Shown piece after piece: positions 1 through 64,000 of a stretch of 64,000 nucleotides of DNA. The notes beneath the pieces are model-generated. The model worked only from the letters and a program-made list of their open reading frames with translations. It was not told the DNA's origin and did no database searches. How positions within the stretch are numbered: the stretch's first letter is position 1; each line of letters begins with the position of its first letter. This stretch comes from Nemania diffusa. Lineage: Eukaryota > Ascomycota > Sordariomycetes > Xylariales > Xylariaceae. The stretch lies in NCBI GenBank assembly GCA_038501195.1, contig JBBPUQ010000004.1, positions 2,232,001 through 2,296,000 on the forward strand, read 5' to 3'. The position numbers and the translations under genes are program-made.

Positions 1-1
1 A

Positions 2-3000
2 ACTCGAACAGGGGCTAGCAATGCTGTAAGCAGAGAGAATGAGGATCTAAAGACAAAACTGAAGATTCTTGAGCGAAAACGAGCGGAGGACCGGGATAGA
101 CTCAAAGAGATGGATCGAATTCAAGAGCAGCGCGATAAGTTTGAGACTATTAACAAGAAGATTGAGAGCAAATTCCAGTCAACGGTACAAGAGAATGTTG
201 CACTACGAAAACAATTCAAGGAGGCAGAGGATAGGCTCGGTCAGATCGAAGAACTACAAGCCGAGCATGACTCTATTATGGAGCTGGCGACCCTCGACCG
301 CGAGATGGCTGAGGAGACAGCCGAGGTCCTCAAGGTAGAGCTCGAGGCTCTGAAACAAAAGGCGGAGGAATTAGAGCTAGAGGTTGAGATTCTGCGAGAG
401 GAAAACACGGAGTACTCGCAAGGAATGTCACCCGAAGAGAGAGCAAGCACCGGGTGGTTGCAAATGGAGCGGAACAATGAGCGCCTACGCGAAGCTCTCA
501 TTCGTCTCCGAGATATCACCCAGGAACAGGATGAGGAGAACAAGGCCCAAATCAAGTCTTTGGAGAAAGACTTGGAAGAATTTGAAGCGATTAAGGAACA
601 GTATCAAATTGCTAAGGAAAAGCTATTGGAGTCGGAGCTGCGAGCTGAGGACCTACGACAACAACTTGACGACAACCTAGGAGCTGAAAATATGATCGAG
701 CAACTAAGTTATGAGAAACTTCAACAATCCGAGCAAATCCAAGAACTCAAGGCTGTGATTGAGGATCTCGAGGCCCTGAAGGAGATCAACGACGAACTCG
801 AAGTCAATCATGTCCAGAACGAGAAGGAGATGCAGGAAGAGCTTGACTTCAAAGATAACATCATCACGGAGCAGGCTCGGCGCGCAGTGGAGAAGGAGGA
901 CAGTATCGGGGACCTCGAATACACACTATCTCGGTTCCGGGAGCTCGTTACAAACCTACAGTCTGATCTGGAGGATATGCGCGCTTCTCGCGCTGTCAAT
1001 GAAGCTGAATCAGAGCAGCTCAATAGTAATGCCCGGCTCATGATGGATCTAAACCAGAAACTCCAAATCTCCGCCGCCAAAACTCAGATCAAGACCATCG
1101 ACCTTGAAATGCAGCGGATGGGTGCTCAAGAAGCTCAACAACACCTGGACATTGTTAAGCTCTTCCTGCCGGAAAGCTTCAACGCCGACAGAGACTCTGT
1201 TCTCGCACTGTTACGATTTACTCGACTATCTTTCAAGGCTACCCTTTTACACGGTTTCATCAAGGAACGAGTCAGCCAGCCACATCCTGGACATGAAGAT
1301 GATGTGTTCGCCGGTTGCGATGTGTTGGATAAGCTGACATGGGTAGCTTCGATGTGCGATCGTTTCGTCAATGGTATCAGCCACTGCTCCTCGGAAGAAT
1401 TTGCCAAGTACCAAGCTGCTTTATATGAGCTCGAGCCCGTAGAACGAGCTTTGAATAACTGGATTGAGGGTCTCAAGAGAGACGAGCTTAAGGAAAAGCA
1501 GTGTTCTGATGAGCTCCAGCGCTCCATTGCTCTTATGACCCACCTCGGAGAAGTTCATATTTCACAAGGACTTGAAAGCTTCGCGGATGAAGTACAGATG
1601 AAGACAATGCTGATGCAGAGTCACTTAGAGTCAGCCGCCAGTGCCTTCGGTGTTACGAAGGAAATGGTTCAGAGAATGGTGCCCGCCAACGGTGACGAGG
1701 ATGAACTTGCTCAACACTTCGCTAGGCGCGCAGATACAGTCATTAGCCAGACGCGCAGCGCTAAAGTGATCGTCTCTAAAGCAGTCCGCTCTCTCGAAGA
1801 TCTTAGAGCGAGATCACTGGCTCTTACCCCTGACACTTTGGAGGTTTTTGAGAGCTGTGAAGCTGCTAGTCGAGAGCTGGGAGAAATGTCTCGTGTCATT
1901 GGTGTCGACCTGCACAAACTCCTTGCTGTAGAGGGGCGTAGCGAACCATTCACGTACCCAGAAGTACAGAAGACTGTGCTCAATACTGTCTCAACCACTT
2001 TTTCATCTTCAGAGTCAGATCTGTTCTCAAGTTATCTTTCTAAGATCCGAACCCTTACGAACCAAGTCGCTGATCTTGCTGCTGTTTGTGCCGACTTATC
2101 GCAGACGCAAGAGTTCGAACGCAGCCCAGCACCGTGGATTATCCGGGCACAAGAGCTCAAGGCCCTTAAGACCATTCCGGTTGATGCTGAAGAAGAGCTG
2201 CGCCACGTCAAGGAGCACTACAACCAGGCTCGTCGGGAGATTGCACTACGTGATGATAATCTCAGTACTGCTACTCTGCGCATCGAAACTTTGGAAGCGC
2301 GTATGCGCGATGCTAATGCTAAGGCCTCTCGGATGTCAGATCTTGAGGCACAGATAGTAGATGTTCAAAGCCAAGTCGATCGTCTCAACAAGGACATCGA
2401 GCAACAAGACCGTGAGGCTAAAGCTCTCGAAGCCGACCGCGACAAGTGGAAGAAGATTGCTGGTGATAGCAGGGCCTATGGCGATGCGACGGACTCCGCA
2501 GGTGCTAAGGCGGGTCAGGAGCGTGCAGTTGCCACTGCCCGTGAGATGGATGCCCTGAAGAACGACATCGCAAACCTGCAAGCTGCTGTGCGGTATCTAA
2601 GAGAAGATAACCACCGCGCACGCCTGAACGACCAACCGAAATATGAGTGGCTCGCCGAGCCTCTGATCAAGCCAATTCCGGTTACGGAACAGAGGAAAGC
2701 CTTGGTCACCGCCGAGGGTAAAGATGTACTAGCAGAGCTCCTAGATATGGCCGCTTCCGCAAGGGTCTATGATTTGCGCTCTCTCCCTAAGGACAAGATG
2801 GCCTGGCGACCTGCGAGGGTAACACCGCAATACCACGCCGCCAGACTTGCAGAGGACTTCGAAACATGGAAGAGTTGGGAGACTTCGGTCGTGCAGAAAA
2901 CGAATGTGATCGTTAAGCAACAGCCGGGCCGCAGGCGGGACCTCGATCCCACGAAGATGAGGAAGGCCGCTGCGAGGCTGCAGATTCGCCTTCCAGATAT

Positions 3001-3091
3001 TGACGGGAAAATGATTGCTGGTAGTCGTGGTGAGGTGCAAATTGTAGGATCCCGGGAATGGGAAGGGTTGCAAGGGCGACTTGTCTTGTAA
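2..3091 (+). CDS. Dynactin p150(Glued)-like subunit, 5'-truncated by the window edge
   Basis: The frame is open from base 2 with no start codon before the first internal Met at 110, so the gene begins upstream of the window. About 1,029 residues are visible, ending at TAA 3089-3091. The first third is long heptad-rich coiled coil containing the dynactin signature LQMERNNERLREALIRLRD. A mixed alpha-helical central part follows, then a second coiled coil and a basic C-terminus. This matches the large dynactin subunit (the Neurospora ro-3 type), which links cytoplasmic dynein to cargo and microtubules for nuclear migration. The N-terminal CAP-Gly domain expected for the family would lie outside the window. 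No intron is needed in this part. The gene converges on the Sec65-like gene with about 400 bp between them. Family assignment is from motif recognition; the coiled coil alone would not prove it. Confidence 0.85.
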   Translation, partial: TRTGASNAVSRENEDLKTKLKILERKRAEDRDRLKEMDRIQEQRDKFETINKKIESKFQSTVQENVALRKQFKEAEDRLGQIEELQAEHDSIMELATLDREMAEETAEVLKVELEALKQKAEELELEVEILREENTEYSQGMSPEERASTGWLQMERNNERLREALIRLRDITQEQDEENKAQIKSLEKDLEEFEAIKEQYQIAKEKLLESELRAEDLRQQLDDNLGAENMIEQLSYEKLQQSEQIQELKAVIEDLEALKEINDELEVNHVQNEKEMQEELDFKDNIITEQARRAVEKEDSIGDLEYTLSRFRELVTNLQSDLEDMRASRAVNEAESEQLNSNARLMMDLNQKLQISAAKTQIKTIDLEMQRMGAQEAQQHLDIVKLFLPESFNADRDSVLALLRFTRLSFKATLLHGFIKERVSQPHPGHEDDVFAGCDVLDKLTWVASMCDRFVNGISHCSSEEFAKYQAALYELEPVERALNNWIEGLKRDELKEKQCSDELQRSIALMTHLGEVHISQGLESFADEVQMKTMLMQSHLESAASAFGVTKEMVQRMVPANGDEDELAQHFARRADTVISQTRSAKVIVSKAVRSLEDLRARSLALTPDTLEVFESCEAASRELGEMSRVIGVDLHKLLAVEGRSEPFTYPEVQKTVLNTVSTTFSSSESDLFSSYLSKIRTLTNQVADLAAVCADLSQTQEFERSPAPWIIRAQELKALKTIPVDAEEELRHVKEHYNQARREIALRDDNLSTATLRIETLEARMRDANAKASRMSDLEAQIVDVQSQVDRLNKDIEQQDREAKALEADRDKWKKIAGDSRAYGDATDSAGAKAGQERAVATAREMDALKNDIANLQAAVRYLREDNHRARLNDQPKYEWLAEPLIKPIPVTEQRKALVTAEGKDVLAELLDMAASARVYDLRSLPKDKMAWRPARVTPQYHAARLAEDFETWKSWETSVVQKTNVIVKQQPGRRRDLDPTKMRKAAARLQIRLPDIDGKMIAGSRGEVQIVGSREWEGLQGRLVL

Positions 3092-3495
3092 ATGACAGAA
3101 GAAAAGAAAGACTTATGATCGAGGTTGTAGGAAAAAACCAAACTGGCCAGCTGGATACCCTTGGAACCGAGTTTGGAGGGTCCGGCTAAGGTTTTGGTCC
3201 AGTTCCTTTGAGAGATTACAACTACTTTAGATACCCTTTGCATTGTATCACCAGAAAGCGTATGGAAGCTATTCATGCCAGTTAGTTGGCTATATTATTT
3301 TGATGTTCACATCGTGTTTAAGATGCGTGATCTGCCAATTGTCTTGTAGCTTGTGTAATCTATTCACGAACATACGCATGTTGTGTATGGGTGATTATTA
3401 GACAGCTAGTTCTAAGCAATCGATATGCTTCGCAAATGATGCTGTTTCCGTGAGAACGTTGCCCAGCAAATTCTGAGCGACATATTTTCACCAGC
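3092..3495. other. Convergent 3' intergenic region
   Basis: This is the space between two convergent stop codons. It should hold both 3' untranslated regions. No coding signal or repeat was seen. Confidence 0.6.
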
Positions 3496-4404
3496 TCATT
3501 TTCCCCTACCTTTCCTCCCCTTCTTCCCACCACCCTCGCTCCCGCCAATAGCAGGGCCACCCCCTCCACCACCGCCCATGCCCATCCCCTGCAGCATACT
3601 CATCATATCCGCATTCATGCCCGGCATGCCCATACCCCCCGGCATGCCACCGCCCGGCCCGCCCTGATTCTGCATGTCGCGCATCATATCTTTAAACGCA
3701 TTCTCGCTAACGCCGCCTCCCGTCATGGCCGCCGAGTACGCCGGCAACAGCTCCCCCAGCTTCCACCCCCCCGGCACCGCCGGCCGCGGCCACGGCTTGC
3801 CATCCGCATAGAGATCCGCAGCGCCCCCGAGGCTGCCGAGCCCGAGCCCGCGCATGCCCTGCCGCAGCGCGGCCGAGTCGTCGGTGGTGGGGTGCTCGCG
3901 CAGGTACTTGGCGACGACGACGTAGAGGTGGTGCTTGTTCTTCACGGGGTGGCTGCGCGCGCGGGCGGCCTTGAGGGCCACGCGCACGCGCCCCGGGTTC
4001 GCCCAGTCCTTGGGGTGCGTGCGGTGCGCCTCGAACACGGGCGAGAGGTGCAGCGCCGCGCAGGCGTTGGCGATCTCGCGCGCCAGGGGGTTCTTCACCG
4101 CGAGGGAGGCCGACACGCGCCGGCCCTCGGAGCGCGTGCGCGCCGCGTCGAAGTACACGGGGTACAGCATCTGGTAGTCCTTGATGTCGTCGGGCTGCAG
4201 GCCCGGCTGCGGCGGCGCCTGCTGGGGGTGTGAGGGGGGCTGCTGTTGCGGTTGGCGGGTGGGAGGTGGGGGTTGGGAGGGCGCGGGCTTCGTGGGGACG
4301 GCGCGCAGGATGTCGGAGTCTTGGAAGTCGTCGATGTCGCCCTCGCTGGGATCCGAGACGTCGTCTTCGCTGTCGGATACCTCTTCTATCCTGGGGTGCG
4401 ACAT
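3496..4404 (-). CDS. sec65: Signal recognition particle subunit SRP19/Sec65
   Basis: A single-exon 302-residue protein. Residues 1-75 are acidic then Pro/Gln-rich and probably disordered. The SRP19 fold follows from about residue 78 (YPVYFDAARTRSEGRRV, then NPLAREI and HPKDWANPGRVRV), matching the RNA-binding core of SRP19, which helps assemble SRP RNA with SRP54 for co-translational ER targeting. The C-terminal 60 residues are rich in Gly and Met (GMPGGMGMPGMNADMMSMLQ) and end in a basic KKGRKGRGK tail. The coding DNA is markedly GC-rich in the middle, and this makes long shadow ORFs on the plus strand. The ATG at 4404-4402 is followed directly by the expected acidic N-terminus, and no upstream in-frame ATG is needed. 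Confidence 0.9.
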   Translation of the reverse strand: MSHPRIEEVSDSEDDVSDPSEGDIDDFQDSDILRAVPTKPAPSQPPPPTRQPQQQPPSHPQQAPPQPGLQPDDIKDYQMLYPVYFDAARTRSEGRRVSASLAVKNPLAREIANACAALHLSPVFEAHRTHPKDWANPGRVRVALKAARARSHPVKNKHHLYVVVAKYLREHPTTDDSAALRQGMRGLGLGSLGGAADLYADGKPWPRPAVPGGWKLGELLPAYSAAMTGGGVSENAFKDMMRDMQNQGGPGGGMPGGMGMPGMNADMMSMLQGMGMGGGGGGGPAIGGSEGGGKKGRKGRGK

Positions 4405-6728
4405 TGTGGTGCTTCGTCTATGCGTCTATGTTTTAGGTTGTTTTCCCTCCCTTTTTTTCCGAATGGGAACTCTAAATTCGCTTCTTCCTATGCCGTCAAT
4501 TTTGCATAAGCGTGAGTTGGCGTAGTGATTGGTGTTGTAGTTATGGATGGCGAGTTGTGGTGTTGAAGTGCTGAGGTGATGTGTTTGGCTTGTTGGCTGT
4601 AATTTTGGAACGTGGGGTATTTTACAGGATATCTAGTTGAAATGGGAAACTTTAGACTCGCTCGGGGGTGGGGCTCAGCCGCTCGTGGCTTATCGCCGTT
4701 CGCCGTCTTAGCACTGACCCACAAGGGCTCCGGCCGCCAGTGGAACTCCGGCTAGCAGTTCCGGCTCGATCTACTCTGTGGATCGGATTTCTCTCACTCT
4801 GTGTTCTCCCGCTACGAACACTCTCATTAGCAGTTCTTTAAACTATGGTCGTATGAAGTATTTTCTCATCTAAACGTATTTTGTTTACTTGAAGCTACTA
4901 ACACTCACGACGCGACTAGATACTTAAGTTAGGTGGATTTGCTAGCAACAGAATTTATTAGCATAGTACTATAATATAAATGCATAAAAGAGATACATAG
5001 CACTCTCCGGGAATATTTAGGATAAAATCGAATTGGTGCATGCATAAAAGATTGTGCATTTTGTAAGTCTAACAAAAGAAAATAAACCCATAAGTTCCTG
5101 TTGGAAATAACCACTGTGCCAAAAGATGAACTTAATATTCCAATTTTTATTGTAATATTTGCAACAGTTCCCATACCATCTCGTAAGCGGTAACCACGAT
5201 CGATCGTTTGTCCTTCGTTAAAAGTACATCATTAAGAAGCGTTTGAATGAAAATAGAGAACGACTTTGCCTATGTATCTTCAGGTACCTTCTTTATGTTC
5301 CTAGTATGGTGTCATTTTCCGGACTTAAGACAAAGCCAAATATGGACCTTTATCATATCTTTGGAAACAAGTCGCCTATATACTAAAAAGGCAATATGAA
5401 TCAAGGTAACCTGACCCAGCCCTCGTGTGCTTCAGACTGCAGACAAATAGGCTTCTTACCTGGGCTGTTAAAGGCTAGGGGATATGTGATACCTTGATTT
5501 TAAGGTCTTGAGTAAATGCCTTGTTATATAGACGGAAATGGTGCTGCTTATCCTCAAATTTGTAATTCAATATTTGTCACCCTGAAGTTTTAGGCACTTT
5601 TCTTCCTCTCCGCGAAAGGGGTCTGGAAGAATCGGTGAGCTGTTGTCTTCATATTGGTCAAGATATAATTATTTGGGAAAATATTGGAGTCATCTTTGAA
5701 CTTTACAACCTCAATCCGAAACCCGTAAGTGGAGATACCGAATCGCATCAAGTGGTCTCGTGAGCTATTTGACGATCTTCTCTATATCGTCATCTGTAAA
5801 GATTGTGTTGACTTCCTCACTCTTGTCCAGGAATTGGGACCAAGAAATAATTGCTCATTAAGCGTGAATTGTGTTAGAATGCCATCGATAACTAGTGGCC
5901 TACATGAATAACTCTCTAGTATTGGTTCCTACAGTAGACCCCTCATACCATCTCACTACAGTCCCGTTCTTAGAATACCCTAGCGGAAGTATAGCGCGTT
6001 GCTTGAGCCCTGTATCGCTTATATTATAAGTGCCTCTCTGAAAATAGCAAGGACTAGACTTAACCCGTAGTTCCATCCCGGTGGTCCTGTTCTAGCTCTA
6101 GTAGCTCATCGAGTGCTCTCTTATGATTGAGATTCGCCTGTGAGCCTACATCTCGACGTTTTGGAGTCTAGAAGGGTTTTGCAAGACCAATCTCAAGGCG
6201 CAACACGCCTAGGTCGAAAATCCGAGGACACTGATGGTTCATTAGGTCCTCGTATGCCGTCCTTGTTGCTATTTGTTAAGCTCCCCGCTAGTTCTCTCAA
6301 CGCGGACAATGAAACTCGACGTTATCTGGTTGTACATATGTCTGTACCACCTCGCTGCCTATCACCGTTGTAGCAATATGACCTGTCACACCCGCCTTAT
6401 ACACATATGCACCGTCACAGAAAAGGGGGGGTCAAAAATTTGTATGTCAAAAACGTATTAATACTCTGTCATTACATTACATATCTGAATGAACATTAAG
6501 AAGCCTTCGTACCGAGTTGTCGTCGACCTGCCCTTCAAGGTGAGGTGCACGTTCGTAGTAAATAAGGTCATCTCCTCCCCTTTCTTACCACCCGTGCTGA
6601 CGACCTCCTACGCGGCGACGGGAGGCGTTTGGGAGTCAGTCTAGGCCGTATGTGATGGGCTGATAAATAAAGGTAAAGAAAATCCCCCTAACTGAAACCG
6701 ATATTTAAGTATCATAAAGGCTCAGAAA
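4405..6728. other. Gene-poor intergenic region
   Basis: About 2.3 kb separate Sec65 from the UstYa-like gene. Only short ORFs without recognisable sequence are present. The right two thirds (about 4.9-6.5 kb) are AT-rich. I see no RNA gene or transposon-coded peptide. Confidence 0.5.
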
Positions 6729-7781
6729 TTACGATGGATTTGGTCGATTGGTATCCTTGTCAGGGGTATGAGTGCGCTGCCATGCGACAAGCCTATCCCA
6801 CCGTCGACATTTGTGGTGGACATTGAAGTCCGCCTTAGATCCCACGGCGACGGTGTCATCCTTGAGCACTAGCATCGGCGTCAGATCAGCATTGCACATG
6901 AGCTGCAGACGCAACGTCTCGATGCAGTGGTCTACATGCATGCGGTCACCAACCGAGTGGTGGCTTGTGACGTTAAGGTCGACGAGCTCATGATTATGTC
7001 CCGTATCTAGCCATTCGCGCATGTGGTCGTTGTAGTAATCTCTCCACGTATACTGTCGAATCAGGTTCTGTCGTCGTAACGTTAGCATATAGGCGGCGGT
7101 GGTAGTTGTATGGAGAGAATCCGGGGTCAAGTTCGTCACGCACCAGGCAGTGTAGTTGATGGAAGACCTCCAACATCCCGCTGTATCCTCGAGTTTCGTC
7201 CGAGTTGATGTGAGCGAGCCTATCCGGAGATTTCCCTAGTCTATTTGGGCCATCGAGGGGGACCTCTACTCCACCAACTAACTCATGAAAATATTAGCGT
7301 ACCCATGAACATGTATCTGCGAAAAAGAGGACGAGCTTACGATTCCAAATTTGGTCCCATGCTGCTTCTAATTCAGGAGTTGGTGGCCCCCGATACTTCG
7401 TCTTGTGGGCGAACTCGTTCTCGAAGTCGGTATCATAATACTCGACGACGCCGTCCTCAATAGCTGGTGCTGTGTAGGATATAAGCTCTGAGAAAACTGG
7501 CCGGTAGTGTAACACTCACAGTATGGATTGACAAGTCGTGTACATGTGAGCTCGTCTGGGCCTCTTATGAGACCATAGAAAAACAACCCAGTACTGATGA
7601 AAGCTAGGATCCATGGGAGCAGGCGAAACATAAATTCGCCATATCGGAGTTTGAGGGGATGGGCTTCTGCCTTCTCGAGATGACCATTCTGGTCAACAAG
7701 GCGCTGTTCTTCTTCGAAAGACTGAGATGATTTGTCTCCAGAGGCAAGATATGAATACCTGAATGCATTGGTGAAGGCCAT
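6729..7781 (-). CDS. UstYa-family (DUF3328) membrane-anchored oxidase
   Basis: Four exons on the minus strand: 7781-7520, 7469-7341, 7277-7144 and 7067-6729 (introns 50, 63 and 76 bp), giving 287 residues. A single transmembrane segment sits near residues 52-71 (FRLLPWILAFISTGLFFYG). The lumenal part carries the family pattern: YSPAIEDGVVEY near 87-98, YRGPP, EVFHQLHC (HxxHC, His170-Cys174) and a second HVDHC (His219-Cys223) followed by LRLQLMC. These paired motifs define the UstYa/UstYb group, which catalyses oxidative cross-linking or cyclisation of ribosomal peptides such as ustiloxin and phomopsin; some members act in non-ribosomal pathways. It is divergent from the dibasic-repeat precursor gene with 1.3 kb between start codons. 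The ATG at 7781 sits in a good context (AACCATGG); an in-frame ATG at 7847 is possible. Splicing restores every family motif without a stop, which supports the model. Confidence 0.88.
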
Positions 7782-9102
7782 GGTTGAAGGTAACTGGCTT
7801 GTCACTGAGCTTGAAAGTGATAGATGTGAAGTTAACCCTGAATGCACCAGGAAAGAAAAAAAGATGAGTGAGTATGTTATTCCAGTGCATTTGGTTGTTC
7901 AGTGTCTTTCATGCCCTCTCGTAATCCTCCAGAAAGACAGAGTGTTAAGTTTTGATCACGGTGTATTCTTTGACCCCCTGATTTATGTCTTCGCCTCCTG
8001 GCTGGGTTACCTCGCAAACTTCACCCTATCCTACGGCCTTCTCGGCGACTGTACTGACAACTCCGGCAATAGATAATCTAAACAACGGCTGGAGAAACGC
8101 TATTTCCGTGTAGTAATTAGAGTTGTAATATACAAAATAGCGGTAGCTGTACCGATGTTCGTAGCACTACGGATTCTATCCGGTAGTTCAGTGGGGAGAA
8201 GAACACCAGTCGGTGTAATCGCGACAAACGCGGTACTAGTCACTGGGGCGTATAGCAGAAAGGCCAAAGTTGATCGTTTTCAGCAGGTGTGAAGACCGTG
8301 ATAGGCAATGGGTCGGGTTTGTATGGGAGCTGAGTGCGCCATCCACTAGCTGATTATCATTTCACTAACCGAGAAAAGAATGAGGATCGTTTCTGTTTTG
8401 GGGTTGTATAAGTCGTGATATAGTTTATTACGTTACCTACGTAACACCTCTTTTACTAGCACTGTCGATAAACCACCAGAAGTGAAAATTGGGTACCTAT
8501 CCTATGCGCTGCTGGCAAAGTGAGGGTCTTTTGTATGCATTGAGCTACTATCTAGATCTTCACACTTGGCCCGCTTCAATGGCTAGTGTTCTGTGAGTGT
8601 TTGCTGATCTTATTGTGAACTGGTAAGTGGTAGACAAGTCGTAATAGAAGTGGTAAATGCTGGCTGCAATCATTCTAATTCGGCACTTCCATCACATAAT
8701 ATGGCGTCTCGTGAGGAGGAGAGCGACACTGACGACCAGTAAACAGATACAAGCCCTAGCTAGCAGAAACATCGTTCTAACTAAGTATTACCTTCGTCCG
8801 AATAGTCGTACGATATTCGTGATCGACTCTCAAGCCACTGGCGATCCCCTCAGTCGGCCTTTGTGGATGTAACGCGCGATAAGTCGTCGCCGTTCGGTGC
8901 TCTTTTCATGACCTCCTGCATTCCTAGATTAATTAAACAGTATTTAGACGTAGCACAATAAGGCCCTCGTGTGAGCAAGAATCGACATATAAAGGGGACT
9001 CATCCCTCCCAGGAAACCTGAAGTTAAGGTTAGAGTACAACCAAATACAACTCATAATCAAGCATACACACATCAGTGCCTACCAAGATAACTTTTATCA
9101 AC
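7782..9102. other. Divergent intergenic region between UstYa-like and precursor genes
   Basis: About 1.3 kb between two divergent start codons, so it should contain both promoters. No third coding gene was recognised. A TATA-like element lies near the precursor side. Confidence 0.5.
8988..8994 (+). promoter_or_regulatory. Putative TATA box of the repeat-precursor gene
   Basis: TATAAAG lies about 115 bp before the ATG at 9103. A CA-rich stretch (about 9037-9072) between them is typical of fungal transcription starts. This is sequence-only inference. Confidence 0.4.
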
Positions 9103-9789
9103 ATGCCTTCTATTTTTAAGTCCACCTTCATGCTAGCTATGGCTGCTACCGCCATTGGCCGCCCACTCCAATCTCAGAATACTCAAACCGGTAAGCAAAC
9201 TTCTCAAATCTCACCTTGTAGGCTTGAAACATGCTATATGACAACTGTACGAGTGAGCAACGGGTCTTCTTACTCACGTATTTTTACAGGCAACTCCGGC
9301 GAGTCTCTTGCCACTCGTAATCCCGCACAGGATTTGCCAATCGCCCTCATCGAGTCTTTAATCGGAAAAAATCGCCAGGGCAGTGCATACGACGAAGATG
9401 TTGCTACTGCCGACCCAACCGAGATTCTTGGGAAACGTGCGGCGGATATTCCAATTGCCCTTATCCAATCTCTCATCGGGAAGAATCGCCAAGGAAGTGC
9501 CTATGACGAAGACGTGGCGGCCGCCAACCCGACTGAAGTCCTCGGGAAACGCGCTCAAGACCTCCCGATAGCCCTCATCGAATCTCTGATCGGAAAGAAC
9601 CGAGAGGGGAGCGCCTACGACGAGGACGTAGCAGCTGCTGACCCTAGCGAGGTTCTCGGGAAACGTGCCCAGAATCTCCCGATCGCTCTCATCGAGTCAC
9701 TAATCGGCAAGAATCGCGAGGGCAGCGCTTATGACGAGGATGTTGCCGCTGCTGATCCTACTGAGGTACTCGGTAGGCGCGGAAACTAA
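9103..9789 (+). CDS. Secreted dibasic-repeat precursor, candidate dikaritin-type RiPP precursor
   Basis: Two exons, 9103-9190 and 9290-9789, give 195 residues. Residues 1-19 form a signal peptide (MPSIFKSTFMLAMAATAIG). After a short linker come four tandem 38-residue units (42-79, 80-117, 118-155, 156-193). Each unit has PIALI, SLIGKNR, GSAYDEDVA and a terminal GKR (GRR in the last). The Lys-Arg/Arg-Arg ends fit Kex2-type cleavage, so processing should release near-identical peptides. Tyr occurs once per unit, within GSAYDED. No Cys or Trp is present, which argues against an alpha-pheromone precursor. With the adjacent UstYa homologue the best reading is a RiPP precursor of the ustiloxin/phomopsin/asperipin kind. 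The actual core cannot be fixed by eye. An in-frame ATG at 9076 is possible, but the one at 9103 starts the signal peptide directly. Confidence 0.85.
   Translation: MPSIFKSTFMLAMAATAIGRPLQSQNTQTGKQTSQISPCRLETCYMTTVRVSNGSSYSRIFTGNSGESLATRNPAQDLPIALIESLIGKNRQGSAYDEDVATADPTEILGKRAADIPIALIQSLIGKNRQGSAYDEDVAAANPTEVLGKRAQDLPIALIESLIGKNREGSAYDEDVAAADPSEVLGKRAQNLPIALIESLIGKNREGSAYDEDVAAADPTEVLGRRGN
9191..9289 (+). other. Phase-1 intron of 99 bp in the precursor gene
   Basis: It begins GTAAGC and ends TTTTTACAG. Its length is a multiple of three and it has no in-frame stop, so a naive ORF reads straight through. Removing it joins the signal-peptide exon to the repeat exon through a Gly codon. The retained version would add 33 residues including two Cys. 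Confidence 0.75.
9325..9780 (+). repeat. Four tandem 114-bp coding repeats
   Basis: Units are 9325-9438, 9439-9552, 9553-9666 and 9667-9780. The encoded peptides are almost invariant, while many third codon positions differ between units. Protein changes are limited to a few places: Q/A-D/N and L/I at the start, E/Q, Q/E, T/A, D/N, T/S, I/V and the last K/R. Confidence 0.95.
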
Positions 9790-10979
9790 GGCTGCCTAGA
9801 TCGCTTAGGTTTTCAACCGTATGGGAGAGAGTGGTAGTAAAGGGCGAATAGTTAGTCATTGGGGGCAATATGACATGGAATGGGTGTTACGCAAAATAGT
9901 TGTTTCTATTTCACTCATTGATTTCTAACTGTGCTGTTGATGGAATCGAACCTAGAGGAGTCAATATGGAAGCTTCTAGGACAAGAAGTTCTGAAATGTA
10001 CAACCTATCCTATTATTCCTCCTCGACGACATGAATTATGGCTATTAATAACCCACTAGTTACTTACTAAACTGAGGATAGATAGCAATAACTAAGCATC
10101 GAGCTCTGGGTTATTAATGTTGCCATAAACTTGCATTTTGAATTACTAGGACAGTTAAACACCGAATCTTGATGGGTTGAAACCATAATACATTCTAGAC
10201 GCAAGTCACTAATTTATGTCAAGTTACAACAAGAGCAACAATTGTGAGATGGTGGGATAATTTCTTTGGGGCAGAAACCAACCAAGGACTCCGCTGGAAT
10301 GCCGCTGCAAAAATCATCGTCTATCGGCCCATACATGAATTCGACAGGTACCACCCCATCCAGTCCTAATGCTACCAGCTCTTTCAATGCAAGTTGCCCA
10401 GTCGGCGAAAGGAAATCACCAACTAATGAATAATATATCTTTGGTACAAAAAAACCCGCCCAAGCCAAAAACAAAAAACAACAACACCAGGTTGTCACAT
10501 GGGTGAAATCTGGCTCGGGAAGCTGTAGGTAAAGTGTTGGGGAGATGTAATAGCCGATCATTATGCGCAAGTGGAGCTGGGCTGCATGCGATCACTAAGC
10601 CTTCACTCAAAAAGTTTGTTCAATGATGTAGAAACGGAAGCATGTCTCATTATGTAGAGCTCCACGGACTGCGAAGCGCGGTATATGGTCGTCGCTATCT
10701 CGTATCTCATATAAAAACATCTTCGTGCGTTGAGCGCCTCGTATAACCTAAGAGTTGTTTTCTCTTCTCAAACGTTATTGAGTCTAGCACTGGTAATGCT
10801 AATTTCAATGTCATTTGATTAGGTTGCGAGGCCTTAATTTGGCTGTATGAATTCAACCCGATTCGTAACGGATGACAGACTGGGGGAATTGCGGCCCTCT
10901 AGTGTCATGATGATTATGTAGGATAATATAGAGCAGATGAGAGGCTGTGTAGCAGTTAACGCGACCAATAAGCATTAAT
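9790..10979. other. Intergenic region with one doubtful small ORF
   Basis: Between the precursor and the kinase gene. Apart from the doubtful ORF at 10214-10570 I see no gene. The sequence is moderately AT-rich. Confidence 0.4.
10214..10570 (-). CDS. Doubtful small hypothetical protein
   Basis: An ORF of 118 residues from an ATG at 10570. It has a hydrophobic stretch with three consecutive Cys (TWCCCFLFLAWAGFF) near 28-42 and ends in a Cys-rich tail (NCCSCCNLT). I do not recognise the family. The middle (QLALKELVALGLDGVVP) looks protein-like, but the codon pattern is not convincing and no splice structure improves it. It may be a fragment of a decayed gene. Its position beside the RiPP-like pair is the only reason to keep it in view. 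Confidence 0.25.
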   Translation of the reverse strand: MRIMIGYYISPTLYLQLPEPDFTHVTTWCCCFLFLAWAGFFVPKIYYSLVGDFLSPTGQLALKELVALGLDGVVPVEFMYGPIDDDFCSGIPAESLVGFCPKEIIPPSHNCCSCCNLT

Positions 10980-13900
10980 TCACAGCTCTGCAGTAGCGAT
11001 TTTCTTGGCAGTTTCTGTACTACCGATGCTGGTAATGCTGTTCTGTGTGTCTCGTCTCTTCGGATTTGCTACCCTTCCAAAGCGTGAGGAGCTTGCATGC
11101 TCCTTAGGTAAAGTTCGTCTCTTAGGTTTAGCCATGGTGAGGCCACCATCGCTGTCACTTTCGCTATCCTCATCACCATGTGAGGATAACCGGGGGGAAG
11201 TATTTGTTCCATGGGATAGTATAGTCTGGTACTGCTCATCCACTTTCATTGGAAACCCTTCAACGGGCTCCTTCCCCAACGCCGGTGGAGTCAGTGAATC
11301 TGTCGTGTCTATGAGAGATGGTTGATCAATTGATCCGGGTTTTAGTAGGAAGTCACCTTCAGCATCTGCAGAAACAGAACTGGCACCACTCAGCAATGCA
11401 GGCAACGATGGGTCTGAGCGAAAACTTTGGTGACGTAGATTTTCTATGCTGATGGGACTGGTTACTGCACTTGGGCTGGTTAACGGTGTGCACAAAGTCC
11501 CAGTGGATGCGGAGGTCGAAGTTGCTAAGGTGCCTGCAGTGTCAACCCTAGAGGGAGGTTGTGGGTTCTCCTGAGTAATCTCCTCGTCTGGCGACAGAGG
11601 GCAGGGTGCCATGGGTGCCACAGCCCTGGAGGAGTCGGCATTGCTATGTCTGGCTAGTTCCTTGGTGTCACGGTTCGGTTGCCGGGTCGTGTGTTGCTGG
11701 GCCCGAGAGGAAGACTCTGGAGTGAACGGGTTATATATCCTGGGTAGTGAGATTTTCCCTTCCAGCTGCATGACTCTATGGGATGTCATAGGCCGCCGAT
11801 CGAGTTCAGATGTAGCGAAGTGGTTTTCATGCATGTTTGAGTCGGAGCTAGGATGACTATGCTGATAGGTACGAAGAGCTATGGGAGAGAGGATGGGAGA
11901 CGCTAGTGACGACCTATTCGTTGCATAGATAGGATCGACCGACAAGGGACGCGTGGGTAACTCTATGCTCCCGGGCGCTACTGCGGTGCTGACAGCCACC
12001 ATAGCTTCTGCTCGTTTATCTTCGTTGGCGAACAACCCACGATCAACCGACCTTGATCTGGCGGGGTCATCTTGTGTTCGTACATCGCGTGCTTTTCTTA
12101 GGGAGGCGGCGATTGGATCGCCTTTGATTGTGCTATCTCCAGTAGAACTCGATGACGCCTTCTGCGACTCTTTCGCATGCGCCAATGCTACCTGTGCATT
12201 GCTAACTGATTTGACTCTTACATGGCGGTGATAAAGCAAGCCACGACTGGAAGAAAGTGATGTCGATGAAGACAGTTGAGGCTCTAACCCTGGAAGTATG
12301 TCAAATATACTGGTCATGTCATTAATTATGGGGCTGTGATCCCCTTCTGGAGGAATTGAGTGGTGTCGTGGATAATCCAGGGGCTCTCTAGTTGGAGACT
12401 CATGTGGAGTAGCGCTTACACTCTGAGAAAGGGGATGCTCGCCGTCTCTAAGAGTAGCAAAGTAATCTTCAGGCCGTATACTCTTCCGGCGCATATCTCG
12501 TAGAAGAGGAAACGGGTTCGCACTTGGAGATACCTCGCTAACTGAGCTGGTAACACTACTTGCCGCCCTCCGCCGAGTCTGGATCTGGCTCTCTAGCTTT
12601 TCTGTGCGGCCACTGTGTATCACTTTATTCACGGCCTTTTTGACGACTGAACGTGCTTTTTCCATTAGTGTGAGGGGTACAACTGCGCGCTTGATTTCCT
12701 TCTCGTCCACTTCGATCTTCCGACCAGAAAATCGCCGAGACGGATCGGTTTCATCAATCCATTGACTGACAGGTATGTTGAGATCAGCGACGACCCAAGG
12801 ATGACGCTTGACATCTCTCAATCTAATGCGTTTCTCGGGATTCTTGATTAGCATTTGGTGAAGGAGATCGTGTAGGTCGTCGTCAATGTCCTCATAAGAT
12901 ATAGCATTATCGTCCCTATATGGCTCACTGTTGACGCGGTTGTAAAAAGACGTGGACAAGGGCGAATGCTGCGGATCAACGGGTCGGAGGCGCCGACGTG
13001 GAATATACACTTCTTCCTTGGCGATCTTTTTAAACATTTGAAACTCATCTTCAGCCATAAATGGTATCCGAGCGAATATTAGGCAATAGAGCGTGACACC
13101 TAGAGACCACACATCGATTTGCTCCGAAATTTTGGGCTGTTCGTGGTCGACATCGGTGTAACACAGCTCTGGTGCAAAAAACGCAGGGGTGCCAACAGTT
13201 TTGGCAAGTTCCAAATCATCGTCAAAATCACGCGCCTCGGATTCGGAAACAAGTTCATCAGTCTCGCCTTCGCGGATGGGTCGGCCAAAATATGAGACAC
13301 CAAAATCTGATATCTTCACTCTATGATCCTTAGTCCATAGTAGATTCGCAGGTTTAATATCTCGGTGTACCACACCCTCGTAATGAAGATATTCGAGTCC
13401 TAGAACGGTATCTCGGAAGGTTGCTCGAGCGTCTTCGATGGTGAAGCACGGGACATAAGAGAAATCGTCCGAAAATGGGTCATGCGGGTCATGCGGTTGC
13501 GAATTAAAGTCAACGGATGACATATGAGAAATAATGGAATCAGCCATGCTTGGCGATCTGCCGCGGAATACGGGGTCTTCTTGATAGGCACCATACATCG
13601 TCCCATCCAGAGCTGTTGACGATCCAGGGTTTGAACGCAGAAGGCGGCGTGGCTCCCCCTCTCCCTCGCTCTCGACATCGACATCGACTGACGAAACATC
13701 GAACTCAGAAGGTAGAGGAGTATTTGCACGGGAACCGGATATGACCGATCGGCTCGAGAGGTTTATTGATGCTGCCCTAGACCCGGGATGTGAAGCAGAC
13801 GGAACTGCTGTAGACGGCTGGGCTGTATGATCCCCGTCTCTGCCAAGTGAATACGCCCGAGTATCAAGGTAGTCCTCTTCAGCAGCACCATACTCTATGC

Positions 13901-14820
13901 TCCAAAAGCCAAGATCTCTTGGTGCCTCCTGCATTTTAGCTCTCTTTAACTCCGTACGGGCTCGACGTCGTTCGAGAAGTCGGACAAACGTAGCGTTTTC
14001 CTCCTCTTCGGTGGTGTTCAATTCACCCCGCATCCCCTTTTCAACGTTTCTTCTCTCCCAGGAGCAGATCTTTGGAAGGCCCTTCTTTCGCCAAATCACT
14101 TCGCCTAACTCGACATGTTCCAAGACGACGTAAATCTTCATCAGCTCGGGGTCGTCAATAATTTCGAGCAGCGCAACAACATTCTGGTGACGGATCTTTT
14201 TGAGAATGGCAATTTCTCGCTTTGTCTTGTCTTGAGGGGATGCAGTGACCTTTCCCAGACGACGTGTCTTGGAGAATCGTGGTATAATCTTGATAGCAAC
14301 ATTTTCGCCGGTCTCTAGGTTCCGTGCCAATTTCACCTTCCCATGTACACCACGGCCGAGTTCTTCGATGACTTCGTACTGATTTATTAACTTCCGTCCC
14401 GTCTGTTGGTCGAGATCTACAAGGGCCTTGTGAGTTCTATAACAGTTAGCCATAGTTAGTATTCTGAACAACTTCGCGGTCTCAATGGCGGGCTTCAAGC
14501 CAGGCTGTAGAACGTCTGTCCCGGCAGCCTTTCAGTGCCATCCCCCAACATGACAAGAAGACATGCGTAACTTACTCTCTCACTTTGTGTCCCTGCAGAG
14601 GGTGTAAAAAAGGGCTGCTCGCCGTAACAGTGGCTGGCGTAGGGACATCGGATGCGGAGTAGGGCGGGAAGGCATTGGAACGAAGGCCGGTAGGGCTAAA
14701 TAGCCCCGGGGAGGATATTGGGGTGCTATTTGCTGTTCGCGACGGGATGGCGGGGAGGTGAGGGGTGTTGCTGGTCGTGGAGGGATGCGGACGTTGCTGT
14801 TGAAGTTGATAGGGATCCAT
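10980..14820 (-). CDS. CaMKK/Ssp1-like (SNF1-activating type) serine/threonine kinase
   Basis: Two exons, 14820-14576 and 14436-10980, joined across a 139-bp intron (GTAAGT...TTATAG), encode 1,233 residues. The splice joins HPLQGHKVRE to THKALVD, the normal N-terminal edge of this family. The kinase domain starts at about residue 96 with YEVIEELGRGVHGKVKLAR, has VAIKIIPRF, and shows VHRDIKPANLL near 438-448 and a KISDFGVS activation motif. About 200 residues of low-complexity insert separate the hinge (VVLEHVELGEVIW) from the catalytic loop, which is common in fungal members. After the kinase domain (to about 700) comes a long Ser/Pro-rich probably disordered tail. Relatives phosphorylate Snf1/AMPK or CaMK-type kinases in calcium, carbon and stress signalling. 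Without the intron the ORF would begin at 14498 with an unrelated leader, so the spliced start is preferred. Confidence 0.9.
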
Positions 14821-17800
14821 AACGAAGAGGGAGTGATTGGAATCGTGGTGATGTGGCGGTGGTCGTCATTCTGAGGTACGGGTGAAGCATCGCGTCGTAT
14901 TGGGGAGCGCGAGGCGATACATAGAAGAGGGAACGGGGTGTCAAGAGGCCATTGTTGGAATACCTAGCATAACCCGGCACAACTAAACTTAGATCGAGGT
15001 AGCCGAAAAATATGCTCAAGAAGCGAGGACACAAGCGAGGTACGGAGTATATTGCGAAAATTCAAGTCGATAAAGTCTATTGCTGTAGGTTGAGGTCCGA
15101 TCGAGTACCTAAAACGGGAATACGTAAGTAGAATAAGAACCGACTCCGAGAAATCGAGAGATGATAAATCGGACGGAGTGGGCAAAGTGTGCTTGGTCTC
15201 GTCTCGTCTCTGGGTCCTCGGAGCATGAGGGAAGAGGGCCCTGAGGTCGTAGTAGGTGCACAGTATGTGTACAGTATATGCCGTCTTTTGTACCTACCCA
15301 CCACACCACATGTCCGTGCAGCAGACTCCACTTTAAGGTGTTGGCGATTGAGTAAGCCGTGCAAGCATAAGCGGATCCCTACAGTACTTACACACACACA
15401 TACCTGTGTGTACCTTGACTGATAAGTGAAGTATGCTGTAGAGTAGCGCCGATAAGCACTGTACCACTGCACACTACGAGAAGCGGCTGCGATCTGCTCT
15501 GTAGCTGCATATGCCCAGCCCTGCCGAGCCCCAAGAAGCCTGTTTTGCCTTTGGGAGCCAATGGCGGTTGTGACGGCAGCGAGAACGTACCCAGTCGGGT
15601 CAACGCGAGGGAGTTAGGGTACAGAATACAGGTACAGCAATCACAGTGTGTATGTATCATCGTGCTAACAAAAGTGCAGGCTTTTTGTTCTAGACAGGTA
15701 GGATGGTAATAATTAATATATTAAAGTACTAATAGATGGCAATAAGTAAATAGAAATGCTTACCCTAGTATTGCAAACTTCTTGACCTGGTTGAAAAGTT
15801 TCTCTAGAAAATAAAAAAAGCTTTTTTTCATAGCCTTTCCACGTCTGTTTCACCCGATATTAACCTAATAGCTCCGTATCACATCCCTTCTTTACCAATG
15901 CTGAGTCGTTCAACCATGAGACATGCGACATGAACTATTCCGGTCGTGTACCATGTGTTGGCAACAGCCTTACCACTTGCTTCCTCTATGGGGGTTAACT
16001 CTATCCCAAGCATGTCATTTGTGTAGCCATAGGTGGTATAAGCGACAGCAGAATTTATTCTACATTAATTCCAGCCAAGAATCCCCCCCCTCGGTCCCAT
16101 TTGGTACTATAGCTAGGTTTTATCAGTTAGGCACTGAGAAGACGTAGCATACTGTATATGCAGCTATAAATCATCTTCGCCAACAAGAAGATCGAGGAAG
16201 TATACATAATCGTAGCTGTATGGCAATGCATGTTTGTACCAAGACAGAAAGGCAGGCAGCAAGAATACATGTAGGTAAGGGCAGACGCAGGCAGGGTTAA
16301 GAGCAAGGATGTAGGGTTACTGAGATAGTGCTACAGTGTTACATAGCTACATATACACTGTGAGTAGATACCCGCTGTACTAGACCTTAATTATACTAAG
16401 GCGTTGTTAGCTCTCCGCTATCCGGCGGGCCTAAGGTACCACCACAGTAGCGTGGTGAAGAAGTATCTACGTGTACCTACCTAAGATAGCTTATCACTAT
16501 ATGCTGTAAAAGTCCGTATGCGGCCAATTCACATCTACCTATTAGCTAAGGTGTTCTAATCTTAGCCTGTCTTCAGAACGTCACTCAGTAAGTATACATA
16601 ACGTACTATTAAATTCTATTCTACCTATACATAATAGCAGGCACTTAGAGCCCAACAAAAACCCCTACAGATGACAAGCATGCTGGCTTGCACGGCAATT
16701 GTGCCTTGTAGTCGATTATCCTATCACAGTCTAGTTGTTATCATTGACACATGACACCAGTTACGTGTTTTAATCACCTATAGACATTTATTTCAACTAT
16801 ATATTTAGGTGTGTATCTACAAGATATTACACCATAGCGCACATACCTACAGTACGATACGAGGATGTGGCGAATACGATGGATCATGGAATGGTACGTA
16901 GGTGGTGGATGGTGGTGATGGTGTATAGGATGTAGAAAACGGCCTTATGTTAGGTACTTATCATGAGGGGTCCTAGGAGGCATACTTGGCTGAACATTGC
17001 CCCTCGTACAGTGCTCTCCATACCTACTATGTATGTACATGCGCATACTTACAATCCCTACCCTACAAAATAGGCATACATACCTACAACAAGAAGGCCA
17101 CGCAGACACTGAACTAACAGCGGCCCGTATCTACTATGTATGTACTTACCTGGCACTGGATAGTTCAGTTGTATCCACCTCCCTACTGAATCTGCTGTCA
17201 TTTCATGGCGAGTGTTGCCCACCTCGTCCCAGGAGGGGATTGTGTGAGGTGTTGGGGTCGTCATTACAGACCTAGCACTTCTAAGGTCTGTCCACTATCG
17301 TATGATGGCTCGCTAGTTGGATAGCCTGAGCATGGATATGAAAGACTTGTCACGTCACACAAGGACCACCCTGTCAGGTACCTTCACTAAAAAAGTGACC
17401 ATGCTGTTCACGTCATATTCAAGTACATATGTACCTAAGCTACCTGACTTGGCAATATGAACGTTGAAGCTGTACACAGCCTTGATCTTCTTAGACATGC
17501 TATATTGTAGTTGTAGTATCTATCTACACACACGCATGGAAGGCAGGATATATCTAATACATGTAATGTTTTCCATGCTAATACTGTGTAGGCTGATTGC
17601 TACTCTCCCAAATGCTCCCGAGCCTCGCAAATTCCACCCTTCAATGATTGACCGCTATTTAGCCACGGTACACCACACTGTTTGTTAGACATGGATTCCT
17701 CGCATACAGTAAATGGACTACCGCAATCGACATCAATGGTTCTATGCCTTCGGATAGGTATATAGCGAGATAGGTAATAGGTGTGATGAACCATACAGAA

Positions 17801-20800
17801 CACTCGACGTGAGTTAGATGGCTCACGATGCCCTGTAAGCGAAGGGTAATTGATAGTATACCTACGCGGTACATATCTGCCAACGTACTAGTAGGTACAT
17901 ACCTACGTACAGAACACGCTCCCGCCTATCAGAGGAAGTTATTGCCGTTATCATAAATTACAAAATTGGCCACTTAAGATAAGACAAGAAGCTAGCTACG
18001 CAATATGCAAGGGACATAGTCTACCTGGTTACTGGTTACTGGCTGCGAAAACGTGTTTGGGTGCTTATTCATCGTACCTCGAGTATACCTATCTTTTACA
18101 GCGTGGTACTGGGATACCATGGAGCACTGTAAGATAAGAGAAGATCACGTCAGCGTGAAAAAGGAATGAGGCTCTTGAGGGCTTACATCTTCATCGACGT
18201 TCCAATATCAAGGTTCGAAAATAGGATTCGTTATGCCCCTGGCTCCCACCGATAGGTAGGCTGTGGCGGCGTTATGAAGCATCCAGCAGCGTCACGTATT
18301 ATGGCCAGGCTCTAGACTAACTCGTCATCTTCCAACCCGGAAGGTCTACAGCATACAGAGTAGATACCAGACGAAACCACGTCCCTCTCAAACAAACGTC
18401 TAGCTAGTTACTGACGAACATAGTTACTGACGCCGATAAGCGCCGTCACTGCCTCTATTCCTCTCTTTCTATCTTTTTTTTCTCTCCTTCCGCGCACTCC
18501 GATTTTGTCCTCATTCAGATTATCCTGCCTGCAGGCCCAAGGGGGCTGCATCGAAGCGAGTCTGGACCGCGGGGTCAACGTATCTAAAGCAGTGTTCCAA
18601 ATAGCAGAGGCGCTCACGATGCCAATCAGGCCGCACCACAGCAGCGAACTAATTTTGGAGTCGGCATCACACAGCTAGAAGGCCCAACCAGTTGCTACAA
18701 GGGTGCACCGCTACACATCAAAACGTACTGGTCCAAGCCCGAAAGCGGAGTCGGGAATCGCCATACCTACTGACACTAAAGGTAACAAACAAGAGTCGCT
18801 AACCTCGTTCGAGACACGAGTCTACCTATTTTACAAAGGTACCTACCTACCTAATTGATCTACAAGTAGGTATGTACGAAAACAAAAGAAGTGCAATATG
18901 TCAGGAAAAGTTGATGAAGGTCATGGAATTAACAGGCTGCACAGTGATTGATGGTTGAAACTTCAATGTTTGCATATACGTACATATTTACCTACCTCTA
19001 CCTACCTAAGGTATATGAAAGGGTCGGGTGACAACCAATCATCGTTCTGCCTGCGAACGTTGTTGTTGATAAGCGGCATATTTACATGCCGACTTGGTTG
19101 CAGGGCTTCTCTGCATTCTGCCGGTGCACATCACATCCTTTGCAAGTGTCTGTTTCCGACTTCTCTTTTCCCCCACGATGTATCACCCTCTATGGTTTGC
19201 ATCATTGGGCACGTACGCCCGCCTATCTAGGCATATAGCAGGACAAGCCGACAATTTCGCTAATCCGGTTTTGATGACTGGCGCCAATGGCGAGAGTGTG
19301 CATCCACAAAGGCCGGACTTGAACTACGGCCAAATACCCAAGTATTGCAGGTATTGCAGGAGACTAAGATTCCGGATTCTAGCCCGTGGTTTGCCGTTTA
19401 TGCGGTGCGCATTTAGGTCTGGCGCTGCGACGATGAGCATCACGATGCTGCTACCACTAGCACTAGGCATACTCGCCCAGCCCCTTGCTAGGGAACCGAC
19501 GGTCTAGGCCCTTGGGCTTCCAGGCTTGCTTCAGCCATCGTCGTCACCCTGCAACTGTTGCTGTTGCACAGCATCGTCAAATCAGGATCCGCACAGTGCT
19601 GTGCCTGTGTTATCTACTGCGTACTTTAGCAGTTCGTCGGAGCGGCATCCTTAGAATTTGCACTTCATTTGCTGCTGCAAGATAGATTGGTATTGTACTG
19701 CGTAAGACGCTGAAAAACATGCATTTCAACGAACGTTGTGCCCCTAACATTATGCCCTCGTACAATGTAGCGTAGCACTTCAGGTCTCCATTGGAAAGGA
19801 TTGTAACTGAGGCATTTGCGGGATGCCATGCGACCGCATTTTAGCGACAGCAACGGGAGCAAGGTTCTGGGTCCGGGGTCGAGATGCTGCACTCTTTCTT
19901 TTTTCCCTTTCTTTGTGATCCGCCGCCGCAAGCGACAGCCACGATACTAGAGTTGCCGGGGGGGGGGGGGCTTTTTGACCCTTCTGTACTAACACTCCCG
20001 TGCGAGACATAGTCAATATGAAGGAGCCATCGGCCGTGTGTGACGACTCTACGAGTACTTAGATAATCGAAATAGAACGAGTGAGGGGCTCCAACTGCAC
20101 GTCTCTTAAAAGCCCATTAATATGAGGCGTGGTACCAACGCAGGAGCCAATAAAGCATGTCTCCAGTATACATGGCCATCCTCCAACCCAGAAACATAAG
20201 CATGCAGCCAGGGATACGGCATTTACCTGTCAGCGTACTTGACATTATGAGCAATATGAGCTGTCAGATGTGCACAGAGTACGATACATTCATCATTTAT
20301 TGGATGGTACCCAGACTCGACTCTACGTCTGCCTATTACGCATAGAAACAGGCACACTGCTGCACTGTTACAATTATAGCCAATCGATCATGCACCCATT
20401 CTAATTGCGATAGTCGTCGCTGTCAACTCTTAGCAGTGAGATGAGTAGCATTTTCGTCTGAGTTGTTGGTTGAGGTTGAGATTGATAGATCTCGGCCCGA
20501 GTTTTATTTCATAGGTAAGACACACTAGAGTAGCCCCGTTATACCGAATCGCTGTAGTATACCTATCATTTTCTCTCTGCAGGATCGAGCCTGCAGAGCG
20601 GAAGGATGGCGACCACTGGGATTTTCTAACGTATCCGTGCACTCTTACCAGGTACAGGCATGCGGTTCCATCAAGGGTTTCTACATATGTACAGTACCTA
20701 CGTAGGTAAGTACAGAATATTTCCCTACTACCTAGTCCACTACCATCGCGGCCACTAGTCGAGTACTCTGTAGTTCACCCACAGTGTATATTCGCATATA

Positions 20801-23800
20801 TAAACTACCAGCCTTGACAAGTCTAGGTGTCTCTATGCTGCAGTTTAAACAACAGCGATGATCTGGTAAAGAGAATGTTCAATGAGGCTTCATGGAGCGT
20901 CAATAGATTACGGTTCCATATGTGCGCCAGAGCTTGCATCATAAGGTGTATAGTGCCGGCGCAAGAGCTCCGTTTGGGGCTACCCCAGACCCAATATTCA
21001 AAACCCCCTGCTTCCCACGGGAAGTGCGGAGGAACTAACATCTTATATCGGTTCTTCTAACCGCGATATGCTAAACGCGGTGTTGGGATGATTTATCGTA
21101 TCACTCGGCCGACTTGGCCACAACACGGCCGATTGAAGGACGCCACTATCTAGATCGTTGTTATCACAGGAAAGGTAATTTAAGTTGTTTCTCCATATTG
21201 GGTCTGTTGAGGACTTATCTTGCGCAGGGATAACTCCTTTATTTATATATATATAGCATATACTGTACCTAGTTCCAAAAGGACAGGGTACGTGACGATG
21301 TAATTCTTACTCAACTGGATGTGGAAAGCCAATACCATACCATTCAGTTTCTCTGAGTATAATAATATCTGCGATTTAAAGAACACTATGATAGAAAGAG
21401 TAATTCAGAAACTAGAGCGAGCTCAGCTGAGCCCACCATTGTTTTAGTTGTACAGCGTACGGCCTATCACGACTCTTAGCTGCACCACCGAAACTCATCT
21501 AACACATGCAGACGACAGCCTAGGGACACCCCAAAAATCATAAACGATACACGATTATTAGTGAACCCCACACCAACTCTCTCAGCTCAAATACGGCTTA
21601 TACATGCATCCATATCTACCTCGGGAATATTGCAATTGGTACCTGATGGAAACGAGATAACCCGACGGACGTCGCATGTAGGCAAATAGGAAGAATATCT
21701 AAGTCGACACTAACATGAGACCTATCACAAACTACATTACAGTATGTAGTCTTTCAGGGGTGCCGGCTCCGTTGTCTTGGACCGAAAGGATGTAAAGGAT
21801 GCTCCGAACACTCGGCCATACAGTATATCTACTGTACTTTATTACCTGCACGTCATCCTACAGTGCCCACTAGGGCCGACCGTCAAACCAATAAATTGCT
21901 ACAAGTATTATGTACAGTTCTGTAACCAACATACATAAGTGGTACAAGTATATGCTATTAGAAATGCAAGCCTATCCAAATCCGGCTGCGAGCCAAGCCC
22001 CACACGTTACTGACGCAACACACATGTATTTGTCGCTTGAATACCTACATACCTACTGTAAGTACCTAAGCTCACCTTAATATTCGTCAATAGATACTGT
22101 ATGTACGAGAAGTCGGAGCCTAGAGTCTGCCTATTTTGGAATTTGTCAAGCCACACAAGCACCCTCTGAAGGAATACGAACGCCTTATCAGTCGCTATCT
22201 TAAACATCTCCAACGGCTATGAAGACAATATATGTCTAACATGTGATACGCCAAGCCCTTTCACTCAAGAACGAGGCAGAAGTGTTGGTGGGCAGAATAG
22301 GTATTGTCAGTCCAACGATGGGCAAACAGTCTTGAATAAGGAGACGCCGTCGACACTCTATAAACCGGTGGGTATTTTTATCAACAACAATAGACTATAG
22401 TGTACCCCGTCATCCAATATATCGTCACTTCTAGCTCGATGCTAGCTCGAACGCGGAATCCATATCTCCACTATAGATACGGTAGCTACTGTATCTCAGG
22501 GCAACTCGCAAACATATCGCGATAACTTCGCATGTCTCCACATACATGCCTCCCCTGAACGCCCTCTACTTCCGAAATACCGGGAATAAAACTCATCATT
22601 CGTTTATAAAGGCGCGCAACGACATGGGTCCCCGGAAGCGTAGACAAGCGTAATTCCTTCTCGCGCTTGTCCGCATCGCACCACCAATGAGACAGTTCTG
22701 CTGCCGCCTACGGATATAATACATATGTAGATACCTACTACATACGTGGTTGGCAGTGATCTCCCCCGCAATCTGTGGCCGCTTCCCACTCATATGAACT
22801 GCCGTTGAACTGTAAAAGCGACGGAAACTTACGCTCGAAGACCCATCCCCGTTTTTGCATGAAAGTAACTCGCCGATAGTTAGGGTCGCCGAGTCACCTC
22901 CACCACAACCTAGTCCTTCCTATCTGGCGGGCCGCCCAAGGGTAAATGCGGAGAAGCGCCGTAAACATGAGTTCATATCATGTTGCCATTTAATACTACA
23001 CACTAGATACTGCGTGGGGCATGTTGCGCTTTTTCTCCAAAAAAAAAAAAAGCATGTCTCACTCTGGCCCTGTAGATAATCCCCTCAACCCCAGATCTCC
23101 ACAGGCATCGCCCATCGCGGCCAATCCTGCGTCCTGCACGGTATACCCACTCCCTACATCCTTAGCTACGGGCCGCGTCTTTTTTCATGGTGGCCTCCTT
23201 CTCTGTGTGTCTCCTTAATGGTGCTAGTACCGTAGGTAAGGTTTGTCTTGAGACTTCATCACGAGCCCCCGCTGTCGAATTGGAGGGTAACACTCACCTC
23301 CTGGGAGGCACTTGGAATGACGAAACGTTGTATTACTGGGCGAATGGGTTCGCCGCCCGCTGAACACGACCTCACATCAAAACACCCAACCCACGGGATT
23401 GTCAACCCTGCCAATGAATATGAGAATAAGGGCCAAGTTCGGTAGCACGTACATCCTGCATCCTATTCGATACGACTACAACGTTATCATTTCCTAGGCC
23501 CGGTGGTTCAGTTTGCGACGTCATTAGGCCAACAACGAGCGCAACTGTATTATATTATCGTCGATGATAACGCCAGGGTTTAGCGATGTAATGAACTGAC
23601 TCCCGCTTAAGATATGATGGAGGGATGGTGGTTGTAATCACGGCGGGAAAGCTGTAATTATTGTATTGCCGTTCTCACGACTTCCTTGTAGCTATATTGC
23701 ACACTGTGCCTGCAAGCATCTGTATCTTCGGATTCTATTGTATTGGCTGTCTCCGGATCTTGAGAGATGCCCCCGGCGCCCGAGAGATAGGTTTTCCATA

Positions 23801-24100
23801 TCCTTGCATCTTCCTAGGCACTCTTTTATCACCGGGCAATTCCACCGGGCGCATGACGGACAGGACCGGTCTGATGGTATGATATGCCTTTGAGAAAGGC
23901 TAGTAAGCATGGAGAAGCAAGGCAGAAGTGGGTTGTATGATGTATTGTTAGATGTAGAGTCGTATGTTTCTACTGCGTGGTTGCTATAATGGATGTGTCG
24001 GGATGGGAGGGTTTGAGTTGCAATGATGTCAGCGTCCATAATCCGCCGCGTGACTTGCCACATGATACTAACTCCGGGATTCTAAGGCCACGCGCTGCTG
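14821..24100. other. Long gene-poor region with TACCTA-type motifs
   Basis: More than 9 kb upstream of the kinase without a convincing gene. Short ORFs occur in all frames but none has a recognisable family, a signal peptide with a sensible partner exon, or a splice pattern. TACCTACCTA-like motifs recur on both strands (for example near 18840, 18990, 20697 and 22045). Minor features include a duplicated TAGTTACTGACG (18405-18416 and 18421-18432), G13 at 19958-19970 and A13 at 23039-23051. Confidence 0.55.
19958..19970. repeat. Homopolymer G13 tract
   Basis: Thirteen consecutive G residues followed by CTTTTTG. Slippage or assembly error is possible here. Confidence 0.9.
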
Positions 24101-25869
24101 ATAAAGGGTGGATTGCCTGTTAGGAAATGGGAATTAGTTGAACATGAGTTGGAAAAACCTGCTTATGAAACATTTTGTTGACTTCTCGAGGACATGTTGT
24201 AGTTGACCCCCTTACATCCAAAGAGTTGCATGTAGACGCTGTTTTTCTCGATAGAATGACTTTTTCCCCAATAATTTCTCCTACTATGATTTTGTGATAA
24301 TAAAGGTTATGTGTGGACTTATTAGCTAATTCATATGCTTATTTATTTGAGAAGAAAACAGGTTTATTGCTTATTCTATATTAAACACTGAATTATCAGT
24401 AACATATCACATACAAGGGCAGCTAAAGCAAATTTAGCAACATCGAAAGTATTTATGCTATCGTCTTCAATAATATACGGGAGTATATCTGTCCACAGTC
24501 CTTTAGATCCTTGCTGTACTTAAAAGCGTAATTTTCGAACCCGCACTACAGAGGTTATTGATGCTGACCCTTATTTATCCACAACAAGGGACAAAACCTC
24601 AAGGCACATTTTAATATATAGACTATTTATACGAATGAAGGGGAACTGGTGTTCTAGAATGTCTTCCAGGATCCATTCTCTAAGCCGAGCCTACATTAGC
24701 TAATTACGACAGAATCCAATGATATCTTAGTCAACGGTGATGTTTTACTGTTTTGGGTTCAAGATAGATGGAACCTTCACAATTTATCTCCCTCACTAGC
24801 CATATAAGTTGTAATCCAACCTTTTTAAAAACAGCTCCGGGTTTCAATGAGTCTAAATGTCTTACTGCGATGGCCTTCATATAAACCTGAGGTATTAATA
24901 GCAACTATTATGCAGCCATTAACGCCTAATTCGAATACTGGGGACCGGCGCAAAGACTACAAAACAACCTGGCAATTTCACAGACCTCTAATTTCTTCAT
25001 GTTTCCGGCTGAAAACGGCACCATTTTGCCGTTAGATCTCGTATACATGTTAGTGATTAAGCTCTCTCTAAATTTTACTTTTAGATCGTGCTCTAAATTA
25101 CCATTATTCTCAGAGTCAAATGGAAACACTTTGTCGCAACTTACGTCGAGCTCTTCTCGAAATTAAAAAAGAAAGTTCGGAATTACATTAAAAGTAGCTA
25201 TTCTTTTATAATTTGAGTGGTTTTTGAAGATGGAACTTTCAAATGTTATAAGATTATACATTCATTAAAAGAAAGCCGCTACAAGGAACACCAGAATAAG
25301 AAATAGATAAAAACTATGCGAAGTCAAGAAAAGAGCTCTTCGTAGTTGGGGCTATTTATCGCCCTATGAAAAGAAATCTGTTAAACATAGTCTTGAAACG
25401 GAATGAAAGAAACATGATCGAGGGGTCGGAGCATAAAGTATTTATCGAGAAATGTCAACCTCAAGATCTAGCAATGAAAACATAAAGCTTTAAGCTTATA
25501 ATAAACAACCGGAGCTTTTAATATGATTAAGGTCTGCTTAACTACCTTTAAAACCTGCTTAGCAGCTAATATCGGATATGTTTTTTAACAGATCAGGAAA
25601 ATGACGGGCAGGATCACCATCGCTACAAATTGGTTGCCTGGATAGAGCCCGGACATATAGTGTTCATCCTTCCGCTGCAGCCGGTTAGGTTATTACTATC
25701 AAGCGTAGAACTGTCCCATAAAGCTGGACCCGATGCCCGAGCGCGGCGTGTGCCTTGTCACTAAGTCAAGAAGATCTGTCCGGCCAATAGACGTAACCGA
25801 GGACCGGTGGAAGCGGCCGTTGTCTGGACAAGGTTATGACAGACAGACATGTCCTATCTCTAAATAACC
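24100..25869. other. AT-rich block, possible degraded repeat
   Basis: This stretch is clearly more AT-rich than its flanks, with many TTAT/TTAA words and only short ORFs. Such blocks in filamentous ascomycetes are often transposon remains altered by repeat-induced point mutation, but I can read no transposase or polymerase motif, so that origin is only a possibility. Confidence 0.4.
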
Positions 25870-27198
25870 TTACCGCCCGCTCTTTGCGCTGAACGGGGCA
25901 TCCTTCCAGAGCGCTTTCACACCATACCACCACAGGTTATCCTGCCACGTATTCCAGTAATGACTGCCGAACGGCGTAACTCTCGACAGAAACTCAACGC
26001 CCGACAGATGCAGCGCCGACTCTAAGTCTCTTGCTCGGCTGAACACAGAGTCGTACAGACCATACGCCACAAAGATGCCTTTCTCGGCTAATTCGGGCCT
26101 GTTTCTTACGGTCTCGCTCGAGATGTATGGTGGATCTGTGGCAGGAGAGAACATGCCGAAATGACTAAAGTAATCTGTTGCGTTCACATACATCTCGTGC
26201 GTAAGGCGGCCGCCCCATGACAGGCCTGCAAAGGCGCGACAGCTCGGCTCATCGCACACGTCCAGGTTCTCCTCGACCCAGGGGAACAAGTACGCCTGGT
26301 AGTTCTCGCGGATATGCTGCACAGTTGGCGCCGGAGCCTGATTCGAGCGATTCCCATAAATAAATCGCGGAAGGGTATCGTCGAGGTTATAGAATGACGG
26401 CATTACAACTACGGTGGGCGGGATATGTTTGTCGAGGATCAGGTTATCCATAATGGCACTCATGCGTCCCAAGTTTTCCCAGTCGTTGCCGTTGCCCCCG
26501 ACGCCGTGTGAGAGATACAGCAGCGAGTATTTCTTGCCTTGGACTTTGCCGTATTCGGCGGGCAGGTAGAGGCCGAAGTGGTGGACATCGGGTGCTGGGT
26601 GGATGGAGCCAGGGGAGGTGTAGTTGACAGATTCAATTGTCCCGCGATGTCCCTTTGGCGCGTCGAGCGCATAGTCGAAACTGGTGTCTATGTCGGAGGC
26701 CTGGAATTTGGGGTCGAATGGCACTTGGAAATTCGACGAGACCTGGTCGCCTTGGACGTTCTGAAACGGTGGTAGGTCTTGGTCTATAACCAGCTGACCT
26801 GTATCAATGCTGCAGTTCATCACGAAATCGCAGTCCACGACATATGCGTACGAATAAATGCCCGATGGAAGTGGTGTCGAGTATTTCCAGACACCGTCAC
26901 CGTCGGTGGTCATCTCATAAGGCCATTCGTAGTCCGCGTCAATACCGGCATTGTTGACGTAGAAGTCGCCCGGCTTGTAATCATGCGGGTCGTAGCGTAC
27001 GCTATACCCCAAAATCGAGTGAAGTTGGTCCGTCAGAGGGGTGATTCCGCCGCCAATCCGCACTCGATTCGCTGTCTTGTTGGTATATTTGAAGTCTACC
27101 TCATATCCCGTTGGGCCCTTTCCAGTCTTGCGCACTTTCACAGAGGCCTCGACGCACAGGGTAAATAGCCCGAGGAGAACTGGGGCCCAATGGTACAT
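25870..27198 (-). CDS. Secreted CE1-like esterase (esterase D/feruloyl esterase type)
   Basis: A single-exon 442-residue protein with a signal peptide (about 1-18, MYHWAPVLLGLFTLCVEA). An N-terminal beta-sandwich-like region (about 25-140, including TTDGDGVWKYSTPLPSGIY) resembles the immunoglobulin/CBM48-like domain found ahead of bacterial and fungal esterase D domains. The alpha/beta-hydrolase part has YSLLYLSHGVGGNGNDW (oxyanion region), the nucleophile elbow GLSWGG with Ser327, YGLYDS with a likely acid Asp, and GSHYWNTW with the probable catalytic His. This fits carbohydrate esterase family 1 enzymes that deacylate plant cell-wall polysaccharides. Substrate cannot be told from sequence. 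The neighbours are other secreted enzymes but are not co-transcribed. Confidence 0.85.
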   Translation of the reverse strand: MYHWAPVLLGLFTLCVEASVKVRKTGKGPTGYEVDFKYTNKTANRVRIGGGITPLTDQLHSILGYSVRYDPHDYKPGDFYVNNAGIDADYEWPYEMTTDGDGVWKYSTPLPSGIYSYAYVVDCDFVMNCSIDTGQLVIDQDLPPFQNVQGDQVSSNFQVPFDPKFQASDIDTSFDYALDAPKGHRGTIESVNYTSPGSIHPAPDVHHFGLYLPAEYGKVQGKKYSLLYLSHGVGGNGNDWENLGRMSAIMDNLILDKHIPPTVVVMPSFYNLDDTLPRFIYGNRSNQAPAPTVQHIRENYQAYLFPWVEENLDVCDEPSCRAFAGLSWGGRLTHEMYVNATDYFSHFGMFSPATDPPYISSETVRNRPELAEKGIFVAYGLYDSVFSRARDLESALHLSGVEFLSRVTPFGSHYWNTWQDNLWWYGVKALWKDAPFSAKSGR

Positions 27199-27276
27199 TT
27201 TGATGAGTCGGAGCCCTAGTTTCTTGATATCACCTGTGAGTTCGGGGGCATCTTCTCACCACAATGAACCATCGTT

Positions 27277-27286
27277 CTTTTATATA
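27277..27286 (-). promoter_or_regulatory. Putative TATA box of the esterase gene
   Basis: On the minus strand this reads TATATAAAAG, about 80 bp before the esterase ATG. Position and sequence fit a core promoter. Confidence 0.45.
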
Positions 27287-28176
27287 CCGCTATATGCCCA
27301 CGAGATCCGGCTTGATCTGCCAAGGACTGCTCCTATTGAAGTAGGCCCCCTCAAAAGTTTCTGCCGAGAGGCCGACCAAGAATGCGCCAAGATTAAACAC
27401 ATAATAAACGGATCTCGAAGAGGGGATACTCTTGGACGCCTGGCCACATGAAGCCCAGGAACCCCAACTCTAAGTATACCGAGAAATATGCGGGGAAGCC
27501 CGCTAATCTATGGTTTCTAATATACATTCGATAATTGCCGTTTGCAAGAGCCGTTTCTCTTATCGCTACAATTATATATTGTTCAGCTCCTAAAGGTCTA
27601 AGGGGATCTCGGCAGGCTACTCCGCGGACGTCGTCATCGCCCGGTCCTGTACGGCGAGTCAGAGAGACCGGCTGCTCCGGCTCGGCGGCACCATTGCTGA
27701 TCACGGAATGATTTTGCCCGTGACACCACAACACGTGCACTCCAATAATAAAACTATGAATTTGGGCCAGGGCTGCAGATGGGTCTTTTATGATCCACGC
27801 CGCCGCTACTCGAACCGATCTTCAAATGCCGGTACTCCAACCTCTTTCTAGATAGGTGAACCCAGTTCAATTGTACAACCATCGAATCGAGGGATGTAAG
27901 AAAAAAAATAGTATCTGTTGATGAGCACATTCTTATTTTAATAAGGCTTCAGTAGGTATATTTACTGTACTTCTCTGCCTTAGTTCCATGACGGGCGACA
28001 AAGGTATTCTAGGTGTTCAAGATTATAGACCCACTACCCATGGCCCATAGTCATAGCAATTCTTCTCGCCATGCACGTGTGCGGTTACAGATGCCAGACT
28101 GGCCAATGTAAAAAAAGAACTAAAAAAAAGGTTACTAGGTAGTTTTTCAAAACTGCTACTGTCCCGGGCGGCCCTC

Positions 28177-28185
28177 TATATAAAT
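28177..28185 (+). promoter_or_regulatory. TATA-like element upstream of the acid phosphatase
   Basis: TATATAAAT lies about 240 bp before the modelled ATG. This is rather far, so the assignment is tentative. Confidence 0.3.
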
Positions 28186-28422
28186 ACGGTTAGATTTGGA
28201 GCATCTAAGATGAACAAGCAGGGAGTGGCCCAAATAGGTCTAACGTGGTCTCCCGATAGTAGAACGTGGTCGACGAGAAATCGACGTGGAAGTCATACAT
28301 AAAAGCTACAAGGCCAGTTTCGCCAGCCCCGGAGCCGGTGTTTATAGCAATTGCTTGAAATGCCTGCTCTCGTGTTTCCGCCATCTAGAACACTTTGATT
28401 TCCCAACTATCCCTTGCCGGAT

Positions 28423-30086
28423 ATGCCGAGCTACGCTTGCATTGCTGTATGGCTGGCTACCATCAACGCCTATGCTGTTGGCCAGGTCTTGGCTCCTACG
28501 AACGACATTTACTTTCCAAGAAGTCATACTGCCTCGAGTCCTCTTACGTCGCTGGGCGCAAACGGCCCATATGCTGCAGGCATGTCCCAATAACCAGATC
28601 CATGTCTATGTCCGCTAAGTTTCTAATTCGACAGCGACGTGACGATTAGGTCCAAACATACACGGTATTTCCTCTGACGTTCCCGCAAATTGCCATGTCG
28701 ACCAGGCGGCCTATGTGGTCAGACATGGCTCGAGGTATCCCGACTCTGGCGCATACGCGGGCTGGGTCGACCTTCAATCTAGAGTTGGTTTATGTCTTCA
28801 CCGTGGGTTTCACTCTTGTAATTAATTAATTTGGCTAGCTTAATACCAACTTCACCGCTCATGGGTCCCTGTCATTTTTGAAGAGCTGGAAGCCCGTCCT
28901 GACAAACCCAACCCTTCAGATTGCCATGCTAAGTCCTACCGGATCTAAAGAAGCTGCAGATCTAGGTTATACCCTTCGAACCCGGTTTGTCTTCACTTTG
29001 TACCTTAGGGAATATGAACTGTCTCCGCTAATACCTAACCGCAGATACCCAGATCTTTATGACGAAGGAAATGGCTTTGTTGTCTGGGCCAATAACTACA
29101 CCCGGGTGATTCAGACAGCCAAGGCCTTCGTCCAGGGCTACCTTGGATTTGCTAGCGATGTGTCTGGGAGTGTGATATCGGTGACGTCCAAAGGCTTTAC
29201 CGAGAGCATTGGCAACTCGCTAAGCCCCTCCGATTCCTGCCCCAGCTTTGTCGATCTGAATGGAGGCAGCTACAAGACTACCTTTGACAACACGGTCTAC
29301 CTTCCCCGGATTCAGAGCCGACTTCAGCAGCTCATAGATGGAAACTTCACTCTCTTGGCCAATGACGTCGATCAGATTCCTTACCTCTGCGGCTTTGAGA
29401 GCCAGATCACCGGCAGGCTCTCTCCTTTCTGTGACGTATTCACCGACGACGAACTAAAATACTACGAGTATTCAAATGATTTGCGTTATTTCTACGGTCT
29501 CGGGCCAGGGACTGATTTACCCGCCAAGATGATGACGCCTTTTCTCGACGCGTTGATAAAGCTTCTTGCCCAAGGTCCCGGTGTCACGGGCGTCAAGGAG
29601 GACGGGTCCAACTTTACCGTTCCCCATCTCATCATGTCGTTCCTCAACGATGGACAGCTGACCGAGCTGCTCACTGCTACCGGGGTCATGGACGCACAGG
29701 CTCCTTTGTCGGCGACTCATATAGATGACCACCGACTGTGGATCGGGTCGCGCTACGTAACCATGCGGGGAACTATCGCCTTCGAGCGACTAAGCTGTGC
29801 CACTGGGGATGCCGATGCGGATAGCCACCCCCGTTCACCCAAAGACTCAACTTACGTACGAATACGCTTAAACGACGCGGTCTGGCCAATTCCGTCGTGT
29901 AGGAATGGCCCCGGTTCATCTTGTCTTTTGGATGATTACTCTGCTTATGTCTCCCGCAAGTATGCTAAACAGGGGAACTGGGTGAAGAATTGTAATGTGA
30001 CTGCTGATAGCGCCCCTGATAAGGTTCTTGGTGCCAGCTTTTTCACAGATCTACGGGGTGAATATCTTCAACGTTTGTTTGTGTAA
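28423..30086 (+). CDS. Secreted histidine acid phosphatase (phytase-like)
   Basis: Four exons, 28423-28579, 28650-28783, 28839-28984 and 29045-30086, give 492 residues, the usual family length. A signal peptide (MPSYACIAVWLATINAYA) is followed by the family's SSPLTSLGANGPYAAGP region. The catalytic phospho-His motif is RHGSRYP at 77-83, then SWKPVLTNPTLQIAMLSPTG, WANNYTRVIQTAKAFV, and near the end RIRLNDAVWPIPSC and NWVKNCNVT. These enzymes release phosphate from phytate or other monoesters outside the cell. Where many members have a His-Asp proton donor, this one has FLNDGQ (Asn347-Asp348). The first intron uses a GC donor (GCATGT...TTAG); the others are GT-AG (55 and 60 bp). The longest simple ORF starts at a TTG at 28878 and lacks the catalytic motif. 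Confidence 0.88.
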
Positions 30087-31153
30087 ACCAGATTCCTGGT
30101 CCCATTGAAGGAGAGTTGCGTCTACAAAACCTCGAGCTTGTATGTACCCAGCAGGCAAGCGAAATAATATTGTCTTGCGTGTCATACTAAGAGCAAAGCT
30201 CATTGGTTACATAGCTTCAACTGAGTAGATTCGGTTCCTAACTAGACTTAACTCGGCGCAATGAAAACGAATGTGAAACATATAGGACCTTTTTTTTTGA
30301 GCCCTTGTGGTTGGAATCCGCCATGCCACGACTAATTGTGATTGCTACTACTAACTACCTGCTTAAAGCTTCTGTCAAACTACATGCACCCGAAGAATCT
30401 AAGGTATCACCGAGATGATCAACTGTACCACGATCGTCACCCATTCGACAACCTAGGCACAATCGAGAGCAGGCGCTTTGAAGTTTTCTTCAAGATCGAA
30501 GATGTCAATACGCATTGAGATAGGTGCAGATGGGAAACAGGTACACCTTGTTTCGCAAACTCAGTACGAGAGGTTGTGCTGACTCATCGTAGTGGTGCGG
30601 TGGCCTCGCAGGTCTACTACCACACCTCGTAGCCGCCGGGCCTCCGTTTTGCCATCGGCGTGTTGACCCACTAGGACACCGGACCGAGAGAAGCGGAACG
30701 GTCCAACCGCCGGGGCATGCTGCTTCTCCTGCTCCAAACGACGCCGGCTTTACTACCTTGTGGATCTTGCCCCTATCATTTCGAGTAGTTGTTGCTTGGC
30801 AGCAACTAATCCGCACTATGGATCGTGGGCCAAGAGAACTTGGAGCAACACGCTAACCTCTATGGACCAAAAAATTGCTATGCGATGTCTTCGCTATTCT
30901 GGTTCCATTATAGTCTACACGCAGCTGTCCATATGACTGGGGGGTTTAATGGATAAAATGCTAGGCATGATGCAGATAGAATCTTACGTGCAGCAGGTCT
31001 GACTTCGTCCTAATCCTAGTGTGGTAATGATTGGAGGTTGAGTTTTACGCAGTGGTATTTAAAATGGCCGGCTACCCTTTGTCTTCTTGTTGAATGCCTC
31101 TCGCGGCTTTCGGACAATCTATAAGGACTACAGGGACAATTCTCGCATGGAAA
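30087..31153. other. Intergenic region
   Basis: No recognisable gene. A TATTTAAAA element at 31056-31064 lies about 90 bp before the next start codon and may be its TATA box. Confidence 0.5.
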
Positions 31154-33315
31154 ATGTTACTACGAGCAACGAACTGGTCTCTACTCGGCGCCTCAGCCGC
31201 ATACGCTGCGAGCACACAAAGCTTGGGGGTTTATGTTCCTGCCGTTCGTGAGTCGTCCCGCCATTGCGTACATTGCACTGAGGGTGGAGTGGATAGACGA
31301 CTGACAGCAGGGCCTCAGAGGCAGCAGCGTACGAGGTCATCGAGAACAGTGCCCTTTTCGACTTTGAGAAGATCCAGTTGACTGACAAGGCCCTCGCCCA
31401 TCTCAGCGATGTCGCGCTTTTCGCCTTCGGAGACGCGCCTGATAATACACGTTCTGCTCCCAACAACGCTTCTTTTCCTAAGTGCAAATCGTTGCCCGGT
31501 GACCTCACGTATCCTAGTCAAGACGACTGGATTAGTTTGGATGCTCTTAGCGACGGCGCATTGATTAAAACCGTTCCTATCGGCGCTGTCTGCTACGACG
31601 GGGAGGCTTATGATTTGCGCAAATGCCAGTTTCTCCTCGATAACTGGAACGTCTCAGACACCCAGTAAGTCGCATGTGAGCTTGTGAAAGCTCAGATAAA
31701 TCCACTGACTGCATCTTCTCATGGAAGCGTTGGTGACCCATCTTCGGTCATGTCGCCCATATTCGTGGGTCAGACCTGTATGCCGCAGGACGCTGTCGTG
31801 CCTAGCAATAATAGCAGCTGCACGCTGGGGGGCTTTCCGTCGTATTCCCTCAACGTGACGACTGTGGCTCAGATCCAGCTCGCAGTCAACTTTGCTCGCA
31901 ATCAGCACCTTCGACTCGTCATTCGCAATACGGGACATGATTTCCTGGGAAAGAATACCGGCGAGGGAGCTTTATCCATCTGGACCCATCATCTGAACGA
32001 CATTAAGGTCATCCATCATTATGAGTCTGCAGGAGGACGCTACAGCGGTCCAGCCTTCAAGCTGGGCGCTGGTGTGATGGTATACGAGCTCTATGAAACC
32101 GCAGAGCGTGAGGGATACACGGCCGTCGGAGGCGAGTGTCGTGTAAGCGGGTTTGCCCTCCGTTCCTATTGGCACTGGACATGTAGAAACTGACTAGGCC
32201 TCTATCCTTAGACCGTTGGTGTGACGGGTGGCTATCTCGCCGGCGGGGGTCACTCTCCCGTGACATCGGTCTACGGGCTCGGCTCCGACCAGGTCCTCAG
32301 TGTCGAGATAGTTACCCCCGACGGTCGTTTCATCACAGCAGACGAGACGCAAAACACGGACCTGTTCTGGGCTGTCCGCGGTGGCGGAGCTGCTACGTGG
32401 GGCGTGGTCACCTCGATGACTGTCAGGGTACATCCGAAGACACTCGTGTCGGGAATGGAATGGGACACGACGACGGTGGCCATGAACATCACCGACGATG
32501 TCTTCTGGGAGGCCATCGAGGCGTACTGGACACGTTATCCCGACTTCTCAGCAGCCAAGTCTTATGGGTACTGCCGCATGTCGCCGCTACCTGGAGGCGC
32601 TGGGGGGTACGCCTGGCGCGCCAAGCCGTTCATGGTGCCCGGCATGGCTCTCGCCGACTTTAAGCAGCTCGTCGAGCCGTTGCTGAGCGAGTGGGCGGCG
32701 CTCGGTGTCGACCCGAACATCACCTTCTTCGAACACGATAGTCTCTACGGCGCATGGAGCCAACACTTCCCAAGATCCGTCGTCGGAAGCCGATATGGCC
32801 GCACAGCATCGCGGCTCCTGCCCCGGCGCAATTGGGAGGACGCAGGACTGCTCCGCGAGACGATAGCCACAGTGCGCGGGCTCGTCGAGGACGAAGGGGC
32901 GTTCCTCGTGCATTACAACATCAACGCGGACGCGCCACCTGACGCGCCCGACAGTGCGGCGAACCCGGCGTGGCGTGATGTCATCATGTTCAACATCATC
33001 GGGCTTACGTGGGACGCGGATACGCCTGCGCACGAAGTCGCTGCTATCCACGAGAGGCTCACGAATGATCTCGCTCAGCGGCTCAAGGACATCAGCCCCG
33101 GCGCGGGTGGCTATCTTAACGAGGGCGATGTGATGGATCCTGAGTGGGCTGATTCCTTCTACGGCGCCAACTACGAGCGCCTCCTTCAGGTCAAGAAGAC
33201 GGTAGATCCCAATGGCTTGTTCTGGGCGCCCACTGCGGTTGGCAGCGAGGACTGGTATGTAACCGGCCAAGAGCCGTACATAACAACCCAGTTCGGCCGC
33301 CTTTGCCGCAAGTAA
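31154..33315 (+). CDS. Secreted berberine-bridge-like FAD-linked oxidase
   Basis: Four exons, 31154-31247, 31319-31664, 31728-32142 and 32212-33315, give 652 residues. The start MLLRATNWSLLGASAAYA is a signal peptide. The FAD-binding PCMH-type domain begins with SVMSPIFVGQTCMP and continues LRLVIRNTGHDFLGKN, where His217 is the likely covalent FAD attachment site. GGECRTVGVTGGYLAGGGHSP places Cys284 at the second attachment site of bicovalent flavoenzymes, 67 residues later. The C-terminus has the BBE segment NLDP-like VDPNGLFWAPTAVGSEDW. The family oxidises sugars, alkaloids or secondary metabolites with oxygen. Introns are 71, 63 and 69 bp; two have CTGAC branch sites. Exon 1/2 joining is the least certain boundary. 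An in-frame ATG at 31094 would spoil the signal peptide. Confidence 0.85.
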
Positions 33316-33869
33316 CGATGGGCGGCTTGGGGAAGTTTGGCAATCCTAGCAATCGAAGCTGGTATATATTGACGTGATGACTTCGTTTGGCTAGCTTTTT
33401 ACAGCGGCTCTTGCTGATTGATGCTGTTATTCGTATCTAGCTCGGCAAGGAAGACCCCGTCTGCTCCGATCCAGCTGCAACGACACTGAGAGCGCTTTCT
33501 ATCAATGTGTGACTTAAGAACCAAAGAGTGAATAGGGCTAACCCTAGCATCCATGGCTTCAATCGGTAAATAGACGAGCGAATAGTAAGGAGTATTGCTG
33601 TATAATTGATATGAACTATTGACTTGAACTTCTGACATTGCTCGAGTACCCGCCCTAAAACTAGTGCAGCCGCGGCGTAGTCTTAAGTTTTAATTCTTCA
33701 GTTCTGTTAACTTGAACTTTCTTTCATATTGTCTAGCTAGCTGTAAGGTTAACAGTTCGGTTAGTTCGAAGGTATCTTTTCGACGTCCTTCTCTTACCTA
33801 ACAACCTGAAAGATAAATTTTGCTCTTACATGACGTCGTCCCAGCATTACACTCAAATCCCACTGTTGT
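33316..33869. other. Convergent intergenic region
   Basis: Between the FAD oxidase (+) and the nuclease-like gene (-). No coding sequence recognised. Confidence 0.55.
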
Positions 33870-35263
33870 TTATTGAGGGACCCAGACATTCATCGCGGTA
33901 GGCATGACGACCTGATCGATGTAGTTACGAAAATCACTCTCCGCCCAGTCCACCAGCAGCCGGATGGACTTAAGGAGCTGGTATGTATTGTAGATTGAGT
34001 TTGTGTTACCGATGTCTCGCTGACCAGCAAGAACTAGCTTTGGCAGCCCTTCTCCACCCTGCGACTGCTCATCTAATTGTTGGAGATGTGATGCATCGGT
34101 GTTCTTGCCCTCCTCTTCGAGGTATGCAATTAATACAAACCAGCGGTTGCCCCGGATACTGATCAGCGGCAGTGGCGGGCATGATGGCAGGGCATCGCGA
34201 GATTGGAGGAGCATGTATATGCGATTAAACCACGCTTTTGTCCATATTCCTAACTGTGTCTCTCCTGTTTCCTGCGAAGTGTCGACGTTAGTTTCGACAG
34301 CAATAGCGACTGGCCGGAAGCGCAGTGGTGGATACATTGACTGATTCAGAGTTTGTAATTGAGAGGCTTTCTGGTATTCCATGATGTCTGTAACTTGTTC
34401 GGGGTTCGTAGGTTCGATTGTTAGGCAGAAGTCGACCATCTTAGAACCTGCTCCTCCACTGTTTCCGAGATTCCCGAGCTTAGGAGCTACCGCCGGGACC
34501 ATCCTAGCACTTGTACTGGAAGCAAGAAAACCAGTTAGGTCATATTATAATGGGCGAAGTTCGTGATGACGAAGTGGACTTACACAAGCCATGATTTTAC
34601 TGATTTGCCGGCTGAGTTGGCAAGCGCCCACTCGAAGACACGGCAGTGAACGAGGGCATTCCAGGCAGCCTCGGACTGGCTCTCGTCATTGCAGCTTGCC
34701 GCATTATCGACTATATCTACGATGCCCTGCAGCTCACGGAGAGCCTCGTCCTTTGTAAGGTGGTATGGAGTGGTAATGAGATTGGACGGACTAAATTCGC
34801 CACCAGCGGCCTGAAACTCTTCGCGAATAAGAGAAGGTATAATTTCCTCGCCCCTGTTGACAGCTCCAAGCTTCTTCAGCAGCTCGCGTGCGCTCTCGGG
34901 GAGCTTAGGCAGAGTCTCCTTCTTTCTAAGATCACGCATCTCGATCCTAGCAAAGCGTAGGTCGGCCCTGTTCTTAATAGGGCTGCGAGACCGCGCTCTG
35001 CTGCCAGTTTTTCCCGAAAAAATAGATGTTGTGGGCCGACTGGGAAGCGAAACCTGAGTTTCTGTTACAGATATAGCTTCGCGCCATGATGTCTCGGTTA
35101 CGGGGGTAGAGCCGGAGTTGGCTTGCGATGGTTGAGATAGTCTCGTCGCTTCTGGCCCCCCTCTCTTTGTCGGAGACGGAGCTGGTGGAGCGTCAGGATC
35201 GACTGCAGTGCTTCGCGCAACCTCATCAACCCAGAATTTGATCGCATAAGTCCAGTCAGGCAT
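33870..35263 (-). CDS. Fungal PD-(D/E)XK nuclease-like protein (PDDEXK_12 type)
   Basis: Two exons, 35263-34584 and 34515-33870, with a 68-bp GTAAGT...CAG intron, give 441 residues. The N-terminal half is Ser/Pro/Arg-rich and probably disordered. The rest follows a large fungal family: SESAWN-like QSEAAWNALVHCRVFEWAL, SKMVDFCLTIEP, PLRFRPVAIAVETN, TQLGIWTKAWF and NTYQLLKSIRLLVDW. VDF and VET correspond to the acidic and (D/E)xK strands of the restriction-endonuclease fold. The usual Lys after Glu-Thr appears to be Asn here, so cleavage activity may be lost. The biological role of the family is unknown to me. An in-frame ATG at 35299 is an alternative start, but MPDWTYAIKFWVDEV looks like the normal N-terminus. 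Confidence 0.75.
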
Positions 35264-36221
35264 GGTGGGTATGAGTATAATCCGGGGAAAGATGAACAAT
35301 ACATAGTACAGTGACTAGAAATGAGTGAGAAAGAGGGGGAGTTTCATGACAGGCCTGATTGGCCAACTAAGCTATCTAGATATACAATATGCTGTACACT
35401 ACGGCGTCTCCGCGTGAATAAATACATCGGGATTTATGAGTGCATGAGGCGTCACAGAGTGTTGTTGAACATTAGTTGGAGACTTGTTTACTTGTCGCAA
35501 AGCTAAGCCGAACTAGGCCAAGCCACACCATGGCGTTGCTAGGCACCTAGTCCGCCTGTGCACTACGTAACGCAAGTAACTATCTAGATAGATACTCCGG
35601 ATGCTTTTCTTCCTAAGTAAATCCTTGATGCACACTGCTAGCCTCATGGATGTCATACTATGGAGATTAAGTTACTACTGAGTTTTGACTGAAAAAGGAA
35701 TACTAATTGTTAGAAGTACACCTTTTGAAAGAAAGACTAATATTTGGCGCAGTGGTATTTTCTAACACTAATTCTAATTAGCTACAACTTTTGGGAGCTG
35801 TGTTTTTCGATTTGGAGACTAAACTTTTTTAAGACTCGGCAAGTATAGAAAACTAAAGCGAATAACGTTGTTTATATTAGCAGTGTCAGAAAATAATTAA
35901 TTATCTTAAGCTATGTGTCGTCAACCGGTTTTCAAACCAATGCAATGGTAAATTGACCGAGGTACACAGTAATGTATTATAGGTTACCTATCAGCCGAGG
36001 GTGTAGTGGGACTCTTGGCACTGATTCAGCTTGCCGACTCATGTCTCCGTATTTGCCGCTTTAGGGGTCTAAAATAGCGAGCGCCTGCTCAACAGGCCAG
36101 AGAAAGACAACGTATTGGCGTCTTATTGCCTCCACGAACCAAACGCTCCCGGCGCTTATTCATTCCCGCCTGCTTGGCAAACTACTCTATATCAACTGCA
36201 GTCTCACGCAGACTTCACGCG
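35264..36221. other. Divergent AT-rich intergenic region
   Basis: Promoter space between the nuclease-like gene (-) and the bZIP gene (+). About 35.6-36.0 kb is AT-rich. No gene seen. Confidence 0.5.
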
Positions 36222-37283
36222 ATGGGCGATCAACAGACCATTTCCGATTCCCTTAGCAAGAAAAGGGCACGTGACCGCAGGGCGCAACATAATCTTCGCA
36301 AGAAGCGGGAGACTCACATCCAATCTCTCGAGCAGCGCATCGCAGACCTGGAGAGCGAGCTAGATGGCTTGCGGCAGGGGTGCTATAGCTTGCGCTGCGA
36401 GAATGAGACATTGAAGGGTCGGCAATCTCTGGTCCGGCGTCTGGTGGGCTCGTGGAGCGACCATAACTCTCAAATACCGATGGCCGTGTCGGGGGACTCG
36501 TTGGTCAACATATTGCTGAATACCCCCGGCGCCGTCCGAGCTCCTGCGGGCGATGCAGGGACCGTAGCATATTTGCCAGCTGCTCTGCCCGCTGCAGTAG
36601 CACAGGCCGTCGATCCGGCTCCGCGACCGCAACGCAAGACGATGGAAGACCTGACTTCCCCGCCGTGGAACATAACCCCCTTGCATACCGACAGCGACAT
36701 CATCTGGTCGGACCTGTGTGCTGTCTGCATAGCCAAGCCAGAGCTGGTGCACAACGCGCCCGAGGCACCCCGGCCCCTGGAGCTGTTATTCGGCTCCAAG
36801 ACGAACATGCTAGCCCAGGCCGTCAGCGCCGCCACGCGCCAGTGGCGATGTCGGGATCCCGAGCGGCTTGCTGCTGGGTGGCTTACCTACAATCTTCTCA
36901 AGTGGACGGCGCAGCCCAGCGAGCGCCGCTTCTCTCTGCTATCTGAGTTCCAGCGTCCCGTGGGCGAGCAGCTGATCACCCCGCACCCGTACTTCGTGGA
37001 CTGCGTGGTTTGGCCGAGGCTGCGAACCAACATCATCAAGACGCAGCACATCTACGATCCCCGGGACGTCATGGGGATGCTGAGCTGTTGCATGAAGGTT
37101 CGGTGGCCCTGGAACGAGACCTTCCTAGAGCCGGGCGACGACGGAGAGTTCGTGTTCAAGGGCAGTTTCCGCGAGACGTTCATGAAGCTCGAAGGCTGGG
37201 GCATGACGAAGGAGTTTTTAGATCGCTTCCCGCTGCTAGCCCAAGATTTAGACGTTAACTCGATTCTTTTTAATTTTACGTGA
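36222..37283 (+). CDS. bZIP transcription factor with DUF3425 domain
   Basis: A single-exon 353-residue protein. The basic region is near residues 13-30 (KKRARDRRAQHNLRKKRE), followed by a short leucine-zipper-like helix (IQSLEQRIADLESELDGL). From about residue 160 to the end is the DUF3425 region (WSDLCAVCIAKPELV, LTYNLLKWTAQPS, PHPYFVDCVVWPRLR, MLSCCMKVRWPWNE, FLDRFPLLAQDLD). Such proteins are Pezizomycotina-specific regulators, often near secondary-metabolite or accessory genes. The frame is open upstream to an ATG at 36126, but MGDQQTISDSLSKKR at 36222 begins immediately before the basic region, as is usual. It lies between the nuclease-like gene and the GNAT and P450 genes, so it could regulate them, though nothing in the sequence proves a target. 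Confidence 0.88.
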   Translation: MGDQQTISDSLSKKRARDRRAQHNLRKKRETHIQSLEQRIADLESELDGLRQGCYSLRCENETLKGRQSLVRRLVGSWSDHNSQIPMAVSGDSLVNILLNTPGAVRAPAGDAGTVAYLPAALPAAVAQAVDPAPRPQRKTMEDLTSPPWNITPLHTDSDIIWSDLCAVCIAKPELVHNAPEAPRPLELLFGSKTNMLAQAVSAATRQWRCRDPERLAAGWLTYNLLKWTAQPSERRFSLLSEFQRPVGEQLITPHPYFVDCVVWPRLRTNIIKTQHIYDPRDVMGMLSCCMKVRWPWNETFLEPGDDGEFVFKGSFRETFMKLEGWGMTKEFLDRFPLLAQDLDVNSILFNFT

Positions 37284-37888
37284 GGTTCACTACCTTCGCG
37301 TTATCGATCAATTCTCCACTGTCTCTGCAGTCGCTTCGCGAGCCTCCTTATACTACGCTAACTGTGGATAGGGCTAATGAAGATGGAATTGGTCCATGAA
37401 GTGTCAAAGTCACCTCAATGCCAACGAAGACATGCGCATTATTGAACAATTGATTAGAAAGCGTATAAAAGAATAGCATATAAAACTGTATATATTTATG
37501 AAGGGTAATTATAAATTTAAGTTTTTTTATCAAACGGATAGCAACTGTGCTGCTACTAAGCTATTGATACGAACTTGCGCCTGGTGCCGCTATTAATCTG
37601 CAACTATCCTACGATAAACATTACAATGAGCTTATAAATAGATTTAGTTTATCATAGAGATCGTAAGGTTCGACGTAGTTAATCACGGTATAACGCGCCC
37701 CGAGGAACAAATGCATATAACCTTAAGACAACGAAGCGGCCAGCCGCTTCATGATTGCCGACCGAGGATGCATTAACATGTCCCCCCCCCCTCAATTTTA
37801 GCTATAGCGCATACTCAGTACTGAGTAGGCGCACCGCTCCATTACCGAGTATAAGCCAACATAGTAACATAGGGGCAACTCCATAGCA
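37284..37888. other. Convergent intergenic region
   Basis: AT-rich between 37.4 and 37.7 kb. No coding signal. Confidence 0.5.
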
Positions 37889-38682
37889 TCACGGCCGCCA
37901 GTACATTGCCCAGATTGTCACTCCAGGTCCACCCTTACTTGATAGCCCGTTAGAGTCTACTTGACCTTTTCCAAGTACTACTTCGCCCACAGTCTGGAAT
38001 CCCTGCAGTGTGTAAAGTTGATGGGAATTTCGGGTAGTGGCTTCAAGCCAGACTGGTCGCTTATCATTCTTGGCACGCTCCATCACGTTTTGAATTAACG
38101 CTGACGCTAGCCCTTGGCGGCGTTTGCTAACCTCTGTTCCCATGATGAAGACATACCAATGGCTTTTGAGTTCCTCTTTCGTAAAGGCTTTATGCAGCAT
38201 AGGTTCAACATTACTACCATACTCGATAATGGCGCGCTTTCAAGCGTTAGTCAATAAAATTCCATGAATATACTAGAAGAGCCTGATACCTTAAACGTCC
38301 CAGGTCCGATTGTAAACAAGGCAGGTAAAAGACCTGCTTGAAGCAGTGTCCATGGGTTTTCAATGCTGGTACCAGGTGGCATCAACACACCACAGCAGCC
38401 GAAGTTGTCGATCTCGACAAAAATTCCCTTATTGAGGGAACTCTGGCTGAAGAACGCACGGAGTAGATTGGAGAGTACAGTTTGATGCTCGGAGACGGGA
38501 AATTGGTGAATCAGCCATGCGAAGACCGGATCGTCTCGGAAAGCTAGGGTCAAGACATCCACAAATTTTGCGATGTATTCTAGTCACATATGGTTATCCT
38601 GCACATTTCATTATATATTACCGATGAGGAAAGCCGAACCTTTGCCACCAGATGTGACTGGGGATCTAGGTGGGGAGACCAT
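37889..38682 (-). CDS. GNAT-family acetyltransferase
   Basis: Three exons, 38682-38622, 38579-38290 and 38236-37889, give 232 residues. The N-terminal part (FVDVLTLAFRDDPVFAWL) matches the opening of fungal GNAT proteins. The C-terminal part carries the acetyl-CoA motif as EVSKRRQGLASALIQNVMERA (the R/QxxGxG/A loop), followed by PVWLEATTRNSHQLYTLQGFQTVGE, the conserved end of the fold. It should acetylate a small molecule or drug; the substrate is unknown. The second junction is well supported (AAG|GTATCA, CTTGAAAG, phase 0). The first intron is only 42 bp, so the first exon (MVSPPRSPV) is less certain. Position beside the P450 and bZIP suggests accessory metabolism. Confidence 0.7.
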
Positions 38683-39400
38683 GTTAGAATATGCGAAATA
38701 GCCTCTTAATGATGTCTGCAAACATGGCAGATTATGAATACCAAGTAAGATTATCTTTCGAGGTTTAATGCGTAGATATTACTTGATTGTAGTTATACTG
38801 AGTATGGCTGAGCATTTGGTCTGTTATCTTAGAAAAAGGGATAGCGGAGTGTCCAGAACCAGATACAAAGTTTCTACGTTGGTTTCGACTAGCGGGAAGC
38901 ATTGAGCGTACCAAAAAGTACTGTTTAAAGACATATCGTATTCTAAAATAAGCGTTAGCCTAGTCACACCCTAGTGGAAATTTTAGACCTTATCGAATTA
39001 AAACCTTTCGTCAATTGTTTATTTGGTTGTTTCACTAATGACCCAAAGGTGATAATACTCTCTGTCCGGAAGATGATAGTCGCTATTAAAGTGTTGCTAA
39101 ATTGTTATAATGAAAACTTATGATATATTATCCAAAATGTACATGTAACAGAAACACTAGAACTACTTCTCGGGTCGTCAGTTATGTTGAGCGCTGTCCT
39201 TCAATCCTCCTCGTTAACGGTTTCGAAGAGTGCCCAACTGTCCCTTAGAGTCCAAGTAGTCAACACTGCGGTCATAACTGCCATCTAGGCTGACGCGTAA
39301 TGAAATCCTACTAGATCACAGTCAATGGTGTCGGGGCTATTGGAAATTCCTCCCTTTCCGTACCCTGCAACTTGAAACACCAAAACACTTCTAGCTTCAA
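38683..39400. other. Intergenic region
   Basis: About 0.7 kb between the P450 stop codon and the GNAT start, both genes on the minus strand. No coding sequence recognised. Confidence 0.5.
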
Positions 39401-41165
39401 CTATACAGTCTTGACAGCAGCGCTCAAGTAAAAAGGCAGGGCGGGCTTTTCCCAAATCGAGTAGACCTTTTGCTTCTCGATCCAGCCTTCAACCCCCGGC
39501 GCGGGCTTGATGTCAAACCTATAGAGGATTCTCGCGAGTATGAGTCTCATCTCTGCATATGCCAAGCTAGGGGAGCACTGTCAGTGGGAGCGTTAATAAA
39601 GGGCGAATTTCCTGTACTTACTTTTTCCCGATACAATTACGTGGCCCCAAACTGAACGGTTGAACTACACTAAGGTCATCTTTGGAAAACTCAGGATCGC
39701 GGAGAAACCGTTCGGGGTGGAATCCGGTCGGTTGGGTGAAGTTTCTAGCGCTGTAGTTGGCAGCAAGTTGCCATACCGATACAGCGGCCTGCGTGAAGTC
39801 TCATCAGCCTGGGCCCAGCATGCACACATCAATAGTATCCCAGCCGTGAAAAATGAGAGGGGGAAATAAGCTTACGTCTTGCGGGACCCAGTGGCCAGCG
39901 ATTGTACTGCCGCCCTTGGGCACGATCCTGGGTAGGCCAATCGGAACGGGAGGGTATAGCCTAAAGCTCTCGTTGAGACAAGCCAACATATAGCTCAACC
40001 CATTAACCGATATCAAGTCAATCTCATCTTCACTCTTGAACGCGGTTCTAACCTCATGAACAACCTTATCAAGGACATCCAGGTGTGATCCGAGCAGATA
40101 TACTGTGCCGCATAACAATGTGGCTGTGGTTTCGGAGCCAGCGACGGTTATCAGCGCGGCATTCAGTTCCAGCTCGTGGAGTGACTAATTTCCCAGTTAA
40201 CCTGGCACTTACAAAACATCCCACGAGATGAATCTTACCAGAGTATCACGTTTCTTAAGTAGTCCCTCAATAAAATCCGGTCGATCAGCTTCCATCTCAA
40301 GACGGCTATGGAGCTTGTCTTTCGTATAGGACATATGTGCGTTCCTCCCTTTGAAGAGGCCGAGCCGAAAGAATTTGAAGATTAGGGATGGGGAGAAAAA
40401 CTGTATAAGTCCCCTCATGACTGCGTTGTCTTTTAAGTTGCCGGTAATTGCCTCAACCCAGGGATGGTAACTTGAATTCTCCAGGCAGCCAAAATCGGAG
40501 CCGAACGCCAGATTTCCAATTACGTCAAAGGTAGTGAAATTAAGCCAGGCCTTCATGTCCACCGGCTCACCAGTGTCTGAGCGTTCTGCCAGTCGCTGCA
40601 CAAGAAGGTCCACGTATTCCCTGAAGATGGGTTCCTGGGCACGCATAGCGCGGTCGGAGAAGCCGTGGGATAGCTGGCGCCGTAGGAAGCTATGCTGCTC
40701 GCGATCCGCAGTTATGATGGTGTCGGGGACATGTCTGCCCATTGGACGATAGAATCTATCATCCTTGGCCATTTCAAAGGTGTTGTGGTGCCCGTAAATG
40801 TCCTTCCAGGCCTGCGACTCAATGAATGCTAACTCATGTGGCGCGATACGAACCACGGGTCCGTATTCCTCATGAAGTCGCCTGACATGCTGGGGCAAAT
40901 CGCCGGAAAACAACTTACTGACACGCCAGAGGTTAGTTGCGCGACAAACGAGCGGCCCGGGGAAACTTCGTAGAGGGTGGAAGAAGATGTTGTAGACGAC
41001 ACGGCCCGCAGCGACAATGCATGCCCAGGCCAGGAGTGCGATGCCCAGCTGGGTCAGGTAGGAAGCTGGACTGTCCAAGACAGCCATGAATGATGCCGGC
41101 AGCTCCATCACAGCGATGGTAGGTTGACTTAGATGTTGGCACGATTGATGATGAGAGGTTTCCAA
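39401..41165 (-). CDS. Cytochrome P450 monooxygenase, apparently intact
   Basis: Four exons, 41165-40239, 40184-39876, 39788-39622 and 39566-39401 (introns 54, 87, 55 bp), give 522 residues. A membrane anchor (about 34-54) precedes FFHPLRSFPGP. The I-helix oxygen motif is AGSETT (324-329), the ExxR pair is ESFR (381-384), PERF is at 437-440, and the haem loop is FSLGPRNCIGKN with Cys464 as axial ligand. All four splice joints restore family motifs in frame, so the gene looks functional. It resembles the microsomal fungal P450s that tailor polyketides, terpenes and related metabolites. An internal ATG at 41108 (MELPASFMAVL) may be the true start, as residues 1-19 are not typical. Its nearest pathway-like neighbours are the bZIP, GNAT and the FSH/PKS remnant. 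Confidence 0.9.
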
Positions 41166-43170
41166 TGGTGCCGATTATGATGAATACCCCCTCCTGGTTA
41201 GGTATTGGTCAATACCTGTATATATACTTACCTAGGTAAGCGATATGACAGCGTTTCTTCCTCCGACCCTCCGCATACCAGGAGCGACGAACGGAAACAC
41301 TGAATCAGTCCATCGGTCTCTACTGGGTGCGTTAGACGCGAGGGCTCTCCGCCATCCCTGTATCGTAGACCCAACCACGCCCGTGTTCCCACTTGTGTTG
41401 CCACTTACGCGGCGTGGTGTAGGGACCTACATACATACGCCATGTTGATTTATGCACCGCCCGAGACTGAAGACAGGCGTTGAAGTGACATGGAAGTCCA
41501 CGTCGAGTATAGCGCCATTTGCCGTGCAGCTACCTAACCTACCTACATATTTGTAGATGCCGTGGACACGGGATGCGGAATTCCTCCGGGAGCTCTCGTG
41601 CTAGCACTAGAATTCCTGTCAGTTAGCATCCATTTTAGGTATGGTCCTGCCTCGGTAATTACCTAGGCATGCCGCTTCAGAGATGGTGGGTCATCGATCT
41701 ATAACGGCTCGGCAGTAGGTCTACTCATAGACAGGAAATAGGCTCGGTATTCGATGTGCAATCCGTGGTGTTACGCAGATAGCCAGACCTTCATTCTATA
41801 CGACTTTGGTCATCTCTACTACAGCACCTATTCATCTTTAAACCGTGAAGGATGAATGACATCGCAGCCCTAGAGTCGCAGTCGCCGATACATGTACTCC
41901 ATAGAAGTACCCTTGTTTATGGCGCACGCAGCTACTACCTACCTACTGTAGCTTACCTATATGTCATTTACTGCTTAACTGCTATTGGTCTACTCTGCCC
42001 CCGCTATGTGTAAGAAACGGTGGATTTATGGGGATAGCTACCTCTTCCTGCGTAGTTCGGACTTTACTTCGGCATCAGCCGCTGATTCAGTGGCCGGGGT
42101 ACCTATAGAGTATTCCACGACACTAGGTATCTATTTAGGTTCCGTACGCCTCCCGCCATTAGCATCCGACAGGTATGTCGGATGCTCTAGGTCCGGGAGA
42201 TATTCTTTTATGTAGTGCAATACAACGAAACATCAATGAATTGCGATGTTTGTAACAGCTATTATACTTAATCGCTTGATCAGTAGGTACTTTCGTCGCA
42301 TAGTACTAAAAAGCTAATGAAATTATGAAAGATTTGTTAAAAAGGACCAGTTAGAAAGGGAAGACTATGCTTGAGTAAGGTTCAACAGCTAGAGCTCTCC
42401 TCATTCTATAGCAGCATTTCAGCGCCGTGGATCAGCTATCCAGTTAAGTCTATAGCTTTTGCTTTGCCAGGCTAGTAGTGATATAGGCCATAATAAATGT
42501 GGCTATCTACTAGTAACTAATATGGGATATTGTCTTTTTAACAAGATAGGGAGGCTTCAGAATGGAACTAAAAGGCTTTGTTTGGCTTTGCCTTAAGTAC
42601 ATGTAACAGATCAAGAATAATTTAGTTAGAGTTCCTGTGTTAAGGATTAGTCCGCCAAAAACAGCAGCTTAAGCTTATTATTTTCAAAACTTTAAAATAT
42701 TATAACAAGTATATTTTAAACAAAGCATATATATAAAATATAATAACTTTAAATACTCCTTTTTCTCTTTGTCCCCCGACTGATGGAAGATATCGCGTTG
42801 GTGTCACGACAGCATCACGACTCCTGTCAGATATAAGCGCGTCAATCAATTGAGGTTCCAATCAGTGATGGCTATACTATTTTGATTTCCGATTGAAGGC
42901 TCCCCAGAGCAGGGTTTATAATGGTGTGAAGACGTGCTGACCTATCATCGTACGCCGGTCATAATTGGCGAGCCAATCCTTTCCCTTGCTCTTCATTAGC
43001 CCGCTCCCTCACAACATTTACTAAAGCAAGGCGGTAGTACTGCATAAAACTACGTATAAAATAGCACGGGGGCCGATTCAGAGCAGCAAAAGTTAACCCT
43101 TCCTTCTTCAAAATGACCTCGCGCCGCAGACCCCAATCGCAAGCCTAACATTATCACAAATTATTTTCAG
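41166..43170. other. Intergenic region, AT-rich on the right
   Basis: Two kilobases with TACCTA-type motifs (near 41534 and 41936) and a strongly AT-rich part at about 42.6-42.8 kb. No gene recognised except a possible leader exon of the next gene near 43113. Confidence 0.45.
41219..41240 (-). promoter_or_regulatory. TATA-like run and CTTACCTAGGTAAG palindrome before the P450
   Basis: TATATATA (41219-41226) lies about 55 bp upstream of the P450 ATG and is directly flanked by a perfect 14-bp palindrome (41227-41240). Core-promoter role is likely for the first; the palindrome could be a binding site or just a pair of the common TACCTA motifs. Confidence 0.35.
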
Positions 43171-45067
43171 CCGACTAAGCCGCTATTTGCAGCGTCACAG
43201 AAGGTAGGGGGCGCTTCGTCCAGTTCTTCAGGTCCTACGCCTGTGTCTTCCTCTGTCATTCCACCTTCACCAGAGCCTACATCATCTAAGCGAAAGGCTT
43301 CAACTTCAGCTCCTTCTTCGCCGACAACTCTTCGTCCAGCACAAAAGCGACCGGCCTTCGCGCGGCTTTTACCTCATCTCAACTTAACAATTCTCCTTCC
43401 GCTTCGACCGGCGAAGGCGTTGGTGCCTTCAACGGCCTGGCACTTGTTCCCCTTAAAATCTGACGTAGAAATGGACTTGGACCTAGGCAGTGCCTCTGAT
43501 AGAAGTGTCTCAGTGTCTTCTCAAAGTACCTACAGTCTGGCATCCGGTAGCAGCAACGGTCGGGCCTCTAGCCGCCGAGCAAAACAAGATGCTGTGGATG
43601 CAAAGCGGGTGCTGAGAACAATAAAACAAGTCAAGGAGAACACGTATAAGGTCAAGAAGGGAGGGGCAAGCGGGAAATACTTGATTCAACGGACTCTTCA
43701 CCATTCTGGCTATAAGCTACTACAGAAGGAATTAAACAAACCAGAAAACCAGGATCTCCTGGAATATGTCAATGATAAGCTCCGGTAAGATTACCCAAGA
43801 AATTCTCACAAAGTGCCTTATATACTGTTAGTCTAGTTAATAGATTAACGACGACTTTTTTTTTGTCCTAGAGATCATGACCTATACCAGCTAATGACAT
43901 ATTAGTTTCGACTATACACGTCGCCCTGCCAAAGGCGAGAAGCAGTTCGTGATTCATATGCCTTCGACGTTTCATGAGGCTATGGCTGGGAAATTGAACT
44001 CAATAATTGTCGTATGGCTCGAGAAAATAGCAACGGGAACGCTTTGTACTATTGACAGCTCCAAAGAGGAAACGATGAGGATTGCACAAGAGATCCAATC
44101 TACTCTCGCTAAGAGAGTAAAATACAACAAGCTTCGCGACGACCAGATAGAGCCCAACCTTTCCTTTACAAATGAAGAATGTGCAGATCCCGATTTGGTA
44201 GTTGAGGTAGCATGGTCTGAAAGCATTTTAAAATTACCATACAGAGCTACGCGATATATTGAAGGGAAACAGGGCAAGATCCGGACGGTAATTGGATTAA
44301 ATATGAATGATATTTACCGCGGTGGGTGTCGCGCCACCTTTTCGATCTGGAAAGCTCAATACGATGGCGGCCAGTGGAAGCGGACCACCGAAGTCGACAA
44401 CAAGGTCAGATATTTTAGCTTTCAAGTGTTTTTACCCCTCTGCAGCGCTAATAATGGCACCTTAGGAGTTTATTGATGGAAATGGTCGACCTATCGACCA
44501 TTGCGAATTAGTTGTCTCACTGAAGGACTTCATATGCGTAAGATTAATCTCTCCCTTACAGGACCATCAGGTTACGGGCAAACCATTTGACCTACAAACT
44601 GGCTAAACATACCGTAGTCACAGCGGGCTGATGAGTTGGAAGACTTCGAGGATGTATCTCTTGTGATTTCATCAAAAACCCTTTATAATTCCTACAGAGC
44701 TTCATTCAGATGGCATATAATGGCCGAAACGATAGAAGAGGTTGAAAAGGTAATAACGCAAGCGAATAAAACTCTGGAAACCCTTTCTGGCATTGAGAGA
44801 ATTATGCTACAGCAAGGAACAAGAAGTAATTCCAAACAGAAAGCTACAAGAAACAAGGAATTATCCGAGGTAGAGAACGAGATTAGTGAGATAAAAACTA
44901 AGATAGAGAATGTCAAAGAAAAGATGTGTCAGGTGGACAAGAAAATGCCAAGGGTGGAGAAGCAGAGAGTTGAGGTAGAAAATATGGTGGCTAAACTGGA
45001 AACAAAACTAGCCAACGCGAGAGCCGAGGAAGAAAGGATAGTTAAAGCCTCAGGGACATCAAAATGA
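43171..45067 (+). CDS. Uma2-like (PD-(D/E)XK) fungal protein with C-terminal coiled coil; 5' end unresolved
   Basis: Exons 43171-43784, 43906-44404, 44466-44537 and 44624-45067 join in frame and give at least 542 residues. Introns are 121, 61 and 86 bp. After a Ser/Pro-rich N-terminal part comes RFDYTRRP...FVIHMPSTFHEAMAG, then ADPDLVVEVAWSES and RTVIGLNMND, a pattern like fungal proteins distantly related to Uma2/DUF820 restriction-endonuclease-fold proteins. LVVSLKDF closes the domain. The last 130 residues are a strong coiled coil (from about IEEVEKVITQANKTLETL onward). The first exon is the problem: a plausible intron end (CCTAAC...TTTTCAG, ending 43170) follows an ATG at 43113 after only about 30 coding bases, with no GT donor between. 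The gene may be damaged or start further upstream. Function unknown. Confidence 0.6.
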
Positions 45068-45254
45068 CTTCAGATCAAGTTCATCTCGCCAAAAACCCTT
45101 AAGCTAGGCAAGTACAATTGGTTGTAATGACAGACTTGATTGTGATATATGGTGGTAATATCTAAATGCTGGCATATTTTTGAGTGGGGTTTAGGGACTT
45201 TTGAAGACAGAAAAGACCATGTGATGGTCAGGCTAACTGACTCACAATTAACAA

Positions 45255-46099
45255 CTACATGCGAACTTTTCTCGTCATTGCAATAATGGTCTCGGCCGTC
45301 AGGTCAGCGTCCTCCAACCAAGGCATATGGCTCGTCGGCAATTCAGCCGTGACCTGAATTCCCGAAACCGCGATGAACTTTGTCTGGGCGGGAGGATGAA
45401 CCATTTGATCATCTCTACACCTGATGTAGGCGATGTGGCCCATGTATGCATCATCCTCAAAAGGAGCATACTGTACGACGCTCTGCATCGGCTTGATGGC
45501 CTGGTGTTTCATCTTGGCCGCCCATTTCGAGGCTTCGTTAGCCGACAGTTTGTGGAATAGGAGGGGAGTGGGATCGGGGACGGTTAGAAGCCCCGTTGAT
45601 TTCTGGTGGGAGCGTGCAAGAGTGCGTCAGCATTGTCTAACGGAAACTCGGAGTTAGGGTGTCATACGTCTAGGACAACCCATGGCAGAAGCTCTTCGCC
45701 AATGCCCATCAATCCCAGGGTTGTTGCGCCGCTGGGGACGCATGGAGAAGCCAAGAACACGAGGGCGATGACGCCTCCGTGCTGACCTGCTGCAGAACGG
45801 ACGGACTTGGCCAAACCTTTGGTACCACAGGCACCATATACACCAGCGAAGGAGTGCATGAGGACAACGACCTCCTTGCCCTCCTGGATTAGTGGGAGAA
45901 GGACTTGATCATGAACGAAGGTAGCGTCGGCCTCGAGATCTGTGTCGCCATGTGGCAACGAGACAGAAGGAGGAGACCGACAGACAGTATCGTAGCCTTT
46001 AGAGGCAAGAGCTTGACGGAGAGGCTCATAGTTCTCCGAGTTCTGCCAGGCGCCAGCGATGATGGCGATGGTGGGAAGAGTGTTTTGTAAGGAAGGCAT
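45255..46099 (-). CDS. Alpha/beta hydrolase (AB hydrolase-6 type)
   Basis: Two exons, 46099-45668 and 45602-45255, with a 65-bp intron (GTATGA...CACCAG), give 259 residues. The N-terminus (PTIAIIAGAWQNSENYEPL) is typical of the fungal group. The nucleophile is in VVVLMHSFAGVYGA with Ser83. After the splice the protein continues GLLTVPDPTPLLFHKLSANE and KWAAKM, and the catalytic His is in TSHMPWLEDAD close to the C-terminus (MARs-like TAETIIAMTRKV). The splice restores the usual LLPWV...LLTVPDP path without a stop. Probable cytosolic hydrolase or esterase; substrate unknown. It may belong with neighbouring metabolic genes but is also a common stand-alone gene. Confidence 0.85.
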
Positions 46100-46814
46100 T
46101 TTGGTTGTTTGTTGAACTTGAGATATTGAAGCTTGAGCTCAAGATTTTTCTAATGTTTAGGCTTAATTATAGAGATGTGTGGATGGGAATAAATAGGGAT
46201 AGTTTATGGGATTTAGATACCCAAGGTATGGGAGCCGAACACAGCCTCCTCGTCGCATACTTAGGTGCGTCTAACTATGTGTACCATCTTGTAACGTTTA
46301 TGCCTTTAATCGTTGATCAGCAGTTCAGTATCTACAGACTCGCTCGGCTTGTGTCGTCGTCACGCTTTGAGCCTTGCGTATGATTCTCATTGGACACCTT
46401 CAGGGGAGTGAAAACTGATGGTTTCATGTGCCGCACTCAGCCATATTGCAATCTAAGTTTATAAATCTTCTACCGCTAAATTTTAAGTTGCATCCGCGTT
46501 GGTTGACTGCAAAGTGTTGGTCCCGATACGCCGGGAGCTGTGGAGTGTAATAAACCCGCGCCTCCTTGCTGCACGCGCCAATGCTGCACGCACGTCAAGA
46601 TCAAGTTATATCTATCAATAGATCTGGATCTAATTTATAAATTAGGCGTAAACATATGAATGTTCAAGTTTCTAATCTTGGCAAAACGACGCCGTTATTG
46701 CGATGTTGGTAAGAATGGTATATAAGGCTCTATTTTATCCGTGACACTGCACAAATTGAAGCAACTCACCACTATCTTCCTACCACTATTCCATCGTCTG
46801 TAGCCCAGATCAAA
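46100..46814. other. Intergenic region
   Basis: About 0.7 kb between the alpha/beta hydrolase and the FSH remnant. No recognisable gene. Confidence 0.5.
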
Positions 46815-47280
46815 ATAAATTTCCTTTGTTTACATGGCGTTGGCACCAACAGCAAGGTTAGTTCTCGTCTCATCAGCTAGACTAGCAGAGCTCTAACCTT
46901 CTTAAATTGAAGATCCTGGAGCTTCAAACACGTAAGTCGATCGATCCAACACACACCTTTCCCCTGCACCCCACATGAGGCGCCTAACTCCCAGTACCCC
47001 TTATCAGTAGCTATTCGACATGCTCTAGGGCCCGACCACAAGTATGACTTTGTCGAGGGTGCATTCGACCATCCCATGGAGCCAAGTAAGCCGACGCCCC
47101 AAATCCTATCGGCCAACTGCAGCTAAAGGAGGGGTTCCGAAAAGCTATTGCACCTATTGTGTCCCCATCCGACACGTTTCATGCCTATTTCGATCCGAGA
47201 TCTGGCCTCAGCATGCTCGAGGCGATGAACGACCTGGACGATCTTATCGGCGAGGCTACTTTTTCAGGCGGGATCGGGTG
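46815..47280 (+). pseudogene. Remnant of an FSH1-type serine hydrolase gene
   Basis: The sequence reads INFLCLHGVGTNSK, an intron-like stretch, ILELQT, another intron-like stretch, then HALGPDHKYDFVEGAFDHP and FHAYFDPRSGLSMLEAMNDL. These are the beginning and middle of FSH1-family hydrolases that accompany fungal polyketide synthases. An ATA stands where ATG is expected (46815-46817). The join into the last block is out of frame for the best splice sites. The gene ends abruptly at a stop before the GxSxG nucleophile. The remaining C-terminal half is missing, and polyketide-synthase-like sequence follows within 20 bp. It is described here only as a decayed fragment. Confidence 0.7.
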
Positions 47281-47297
47281 ATGAGGGGGGTCTCTTA

Positions 47298-47910
47298 GAG
47301 CCCCTTGCCATCGTTGGCCTATTCCTAAAGTTTCCACAGGATGCCACATCTCCAGACGAGCTTTGGAGGATGATCTTGGGGAAGCGATGTGCCATGATAG
47401 AATTTCCATCAGACCGCTTCAACATTGACGCATTCCACGGGCTAGACAACAGCCGTGCTAATACTGTGAGTATCTTCATCTAGCTCGTTACGATGCGTAC
47501 TAACGAATGTTTACAAGATTACACCTCGTGGTGGGCACTTCATAAAGGAAGATCTTTCTCTTTTTGATGCCCCTTTCTTTTCCATCACATCGGTAGAAGT
47601 CGCATCCATGGATGTCCAACAGCGACAGTTGCTGGAGTGTGTCTACCGTGCACTGGACAATGGTATGTGGCCATCAAGGCAACCAGAGAATTATCCCCTT
47701 TAGTGACCATCTGCCATCGTACAGCGGGTATGCCGTTAGAGAGCGTGAGCGGGTCCAAGACCTCAGTTCACACCGGCTCATTCGCCGACGATTACAAACT
47801 AATGACGATGAGAGACTAAAAGATGTCGAAATACGCAGCAACGGGATCATTAATCAGCATCCTGGCCAAAACACTTATTTATTGGGTGAAGAACTTGACG
47901 AACCTAGTAC
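47298..47910 (+). pseudogene. Remnant of a highly reducing polyketide synthase ketosynthase domain
   Basis: Three exon-like blocks, 47298-47465, 47518-47662 and 47725 to about 47880, still separated by intron-like GT...AG sequence, resemble the N-terminal ketosynthase of fungal polyketide synthases: EPLAIVGLFLKFP, FPSDRFNIDAFHGLDNSRAN, DAPFFSITSVEVASMDVQQR, then AGMPLESVSGSKTSVHTGS. A TAA (47817-47819) interrupts the frame just before KYAATGSLISIL. Similarity ends before the DTACSSS active-site region, so the catalytic Cys and all later domains are gone. It is a 5' fragment of a large gene and cannot make an enzyme. Confidence 0.8.
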
Positions 47911-48230
47911 GATTCTCAGACGCGTTAGCATCACTCATCTACAGGGGTGCTCAGAGCACACGTAAGAAGCTCGGGGGGTCTAGGGCGAAGCACGCCAAGA
48001 AACAAGTGACTTTCTATGAATTCGTTGAGCTAGGTTCTCTCTTATATTCTTCCATAGTAACTATTCGCTTCTTTTTCCAGGCTTCATCTGTGTCTTTATG
48101 CCTGACCCCCTTTGGACCCTATCCTCTCCCAGGAGAGTGGAATTCTATCTCTATCAATTTAACTATCGGGGGTTATAGCGCAGAGCATTGACTAACCAGA
48201 GCATTGGCACGAAGGTTGTGATGGTATACT
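47911..48230. other. Sequence after the polyketide synthase remnant
   Basis: About 320 bp before the stop codon of the convergent GH64-type gene. I could not align it with any polyketide synthase region; it may be foreign or heavily mutated sequence. Confidence 0.4.
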
Positions 48231-49616
48231 CTAGGTGTTGATGAATATATCCAGCTGCTTAGGGTGCGTCATCGAGACTAGGCCTGCCGAATTATCTGAA
48301 CTGCTCGGGCTAACGTCATCGTAGCTGAAAGCATATCCCATGCCCCCGACAAGGTTCTCATGAACTGCTCGAGAGTAGTGGTTTGTGATCGGATACTTAT
48401 AGTACTGGGTAGACGTGATGTTGAATGACGGCTGAGTAGCATCGAGATGCAGAGTCGAGCGTACGAAAGCAGCGCACAAGCGCGGTCGAACTCGGGCGCG
48501 TGACCACGACTCCGTAACTCCTTGCGACGGATTTGCAAACATGCCCGAATCACATCCGTAGATATCTTTCGATACAGGGCGATTGAAATCACCCGCGTTG
48601 TTGTCACAGTGTAGAATGTTGTCTGATTGACCAACACGGCAGGTCACGATCTGGCCATTATCGACCTTGGTGTCGGAGTCCGGACTAGATACCTGAGTGT
48701 TAATCCGCAGGTCGACGTTCTTGTACTTCTGCCACACCTTGTCAATGTAGGGCTCGTAATAGTTGATCGCGTCATTGTCAGTTGGATTCAAACTGGTGTA
48801 TTTCATTGGCGACATAACTCGGAGCGGCGTCCTGTCAGGTGCTCTGATACATAGTTTAGGCCAGAAGCTGTCAAGAGCAGACAATGATTCACAGACTTTC
48901 GCGAGACCGTCAGGCTTCAAGCCCGGGATATGCACGGTCTTCTGGCCGTTTCCATCTTCGAATGTTACATCCATCCCCAAAGAGAGACTGACCCAGTCAA
49001 CGAATGAGAGGTTAACTGTCATATCTTCAGTGCTACTGCTAGCATCTTTGCCGTGAGTAAGTTCAATAAAGCCCCAACTTTCTCGACTGGCAATATCGCT
49101 GGGGTTATGAGGATCTGGTTGAACTATCTTGTCATCGGCGCTTGGGTAGAAATTCAGATATCCGTCGACGATATATATACGACCGCTGTTGATAGTTCCC
49201 GGGGTCTTGAAGCTAGTGCCGACAGGTTGGACACTCCAGCTTAGGTTAGAGGCCGGCGCAGCGATCGGAACTCCTAGGGGTGTACCTTTAGATGGTATGA
49301 AATACTTTGTCGAACCATCGCCTGCGTGTTGAGCAATGAACCCATGGGCTTGGCCGGGGATCGTAGGATCAGGGACTTCTCCAAGGAGGTAGGCAGAAAT
49401 ATGTCGGGCTTTGGAGACCAAGTTTGTGGTATTGAGTATCGTCTGGCGAGGTTTGATAGTAACTTCGAAAGGCGTTACATCAGATCGAATGGAAATAGCC
49501 CGCCGTGAGCCATGGTGTACTCCATGATGCCGATGAGGGGCTGCGAGGGCAATGCTAGACCAAATGACTACGGCCAGCGCAGCCATGGTACGCAGTGTTA
49601 TCTCAGCCTGTATCAT
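48231..49616 (-). CDS. Secreted GH64-type beta-1,3-glucanase (thaumatin-like fold)
   Basis: A single-exon protein of 461 residues from the ATG at 49616. It starts with a signal peptide (MIQAEITLRTMAALAVVIWS). Hallmarks of family GH64/thaumatin-like glucanases follow: GRIYIVDGYLNFY, WGFIELTHG, NLSFVDWVSLSLGMDV, several Cys probably in disulfides, GCDSGMF, and the C-terminal GMGYAFSYDDV and HPKQLDIFIN. These enzymes cut beta-1,3-glucans, either the fungus's own wall or that of competitors. The frame is open upstream to an ATG at 49736, which would bury the signal peptide, so the shorter start is preferred. The gene converges on the dead polyketide synthase fragment. Confidence 0.83.
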   Translation of the reverse strand: MIQAEITLRTMAALAVVIWSSIALAAPHRHHGVHHGSRRAISIRSDVTPFEVTIKPRQTILNTTNLVSKARHISAYLLGEVPDPTIPGQAHGFIAQHAGDGSTKYFIPSKGTPLGVPIAAPASNLSWSVQPVGTSFKTPGTINSGRIYIVDGYLNFYPSADDKIVQPDPHNPSDIASRESWGFIELTHGKDASSSTEDMTVNLSFVDWVSLSLGMDVTFEDGNGQKTVHIPGLKPDGLAKVCESLSALDSFWPKLCIRAPDRTPLRVMSPMKYTSLNPTDNDAINYYEPYIDKVWQKYKNVDLRINTQVSSPDSDTKVDNGQIVTCRVGQSDNILHCDNNAGDFNRPVSKDIYGCDSGMFANPSQGVTESWSRARVRPRLCAAFVRSTLHLDATQPSFNITSTQYYKYPITNHYSRAVHENLVGGMGYAFSYDDVSPSSSDNSAGLVSMTHPKQLDIFINT

Positions 49617-52600
49617 TTTAGAACGTGTATCGATAGTATCACCGATATTTAATAAATTAAAAATGGCAAGAAGACTATGCTGAGAAATGCGTGGTGCTGA
49701 AGGAGTGTGGCAAATGAAGTCGTTGAGAATGGGCAACTAGATTACGCGTAAATCGCCAGGATTTAAGCAGTAAACACCTTAATGAATGAACACGATGCAA
49801 GAAAAGGAGTGTAGTCAGTTTGGCATATTCATTCCAGAACGAATTACCCAACTAATGCATTAATATATCTATATATAAGTTAGAGTTGTAAGAATCGGTA
49901 CGAATTTTACGCATTAAATACTAAAGAATGGGGAATGTATACAAGATGGGGATATAATTTTCTAGGGTCACAAGAGCGCTTTCGTATCGCCCACTCATTC
50001 TATATACTCAACTATTGGCTCTGCGCAGAAATCTCCTCGAGAAAGAGACCACAAAGTCTAAAGCATCCACATTCTGTATGCGCACACCGCACGTGTCGTA
50101 CCTACACCACAGTCTCCGAACACATGACTCATCAAATACTTCTTTGCTAGGCCTGTGTGACAATAATGGCTAACTCTGAGCCAATGATTTTTATTTGAGC
50201 AGCTTAACGCCGAAAGCCTGTTGCCGCTCCTCTACTCCTAGCTACCCAGTATTACTGATGAGTAGCCGTGTTTTCTTTTCTCTTTGTTTCCTTCCGATGT
50301 AAATGATCATAGTGCTCCCCCAGACCGCGCAAAACAGCTTCCCTAGCCGCCGACCAGGGCCTATTATCACAGTGGAACTCAAGGTAGAATGCAATTCTTA
50401 CCATTGTAATACCCATCATGTTAGACAAACGTGTCCAAAGGGATTCAACTCTCTGTCCTATTTGGATCTATACACCCTCCCTCGAGCTCTGTGCTTGTGT
50501 CTCTAAAAAAACAAGAGGAACGACGCGTAGCACATGACGATGTCATTATGCGCGACAAGCAACCTATGTTTATACATTGGCTTTTGTGAGTCTCCGGAGA
50601 GTTTGCTTGAGCATAAGTCACCAACTGCCTAACCATTAATCGGCCACTTAGGTTCACTGGCTCTATGACACAGTGTCAACTTTGTTACAAGCAAAGATCA
50701 ATTTTATTACCTGTACGGATAATAGATACCCATTCTCTAAGCTATGCTCGCTCATTTATCCCTTATTTGCGAATGGTAATCCCAGACGCTGAGCTCATAC
50801 CGCAATTACCAACGTCCCCCAAATATTGCACGTGAAACTGCTGACCGACCGTTTTCAGGTATGCTCTCTAAATTTTCTCCCGTAGTTAGACCTAAACATG
50901 ATGAACATATGGTGCTTAGATATGCGGCTATACTACAGCACGGCCCTGATAGTGTGAATAACATTACCAACTCTAGACTAGACTAGCGCTATCGATTATA
51001 TTGTTATATAGTCAATATTCTAATCGTGTTTGATTGCATTACGATCAAATCTTAGGGGTCCCTCACACCCGAGTAGCATATTTTAAAAGTTGCGTATTGT
51101 TTTTACAACAACCCCACCGCTTAGGTACTGCTAATCGCACCTTTTTACGTGAAACGCTAGTACCATAGGTGTGCGTGGAATTTAATAAAACTTTGTAACG
51201 CTTACCTAGGTATTACGAGATATGATAACCAAGGTGGACGAACGATTTTCACGCTGGATTATGTGAAAGTATGGCGGGGAGTGTGTGACGAGGTAACATT
51301 CTCTCTCACCATATCATCGTCGCGCGTCGTTGGCAAGACCAATCCTGATAGCGCAAACTGTCATCATTGTGTAGTACATAAACATGTCCTATTGTGCTAA
51401 TCATGAGATAAGAGTGGTATATTCGTGTAGCTGTCAGGTGACTAGGCATATACTCCACCCCTTGAGGGTGGTTACAGTTGTAGTTTTGGCTATATAAAGG
51501 TCCCCCGAGAGGGTAGAGGACTGGGAATAGATTGATCTCGCTATGGAACCATATATTATATACCTTTCTACCACCCCTTCTATCTAGCTGGGATAACCTC
51601 CTATTCATTCCGGACCAAACCTTCAGACAGTGGCTCACATACACCTATCACCATATATATAGCACTCGCGGAGCGACATCGTAATACCGGCCACAAGAGA
51701 CTATTTCTGTCTATACCTGATCAAATTATATTCACTTCAACACAATTCGAGTTTCCATCACGGAGATACTATATCACAGCATCAATAGTCTAAAAAATTA
51801 CAAGGCTATGGTCGGGAGTGGTATGAAGAACTCGAGTTAAGGGGCCATATTAGATATCTAAGATCACTACACCTTCACTACGTTACGTACAGTCGACTAA
51901 TTAAGTAAGTAAGTTGAATTAGGCTACAGCCTATAATATCACCCCATGCCAACTATTTCATCCCAAATAGGTATTTCTTACCTGCAGAGTATGTCTAATT
52001 TCAGAAAACCAGTCAAACTCAACTATCCTCGCCGTACAAATTAGATTCAGTGATACCATTTACTGGGTTCTCGCAGGGATTCCATATGTGTCACCACTTC
52101 TACATCAGCTATTATTGCAATCACTGTGGCTCTATACTGCGCAGTTATTGGGGAGATAGAATTTTAATATGTAGTAGGGTGTCAAGGGGGGAAAGATGCG
52201 TAGGAAAGCAAGTGGCACAGTTTGATTACAGGCCTACGACATGCAATGCCTGTCTCCTAAGGTCAATATTGAATCCTACGCGATAAATAAAGCTTGATTA
52301 CTGCAAGATGATAATGGATAATATAGCAACATTCCTCTTCTAGAAAAATAAAATGATTCTCCCCAATTATGCATTTTTGCTTCGCCTCAACATTACATAG
52401 CTTGAGAGGAAAATGAAAACACTTATTATAATCATATTCATTTCAAACGCCATTCCTTAGTCTTCATCTTTACTCGCGCCTCCTTTATTCCTCTCCCTCA
52501 AGGGTATAGACCGCACTATAAAACGTCAAGATAGTTTGAATACAGAAAACAAGATGACCCCAACGTAGAGAGTGGGCTAAATCCCTCGATATAGACCAAA

Positions 52601-53460
52601 AACCATGAATGGAAGAAACCTACATATCGGATCCTTGATGTATTTAATATCTTCGGGAACATCCCATCTATTATTGCTAAAAGGAACTAGAAGTATGGTA
52701 ATGTTCTGGTCGAGGATGCCTAGGCTAACGCCGACTAATGTGCGCTATATAAAGAGCACTCTATGGACGATGATCTGAGGGCGGGGACACGCCAGAGAAG
52801 AACATATTAGAAGTGTCAGCTATATTTTTGATCACTTTCCTTTAGTATTAAATAATAACGACGAAAATGACGATCGTATACAGAGTTGTTTCAGGATCTC
52901 TTATGAAAGTTACTAGGAATCAAATTGATGTAGCCACGAAGACCGCCCGTGATGAGTTCTACACAAAGTGTTGTTCTAAAAGACTGAAAACAATGATAGA
53001 GTGTCGTAGGATTGTTGTAGTGGGACATGACAGGACTGCTTACACGTAGCTGTAAGAAACTAAACTAAATCTGCAAGGCCTATAATAGCTGGTAATGGAA
53101 TACAATACACTAGATGCAACGGGTGAGCTTATTGACTTATAGGGTTTAAACCCCCACCAATAGCCTTCCTAATTAACCATCTTTTTAGTCTAAGTACTAT
53201 ACAGATCTGAAGGTTTTACGTATCAAGTGGTAGATTACCACACAATAATAAATCTACAGTATCTATCTAAGCATTTCACAAACATACGCAGTATAAGACT
53301 TTTTGAGAGCCTTAGGCTGATAAAACTGCAGCATTTAAAGCGAGACACGGAACTAGCCGAAAAAGAACCCACCTGCATCTCCCATTATCTCATATTGCTG
53401 TGTCGAAAATACTAGAATCTTTGCGCAACACCTAGATTCATCCCTCATACTGTTTAAGCC
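49617..53460. other. Gene-poor region
   Basis: About 3.8 kb of moderately AT-rich DNA. Small ORFs (for example 51306-51644 on minus, 52867-53049 on plus) have no recognisable similarity or splice partners. No RNA gene or clear repeat was seen. Confidence 0.5.
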
Positions 53461-54264
53461 ATGAGACTGTTTTGCGGGCTTCACTCGATTCTTCGCAAAC
53501 CCACCGCCTTCAACAAACAACCTCTCGCTAGATTAGTCTCATACAACTGGATTGTCTCCTCAACGCCAACAACTCAACGCTGTCGCTCTTTAATTCAACC
53601 ATCACCATTGACGCCAAGATCCATTAACTCCCTGCGACTCTCACACTCCTCCACAAGCTCACCCTCCTCTCGCGCACCACTCTCATCGCCAACCATGGAC
53701 GACTCAGAAACCAAGACGGAAAATACCAATAACACACAGCCTGAGTCCCAACCCACCTCACACCCTGCGCCGCTCCCGGCCCTCCCGGCCCTCCCAGCCG
53801 CCACCGACGGTTCGTCGTCGACGCTTGAAGTTGGCGGCGCGGCGCTGCGCCTAGACCATTTAGGTCCGCTCGTCGTCAATGAGGACGGCACGCTGAGCCG
53901 GATCGCCAACTGGGAGAAGATGGCGGATATCGAGCGAGAAAACACGCTACGGATAAGTAAGCATTATTCTCCTCTCATCTTCCTCTAATTTCTTGTCCTT
54001 TCTCCTGCATTCTGACTAGATAGTCACCCCGCGTTCCTCTCATCTCAATATTAAACTTATGTTTTACATCGGCATTCTGATTAAAAATTTCCCCTCCCCT
54101 TACTCACTCGCTTAAGACTATTTGCGAAGTGCATCACGCAGCAGTGCTGACTACTAAGCGTAGTTGGAAAACGAAATCAGATGCGTCTCGCAAAACTACG
54201 CGCGGCAAAGGATAAGATAAACAACTCTGAAAACGAGTCTGTAGACGATAAGAGAGCTAGCTGA
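53461..54264 (+). CDS. Conserved small fungal protein with a probable mitochondrial presequence
   Basis: Two exons, 53461-53956 and 54164-54264, with a 207-bp intron (GTAAGC...CGTAG), give 198 residues. The first 78 residues are rich in Arg, Ser and Leu with almost no acidic residues, as in mitochondrial targeting sequences. A Ser/Thr/Pro-rich linker and the conserved part follow: LEVGGAALRLDHLGPLVV, LSRIANWEKM, IERENTLRI and, after splicing, GKRNQMRLAKLRAAKDK. I recognise this tail as a small fungus-specific family but know no function. The splice gives ATT Ile and continues the conserved helix without a stop. The internal ATG at 53695 (MDDSETKTEN) would remove the presequence and is the main alternative. 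Confidence 0.7.
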
Positions 54265-54718
54265 GTGAGACAGTTAGTGAGGACTAGCGTCATGGTAGTT
54301 CGACGGTAGGCTATTGGCTTTAAATGTGAGACACCTGGTGTTGCACGTGGAATTGCTCTAAAAGACGTGTTAAGTGCTCGAACAATATGGAGAGATTGCG
54401 TTGAGCATATGTTGTATGAGTGCACATGTAGACTAGATGCAGCAAGATCTAAGATAGCATATGATCGTAGTCGTAGTCGTGGGCAGCACACTGCTGCCAA
54501 TGATGGTATATATACGTGACGCGAAGGTCAACCAAAAACGTTTAAAACATGATATATATGAATTATTGATGCACCACGCTTCGCCTCCAGCTCCCAAAGG
54601 GTATGCTCTTGTGGTTCACCGAATGATTGCCTGCCTGTTCAACGCCTGTCCTGTAATACAATCATGCGCGCGTTTCCAATGCAGTTCCACTGTCGAAGTT
54701 TATGAAGACAATCCTGAC
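54265..54718. other. Short convergent intergenic region
   Basis: About 450 bp between stop codons. No gene recognised. Confidence 0.5.
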
Positions 54719-56394
54719 TTAGGCTTTTTCTGCTGGTTTTCTCGTAGACTCGGGCTTTTGCTTATCCAGCAAGGCCGACACAACCGAATCGCTGCCTCCA
54801 TTCTTCTCCATGACGAGCTCTCGTAGCCACTTATTTTCCGTCTCCAACGATGAAATACGGCTCTCGAGCGCGCTGACTTTGTCGCCTAGTTCCTTCTCGC
54901 GCTTTTCAAGGGCTTGCTCACGAGCCTTCTTCTTCACTCGGAAGCGGGCGCTGGCGGCTGTATTACGCCTCCGCTTGTCTTCTTCCGCTGCTAATCTGGA
55001 CTGCTCTTCGAAGGAAAGTTGACGGCGCCGCGGGGCAGCGTCGGAGGCTATCTTGTCTCCGGGATGCATGGAGGTTCCGTACGAGCCTTGCGCCCCGCTA
55101 GAGGGGTACGAGGGCGAAGGCTGAATAGGCGCCAGGGTGCCTAAGTTGTCTGAAAAACTGCTGACGTTTGGCGTCGGGTAATTGTGGAAATCGAAGCCAT
55201 TAAAGTCGCCTGAAGTCATGACGTTATGTTAGACAGCGGTGACACAACTAAACGAACAAACATGAGGCAAACAACGCAAAGTGTATGTCTGAGGTGCTCC
55301 GCACCTTCAATGGCAACTTCGAGTACGAGAGAGATAAAGACAAAAGTTTAAAGTAAGAGCCATGATTATTAGGCGATAGCAAGCTCGCTATCGAAAGCAA
55401 TGCGTTTGCATGTGGCCTGTGGCTTTCCCCTACGATCACCTCAAGATCACGGGGAATTGCACCATCGGTGCTAAATTGCGCCATAGCATGCTATTCTGTC
55501 GAGCGAATGAACCTTCAGGGGACTTGCAAGGGTAGAACCCCCACGTAAGTGAGGGCCAGCCAATCACCACCCTAGGCGGGGCAATTTGCAGTGGGAAGAA
55601 AGGCGGGGCAGAGGATTTGGAGCGATATGGTTGGCCAAGGAGCCATCGGAACGCATCTTGGTGCAAGATGTCGTTTTCTGCAGGCTGCTACCATGCTCGG
55701 CTGGGCGCAATGCACCACCAATCCACTGGGACACGGGAATGGTAATAGTTATAATGGCAGCAAAAAAAGGGTACTTGGGTCGGGACGGGACGCTGCAGAG
55801 CGCGTAGGTCTGCGACAGAAAGAAATTCAGGAGCGATTTGGGCGGATGTGTAGTGCAAGTGTAGGTAGGTAGATATGCACGTCTCCCTCTGAACTTACAG
55901 TGGGAGAACCGGAGAATTGTGCTGCTGCTGACTGTTGCGTGCGGGGGGATAAGAACGTCAAGACAGGGGACAAAGGCCGGGCGGAGGTACAGAAGCAACT
56001 GGTTACTTCAGGGTAGCCACTTGCCGCCATCAGGATGACGATGCAACGTAAATCATTTCAACGACCAAAAGCCAAACAATGCGAACCATCGACGAAGGCA
56101 CAAACCACACTAACCTGACAAGTTGAAGTCGAAGTCCGTCAGCTCGCCATTCACGGTCTCGGAGGGACCGCGCTCGGTCGTTGGTGATGTGGTCGCTGAC
56201 GTCTCGTGTGCACTTCCGTGAGGAGTCCCAGCATCCCAGTCGATGAAATTGGTGTTGGTGAACATAGCGAGCTCGTCATCGAGACTACGTGAGTTGTCCT
56301 CGGGTTGTGGTGCAGGCTCAGGGACTCTGTTGAGATCTTGCAATAGTTGCGACACGTTGACGGGGTGGCCCCGACGCCCGCTGTAGCCAGACAT
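54719..56394 (-). CDS. cys-3: CYS-3/MetR-type bZIP regulator of sulfur metabolism
   Basis: Two exons, 56394-56115 and 55209-54719, give 256 residues. The first exon begins MSGYSGRRGHPVNVSQLL and has DDELAMFTNTNFIDWD, both typical of CYS-3/MetR proteins. The splice (TCAG|GTTAGT, ACTTCAG|GC) yields LSGDFNGFDFHNYP. The basic region is near 171-190 (DKRRRNTAASARFRVKKKAR) and the zipper continues through VSALESRISSLETENKWLREL. These factors activate sulfate permease and sulfur-assimilation genes under sulfur limitation. The intron of 905 bp is exceptional for this window, where others are 42-207 bp. A shorter product from the ATG at 55219 would keep the bZIP but lose the acidic N-terminus. Confidence 0.88.
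55210..56114 (-). other. 905-bp intron of the CYS-3-like gene
   Basis: Donor GTTAGT and acceptor ACTTCAG fit the two exons in phase 1. It may hide a further small exon, an alternative promoter or a non-coding transcript. I found no conserved peptide in it. Confidence 0.6.
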
Positions 56395-57565
56395 GATATC
56401 GTTTTATTGTAATCGTAATTATCGTCCTTGTCGTCGCCGACGGCCGCTGCTGGCCAGTCTTTCCCAGTAGACCACTATTCAGTGTTTTGGTGATTCAATG
56501 CCCCAGCGCGAGCGTTGAATCAATTTAACCCAGTATCCCTCTGCCTATCAACCACTTTCGAATAGGTGGACACCGTAGTATATTACGGCGTGTGTTGTTT
56601 AGTTTGTCGGGTTCAGATGATGGTCTTTTTGTGTGTCAATTCGCAAATCGGTCACCCGGATGTGCTCGTTTGTAGCCGCTGTTGAGGGGTTGCTGATTAC
56701 CAAGATCCGAGAAAGTTTTGGAGTGGAAAAATGGAAATAGTGCTGAAGCGTATTACATAGTCTCGCCTTCGGTGGGTCGATCGCAAGGTGATGAATCGGA
56801 ACATCAAAGGCGACTATTCAAGTTCAAAGACCCCGTGAAAAGGCCGCAGTTGTTGCCGGTCTTCACCGGTAAAGCACCCAAAGCGGCTAGCCGAGAACCC
56901 ATGTTTCTCACTACTGCGGTACCACCTTCTTGGCGATGAGTGGGGGTTTTTGCGAAGGGCTGACGTTCACCTGACATCGGGTAAGTATCTACACACCTAG
57001 ATACTCAGGAGCCTATGCAATTAGACACACTGTATATACTCCACTATCGAACCCTTCTTTTCCACCGACTTGTTTTCGGCCTCTCCAGAGTTGTAGTGCA
57101 TGATCTTTGCAAATAAAAGAAAAATCGGAAAAATTGGCCAGGTGTAGGGTGAAGTTGGGAAGGAGATTGCTAGCGTATTGTGTGCTGTATGTACAGTGCA
57201 GAATACCTATTGTAACCGCTATGCATGAACGGCTTAACAAGGCTGGTGGCAGAGAAGCGTTGCACACATGGGGTTGTACTAAGTATGGCGCTTGGCTCGA
57301 AACAGCGAGCCGTGACTAAGTCTACCAATCATAGCCGGAAAGTATCGTACCCCACGTTGATTTTTACCTAATTTCTCCCGACTCGTAAGATAGCAAGGTG
57401 ATATTCATTGCCACTGCTAAGTCCTCAAGATGGGCTATTTTACGCGTACATAGTAGGCATTAACTGACTATATCGTGACTATTCATCTTACATCTGTAGA
57501 GGTCAAAAATATTTATGCCATCACCCGGGCTACCTGGTAAGTAATTAATAACCTTCTGTAGCATA

Positions 57566-57767
57566 TATCCCTTTAACTGCCCACTCGGCACCGCTACATA
57601 AATAGTGGAACAGCGGGGATTCTCGCATAACTAAATACTGCAAGATAGTCCAATGAAATCACAGTGTTTGGCTCGGGTAATTGTTTTATTGGTATATCTT
57701 GCATATGCAGAATGCCCCGTTATTCCACTATTTATGTAGCGGTGCCGAGTGGGCAGTTAAAGGGATA
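57566..57767. repeat. Perfect 45-bp inverted repeat, MITE-like element
   Basis: The left arm at 57566-57610 (starting TATCCCTTTAACTGCCCAC) is the exact reverse complement of the right arm at 57723-57767. The arms are separated by 112 bp and similarity continues weakly inward (GGGGATTCT against GGGGCATTCT, GCAAGATA in both). The whole is about 200 bp with no coding capacity, as in a miniature inverted-repeat transposable element or foldback element. A clear target-site duplication is not evident. Confidence 0.85.
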
Positions 57768-58639
57768 CATAAGGCGCTGTAGAAGGGGTGTGTGCGTCTT
57801 ACTTAATTCTCTTACGCAAATAGGCTAGGTAAGGTGCTGGACTACCGGTGCGTAGTTCTAGGCGGCCTGTTACAGCTACACGGATTTATAATCAGCGATC
57901 TAGACAAACTCCGGCCTCGGCATTCTTACGCAGTAGGTACCTACTTACTACGTACAGTATGGTTAGAAAGGCCACACGACGTAATACGTACTGTGCTCTG
58001 TGCATATTCTGTGCAACAATACAATTGTCTCAGATCAGATCCGTTACAGATATCCGAACAACAATTTCTGTAGGTATATCACATCTCTCGCATTTTCATA
58101 CCTTTCTCACTAGTTATATTCGGGGCTTCGCAAACGCCTGCCAAGAGTGGCTCCTGCAGCCCGTTACCGGAGTATGTACTGTAAATTCATATGCGTAGAA
58201 CATAACAGACGGACTGAACTAGTGCAAGCATACATAGTGGATTTATAAGCTTCAGGAGCCGTTTCACGAAGCCGCAGAATTTTTGTTGCAATCTGCGAAA
58301 TATCTGTTGCGGGCCAGATGGGGCACGATGCAGCGGAATCTACAGTACTCTACGATAACATGCATGCTAATCACTACACTTGCATACCTCTGCATATTCT
58401 CCCACATAGACATACGAATCATCTCTCTCGGGTCTCCAAATGATTTTACCTTAAATCAAGGATATTGCAACGTCTTCTGACCACAGGCGTGCTTTATAAG
58501 CGATAGGCTGCCATGCTCGTACAGTAACCAGCTCGATTAGAACCCAAATGCCGAACTAGGCGCATTTACTACATCTACAAATAATAAATGGATGACTAAT
58601 CTTATTACTTCAAAAAGAGAGAGATGTAGCGACGACAAG

Positions 58640-58669
58640 TTGGAGGTTGGAGTTGGAGTTGGAGTTGAG
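58640..58669 (+). repeat. Short TTGGAG tandem repeat
   Basis: Four TTGGAG copies, the first offset by one G, followed by TTGAG. A simple minisatellite. Confidence 0.8.
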
Positions 58670-59420
58670 TGAAAGCATATCCCGGAGAAGCCGGACTTGT
58701 CTCGGCAGAGGCGCCAACGTCCGAGTTAATTCATGTTGATTTGGACAACTGATGGGGAAAATGTAAACTTGCCGGCACATGAAAATACAGTGCTAACCTC
58801 AGATACTCTCTGGGTGAAGTAGCTTACCACCTGAGTAGAACCACACATTTAAAGGGCAAAGAAAACAATCTAAGCATATGTTGCGATTATGACAACACAT
58901 CCCCGCAGCTCGGATAATACCCCACTAACTCTTATCGCGATAATGATTATATGTACATATGTCAATAATTGCGCCAAGTACCTACTTCTCTGCATGGGTA
59001 GGTATGCCTCATAATCATCAACTACGGTTAAAGCAGATATAAAGAAACCAAATAAAAACAAATACTCTTATTCATAAGGCCCAAAGTGTATTTACTATGT
59101 AGATAGTCATAATCGCATTGCTTAATTACCTCCCAGTTACTTAATTCCCACCAAGGAAATAAAGTAGGTACCTTAGGTACCTAACCTACCTAACACTTTC
59201 GAGACGCGTCGCGTGTTTGACAGAACAATACAACCGCATCCTACCTTACCTCGGTAGGTATCTTGTCTATCAATACACATCTATCCAACATGTCCAATAT
59301 GTCAACCTCCTCCCCACAATCGTAGCCTTTATATCTCCTATCTACTTCTTAGGTATTTCGTTAGAACACTTGGGAGTTAGTCATAAGCATTCTTTCTTTC
59401 CACCTACCAGGCGCACGGCC

Positions 59421-61127
59421 ATGGCGCCGCCCCTCTCTCTTCCAACTACCGCCCGTCTACCCTCTTCACTCCGCGTCAATCCCGCCAACCCCTCCATCAT
59501 AAAGGCTCTGAGCCGGCTCTCGCGGTCCTCGCTGCTGTCCCTCGTCCTCGACTGGCTCGACCCCATCAATCAGTCTCTCTGTCCTCCACTTCTACGCGAA
59601 CACTTATCCGACGCGGACGACGAAGATGAGTTCGAAAGCGACCTTAGCCCGCCGGCATATTCGCTGGCCGAGCTTCGAGAATTGTACGCGGATATGCAGG
59701 CGCGCAAGGGCAGCAGACGTGAAGTTGTAGACCGAATCCTCGAGGGAGACTGGCGGAAGGGCTTAAGTCTGTATCAGCTCGCCATGACAGATCTACAATA
59801 CTTATACGACCATCCGGGGACGCTGAAATGGGCATGCTACAAGATCCAACGCCTACAGACGCCCGGCCACGAAGATGACGTCGACCCAGATCGTAACTAT
59901 GACAAGATAGATAAGATGGCAATGCACGTCCCACGCTTCCATCCGAGTACCTTCTTGCAGAACCTACAAGCCGAAGTGCTGCCAGATGTCAAGGCGCATT
60001 ACAATTTCGACCGCCCGAAAGGCCTCCCGCTCCTACTCCTGCGCATCTTCGTCATTGACTCCCCCTATAATACAGACCTCGCTGTCTCTGCCGCGTCAGG
60101 ATCCACGTCCTCAACAGCTCGCACGGTGACGAGCTTCGACGCCTCGCGCACCATCTATGTCGCATTCCCCGACGCCTCACCGCACATTTTCGTTAGCAAG
60201 TCGCAGAGCGCGGGGCCGACAACCCAGGCCGAGACACGATCACTGCGCGCGCTTGTCGTCGAGGGCATTCCCAAGGCGCTCTCGAGGCCGCGCGAGCGGT
60301 ACGCTCTCAAAGCGGTCAACTTACAGACCAAGAACTTGGACGCGATGCTCAGCCTTCGGGGGTCGGGACGAAGCAATGCCGCCTCGGGTGGATGGGGCAT
60401 CTATGCGAGTGACAAGGCCGCTGATGCCCATACCCATAGTCCACTCAATCCGCTGCTACCTACCCCACCTCTATCAGACGATACCGCCGAAGAAGACGAT
60501 AGGGTTGACCGCGCGGCCAGTAGTCGGGAGACAATAACCCGAAAGAGAACCTTACACCCTGAGGCCGCAGAGGAAGAAAAACAACGTAAGCGCGCGAGGC
60601 TCGTTGCGCAGGCACGGTTTGGGGACAACGCAAAGATAGATGATGGGAAAGGCATCGAAAGGGTAGACATATTAATCGAAGACCCTTTTCCTATTTCCGC
60701 CAGGGAAATGGGGGATGAAAGTGACGATCAAGATGACGAAGCGCCTGCCCGTAGACCGAAAGGTCGCCGGAGCGGTGTTGACGCTAGCCTTTTACAAGAG
60801 GCCGAAAGAGACGAAGACGAAGGCGAAGACCCCGAAGAGCACCGCAGAGATCGAAATCAGGAGATCAACAGCTCTGGGGAAGGCCCGACTCGCGGGACGG
60901 GGAGACAGGCACGAGAAGGGGATAGGGATCGAGAGAAGTGGGCATGGCGTCCTAATGTGCGGCTCTCGCTCCACGGAAGTCACGTCTTCGCAGGTATCCG
61001 CCAGCTTGTTGAGGCTGGTCTTATCGACGGCGAGCGCATGCCAGGGTGGATGACGGGTGAAGATGGAGTCACGATGGGGGCTGTGAGAAGTGGAAGAATC
61101 AAAGGTTTTAGAGGCTCGGGCTTGTAA
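59421..61127 (+). CDS. CENP-N/Chl4-like inner kinetochore protein
   Basis: A single-exon 568-residue protein from the ATG at 59421. The N-terminus RLPSSLRVNPANPSIIKALS, then LSRLSRSSLLSLVLDWLD, is characteristic of fungal Chl4/Mis15 (CENP-N). The N-terminal domain includes YDHPGTLKWACYKIQRL and FHPSTFLQNLQAEV. The middle is acidic and low in complexity (about 390-520). The C-terminus keeps VRLSLHGSHVFAGIRQLVEAG, a conserved family block. The protein pairs with Iml3/CENP-L in the constitutive centromere network and binds the centromeric nucleosome. The frame is open upstream to 59217, but that extension is hydrophobic and contains an intron- or UTR-like sequence, so the ATG in GGCCATGGCG is preferred. 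Confidence 0.87.
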   Translation: MAPPLSLPTTARLPSSLRVNPANPSIIKALSRLSRSSLLSLVLDWLDPINQSLCPPLLREHLSDADDEDEFESDLSPPAYSLAELRELYADMQARKGSRREVVDRILEGDWRKGLSLYQLAMTDLQYLYDHPGTLKWACYKIQRLQTPGHEDDVDPDRNYDKIDKMAMHVPRFHPSTFLQNLQAEVLPDVKAHYNFDRPKGLPLLLLRIFVIDSPYNTDLAVSAASGSTSSTARTVTSFDASRTIYVAFPDASPHIFVSKSQSAGPTTQAETRSLRALVVEGIPKALSRPRERYALKAVNLQTKNLDAMLSLRGSGRSNAASGGWGIYASDKAADAHTHSPLNPLLPTPPLSDDTAEEDDRVDRAASSRETITRKRTLHPEAAEEEKQRKRARLVAQARFGDNAKIDDGKGIERVDILIEDPFPISAREMGDESDDQDDEAPARRPKGRRSGVDASLLQEAERDEDEGEDPEEHRRDRNQEINSSGEGPTRGTGRQAREGDRDREKWAWRPNVRLSLHGSHVFAGIRQLVEAGLIDGERMPGWMTGEDGVTMGAVRSGRIKGFRGSGL

Positions 61128-61671
61128 GATCACATAAAAATTCGAAATTCGAAATCTATGCGATTGCTAGCTTATTGCCGTGAGGCAGCTGAAAGTGTTG
61201 GTACTGGACCTTAATATATGGCCAGGGACTGTTTATGGCTAATGTTCCTTGAGCTGTCTAGAATAAGTCTTTCTACTACAATTCTTGTCCTACGAGAGCC
61301 TTGAAAGAAAGCACTCTGCCGTGTCTAGCAGGATCCCCACGGCTAACTCTACCAACACGTAGCAGATAGCTGCAATTAAACCTAGGAGATCTGATATTAA
61401 AATGTGATCAAATGCGATGTCTATGACACGATATCTATATTCATTCTATGCTCAGCTAAGGCACCTATGTCGCCATTTAAACATACCAATTGCACAACCG
61501 AGATAAACGCGACAAGTATATTCTAATATATCTTCAGTACTTGTCTCGTGCCAATTTCTAGGCATCTCGCACTCTATTCTTTAGATACGAATCTAACTCT
61601 CGACAGTGGTATCCGTTCCAAGAACTTATTATCCTCCTTCATTCAAAAAGACACGCCACTCCAAGCCACAT
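61128..61671. other. Convergent intergenic region
   Basis: Space between the CENP-N-like and TatD stop codons. No coding sequence recognised. Confidence 0.5.
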
Positions 61672-63331
61672 CTAGTTCTCATCCTCGCCTAGTCCGAACA
61701 CCTTCACAGTGTTCGCCCAAGCTGCCTCACACACATCCTGTAATGGCTCGCCCCGCACACCGGCAACGACCTGCGCGACACGCTCAATCATACACGGCTC
61801 GTTACGACCCTTGACCATGGCGCCCTCGACCCACTTCTCCTTCTTAACAGTACGCCAGCGCTCCGGTACCTCAGGCTCCTTTTTCTTCGGCTTCTTAGGC
61901 GGTCTCGCGGGCTTCGCCTGTGTGAGCGCAGACGGATCCAGCAGCGGATTCGGCGTCGCCGCCCTCGTGCCATCCGGGGTCGGCGCCGCCGAGGACGCCG
62001 GCGTGGCGGAGCCGTCGCCATTGCCGTCGGAGAGGCCGGCGTAGATGCCCTCGGCCCTGGCCTTGGCCTCGAGCAGGCGCCGCCACCCGGCGTGCGCGGG
62101 CCGGACCTCGCACCAGGGGCCGTCCGTCTCGAGCATGAGGCGGCCGAGCGGGATCGCGCGGACGACGGCGCAGTTCGCCTCGGTCTTGAAGCTGCAGCCG
62201 TTGGTCCCGATGTGGAGGCCGAGGGCCGCGAGCTCGCGCATCTCGGCCGCCGTGCCCGTGAAGCTGTGCACGACGCCGCCGCGCTCCAGCCTCTCCAGCC
62301 GCGGCCCGAACTTGGCCTGCAGGAGCCCCACGAAGTCGGCGTGCGCGGCGCGCGAGTGCAGGAATAGGGGCGGCTGCGGGCGCAGCGAGAGCACGAGGTC
62401 GAGCTGCGCCGCGAAGGAGTGGAGTTGTACCTTCTTGGAGCAGTAGTGCAGCCTGTCGTAGTCGAGGCCGAATTCGCCGAAGGCGACGAGAGCGCCCGGG
62501 TGTGTGCTCCGGGCCGACTCGATGAGGGCTCGGAGCTCTGAGATGATCTCCTTGGTCTTTTCTGGGTCTGGGTCGTGGTCCTCTGAAACGGGTGTATCTG
62601 GGTCAGGATTACTCGGCATGGCATACTCTTTTGCGTCGTGGTGGGCATGTGAGCTGCTGAATATGGCGCTTGAGCAGGGGTGGATGCCAGCTGTTGTGTA
62701 TACGATACCCGCTACATGATCGTCAACAGTTGTCTTTTTTTATTATTATTTTAAAAAGAAAGAAAAAGAAAGAAAAGGGGGGTATAAATGACAGGGGAAA
62801 GAGTTCACCTACGGTATTCCTTCGCTATATCAAGAGCATGCCTTGAACTTGTGAAGTCAGACCCGGTGACAAGCAGCTTTCGACATCCAACCTCTTGCGC
62901 TCGCGACACCACGGCTTGTAGGTCATCTGGATGACGCTCCTTGCCATGATATACACCCCGAAATATGGGATCTGCGAGGTTTATTCCTATCTGATAGTAA
63001 CCAAAAGGATAGTTAGTAAAGCGAGAATGAAAATATGTAGTGTGTAGGAGCAGTAGAGTCATCCCACGCTCATGTCTCTAGGACGTTTACCAATGCCTCG
63101 TAAGGGAAACAGCACGAACGACCCTGAGATGTGTGTTCGATGACTCACATCAATATAGCGTGGTTTATATGTTAAACTACCATCTAAAGTAGCAGCAGAC
63201 GCAGGGCCTGTTGCCTCAGAAGTCATTGCTGAGACAAGAGATGAGAGAGGTCTCAGCAAAAATCTCGAAATTGGTAGTCGGCTAGTCTTAGAGTGCGTAA
63301 CACAATTAAAAAGAGGTATATTTCGGATCAT
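61672..63331 (-). CDS. TatD-family metal-dependent DNase, with a possible mitochondrial isoform
   Basis: Three exons, 63331-63149, 62990-62813 and 62711-61672 (introns 158 and 101 bp). Splicing gives IDIGINLADPIFRGVYHG, LLVTGSD, DIAKEYPGIVYTTAGIHPCS, then AFGEFGLDYDRL, FLHSRAAHADF, VHSFTGTAAEM and METDGPWCE-like LETDGPWCEV. These contain the metal ligands expected for TatD/TATDN1 nucleases, which act in DNA repair and in apoptosis-type DNA breakdown. The donor GTAGGT at 62812 is used because the nearby GTGAAC breaks the frame. Residues around 270-340 form a low-complexity insert (Pro/Lys-rich). From the ATG at 63331 the protein has 466 residues and a basic, Arg/Ser-rich leader resembling a presequence; from 63226 it has 431 and lacks it. 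Confidence 0.85.
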
Positions 63332-63737
63332 CGAATACCTGCAGTCTTTATAAAGAAAATGGAAAGCGAAATTGCATTAATACGAATGAGTCAACAGAGA
63401 ACCTAGCAGGTTAGGTCTTATACATTATACGCCAACTTGTTTGTGAACAAGTCCTGCATCTTGTCTACAGCCAATCCCATCAAGTCTATGCAGATAGTGG
63501 GAATATTGTTATAGCTGGTGATAAAGCCCCATATATTGCAAATTATTCAGTAGTTAAATTCCAGCATAATCTTATAAGATGGATCAGGTGTCTACAATTT
63601 TTAATAGGCATTTCTCATAACTTGGGTAATTATGTTTCTTTTTCTGCCTATCTACGTGTTTTTAAATATCATCTAAAAATGATTCCCAACACCCAAAGTC
63701 TACATGTAGCTCAAGCAATAGCACCACCCCAGAATCA
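63332..63737. other. Intergenic region
   Basis: AT-rich 400 bp between TatD and the partial SDR gene, both on the minus strand. No gene seen. Confidence 0.5.
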
Positions 63738-64000
63738 CTACGGCAAAACATAACCGCCGTCGACAATGACGTCACTGCCGGTTGTGTAGGTCGAGGCGTC
63801 GCTAGCGAGATATAGATATAAGCCTTTGATCTCCTTGACATGGCCCTGTCTTCCTAAGACTGCCATTCTGTAGGCCTCGTTGATTGCCGCCGGGCCAGCG
63901 CCCATCTTTGTGTCGAAAAATCCAGGTGAAACAATATTCACTCGAGCAAATTCCCGCCACTCCCGTGCCAGAGACTTGCCGAAATGCGTCACGAAAGCTT
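63738..64000 (-). CDS. Short-chain dehydrogenase/reductase, C-terminal part only
   Basis: The frame is open to the window edge and ends at TAG 63740-63738, so the N-terminal two thirds lie outside. The visible 86 residues contain the C-terminal SDR pattern: FGKSLAREW, ARVNIVSPGFFDTKM (the NxxxPG block after the active site), GHVKEIKGLYLYLASDAS and YTTGSDVIVDGGYVLP. This is the classical SDR family close to sorbose reductase-like enzymes. The cofactor-binding and catalytic Ser-Tyr-Lys parts cannot be seen. Confidence 0.85.
   Translation of the reverse strand, partial: AFVTHFGKSLAREWREFARVNIVSPGFFDTKMGAGPAAINEAYRMAVLGRQGHVKEIKGLYLYLASDASTYTTGSDVIVDGGYVLP

Follow-up and report, generated by a model that had tools for sequence, protein, structure and literature searches.

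The 64-kb stretch of DNA analysed here (the window; C4:2232001–2296000 of a 55.6-Mb assembly in 16 contigs) carries a precursor gene and a UstYa gene, head-to-head and 1,321 bp apart. The two probably form a dikaritin-type RiPP locus, in which a single UstYa protein would modify a peptide from the C-terminal half of the precursor's units. Such a locus probably makes an undescribed modified peptide through a generally known kind of route. As far as sequence can tell, the two-gene RiPP interpretation of the initial annotation is supported: both genes are intact and family-typical, the units are constrained, the pairing recurs in relatives, and the Tyr of the units and the Val/Ile that follows it are invariant. 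Further support comes from the precedent of asperipin-2a and from Kex2-repeat arrays at other UstYa loci of the genome.

Organization of the locus

As first described, the UstYa gene is complete, divergent from the precursor gene and some 1.3 kb from it (Table 1); its introns are all GT..AG. The encoded protein scores 169.2 bits against the PF11807 profile (cut-off 25), has a predicted membrane anchor (a hydrophobic stretch, residues 54–72) and contains both HxxHC motifs by which UstYa/DUF3328 proteins are recognized. In an alignment of 46 UstYa sequences, comprising the window protein and 45 relatives picked from the 120 matches listed, H219, D221, H222 and C223 are invariant, and H170, H173 and C174 are conserved in at least 90% of sequences. 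No relative of the protein was found among solved structures (best E 0.98).

Table 1. Features of the gene pair and its surroundings, in window positions
Feature	Position	Strand	Details and basis
Dynactin-domain protein	110–3091		Left of pair; Pfam scan of ORFs
SRP19	3496–4404		Left of pair, flanking; Pfam scan of ORFs
UstYa/DUF3328 gene, 287 aa	6729..7781	-	Exons 7781–7520, 7469–7341, 7277–7144, 7067–6729; spliced model, PF11807
Second HxxHC motif HVDHC, residues 219–223	6924..6938	-	Exon 4
First HxxHC motif HQLHC, residues 170–174	7147..7161	-	End of exon 3
Divergent intergenic region shared by both genes, 1,321 bp	7782..9102	.	From the two gene models
Precursor gene, 195 aa	9103..9789	+	Exons 9103–9190 and 9290–9789; ATG at 9103, stop codon ends at 9789; homologs found
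Hydrophobic N-terminus, probable signal peptide, residues 1–19	9103..9159	+	Hydropathy; homologs' N-termini similar
Unit 1, residues 42–79, C-terminal KR	9325..9438	+	Spliced translation
Unit 2, residues 80–117, C-terminal KR	9439..9552	+	Spliced translation
Unit 3, residues 118–155, C-terminal KR	9553..9666	+	Spliced translation
Unit 4, residues 156–193, C-terminal RR	9667..9780	+	Spliced translation
Protein kinase, large gene	10980–14498		Right of pair, flanking; Pfam scan of ORFs
Berberine-type oxidase	31.7–33.3 kb		Pfam scan of ORFs
P450	about 40–41 kb		Pfam scan of ORFs

The precursor gene is interrupted by an intron at 9191–9289 (GTAAGC...CAG), preferred among nine frame-keeping alternatives for its donor, the best of them, and for the continuity of the N. 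diffusa homolog across the junction. The probable signal peptide, already proposed in the initial annotation, shows a maximal 11-residue mean hydropathy of 1.91, from residue 9. The four units reported there, spanning residues 42–193, are each exactly 38 aa long, and at the DNA level Tandem Repeats Finder describes the array with a period of 114, 3.9 copies and a score of 395. These units agree with the repeat part of the KEP definition of PMC7329392, namely at least three tandem repeats, each of at least 8 aa and none longer than 100 aa, between dibasic sites; the definition also includes a SignalP signal peptide, which is probable here from the hydrophobic N-terminus. A repeat detector found no second array of this type in the six frames of the window. 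A match of the precursor to NMT1/THI5 (PF09084, 26.7 bits, cut-off 20.5) was judged to be due to chance; it covers residues 103–155 and spans a unit boundary.

A search in which 8,000 candidates were scored returned seven homologs of the precursor, the best being from Nemania diffusa (96% identity across 79% of the query). Searching with a profile yielded 15 rows at E ≤0.1; P0135 (E 0.03) was dropped and the other 14 were used, eight of them from named genomes.

Among the 40 window ORFs (of 97 listed) scanned against Pfam, there is no tyrosinase or methyltransferase, and neither a transporter nor a reductase was seen adjoining the pair. No second UstYa match occurs in the 64-kb window. The absence of tyrosinase, methyltransferase and second UstY gene agrees with the initial reading. 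The only tyrosinase on the precursor's contig among the matches listed lies about 3 Mb away, at C4:5261001. A larger classical cluster is unsupported by the 40 ORFs scanned and by the tyrosinase matches listed.

Beyond the kinase gene, a stretch of about 11 kb (14500–25800) shows no Pfam match in the ORFs scanned, and GC drops to 0.40 at 24001–26000. To the right of this stretch follow an esterase, a histidine phosphatase, the berberine-type oxidase, a PD-(D/E)XK-family protein, a DUF3425/bZIP-like protein and the P450. The PD-(D/E)XK assignment comes from two ORFs at 33870–35299 (-) that jointly match PF20516 (PDDEXK_12; 132.5 and 38.2 bits).

Selection on the repeat units

In pairwise comparisons, the window units share 70–77% identity in DNA versus 82–92% in protein, and the pooled pS and pN values are 0.837 and 0.073. 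Where residues are identical, 121 of 197 codon comparisons show a difference; three random models predict 126, 132 and 135, and the synonymous sites are accordingly saturated. Saturation together with the low pN argues that the array is old and that the peptide is maintained by selection. A chance repeat is ruled out, because only prolonged selection would keep the protein constrained while synonymous sites became saturated; selection favouring synonymous divergence between units, for its part, is unsupported by the same codon counts.

The N. diffusa homolog has three units. Its unit 2 has six differing positions, the first and the last two carrying the letters of window unit 3 and the middle three those of window unit 2, a pattern consistent with unit loss through recombination.

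Likely position of the core

For the core, whose position was initially left undecided, conservation in relatives favours the C-terminal half of the unit, the one with the Tyr. The window precursor and 14 homologs were split at KR/RR, and 37 pieces with a motif starting AY were retained; this selection left aside signal/pro pieces, truncated ends and, in P0002 and P0004, five interleaved units of another type, and it gave no separate count to one AYGED unit in P0007. A-Y, as part of the filter, is found in all 37 units, and so is Val or Ile at Tyr +4, which the filter did not require; the units are related, so that these counts are not independent. A basic residue lies 3–5 positions ahead of the motif's A in 36 of the 37, and at the same place the remaining unit (P0129) has a true KR that separates off its first half, which together hint at a cutting site. 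P0002 and P0004, both JGI proteins, alternate the family unit with a second type, APQID...VKR, that lacks the AY motif.

In relatives, mean identity is 0.40 before AY versus 0.83 after it, and the latter is higher in 34 of 36 pairs, although this contrast is partly built in, the dividing point itself having been picked from conservation. Nine of the 15 sequences entered this comparison; the near copies P0001, P0002 and P0004, the distant P0132–P0134 and the cut piece of P0129 were left out. The C-terminal half, AYDED[VI]...EVLG, is likely to be the core: relatives retain the Tyr half but have other sequence in place of PIALI...SLIGKNR. What counts against such an assignment is that a recognition sequence would look the same.

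It is indeed possible, if rather unlikely, that the core of the same RiPP system is the hydrophobic half (AQDLPIALIESLIGKNR), with AYDED...EVLG serving as the recognition sequence of the oxidase or protease and UstYa acting on aliphatic residues. The variable first and conserved second halves seen in relatives would suit a core that varies next to a recognition part that does not, an idea stated in PMC12048977. Moreover, UstYa proteins are also reported to hydroxylate, chlorinate and desaturate, so that the reaction is not readable from the sequence. However, the two halves of the window units are under equal constraint (identity 0.87 and 0.88), the first half contains no aromatic residue in the window, and in P0129 it is severed by the true KR.

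If the Tyr-bearing half is the core, the precursor would enter the secretory pathway, where Kex2 cleavage after each KR/RR would yield four 38-residue units. Cleaving these units again, at the KNR basic residue, would then release a roughly 19-residue acidic peptide, [QE]GSAYDEDVAxAxPxE[VI]LG, with the KR trimmed off by a general carboxypeptidase. This peptide would be oxidized by the one UstYa protein, which has the double HxxHC site and would be anchored to the membrane within the same pathway; the reaction would most likely couple the ring of Tyr to the Val/Ile four positions on. The calculated monoisotopic masses of the linear C-half peptides are 1950.869, 1905.859, 1893.812 and 1907.827 Da, each 2.016 Da lower with a cross-link, and those of the whole units without KR are 3782.921, 3679.906, 3725.863 and 3738.895 Da. 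The length of the units, which puts most residues outside any small ring, counts against this reading.

Recurrence of the pair in relatives

Conserved pairing in other genomes had been suggested as a check, with precursor homologs never lying beside UstYa genes as the outcome that would speak against a joint locus. That outcome was not seen. In five of the eight named genomes with precursor homologs, a UstYa ortholog lies on a contig equal in size to that of the precursor (120 of 133 UstYa matches compared), contigs of equal size being taken as one contig and adjacency being taken from gene tags. Tags are consecutive in two of the five, X. grammica (EKO27_g9904 with g9905; contig 31,710) and Xylariales sp. 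No.14919 (134290 with the next gene tag, 134280; contig 235,779). The others are X. digitata (contig 44,153), Nemania sp. NC0429 (JGI numbers 400930 and 400928; contig 983,566) and, as a weaker case, Xylariaceae sp. AK1471, whose contig (1,289,270) carries two other UstYa matches. As for the remaining three genomes, among the matches listed (120 of 133) there is no UstYa from N. diffusa, only P0048, on a different contig, from X. palmicola, and only a distant match, again on a different contig, from X. grammica F5X98.

A tree was built from 108 UstYa proteins, namely the window protein and matches of at least 230 aa, a limit that left out P0024 of NC0429. In it the window protein groups with those of Nemania abortiva and N. 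bipapillata (100/96), and it falls together with the other four linked proteins within one clade of 18 rows (100/98). From this grouping and the best precursor match, the fungus is most likely a Nemania (Xylariaceae). The linked rows do not form a clade on their own, and for 13 of the 18 rows no precursor was found. Both points, along with the three of eight genomes that gave no pairing, count against our preferred interpretation.

Three distant precursors from ENA contigs (P0132, P0133 and P0134; E 1.9e-8 to 6.3e-4) have the unit end AYQDxVDAVxxPAxVLGKR and a different N-terminus.

The recurrent pairing also bears on whether the precursor might be an ordinary Kex2-processed repeat protein that releases linear signalling peptides, the UstYa neighbour being unrelated or only an occasional modifier. 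Constraint on the whole unit would suit a signalling peptide, and most KEPs have no DUF3328 neighbour (78% overall and about 70% in Ascomycota; PMC7329392). The same survey reports 5.25 KEPs per ascomycete strain and a DUF3328 neighbour for 30.1% of ascomycete KEPs. We nevertheless find this explanation improbable, given that the pairing recurs in relatives, that an excess of DUF3328 genes beside KEPs has been published, and that yeast-type and fungal pheromone KEPs are reported to be almost always without such neighbours.

Comparison with known systems

The initial annotation took a precursor with a UstYa protein to be the core of dikaritin biosynthesis in ustiloxin, phomopsin and asperipin alike. 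For asperipin-2a this holds, the reported core being the pair plus a transporter and a reductase, but the ustiloxin and phomopsin routes need a tyrosinase as well. Dikaritins were first defined by a tyrosinase, a methyltransferase and several DUF3328 proteins, and the window locus has neither the tyrosinase nor the several DUF3328 genes in a cluster; in the broad sense, which asks for a KEP next to a UstYa homolog and for a cyclized product, it has the gene pair and would belong among them if the predicted product is cyclized. Judging by gene content, it appears to be a minimal dikaritin type, closest to the asperipin-2a locus of Aspergillus flavus (aprA, aprY, aprT and aprR). In both, a Kex2-repeat precursor goes with a single DUF3328 protein and a tyrosinase is lacking, and the A. 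flavus protein, AprY, has been proposed to close both rings of asperipin-2a. In contrast, the asperipin-2a core, FYYTGY, has several aromatic residues, and its locus also includes the transporter and reductase.

Ustiloxin and phomopsin precursors have a signal peptide, which is probable here too, and KR-cut units, and their routes employ UstYa-type proteins and join Tyr to a beta-branched residue, as we propose for the window. However, their YAIG/YVIP cores follow ED, and they use a tyrosinase and two or five DUF3328 proteins, whereas the window pair has one UstYa and no tyrosinase close by, and the Val/Ile of its units stands at Tyr +4. As was noticed at the outset, the units do not resemble the YAIG or YVIPID cores, and Tyr is their only aromatic residue. 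Each unit has one Tyr, surrounded by SAYDEDV with no Y-x-I core (EDYxI motif); its acidic flanks are unlike YxI or FYYTGY cores, a point against our preferred interpretation.

The epichloecyclin precursor GigA is similar in having four repeats, Kex2 sites and an internal Tyr, but its unit and core sequences differ, a distinction drawn without direct alignment. Lichen RiPP clan R2 also has a single ustY homolog without other dikaritin tailoring genes; it differs by its acetyltransferase genes, and the published account (PMC12048977) found no repeat precursor there.

A text search with sequence fragments did not find the precursor family in print: among the matches listed, EVLGKR occurred once, in a packaging paper, and AYDEDI in medical papers. 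Xylaria and Nemania are absent from the main texts of two KEP surveys, to which this search was confined; a published match elsewhere in them is possible, for example in the motif of KEP type G-6, under which Hypoxylon and Monosporascus are listed. According to a survey covering Hypoxylaceae and X. hypoxylon, a ustiloxin-like cluster is present in Hypomontagnella species, H. rubiginosum and H. pulicicidum.

More speculatively, we suggest that a single UstYa without a tyrosinase might link Tyr to the Val/Ile at +4 in the acidic peptide of about 19 residues, that the two-gene unit might be a long-kept trait of Xylariaceae, that the exchangeable hydrophobic half might give a second set of peptides, and that the system might have been overlooked by surveys because many homologs have one or two units. 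Several precursor homologs do have only 1–2 units, which is below the KEP threshold of three repeats. A ring between Tyr and Val/Ile at +4 would, if true, be of a type outside the five dikaritins that a 2022 review counts, even though fungal UstYa proteins are numerous (PMC10512285). With only two genes and a defined candidate core, such a locus would offer about the simplest setting in which to ask what UstYa does without a tyrosinase. Low-repeat homologs could be sought by a pattern of a basic residue, 2–4 residues, AYxx, V/I at Tyr +4 and VLG before KR, and this two-part unit pattern could reach homologs missed by surveys that demand three repeats.

Other UstYa and repeat loci in the genome

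The genome contains 52 UstYa match pieces, which by hand count represent 29 loci. A Kex2-repeat array was found at 5 of the 19 other UstYa loci examined (10 kb around each) by a detector that needs at least two similar units in one open frame and so misses intron-split arrays or those with fewer units. The 19 loci, out of 28 others, were covered by 20 stretches, two of them at one locus, and the negative comparison was the rest of the window only. These arrays (L014:7197–7817; L019:6787–7188; L021:8099–8995, the same array being seen in L022; L025:8031–8318; and L027:2495–2884) have units of unrelated sequence, all with Tyr.

A larger or dispersed pathway that includes the pair and uses other oxidases, such as the berberine-type oxidase or P450 inside the window, seems very improbable: 26 tyrosinase match pieces do occur elsewhere in the genome among the matches listed, but both window oxidases lie about 22–31 kb off, past the large kinase gene and the stretch in which the scanned ORFs gave no Pfam match.

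At two other UstYa loci, a tyrosinase match lies within a few kb (C9:2506228 and C3:4022895–4023625), and the corresponding regions, G000:C9:2504630–2510023 and G000:C3:4017965–4023625, show a more classical dikaritin-type layout. A further repeat protein, of 205 aa, is encoded at L011:1411–2028 (-; G000:C3:4400445–4400909) and has at least 11 units of the type AEVSHLNEDVAKR; the UstYa match nearest to it is about 50 kb away.
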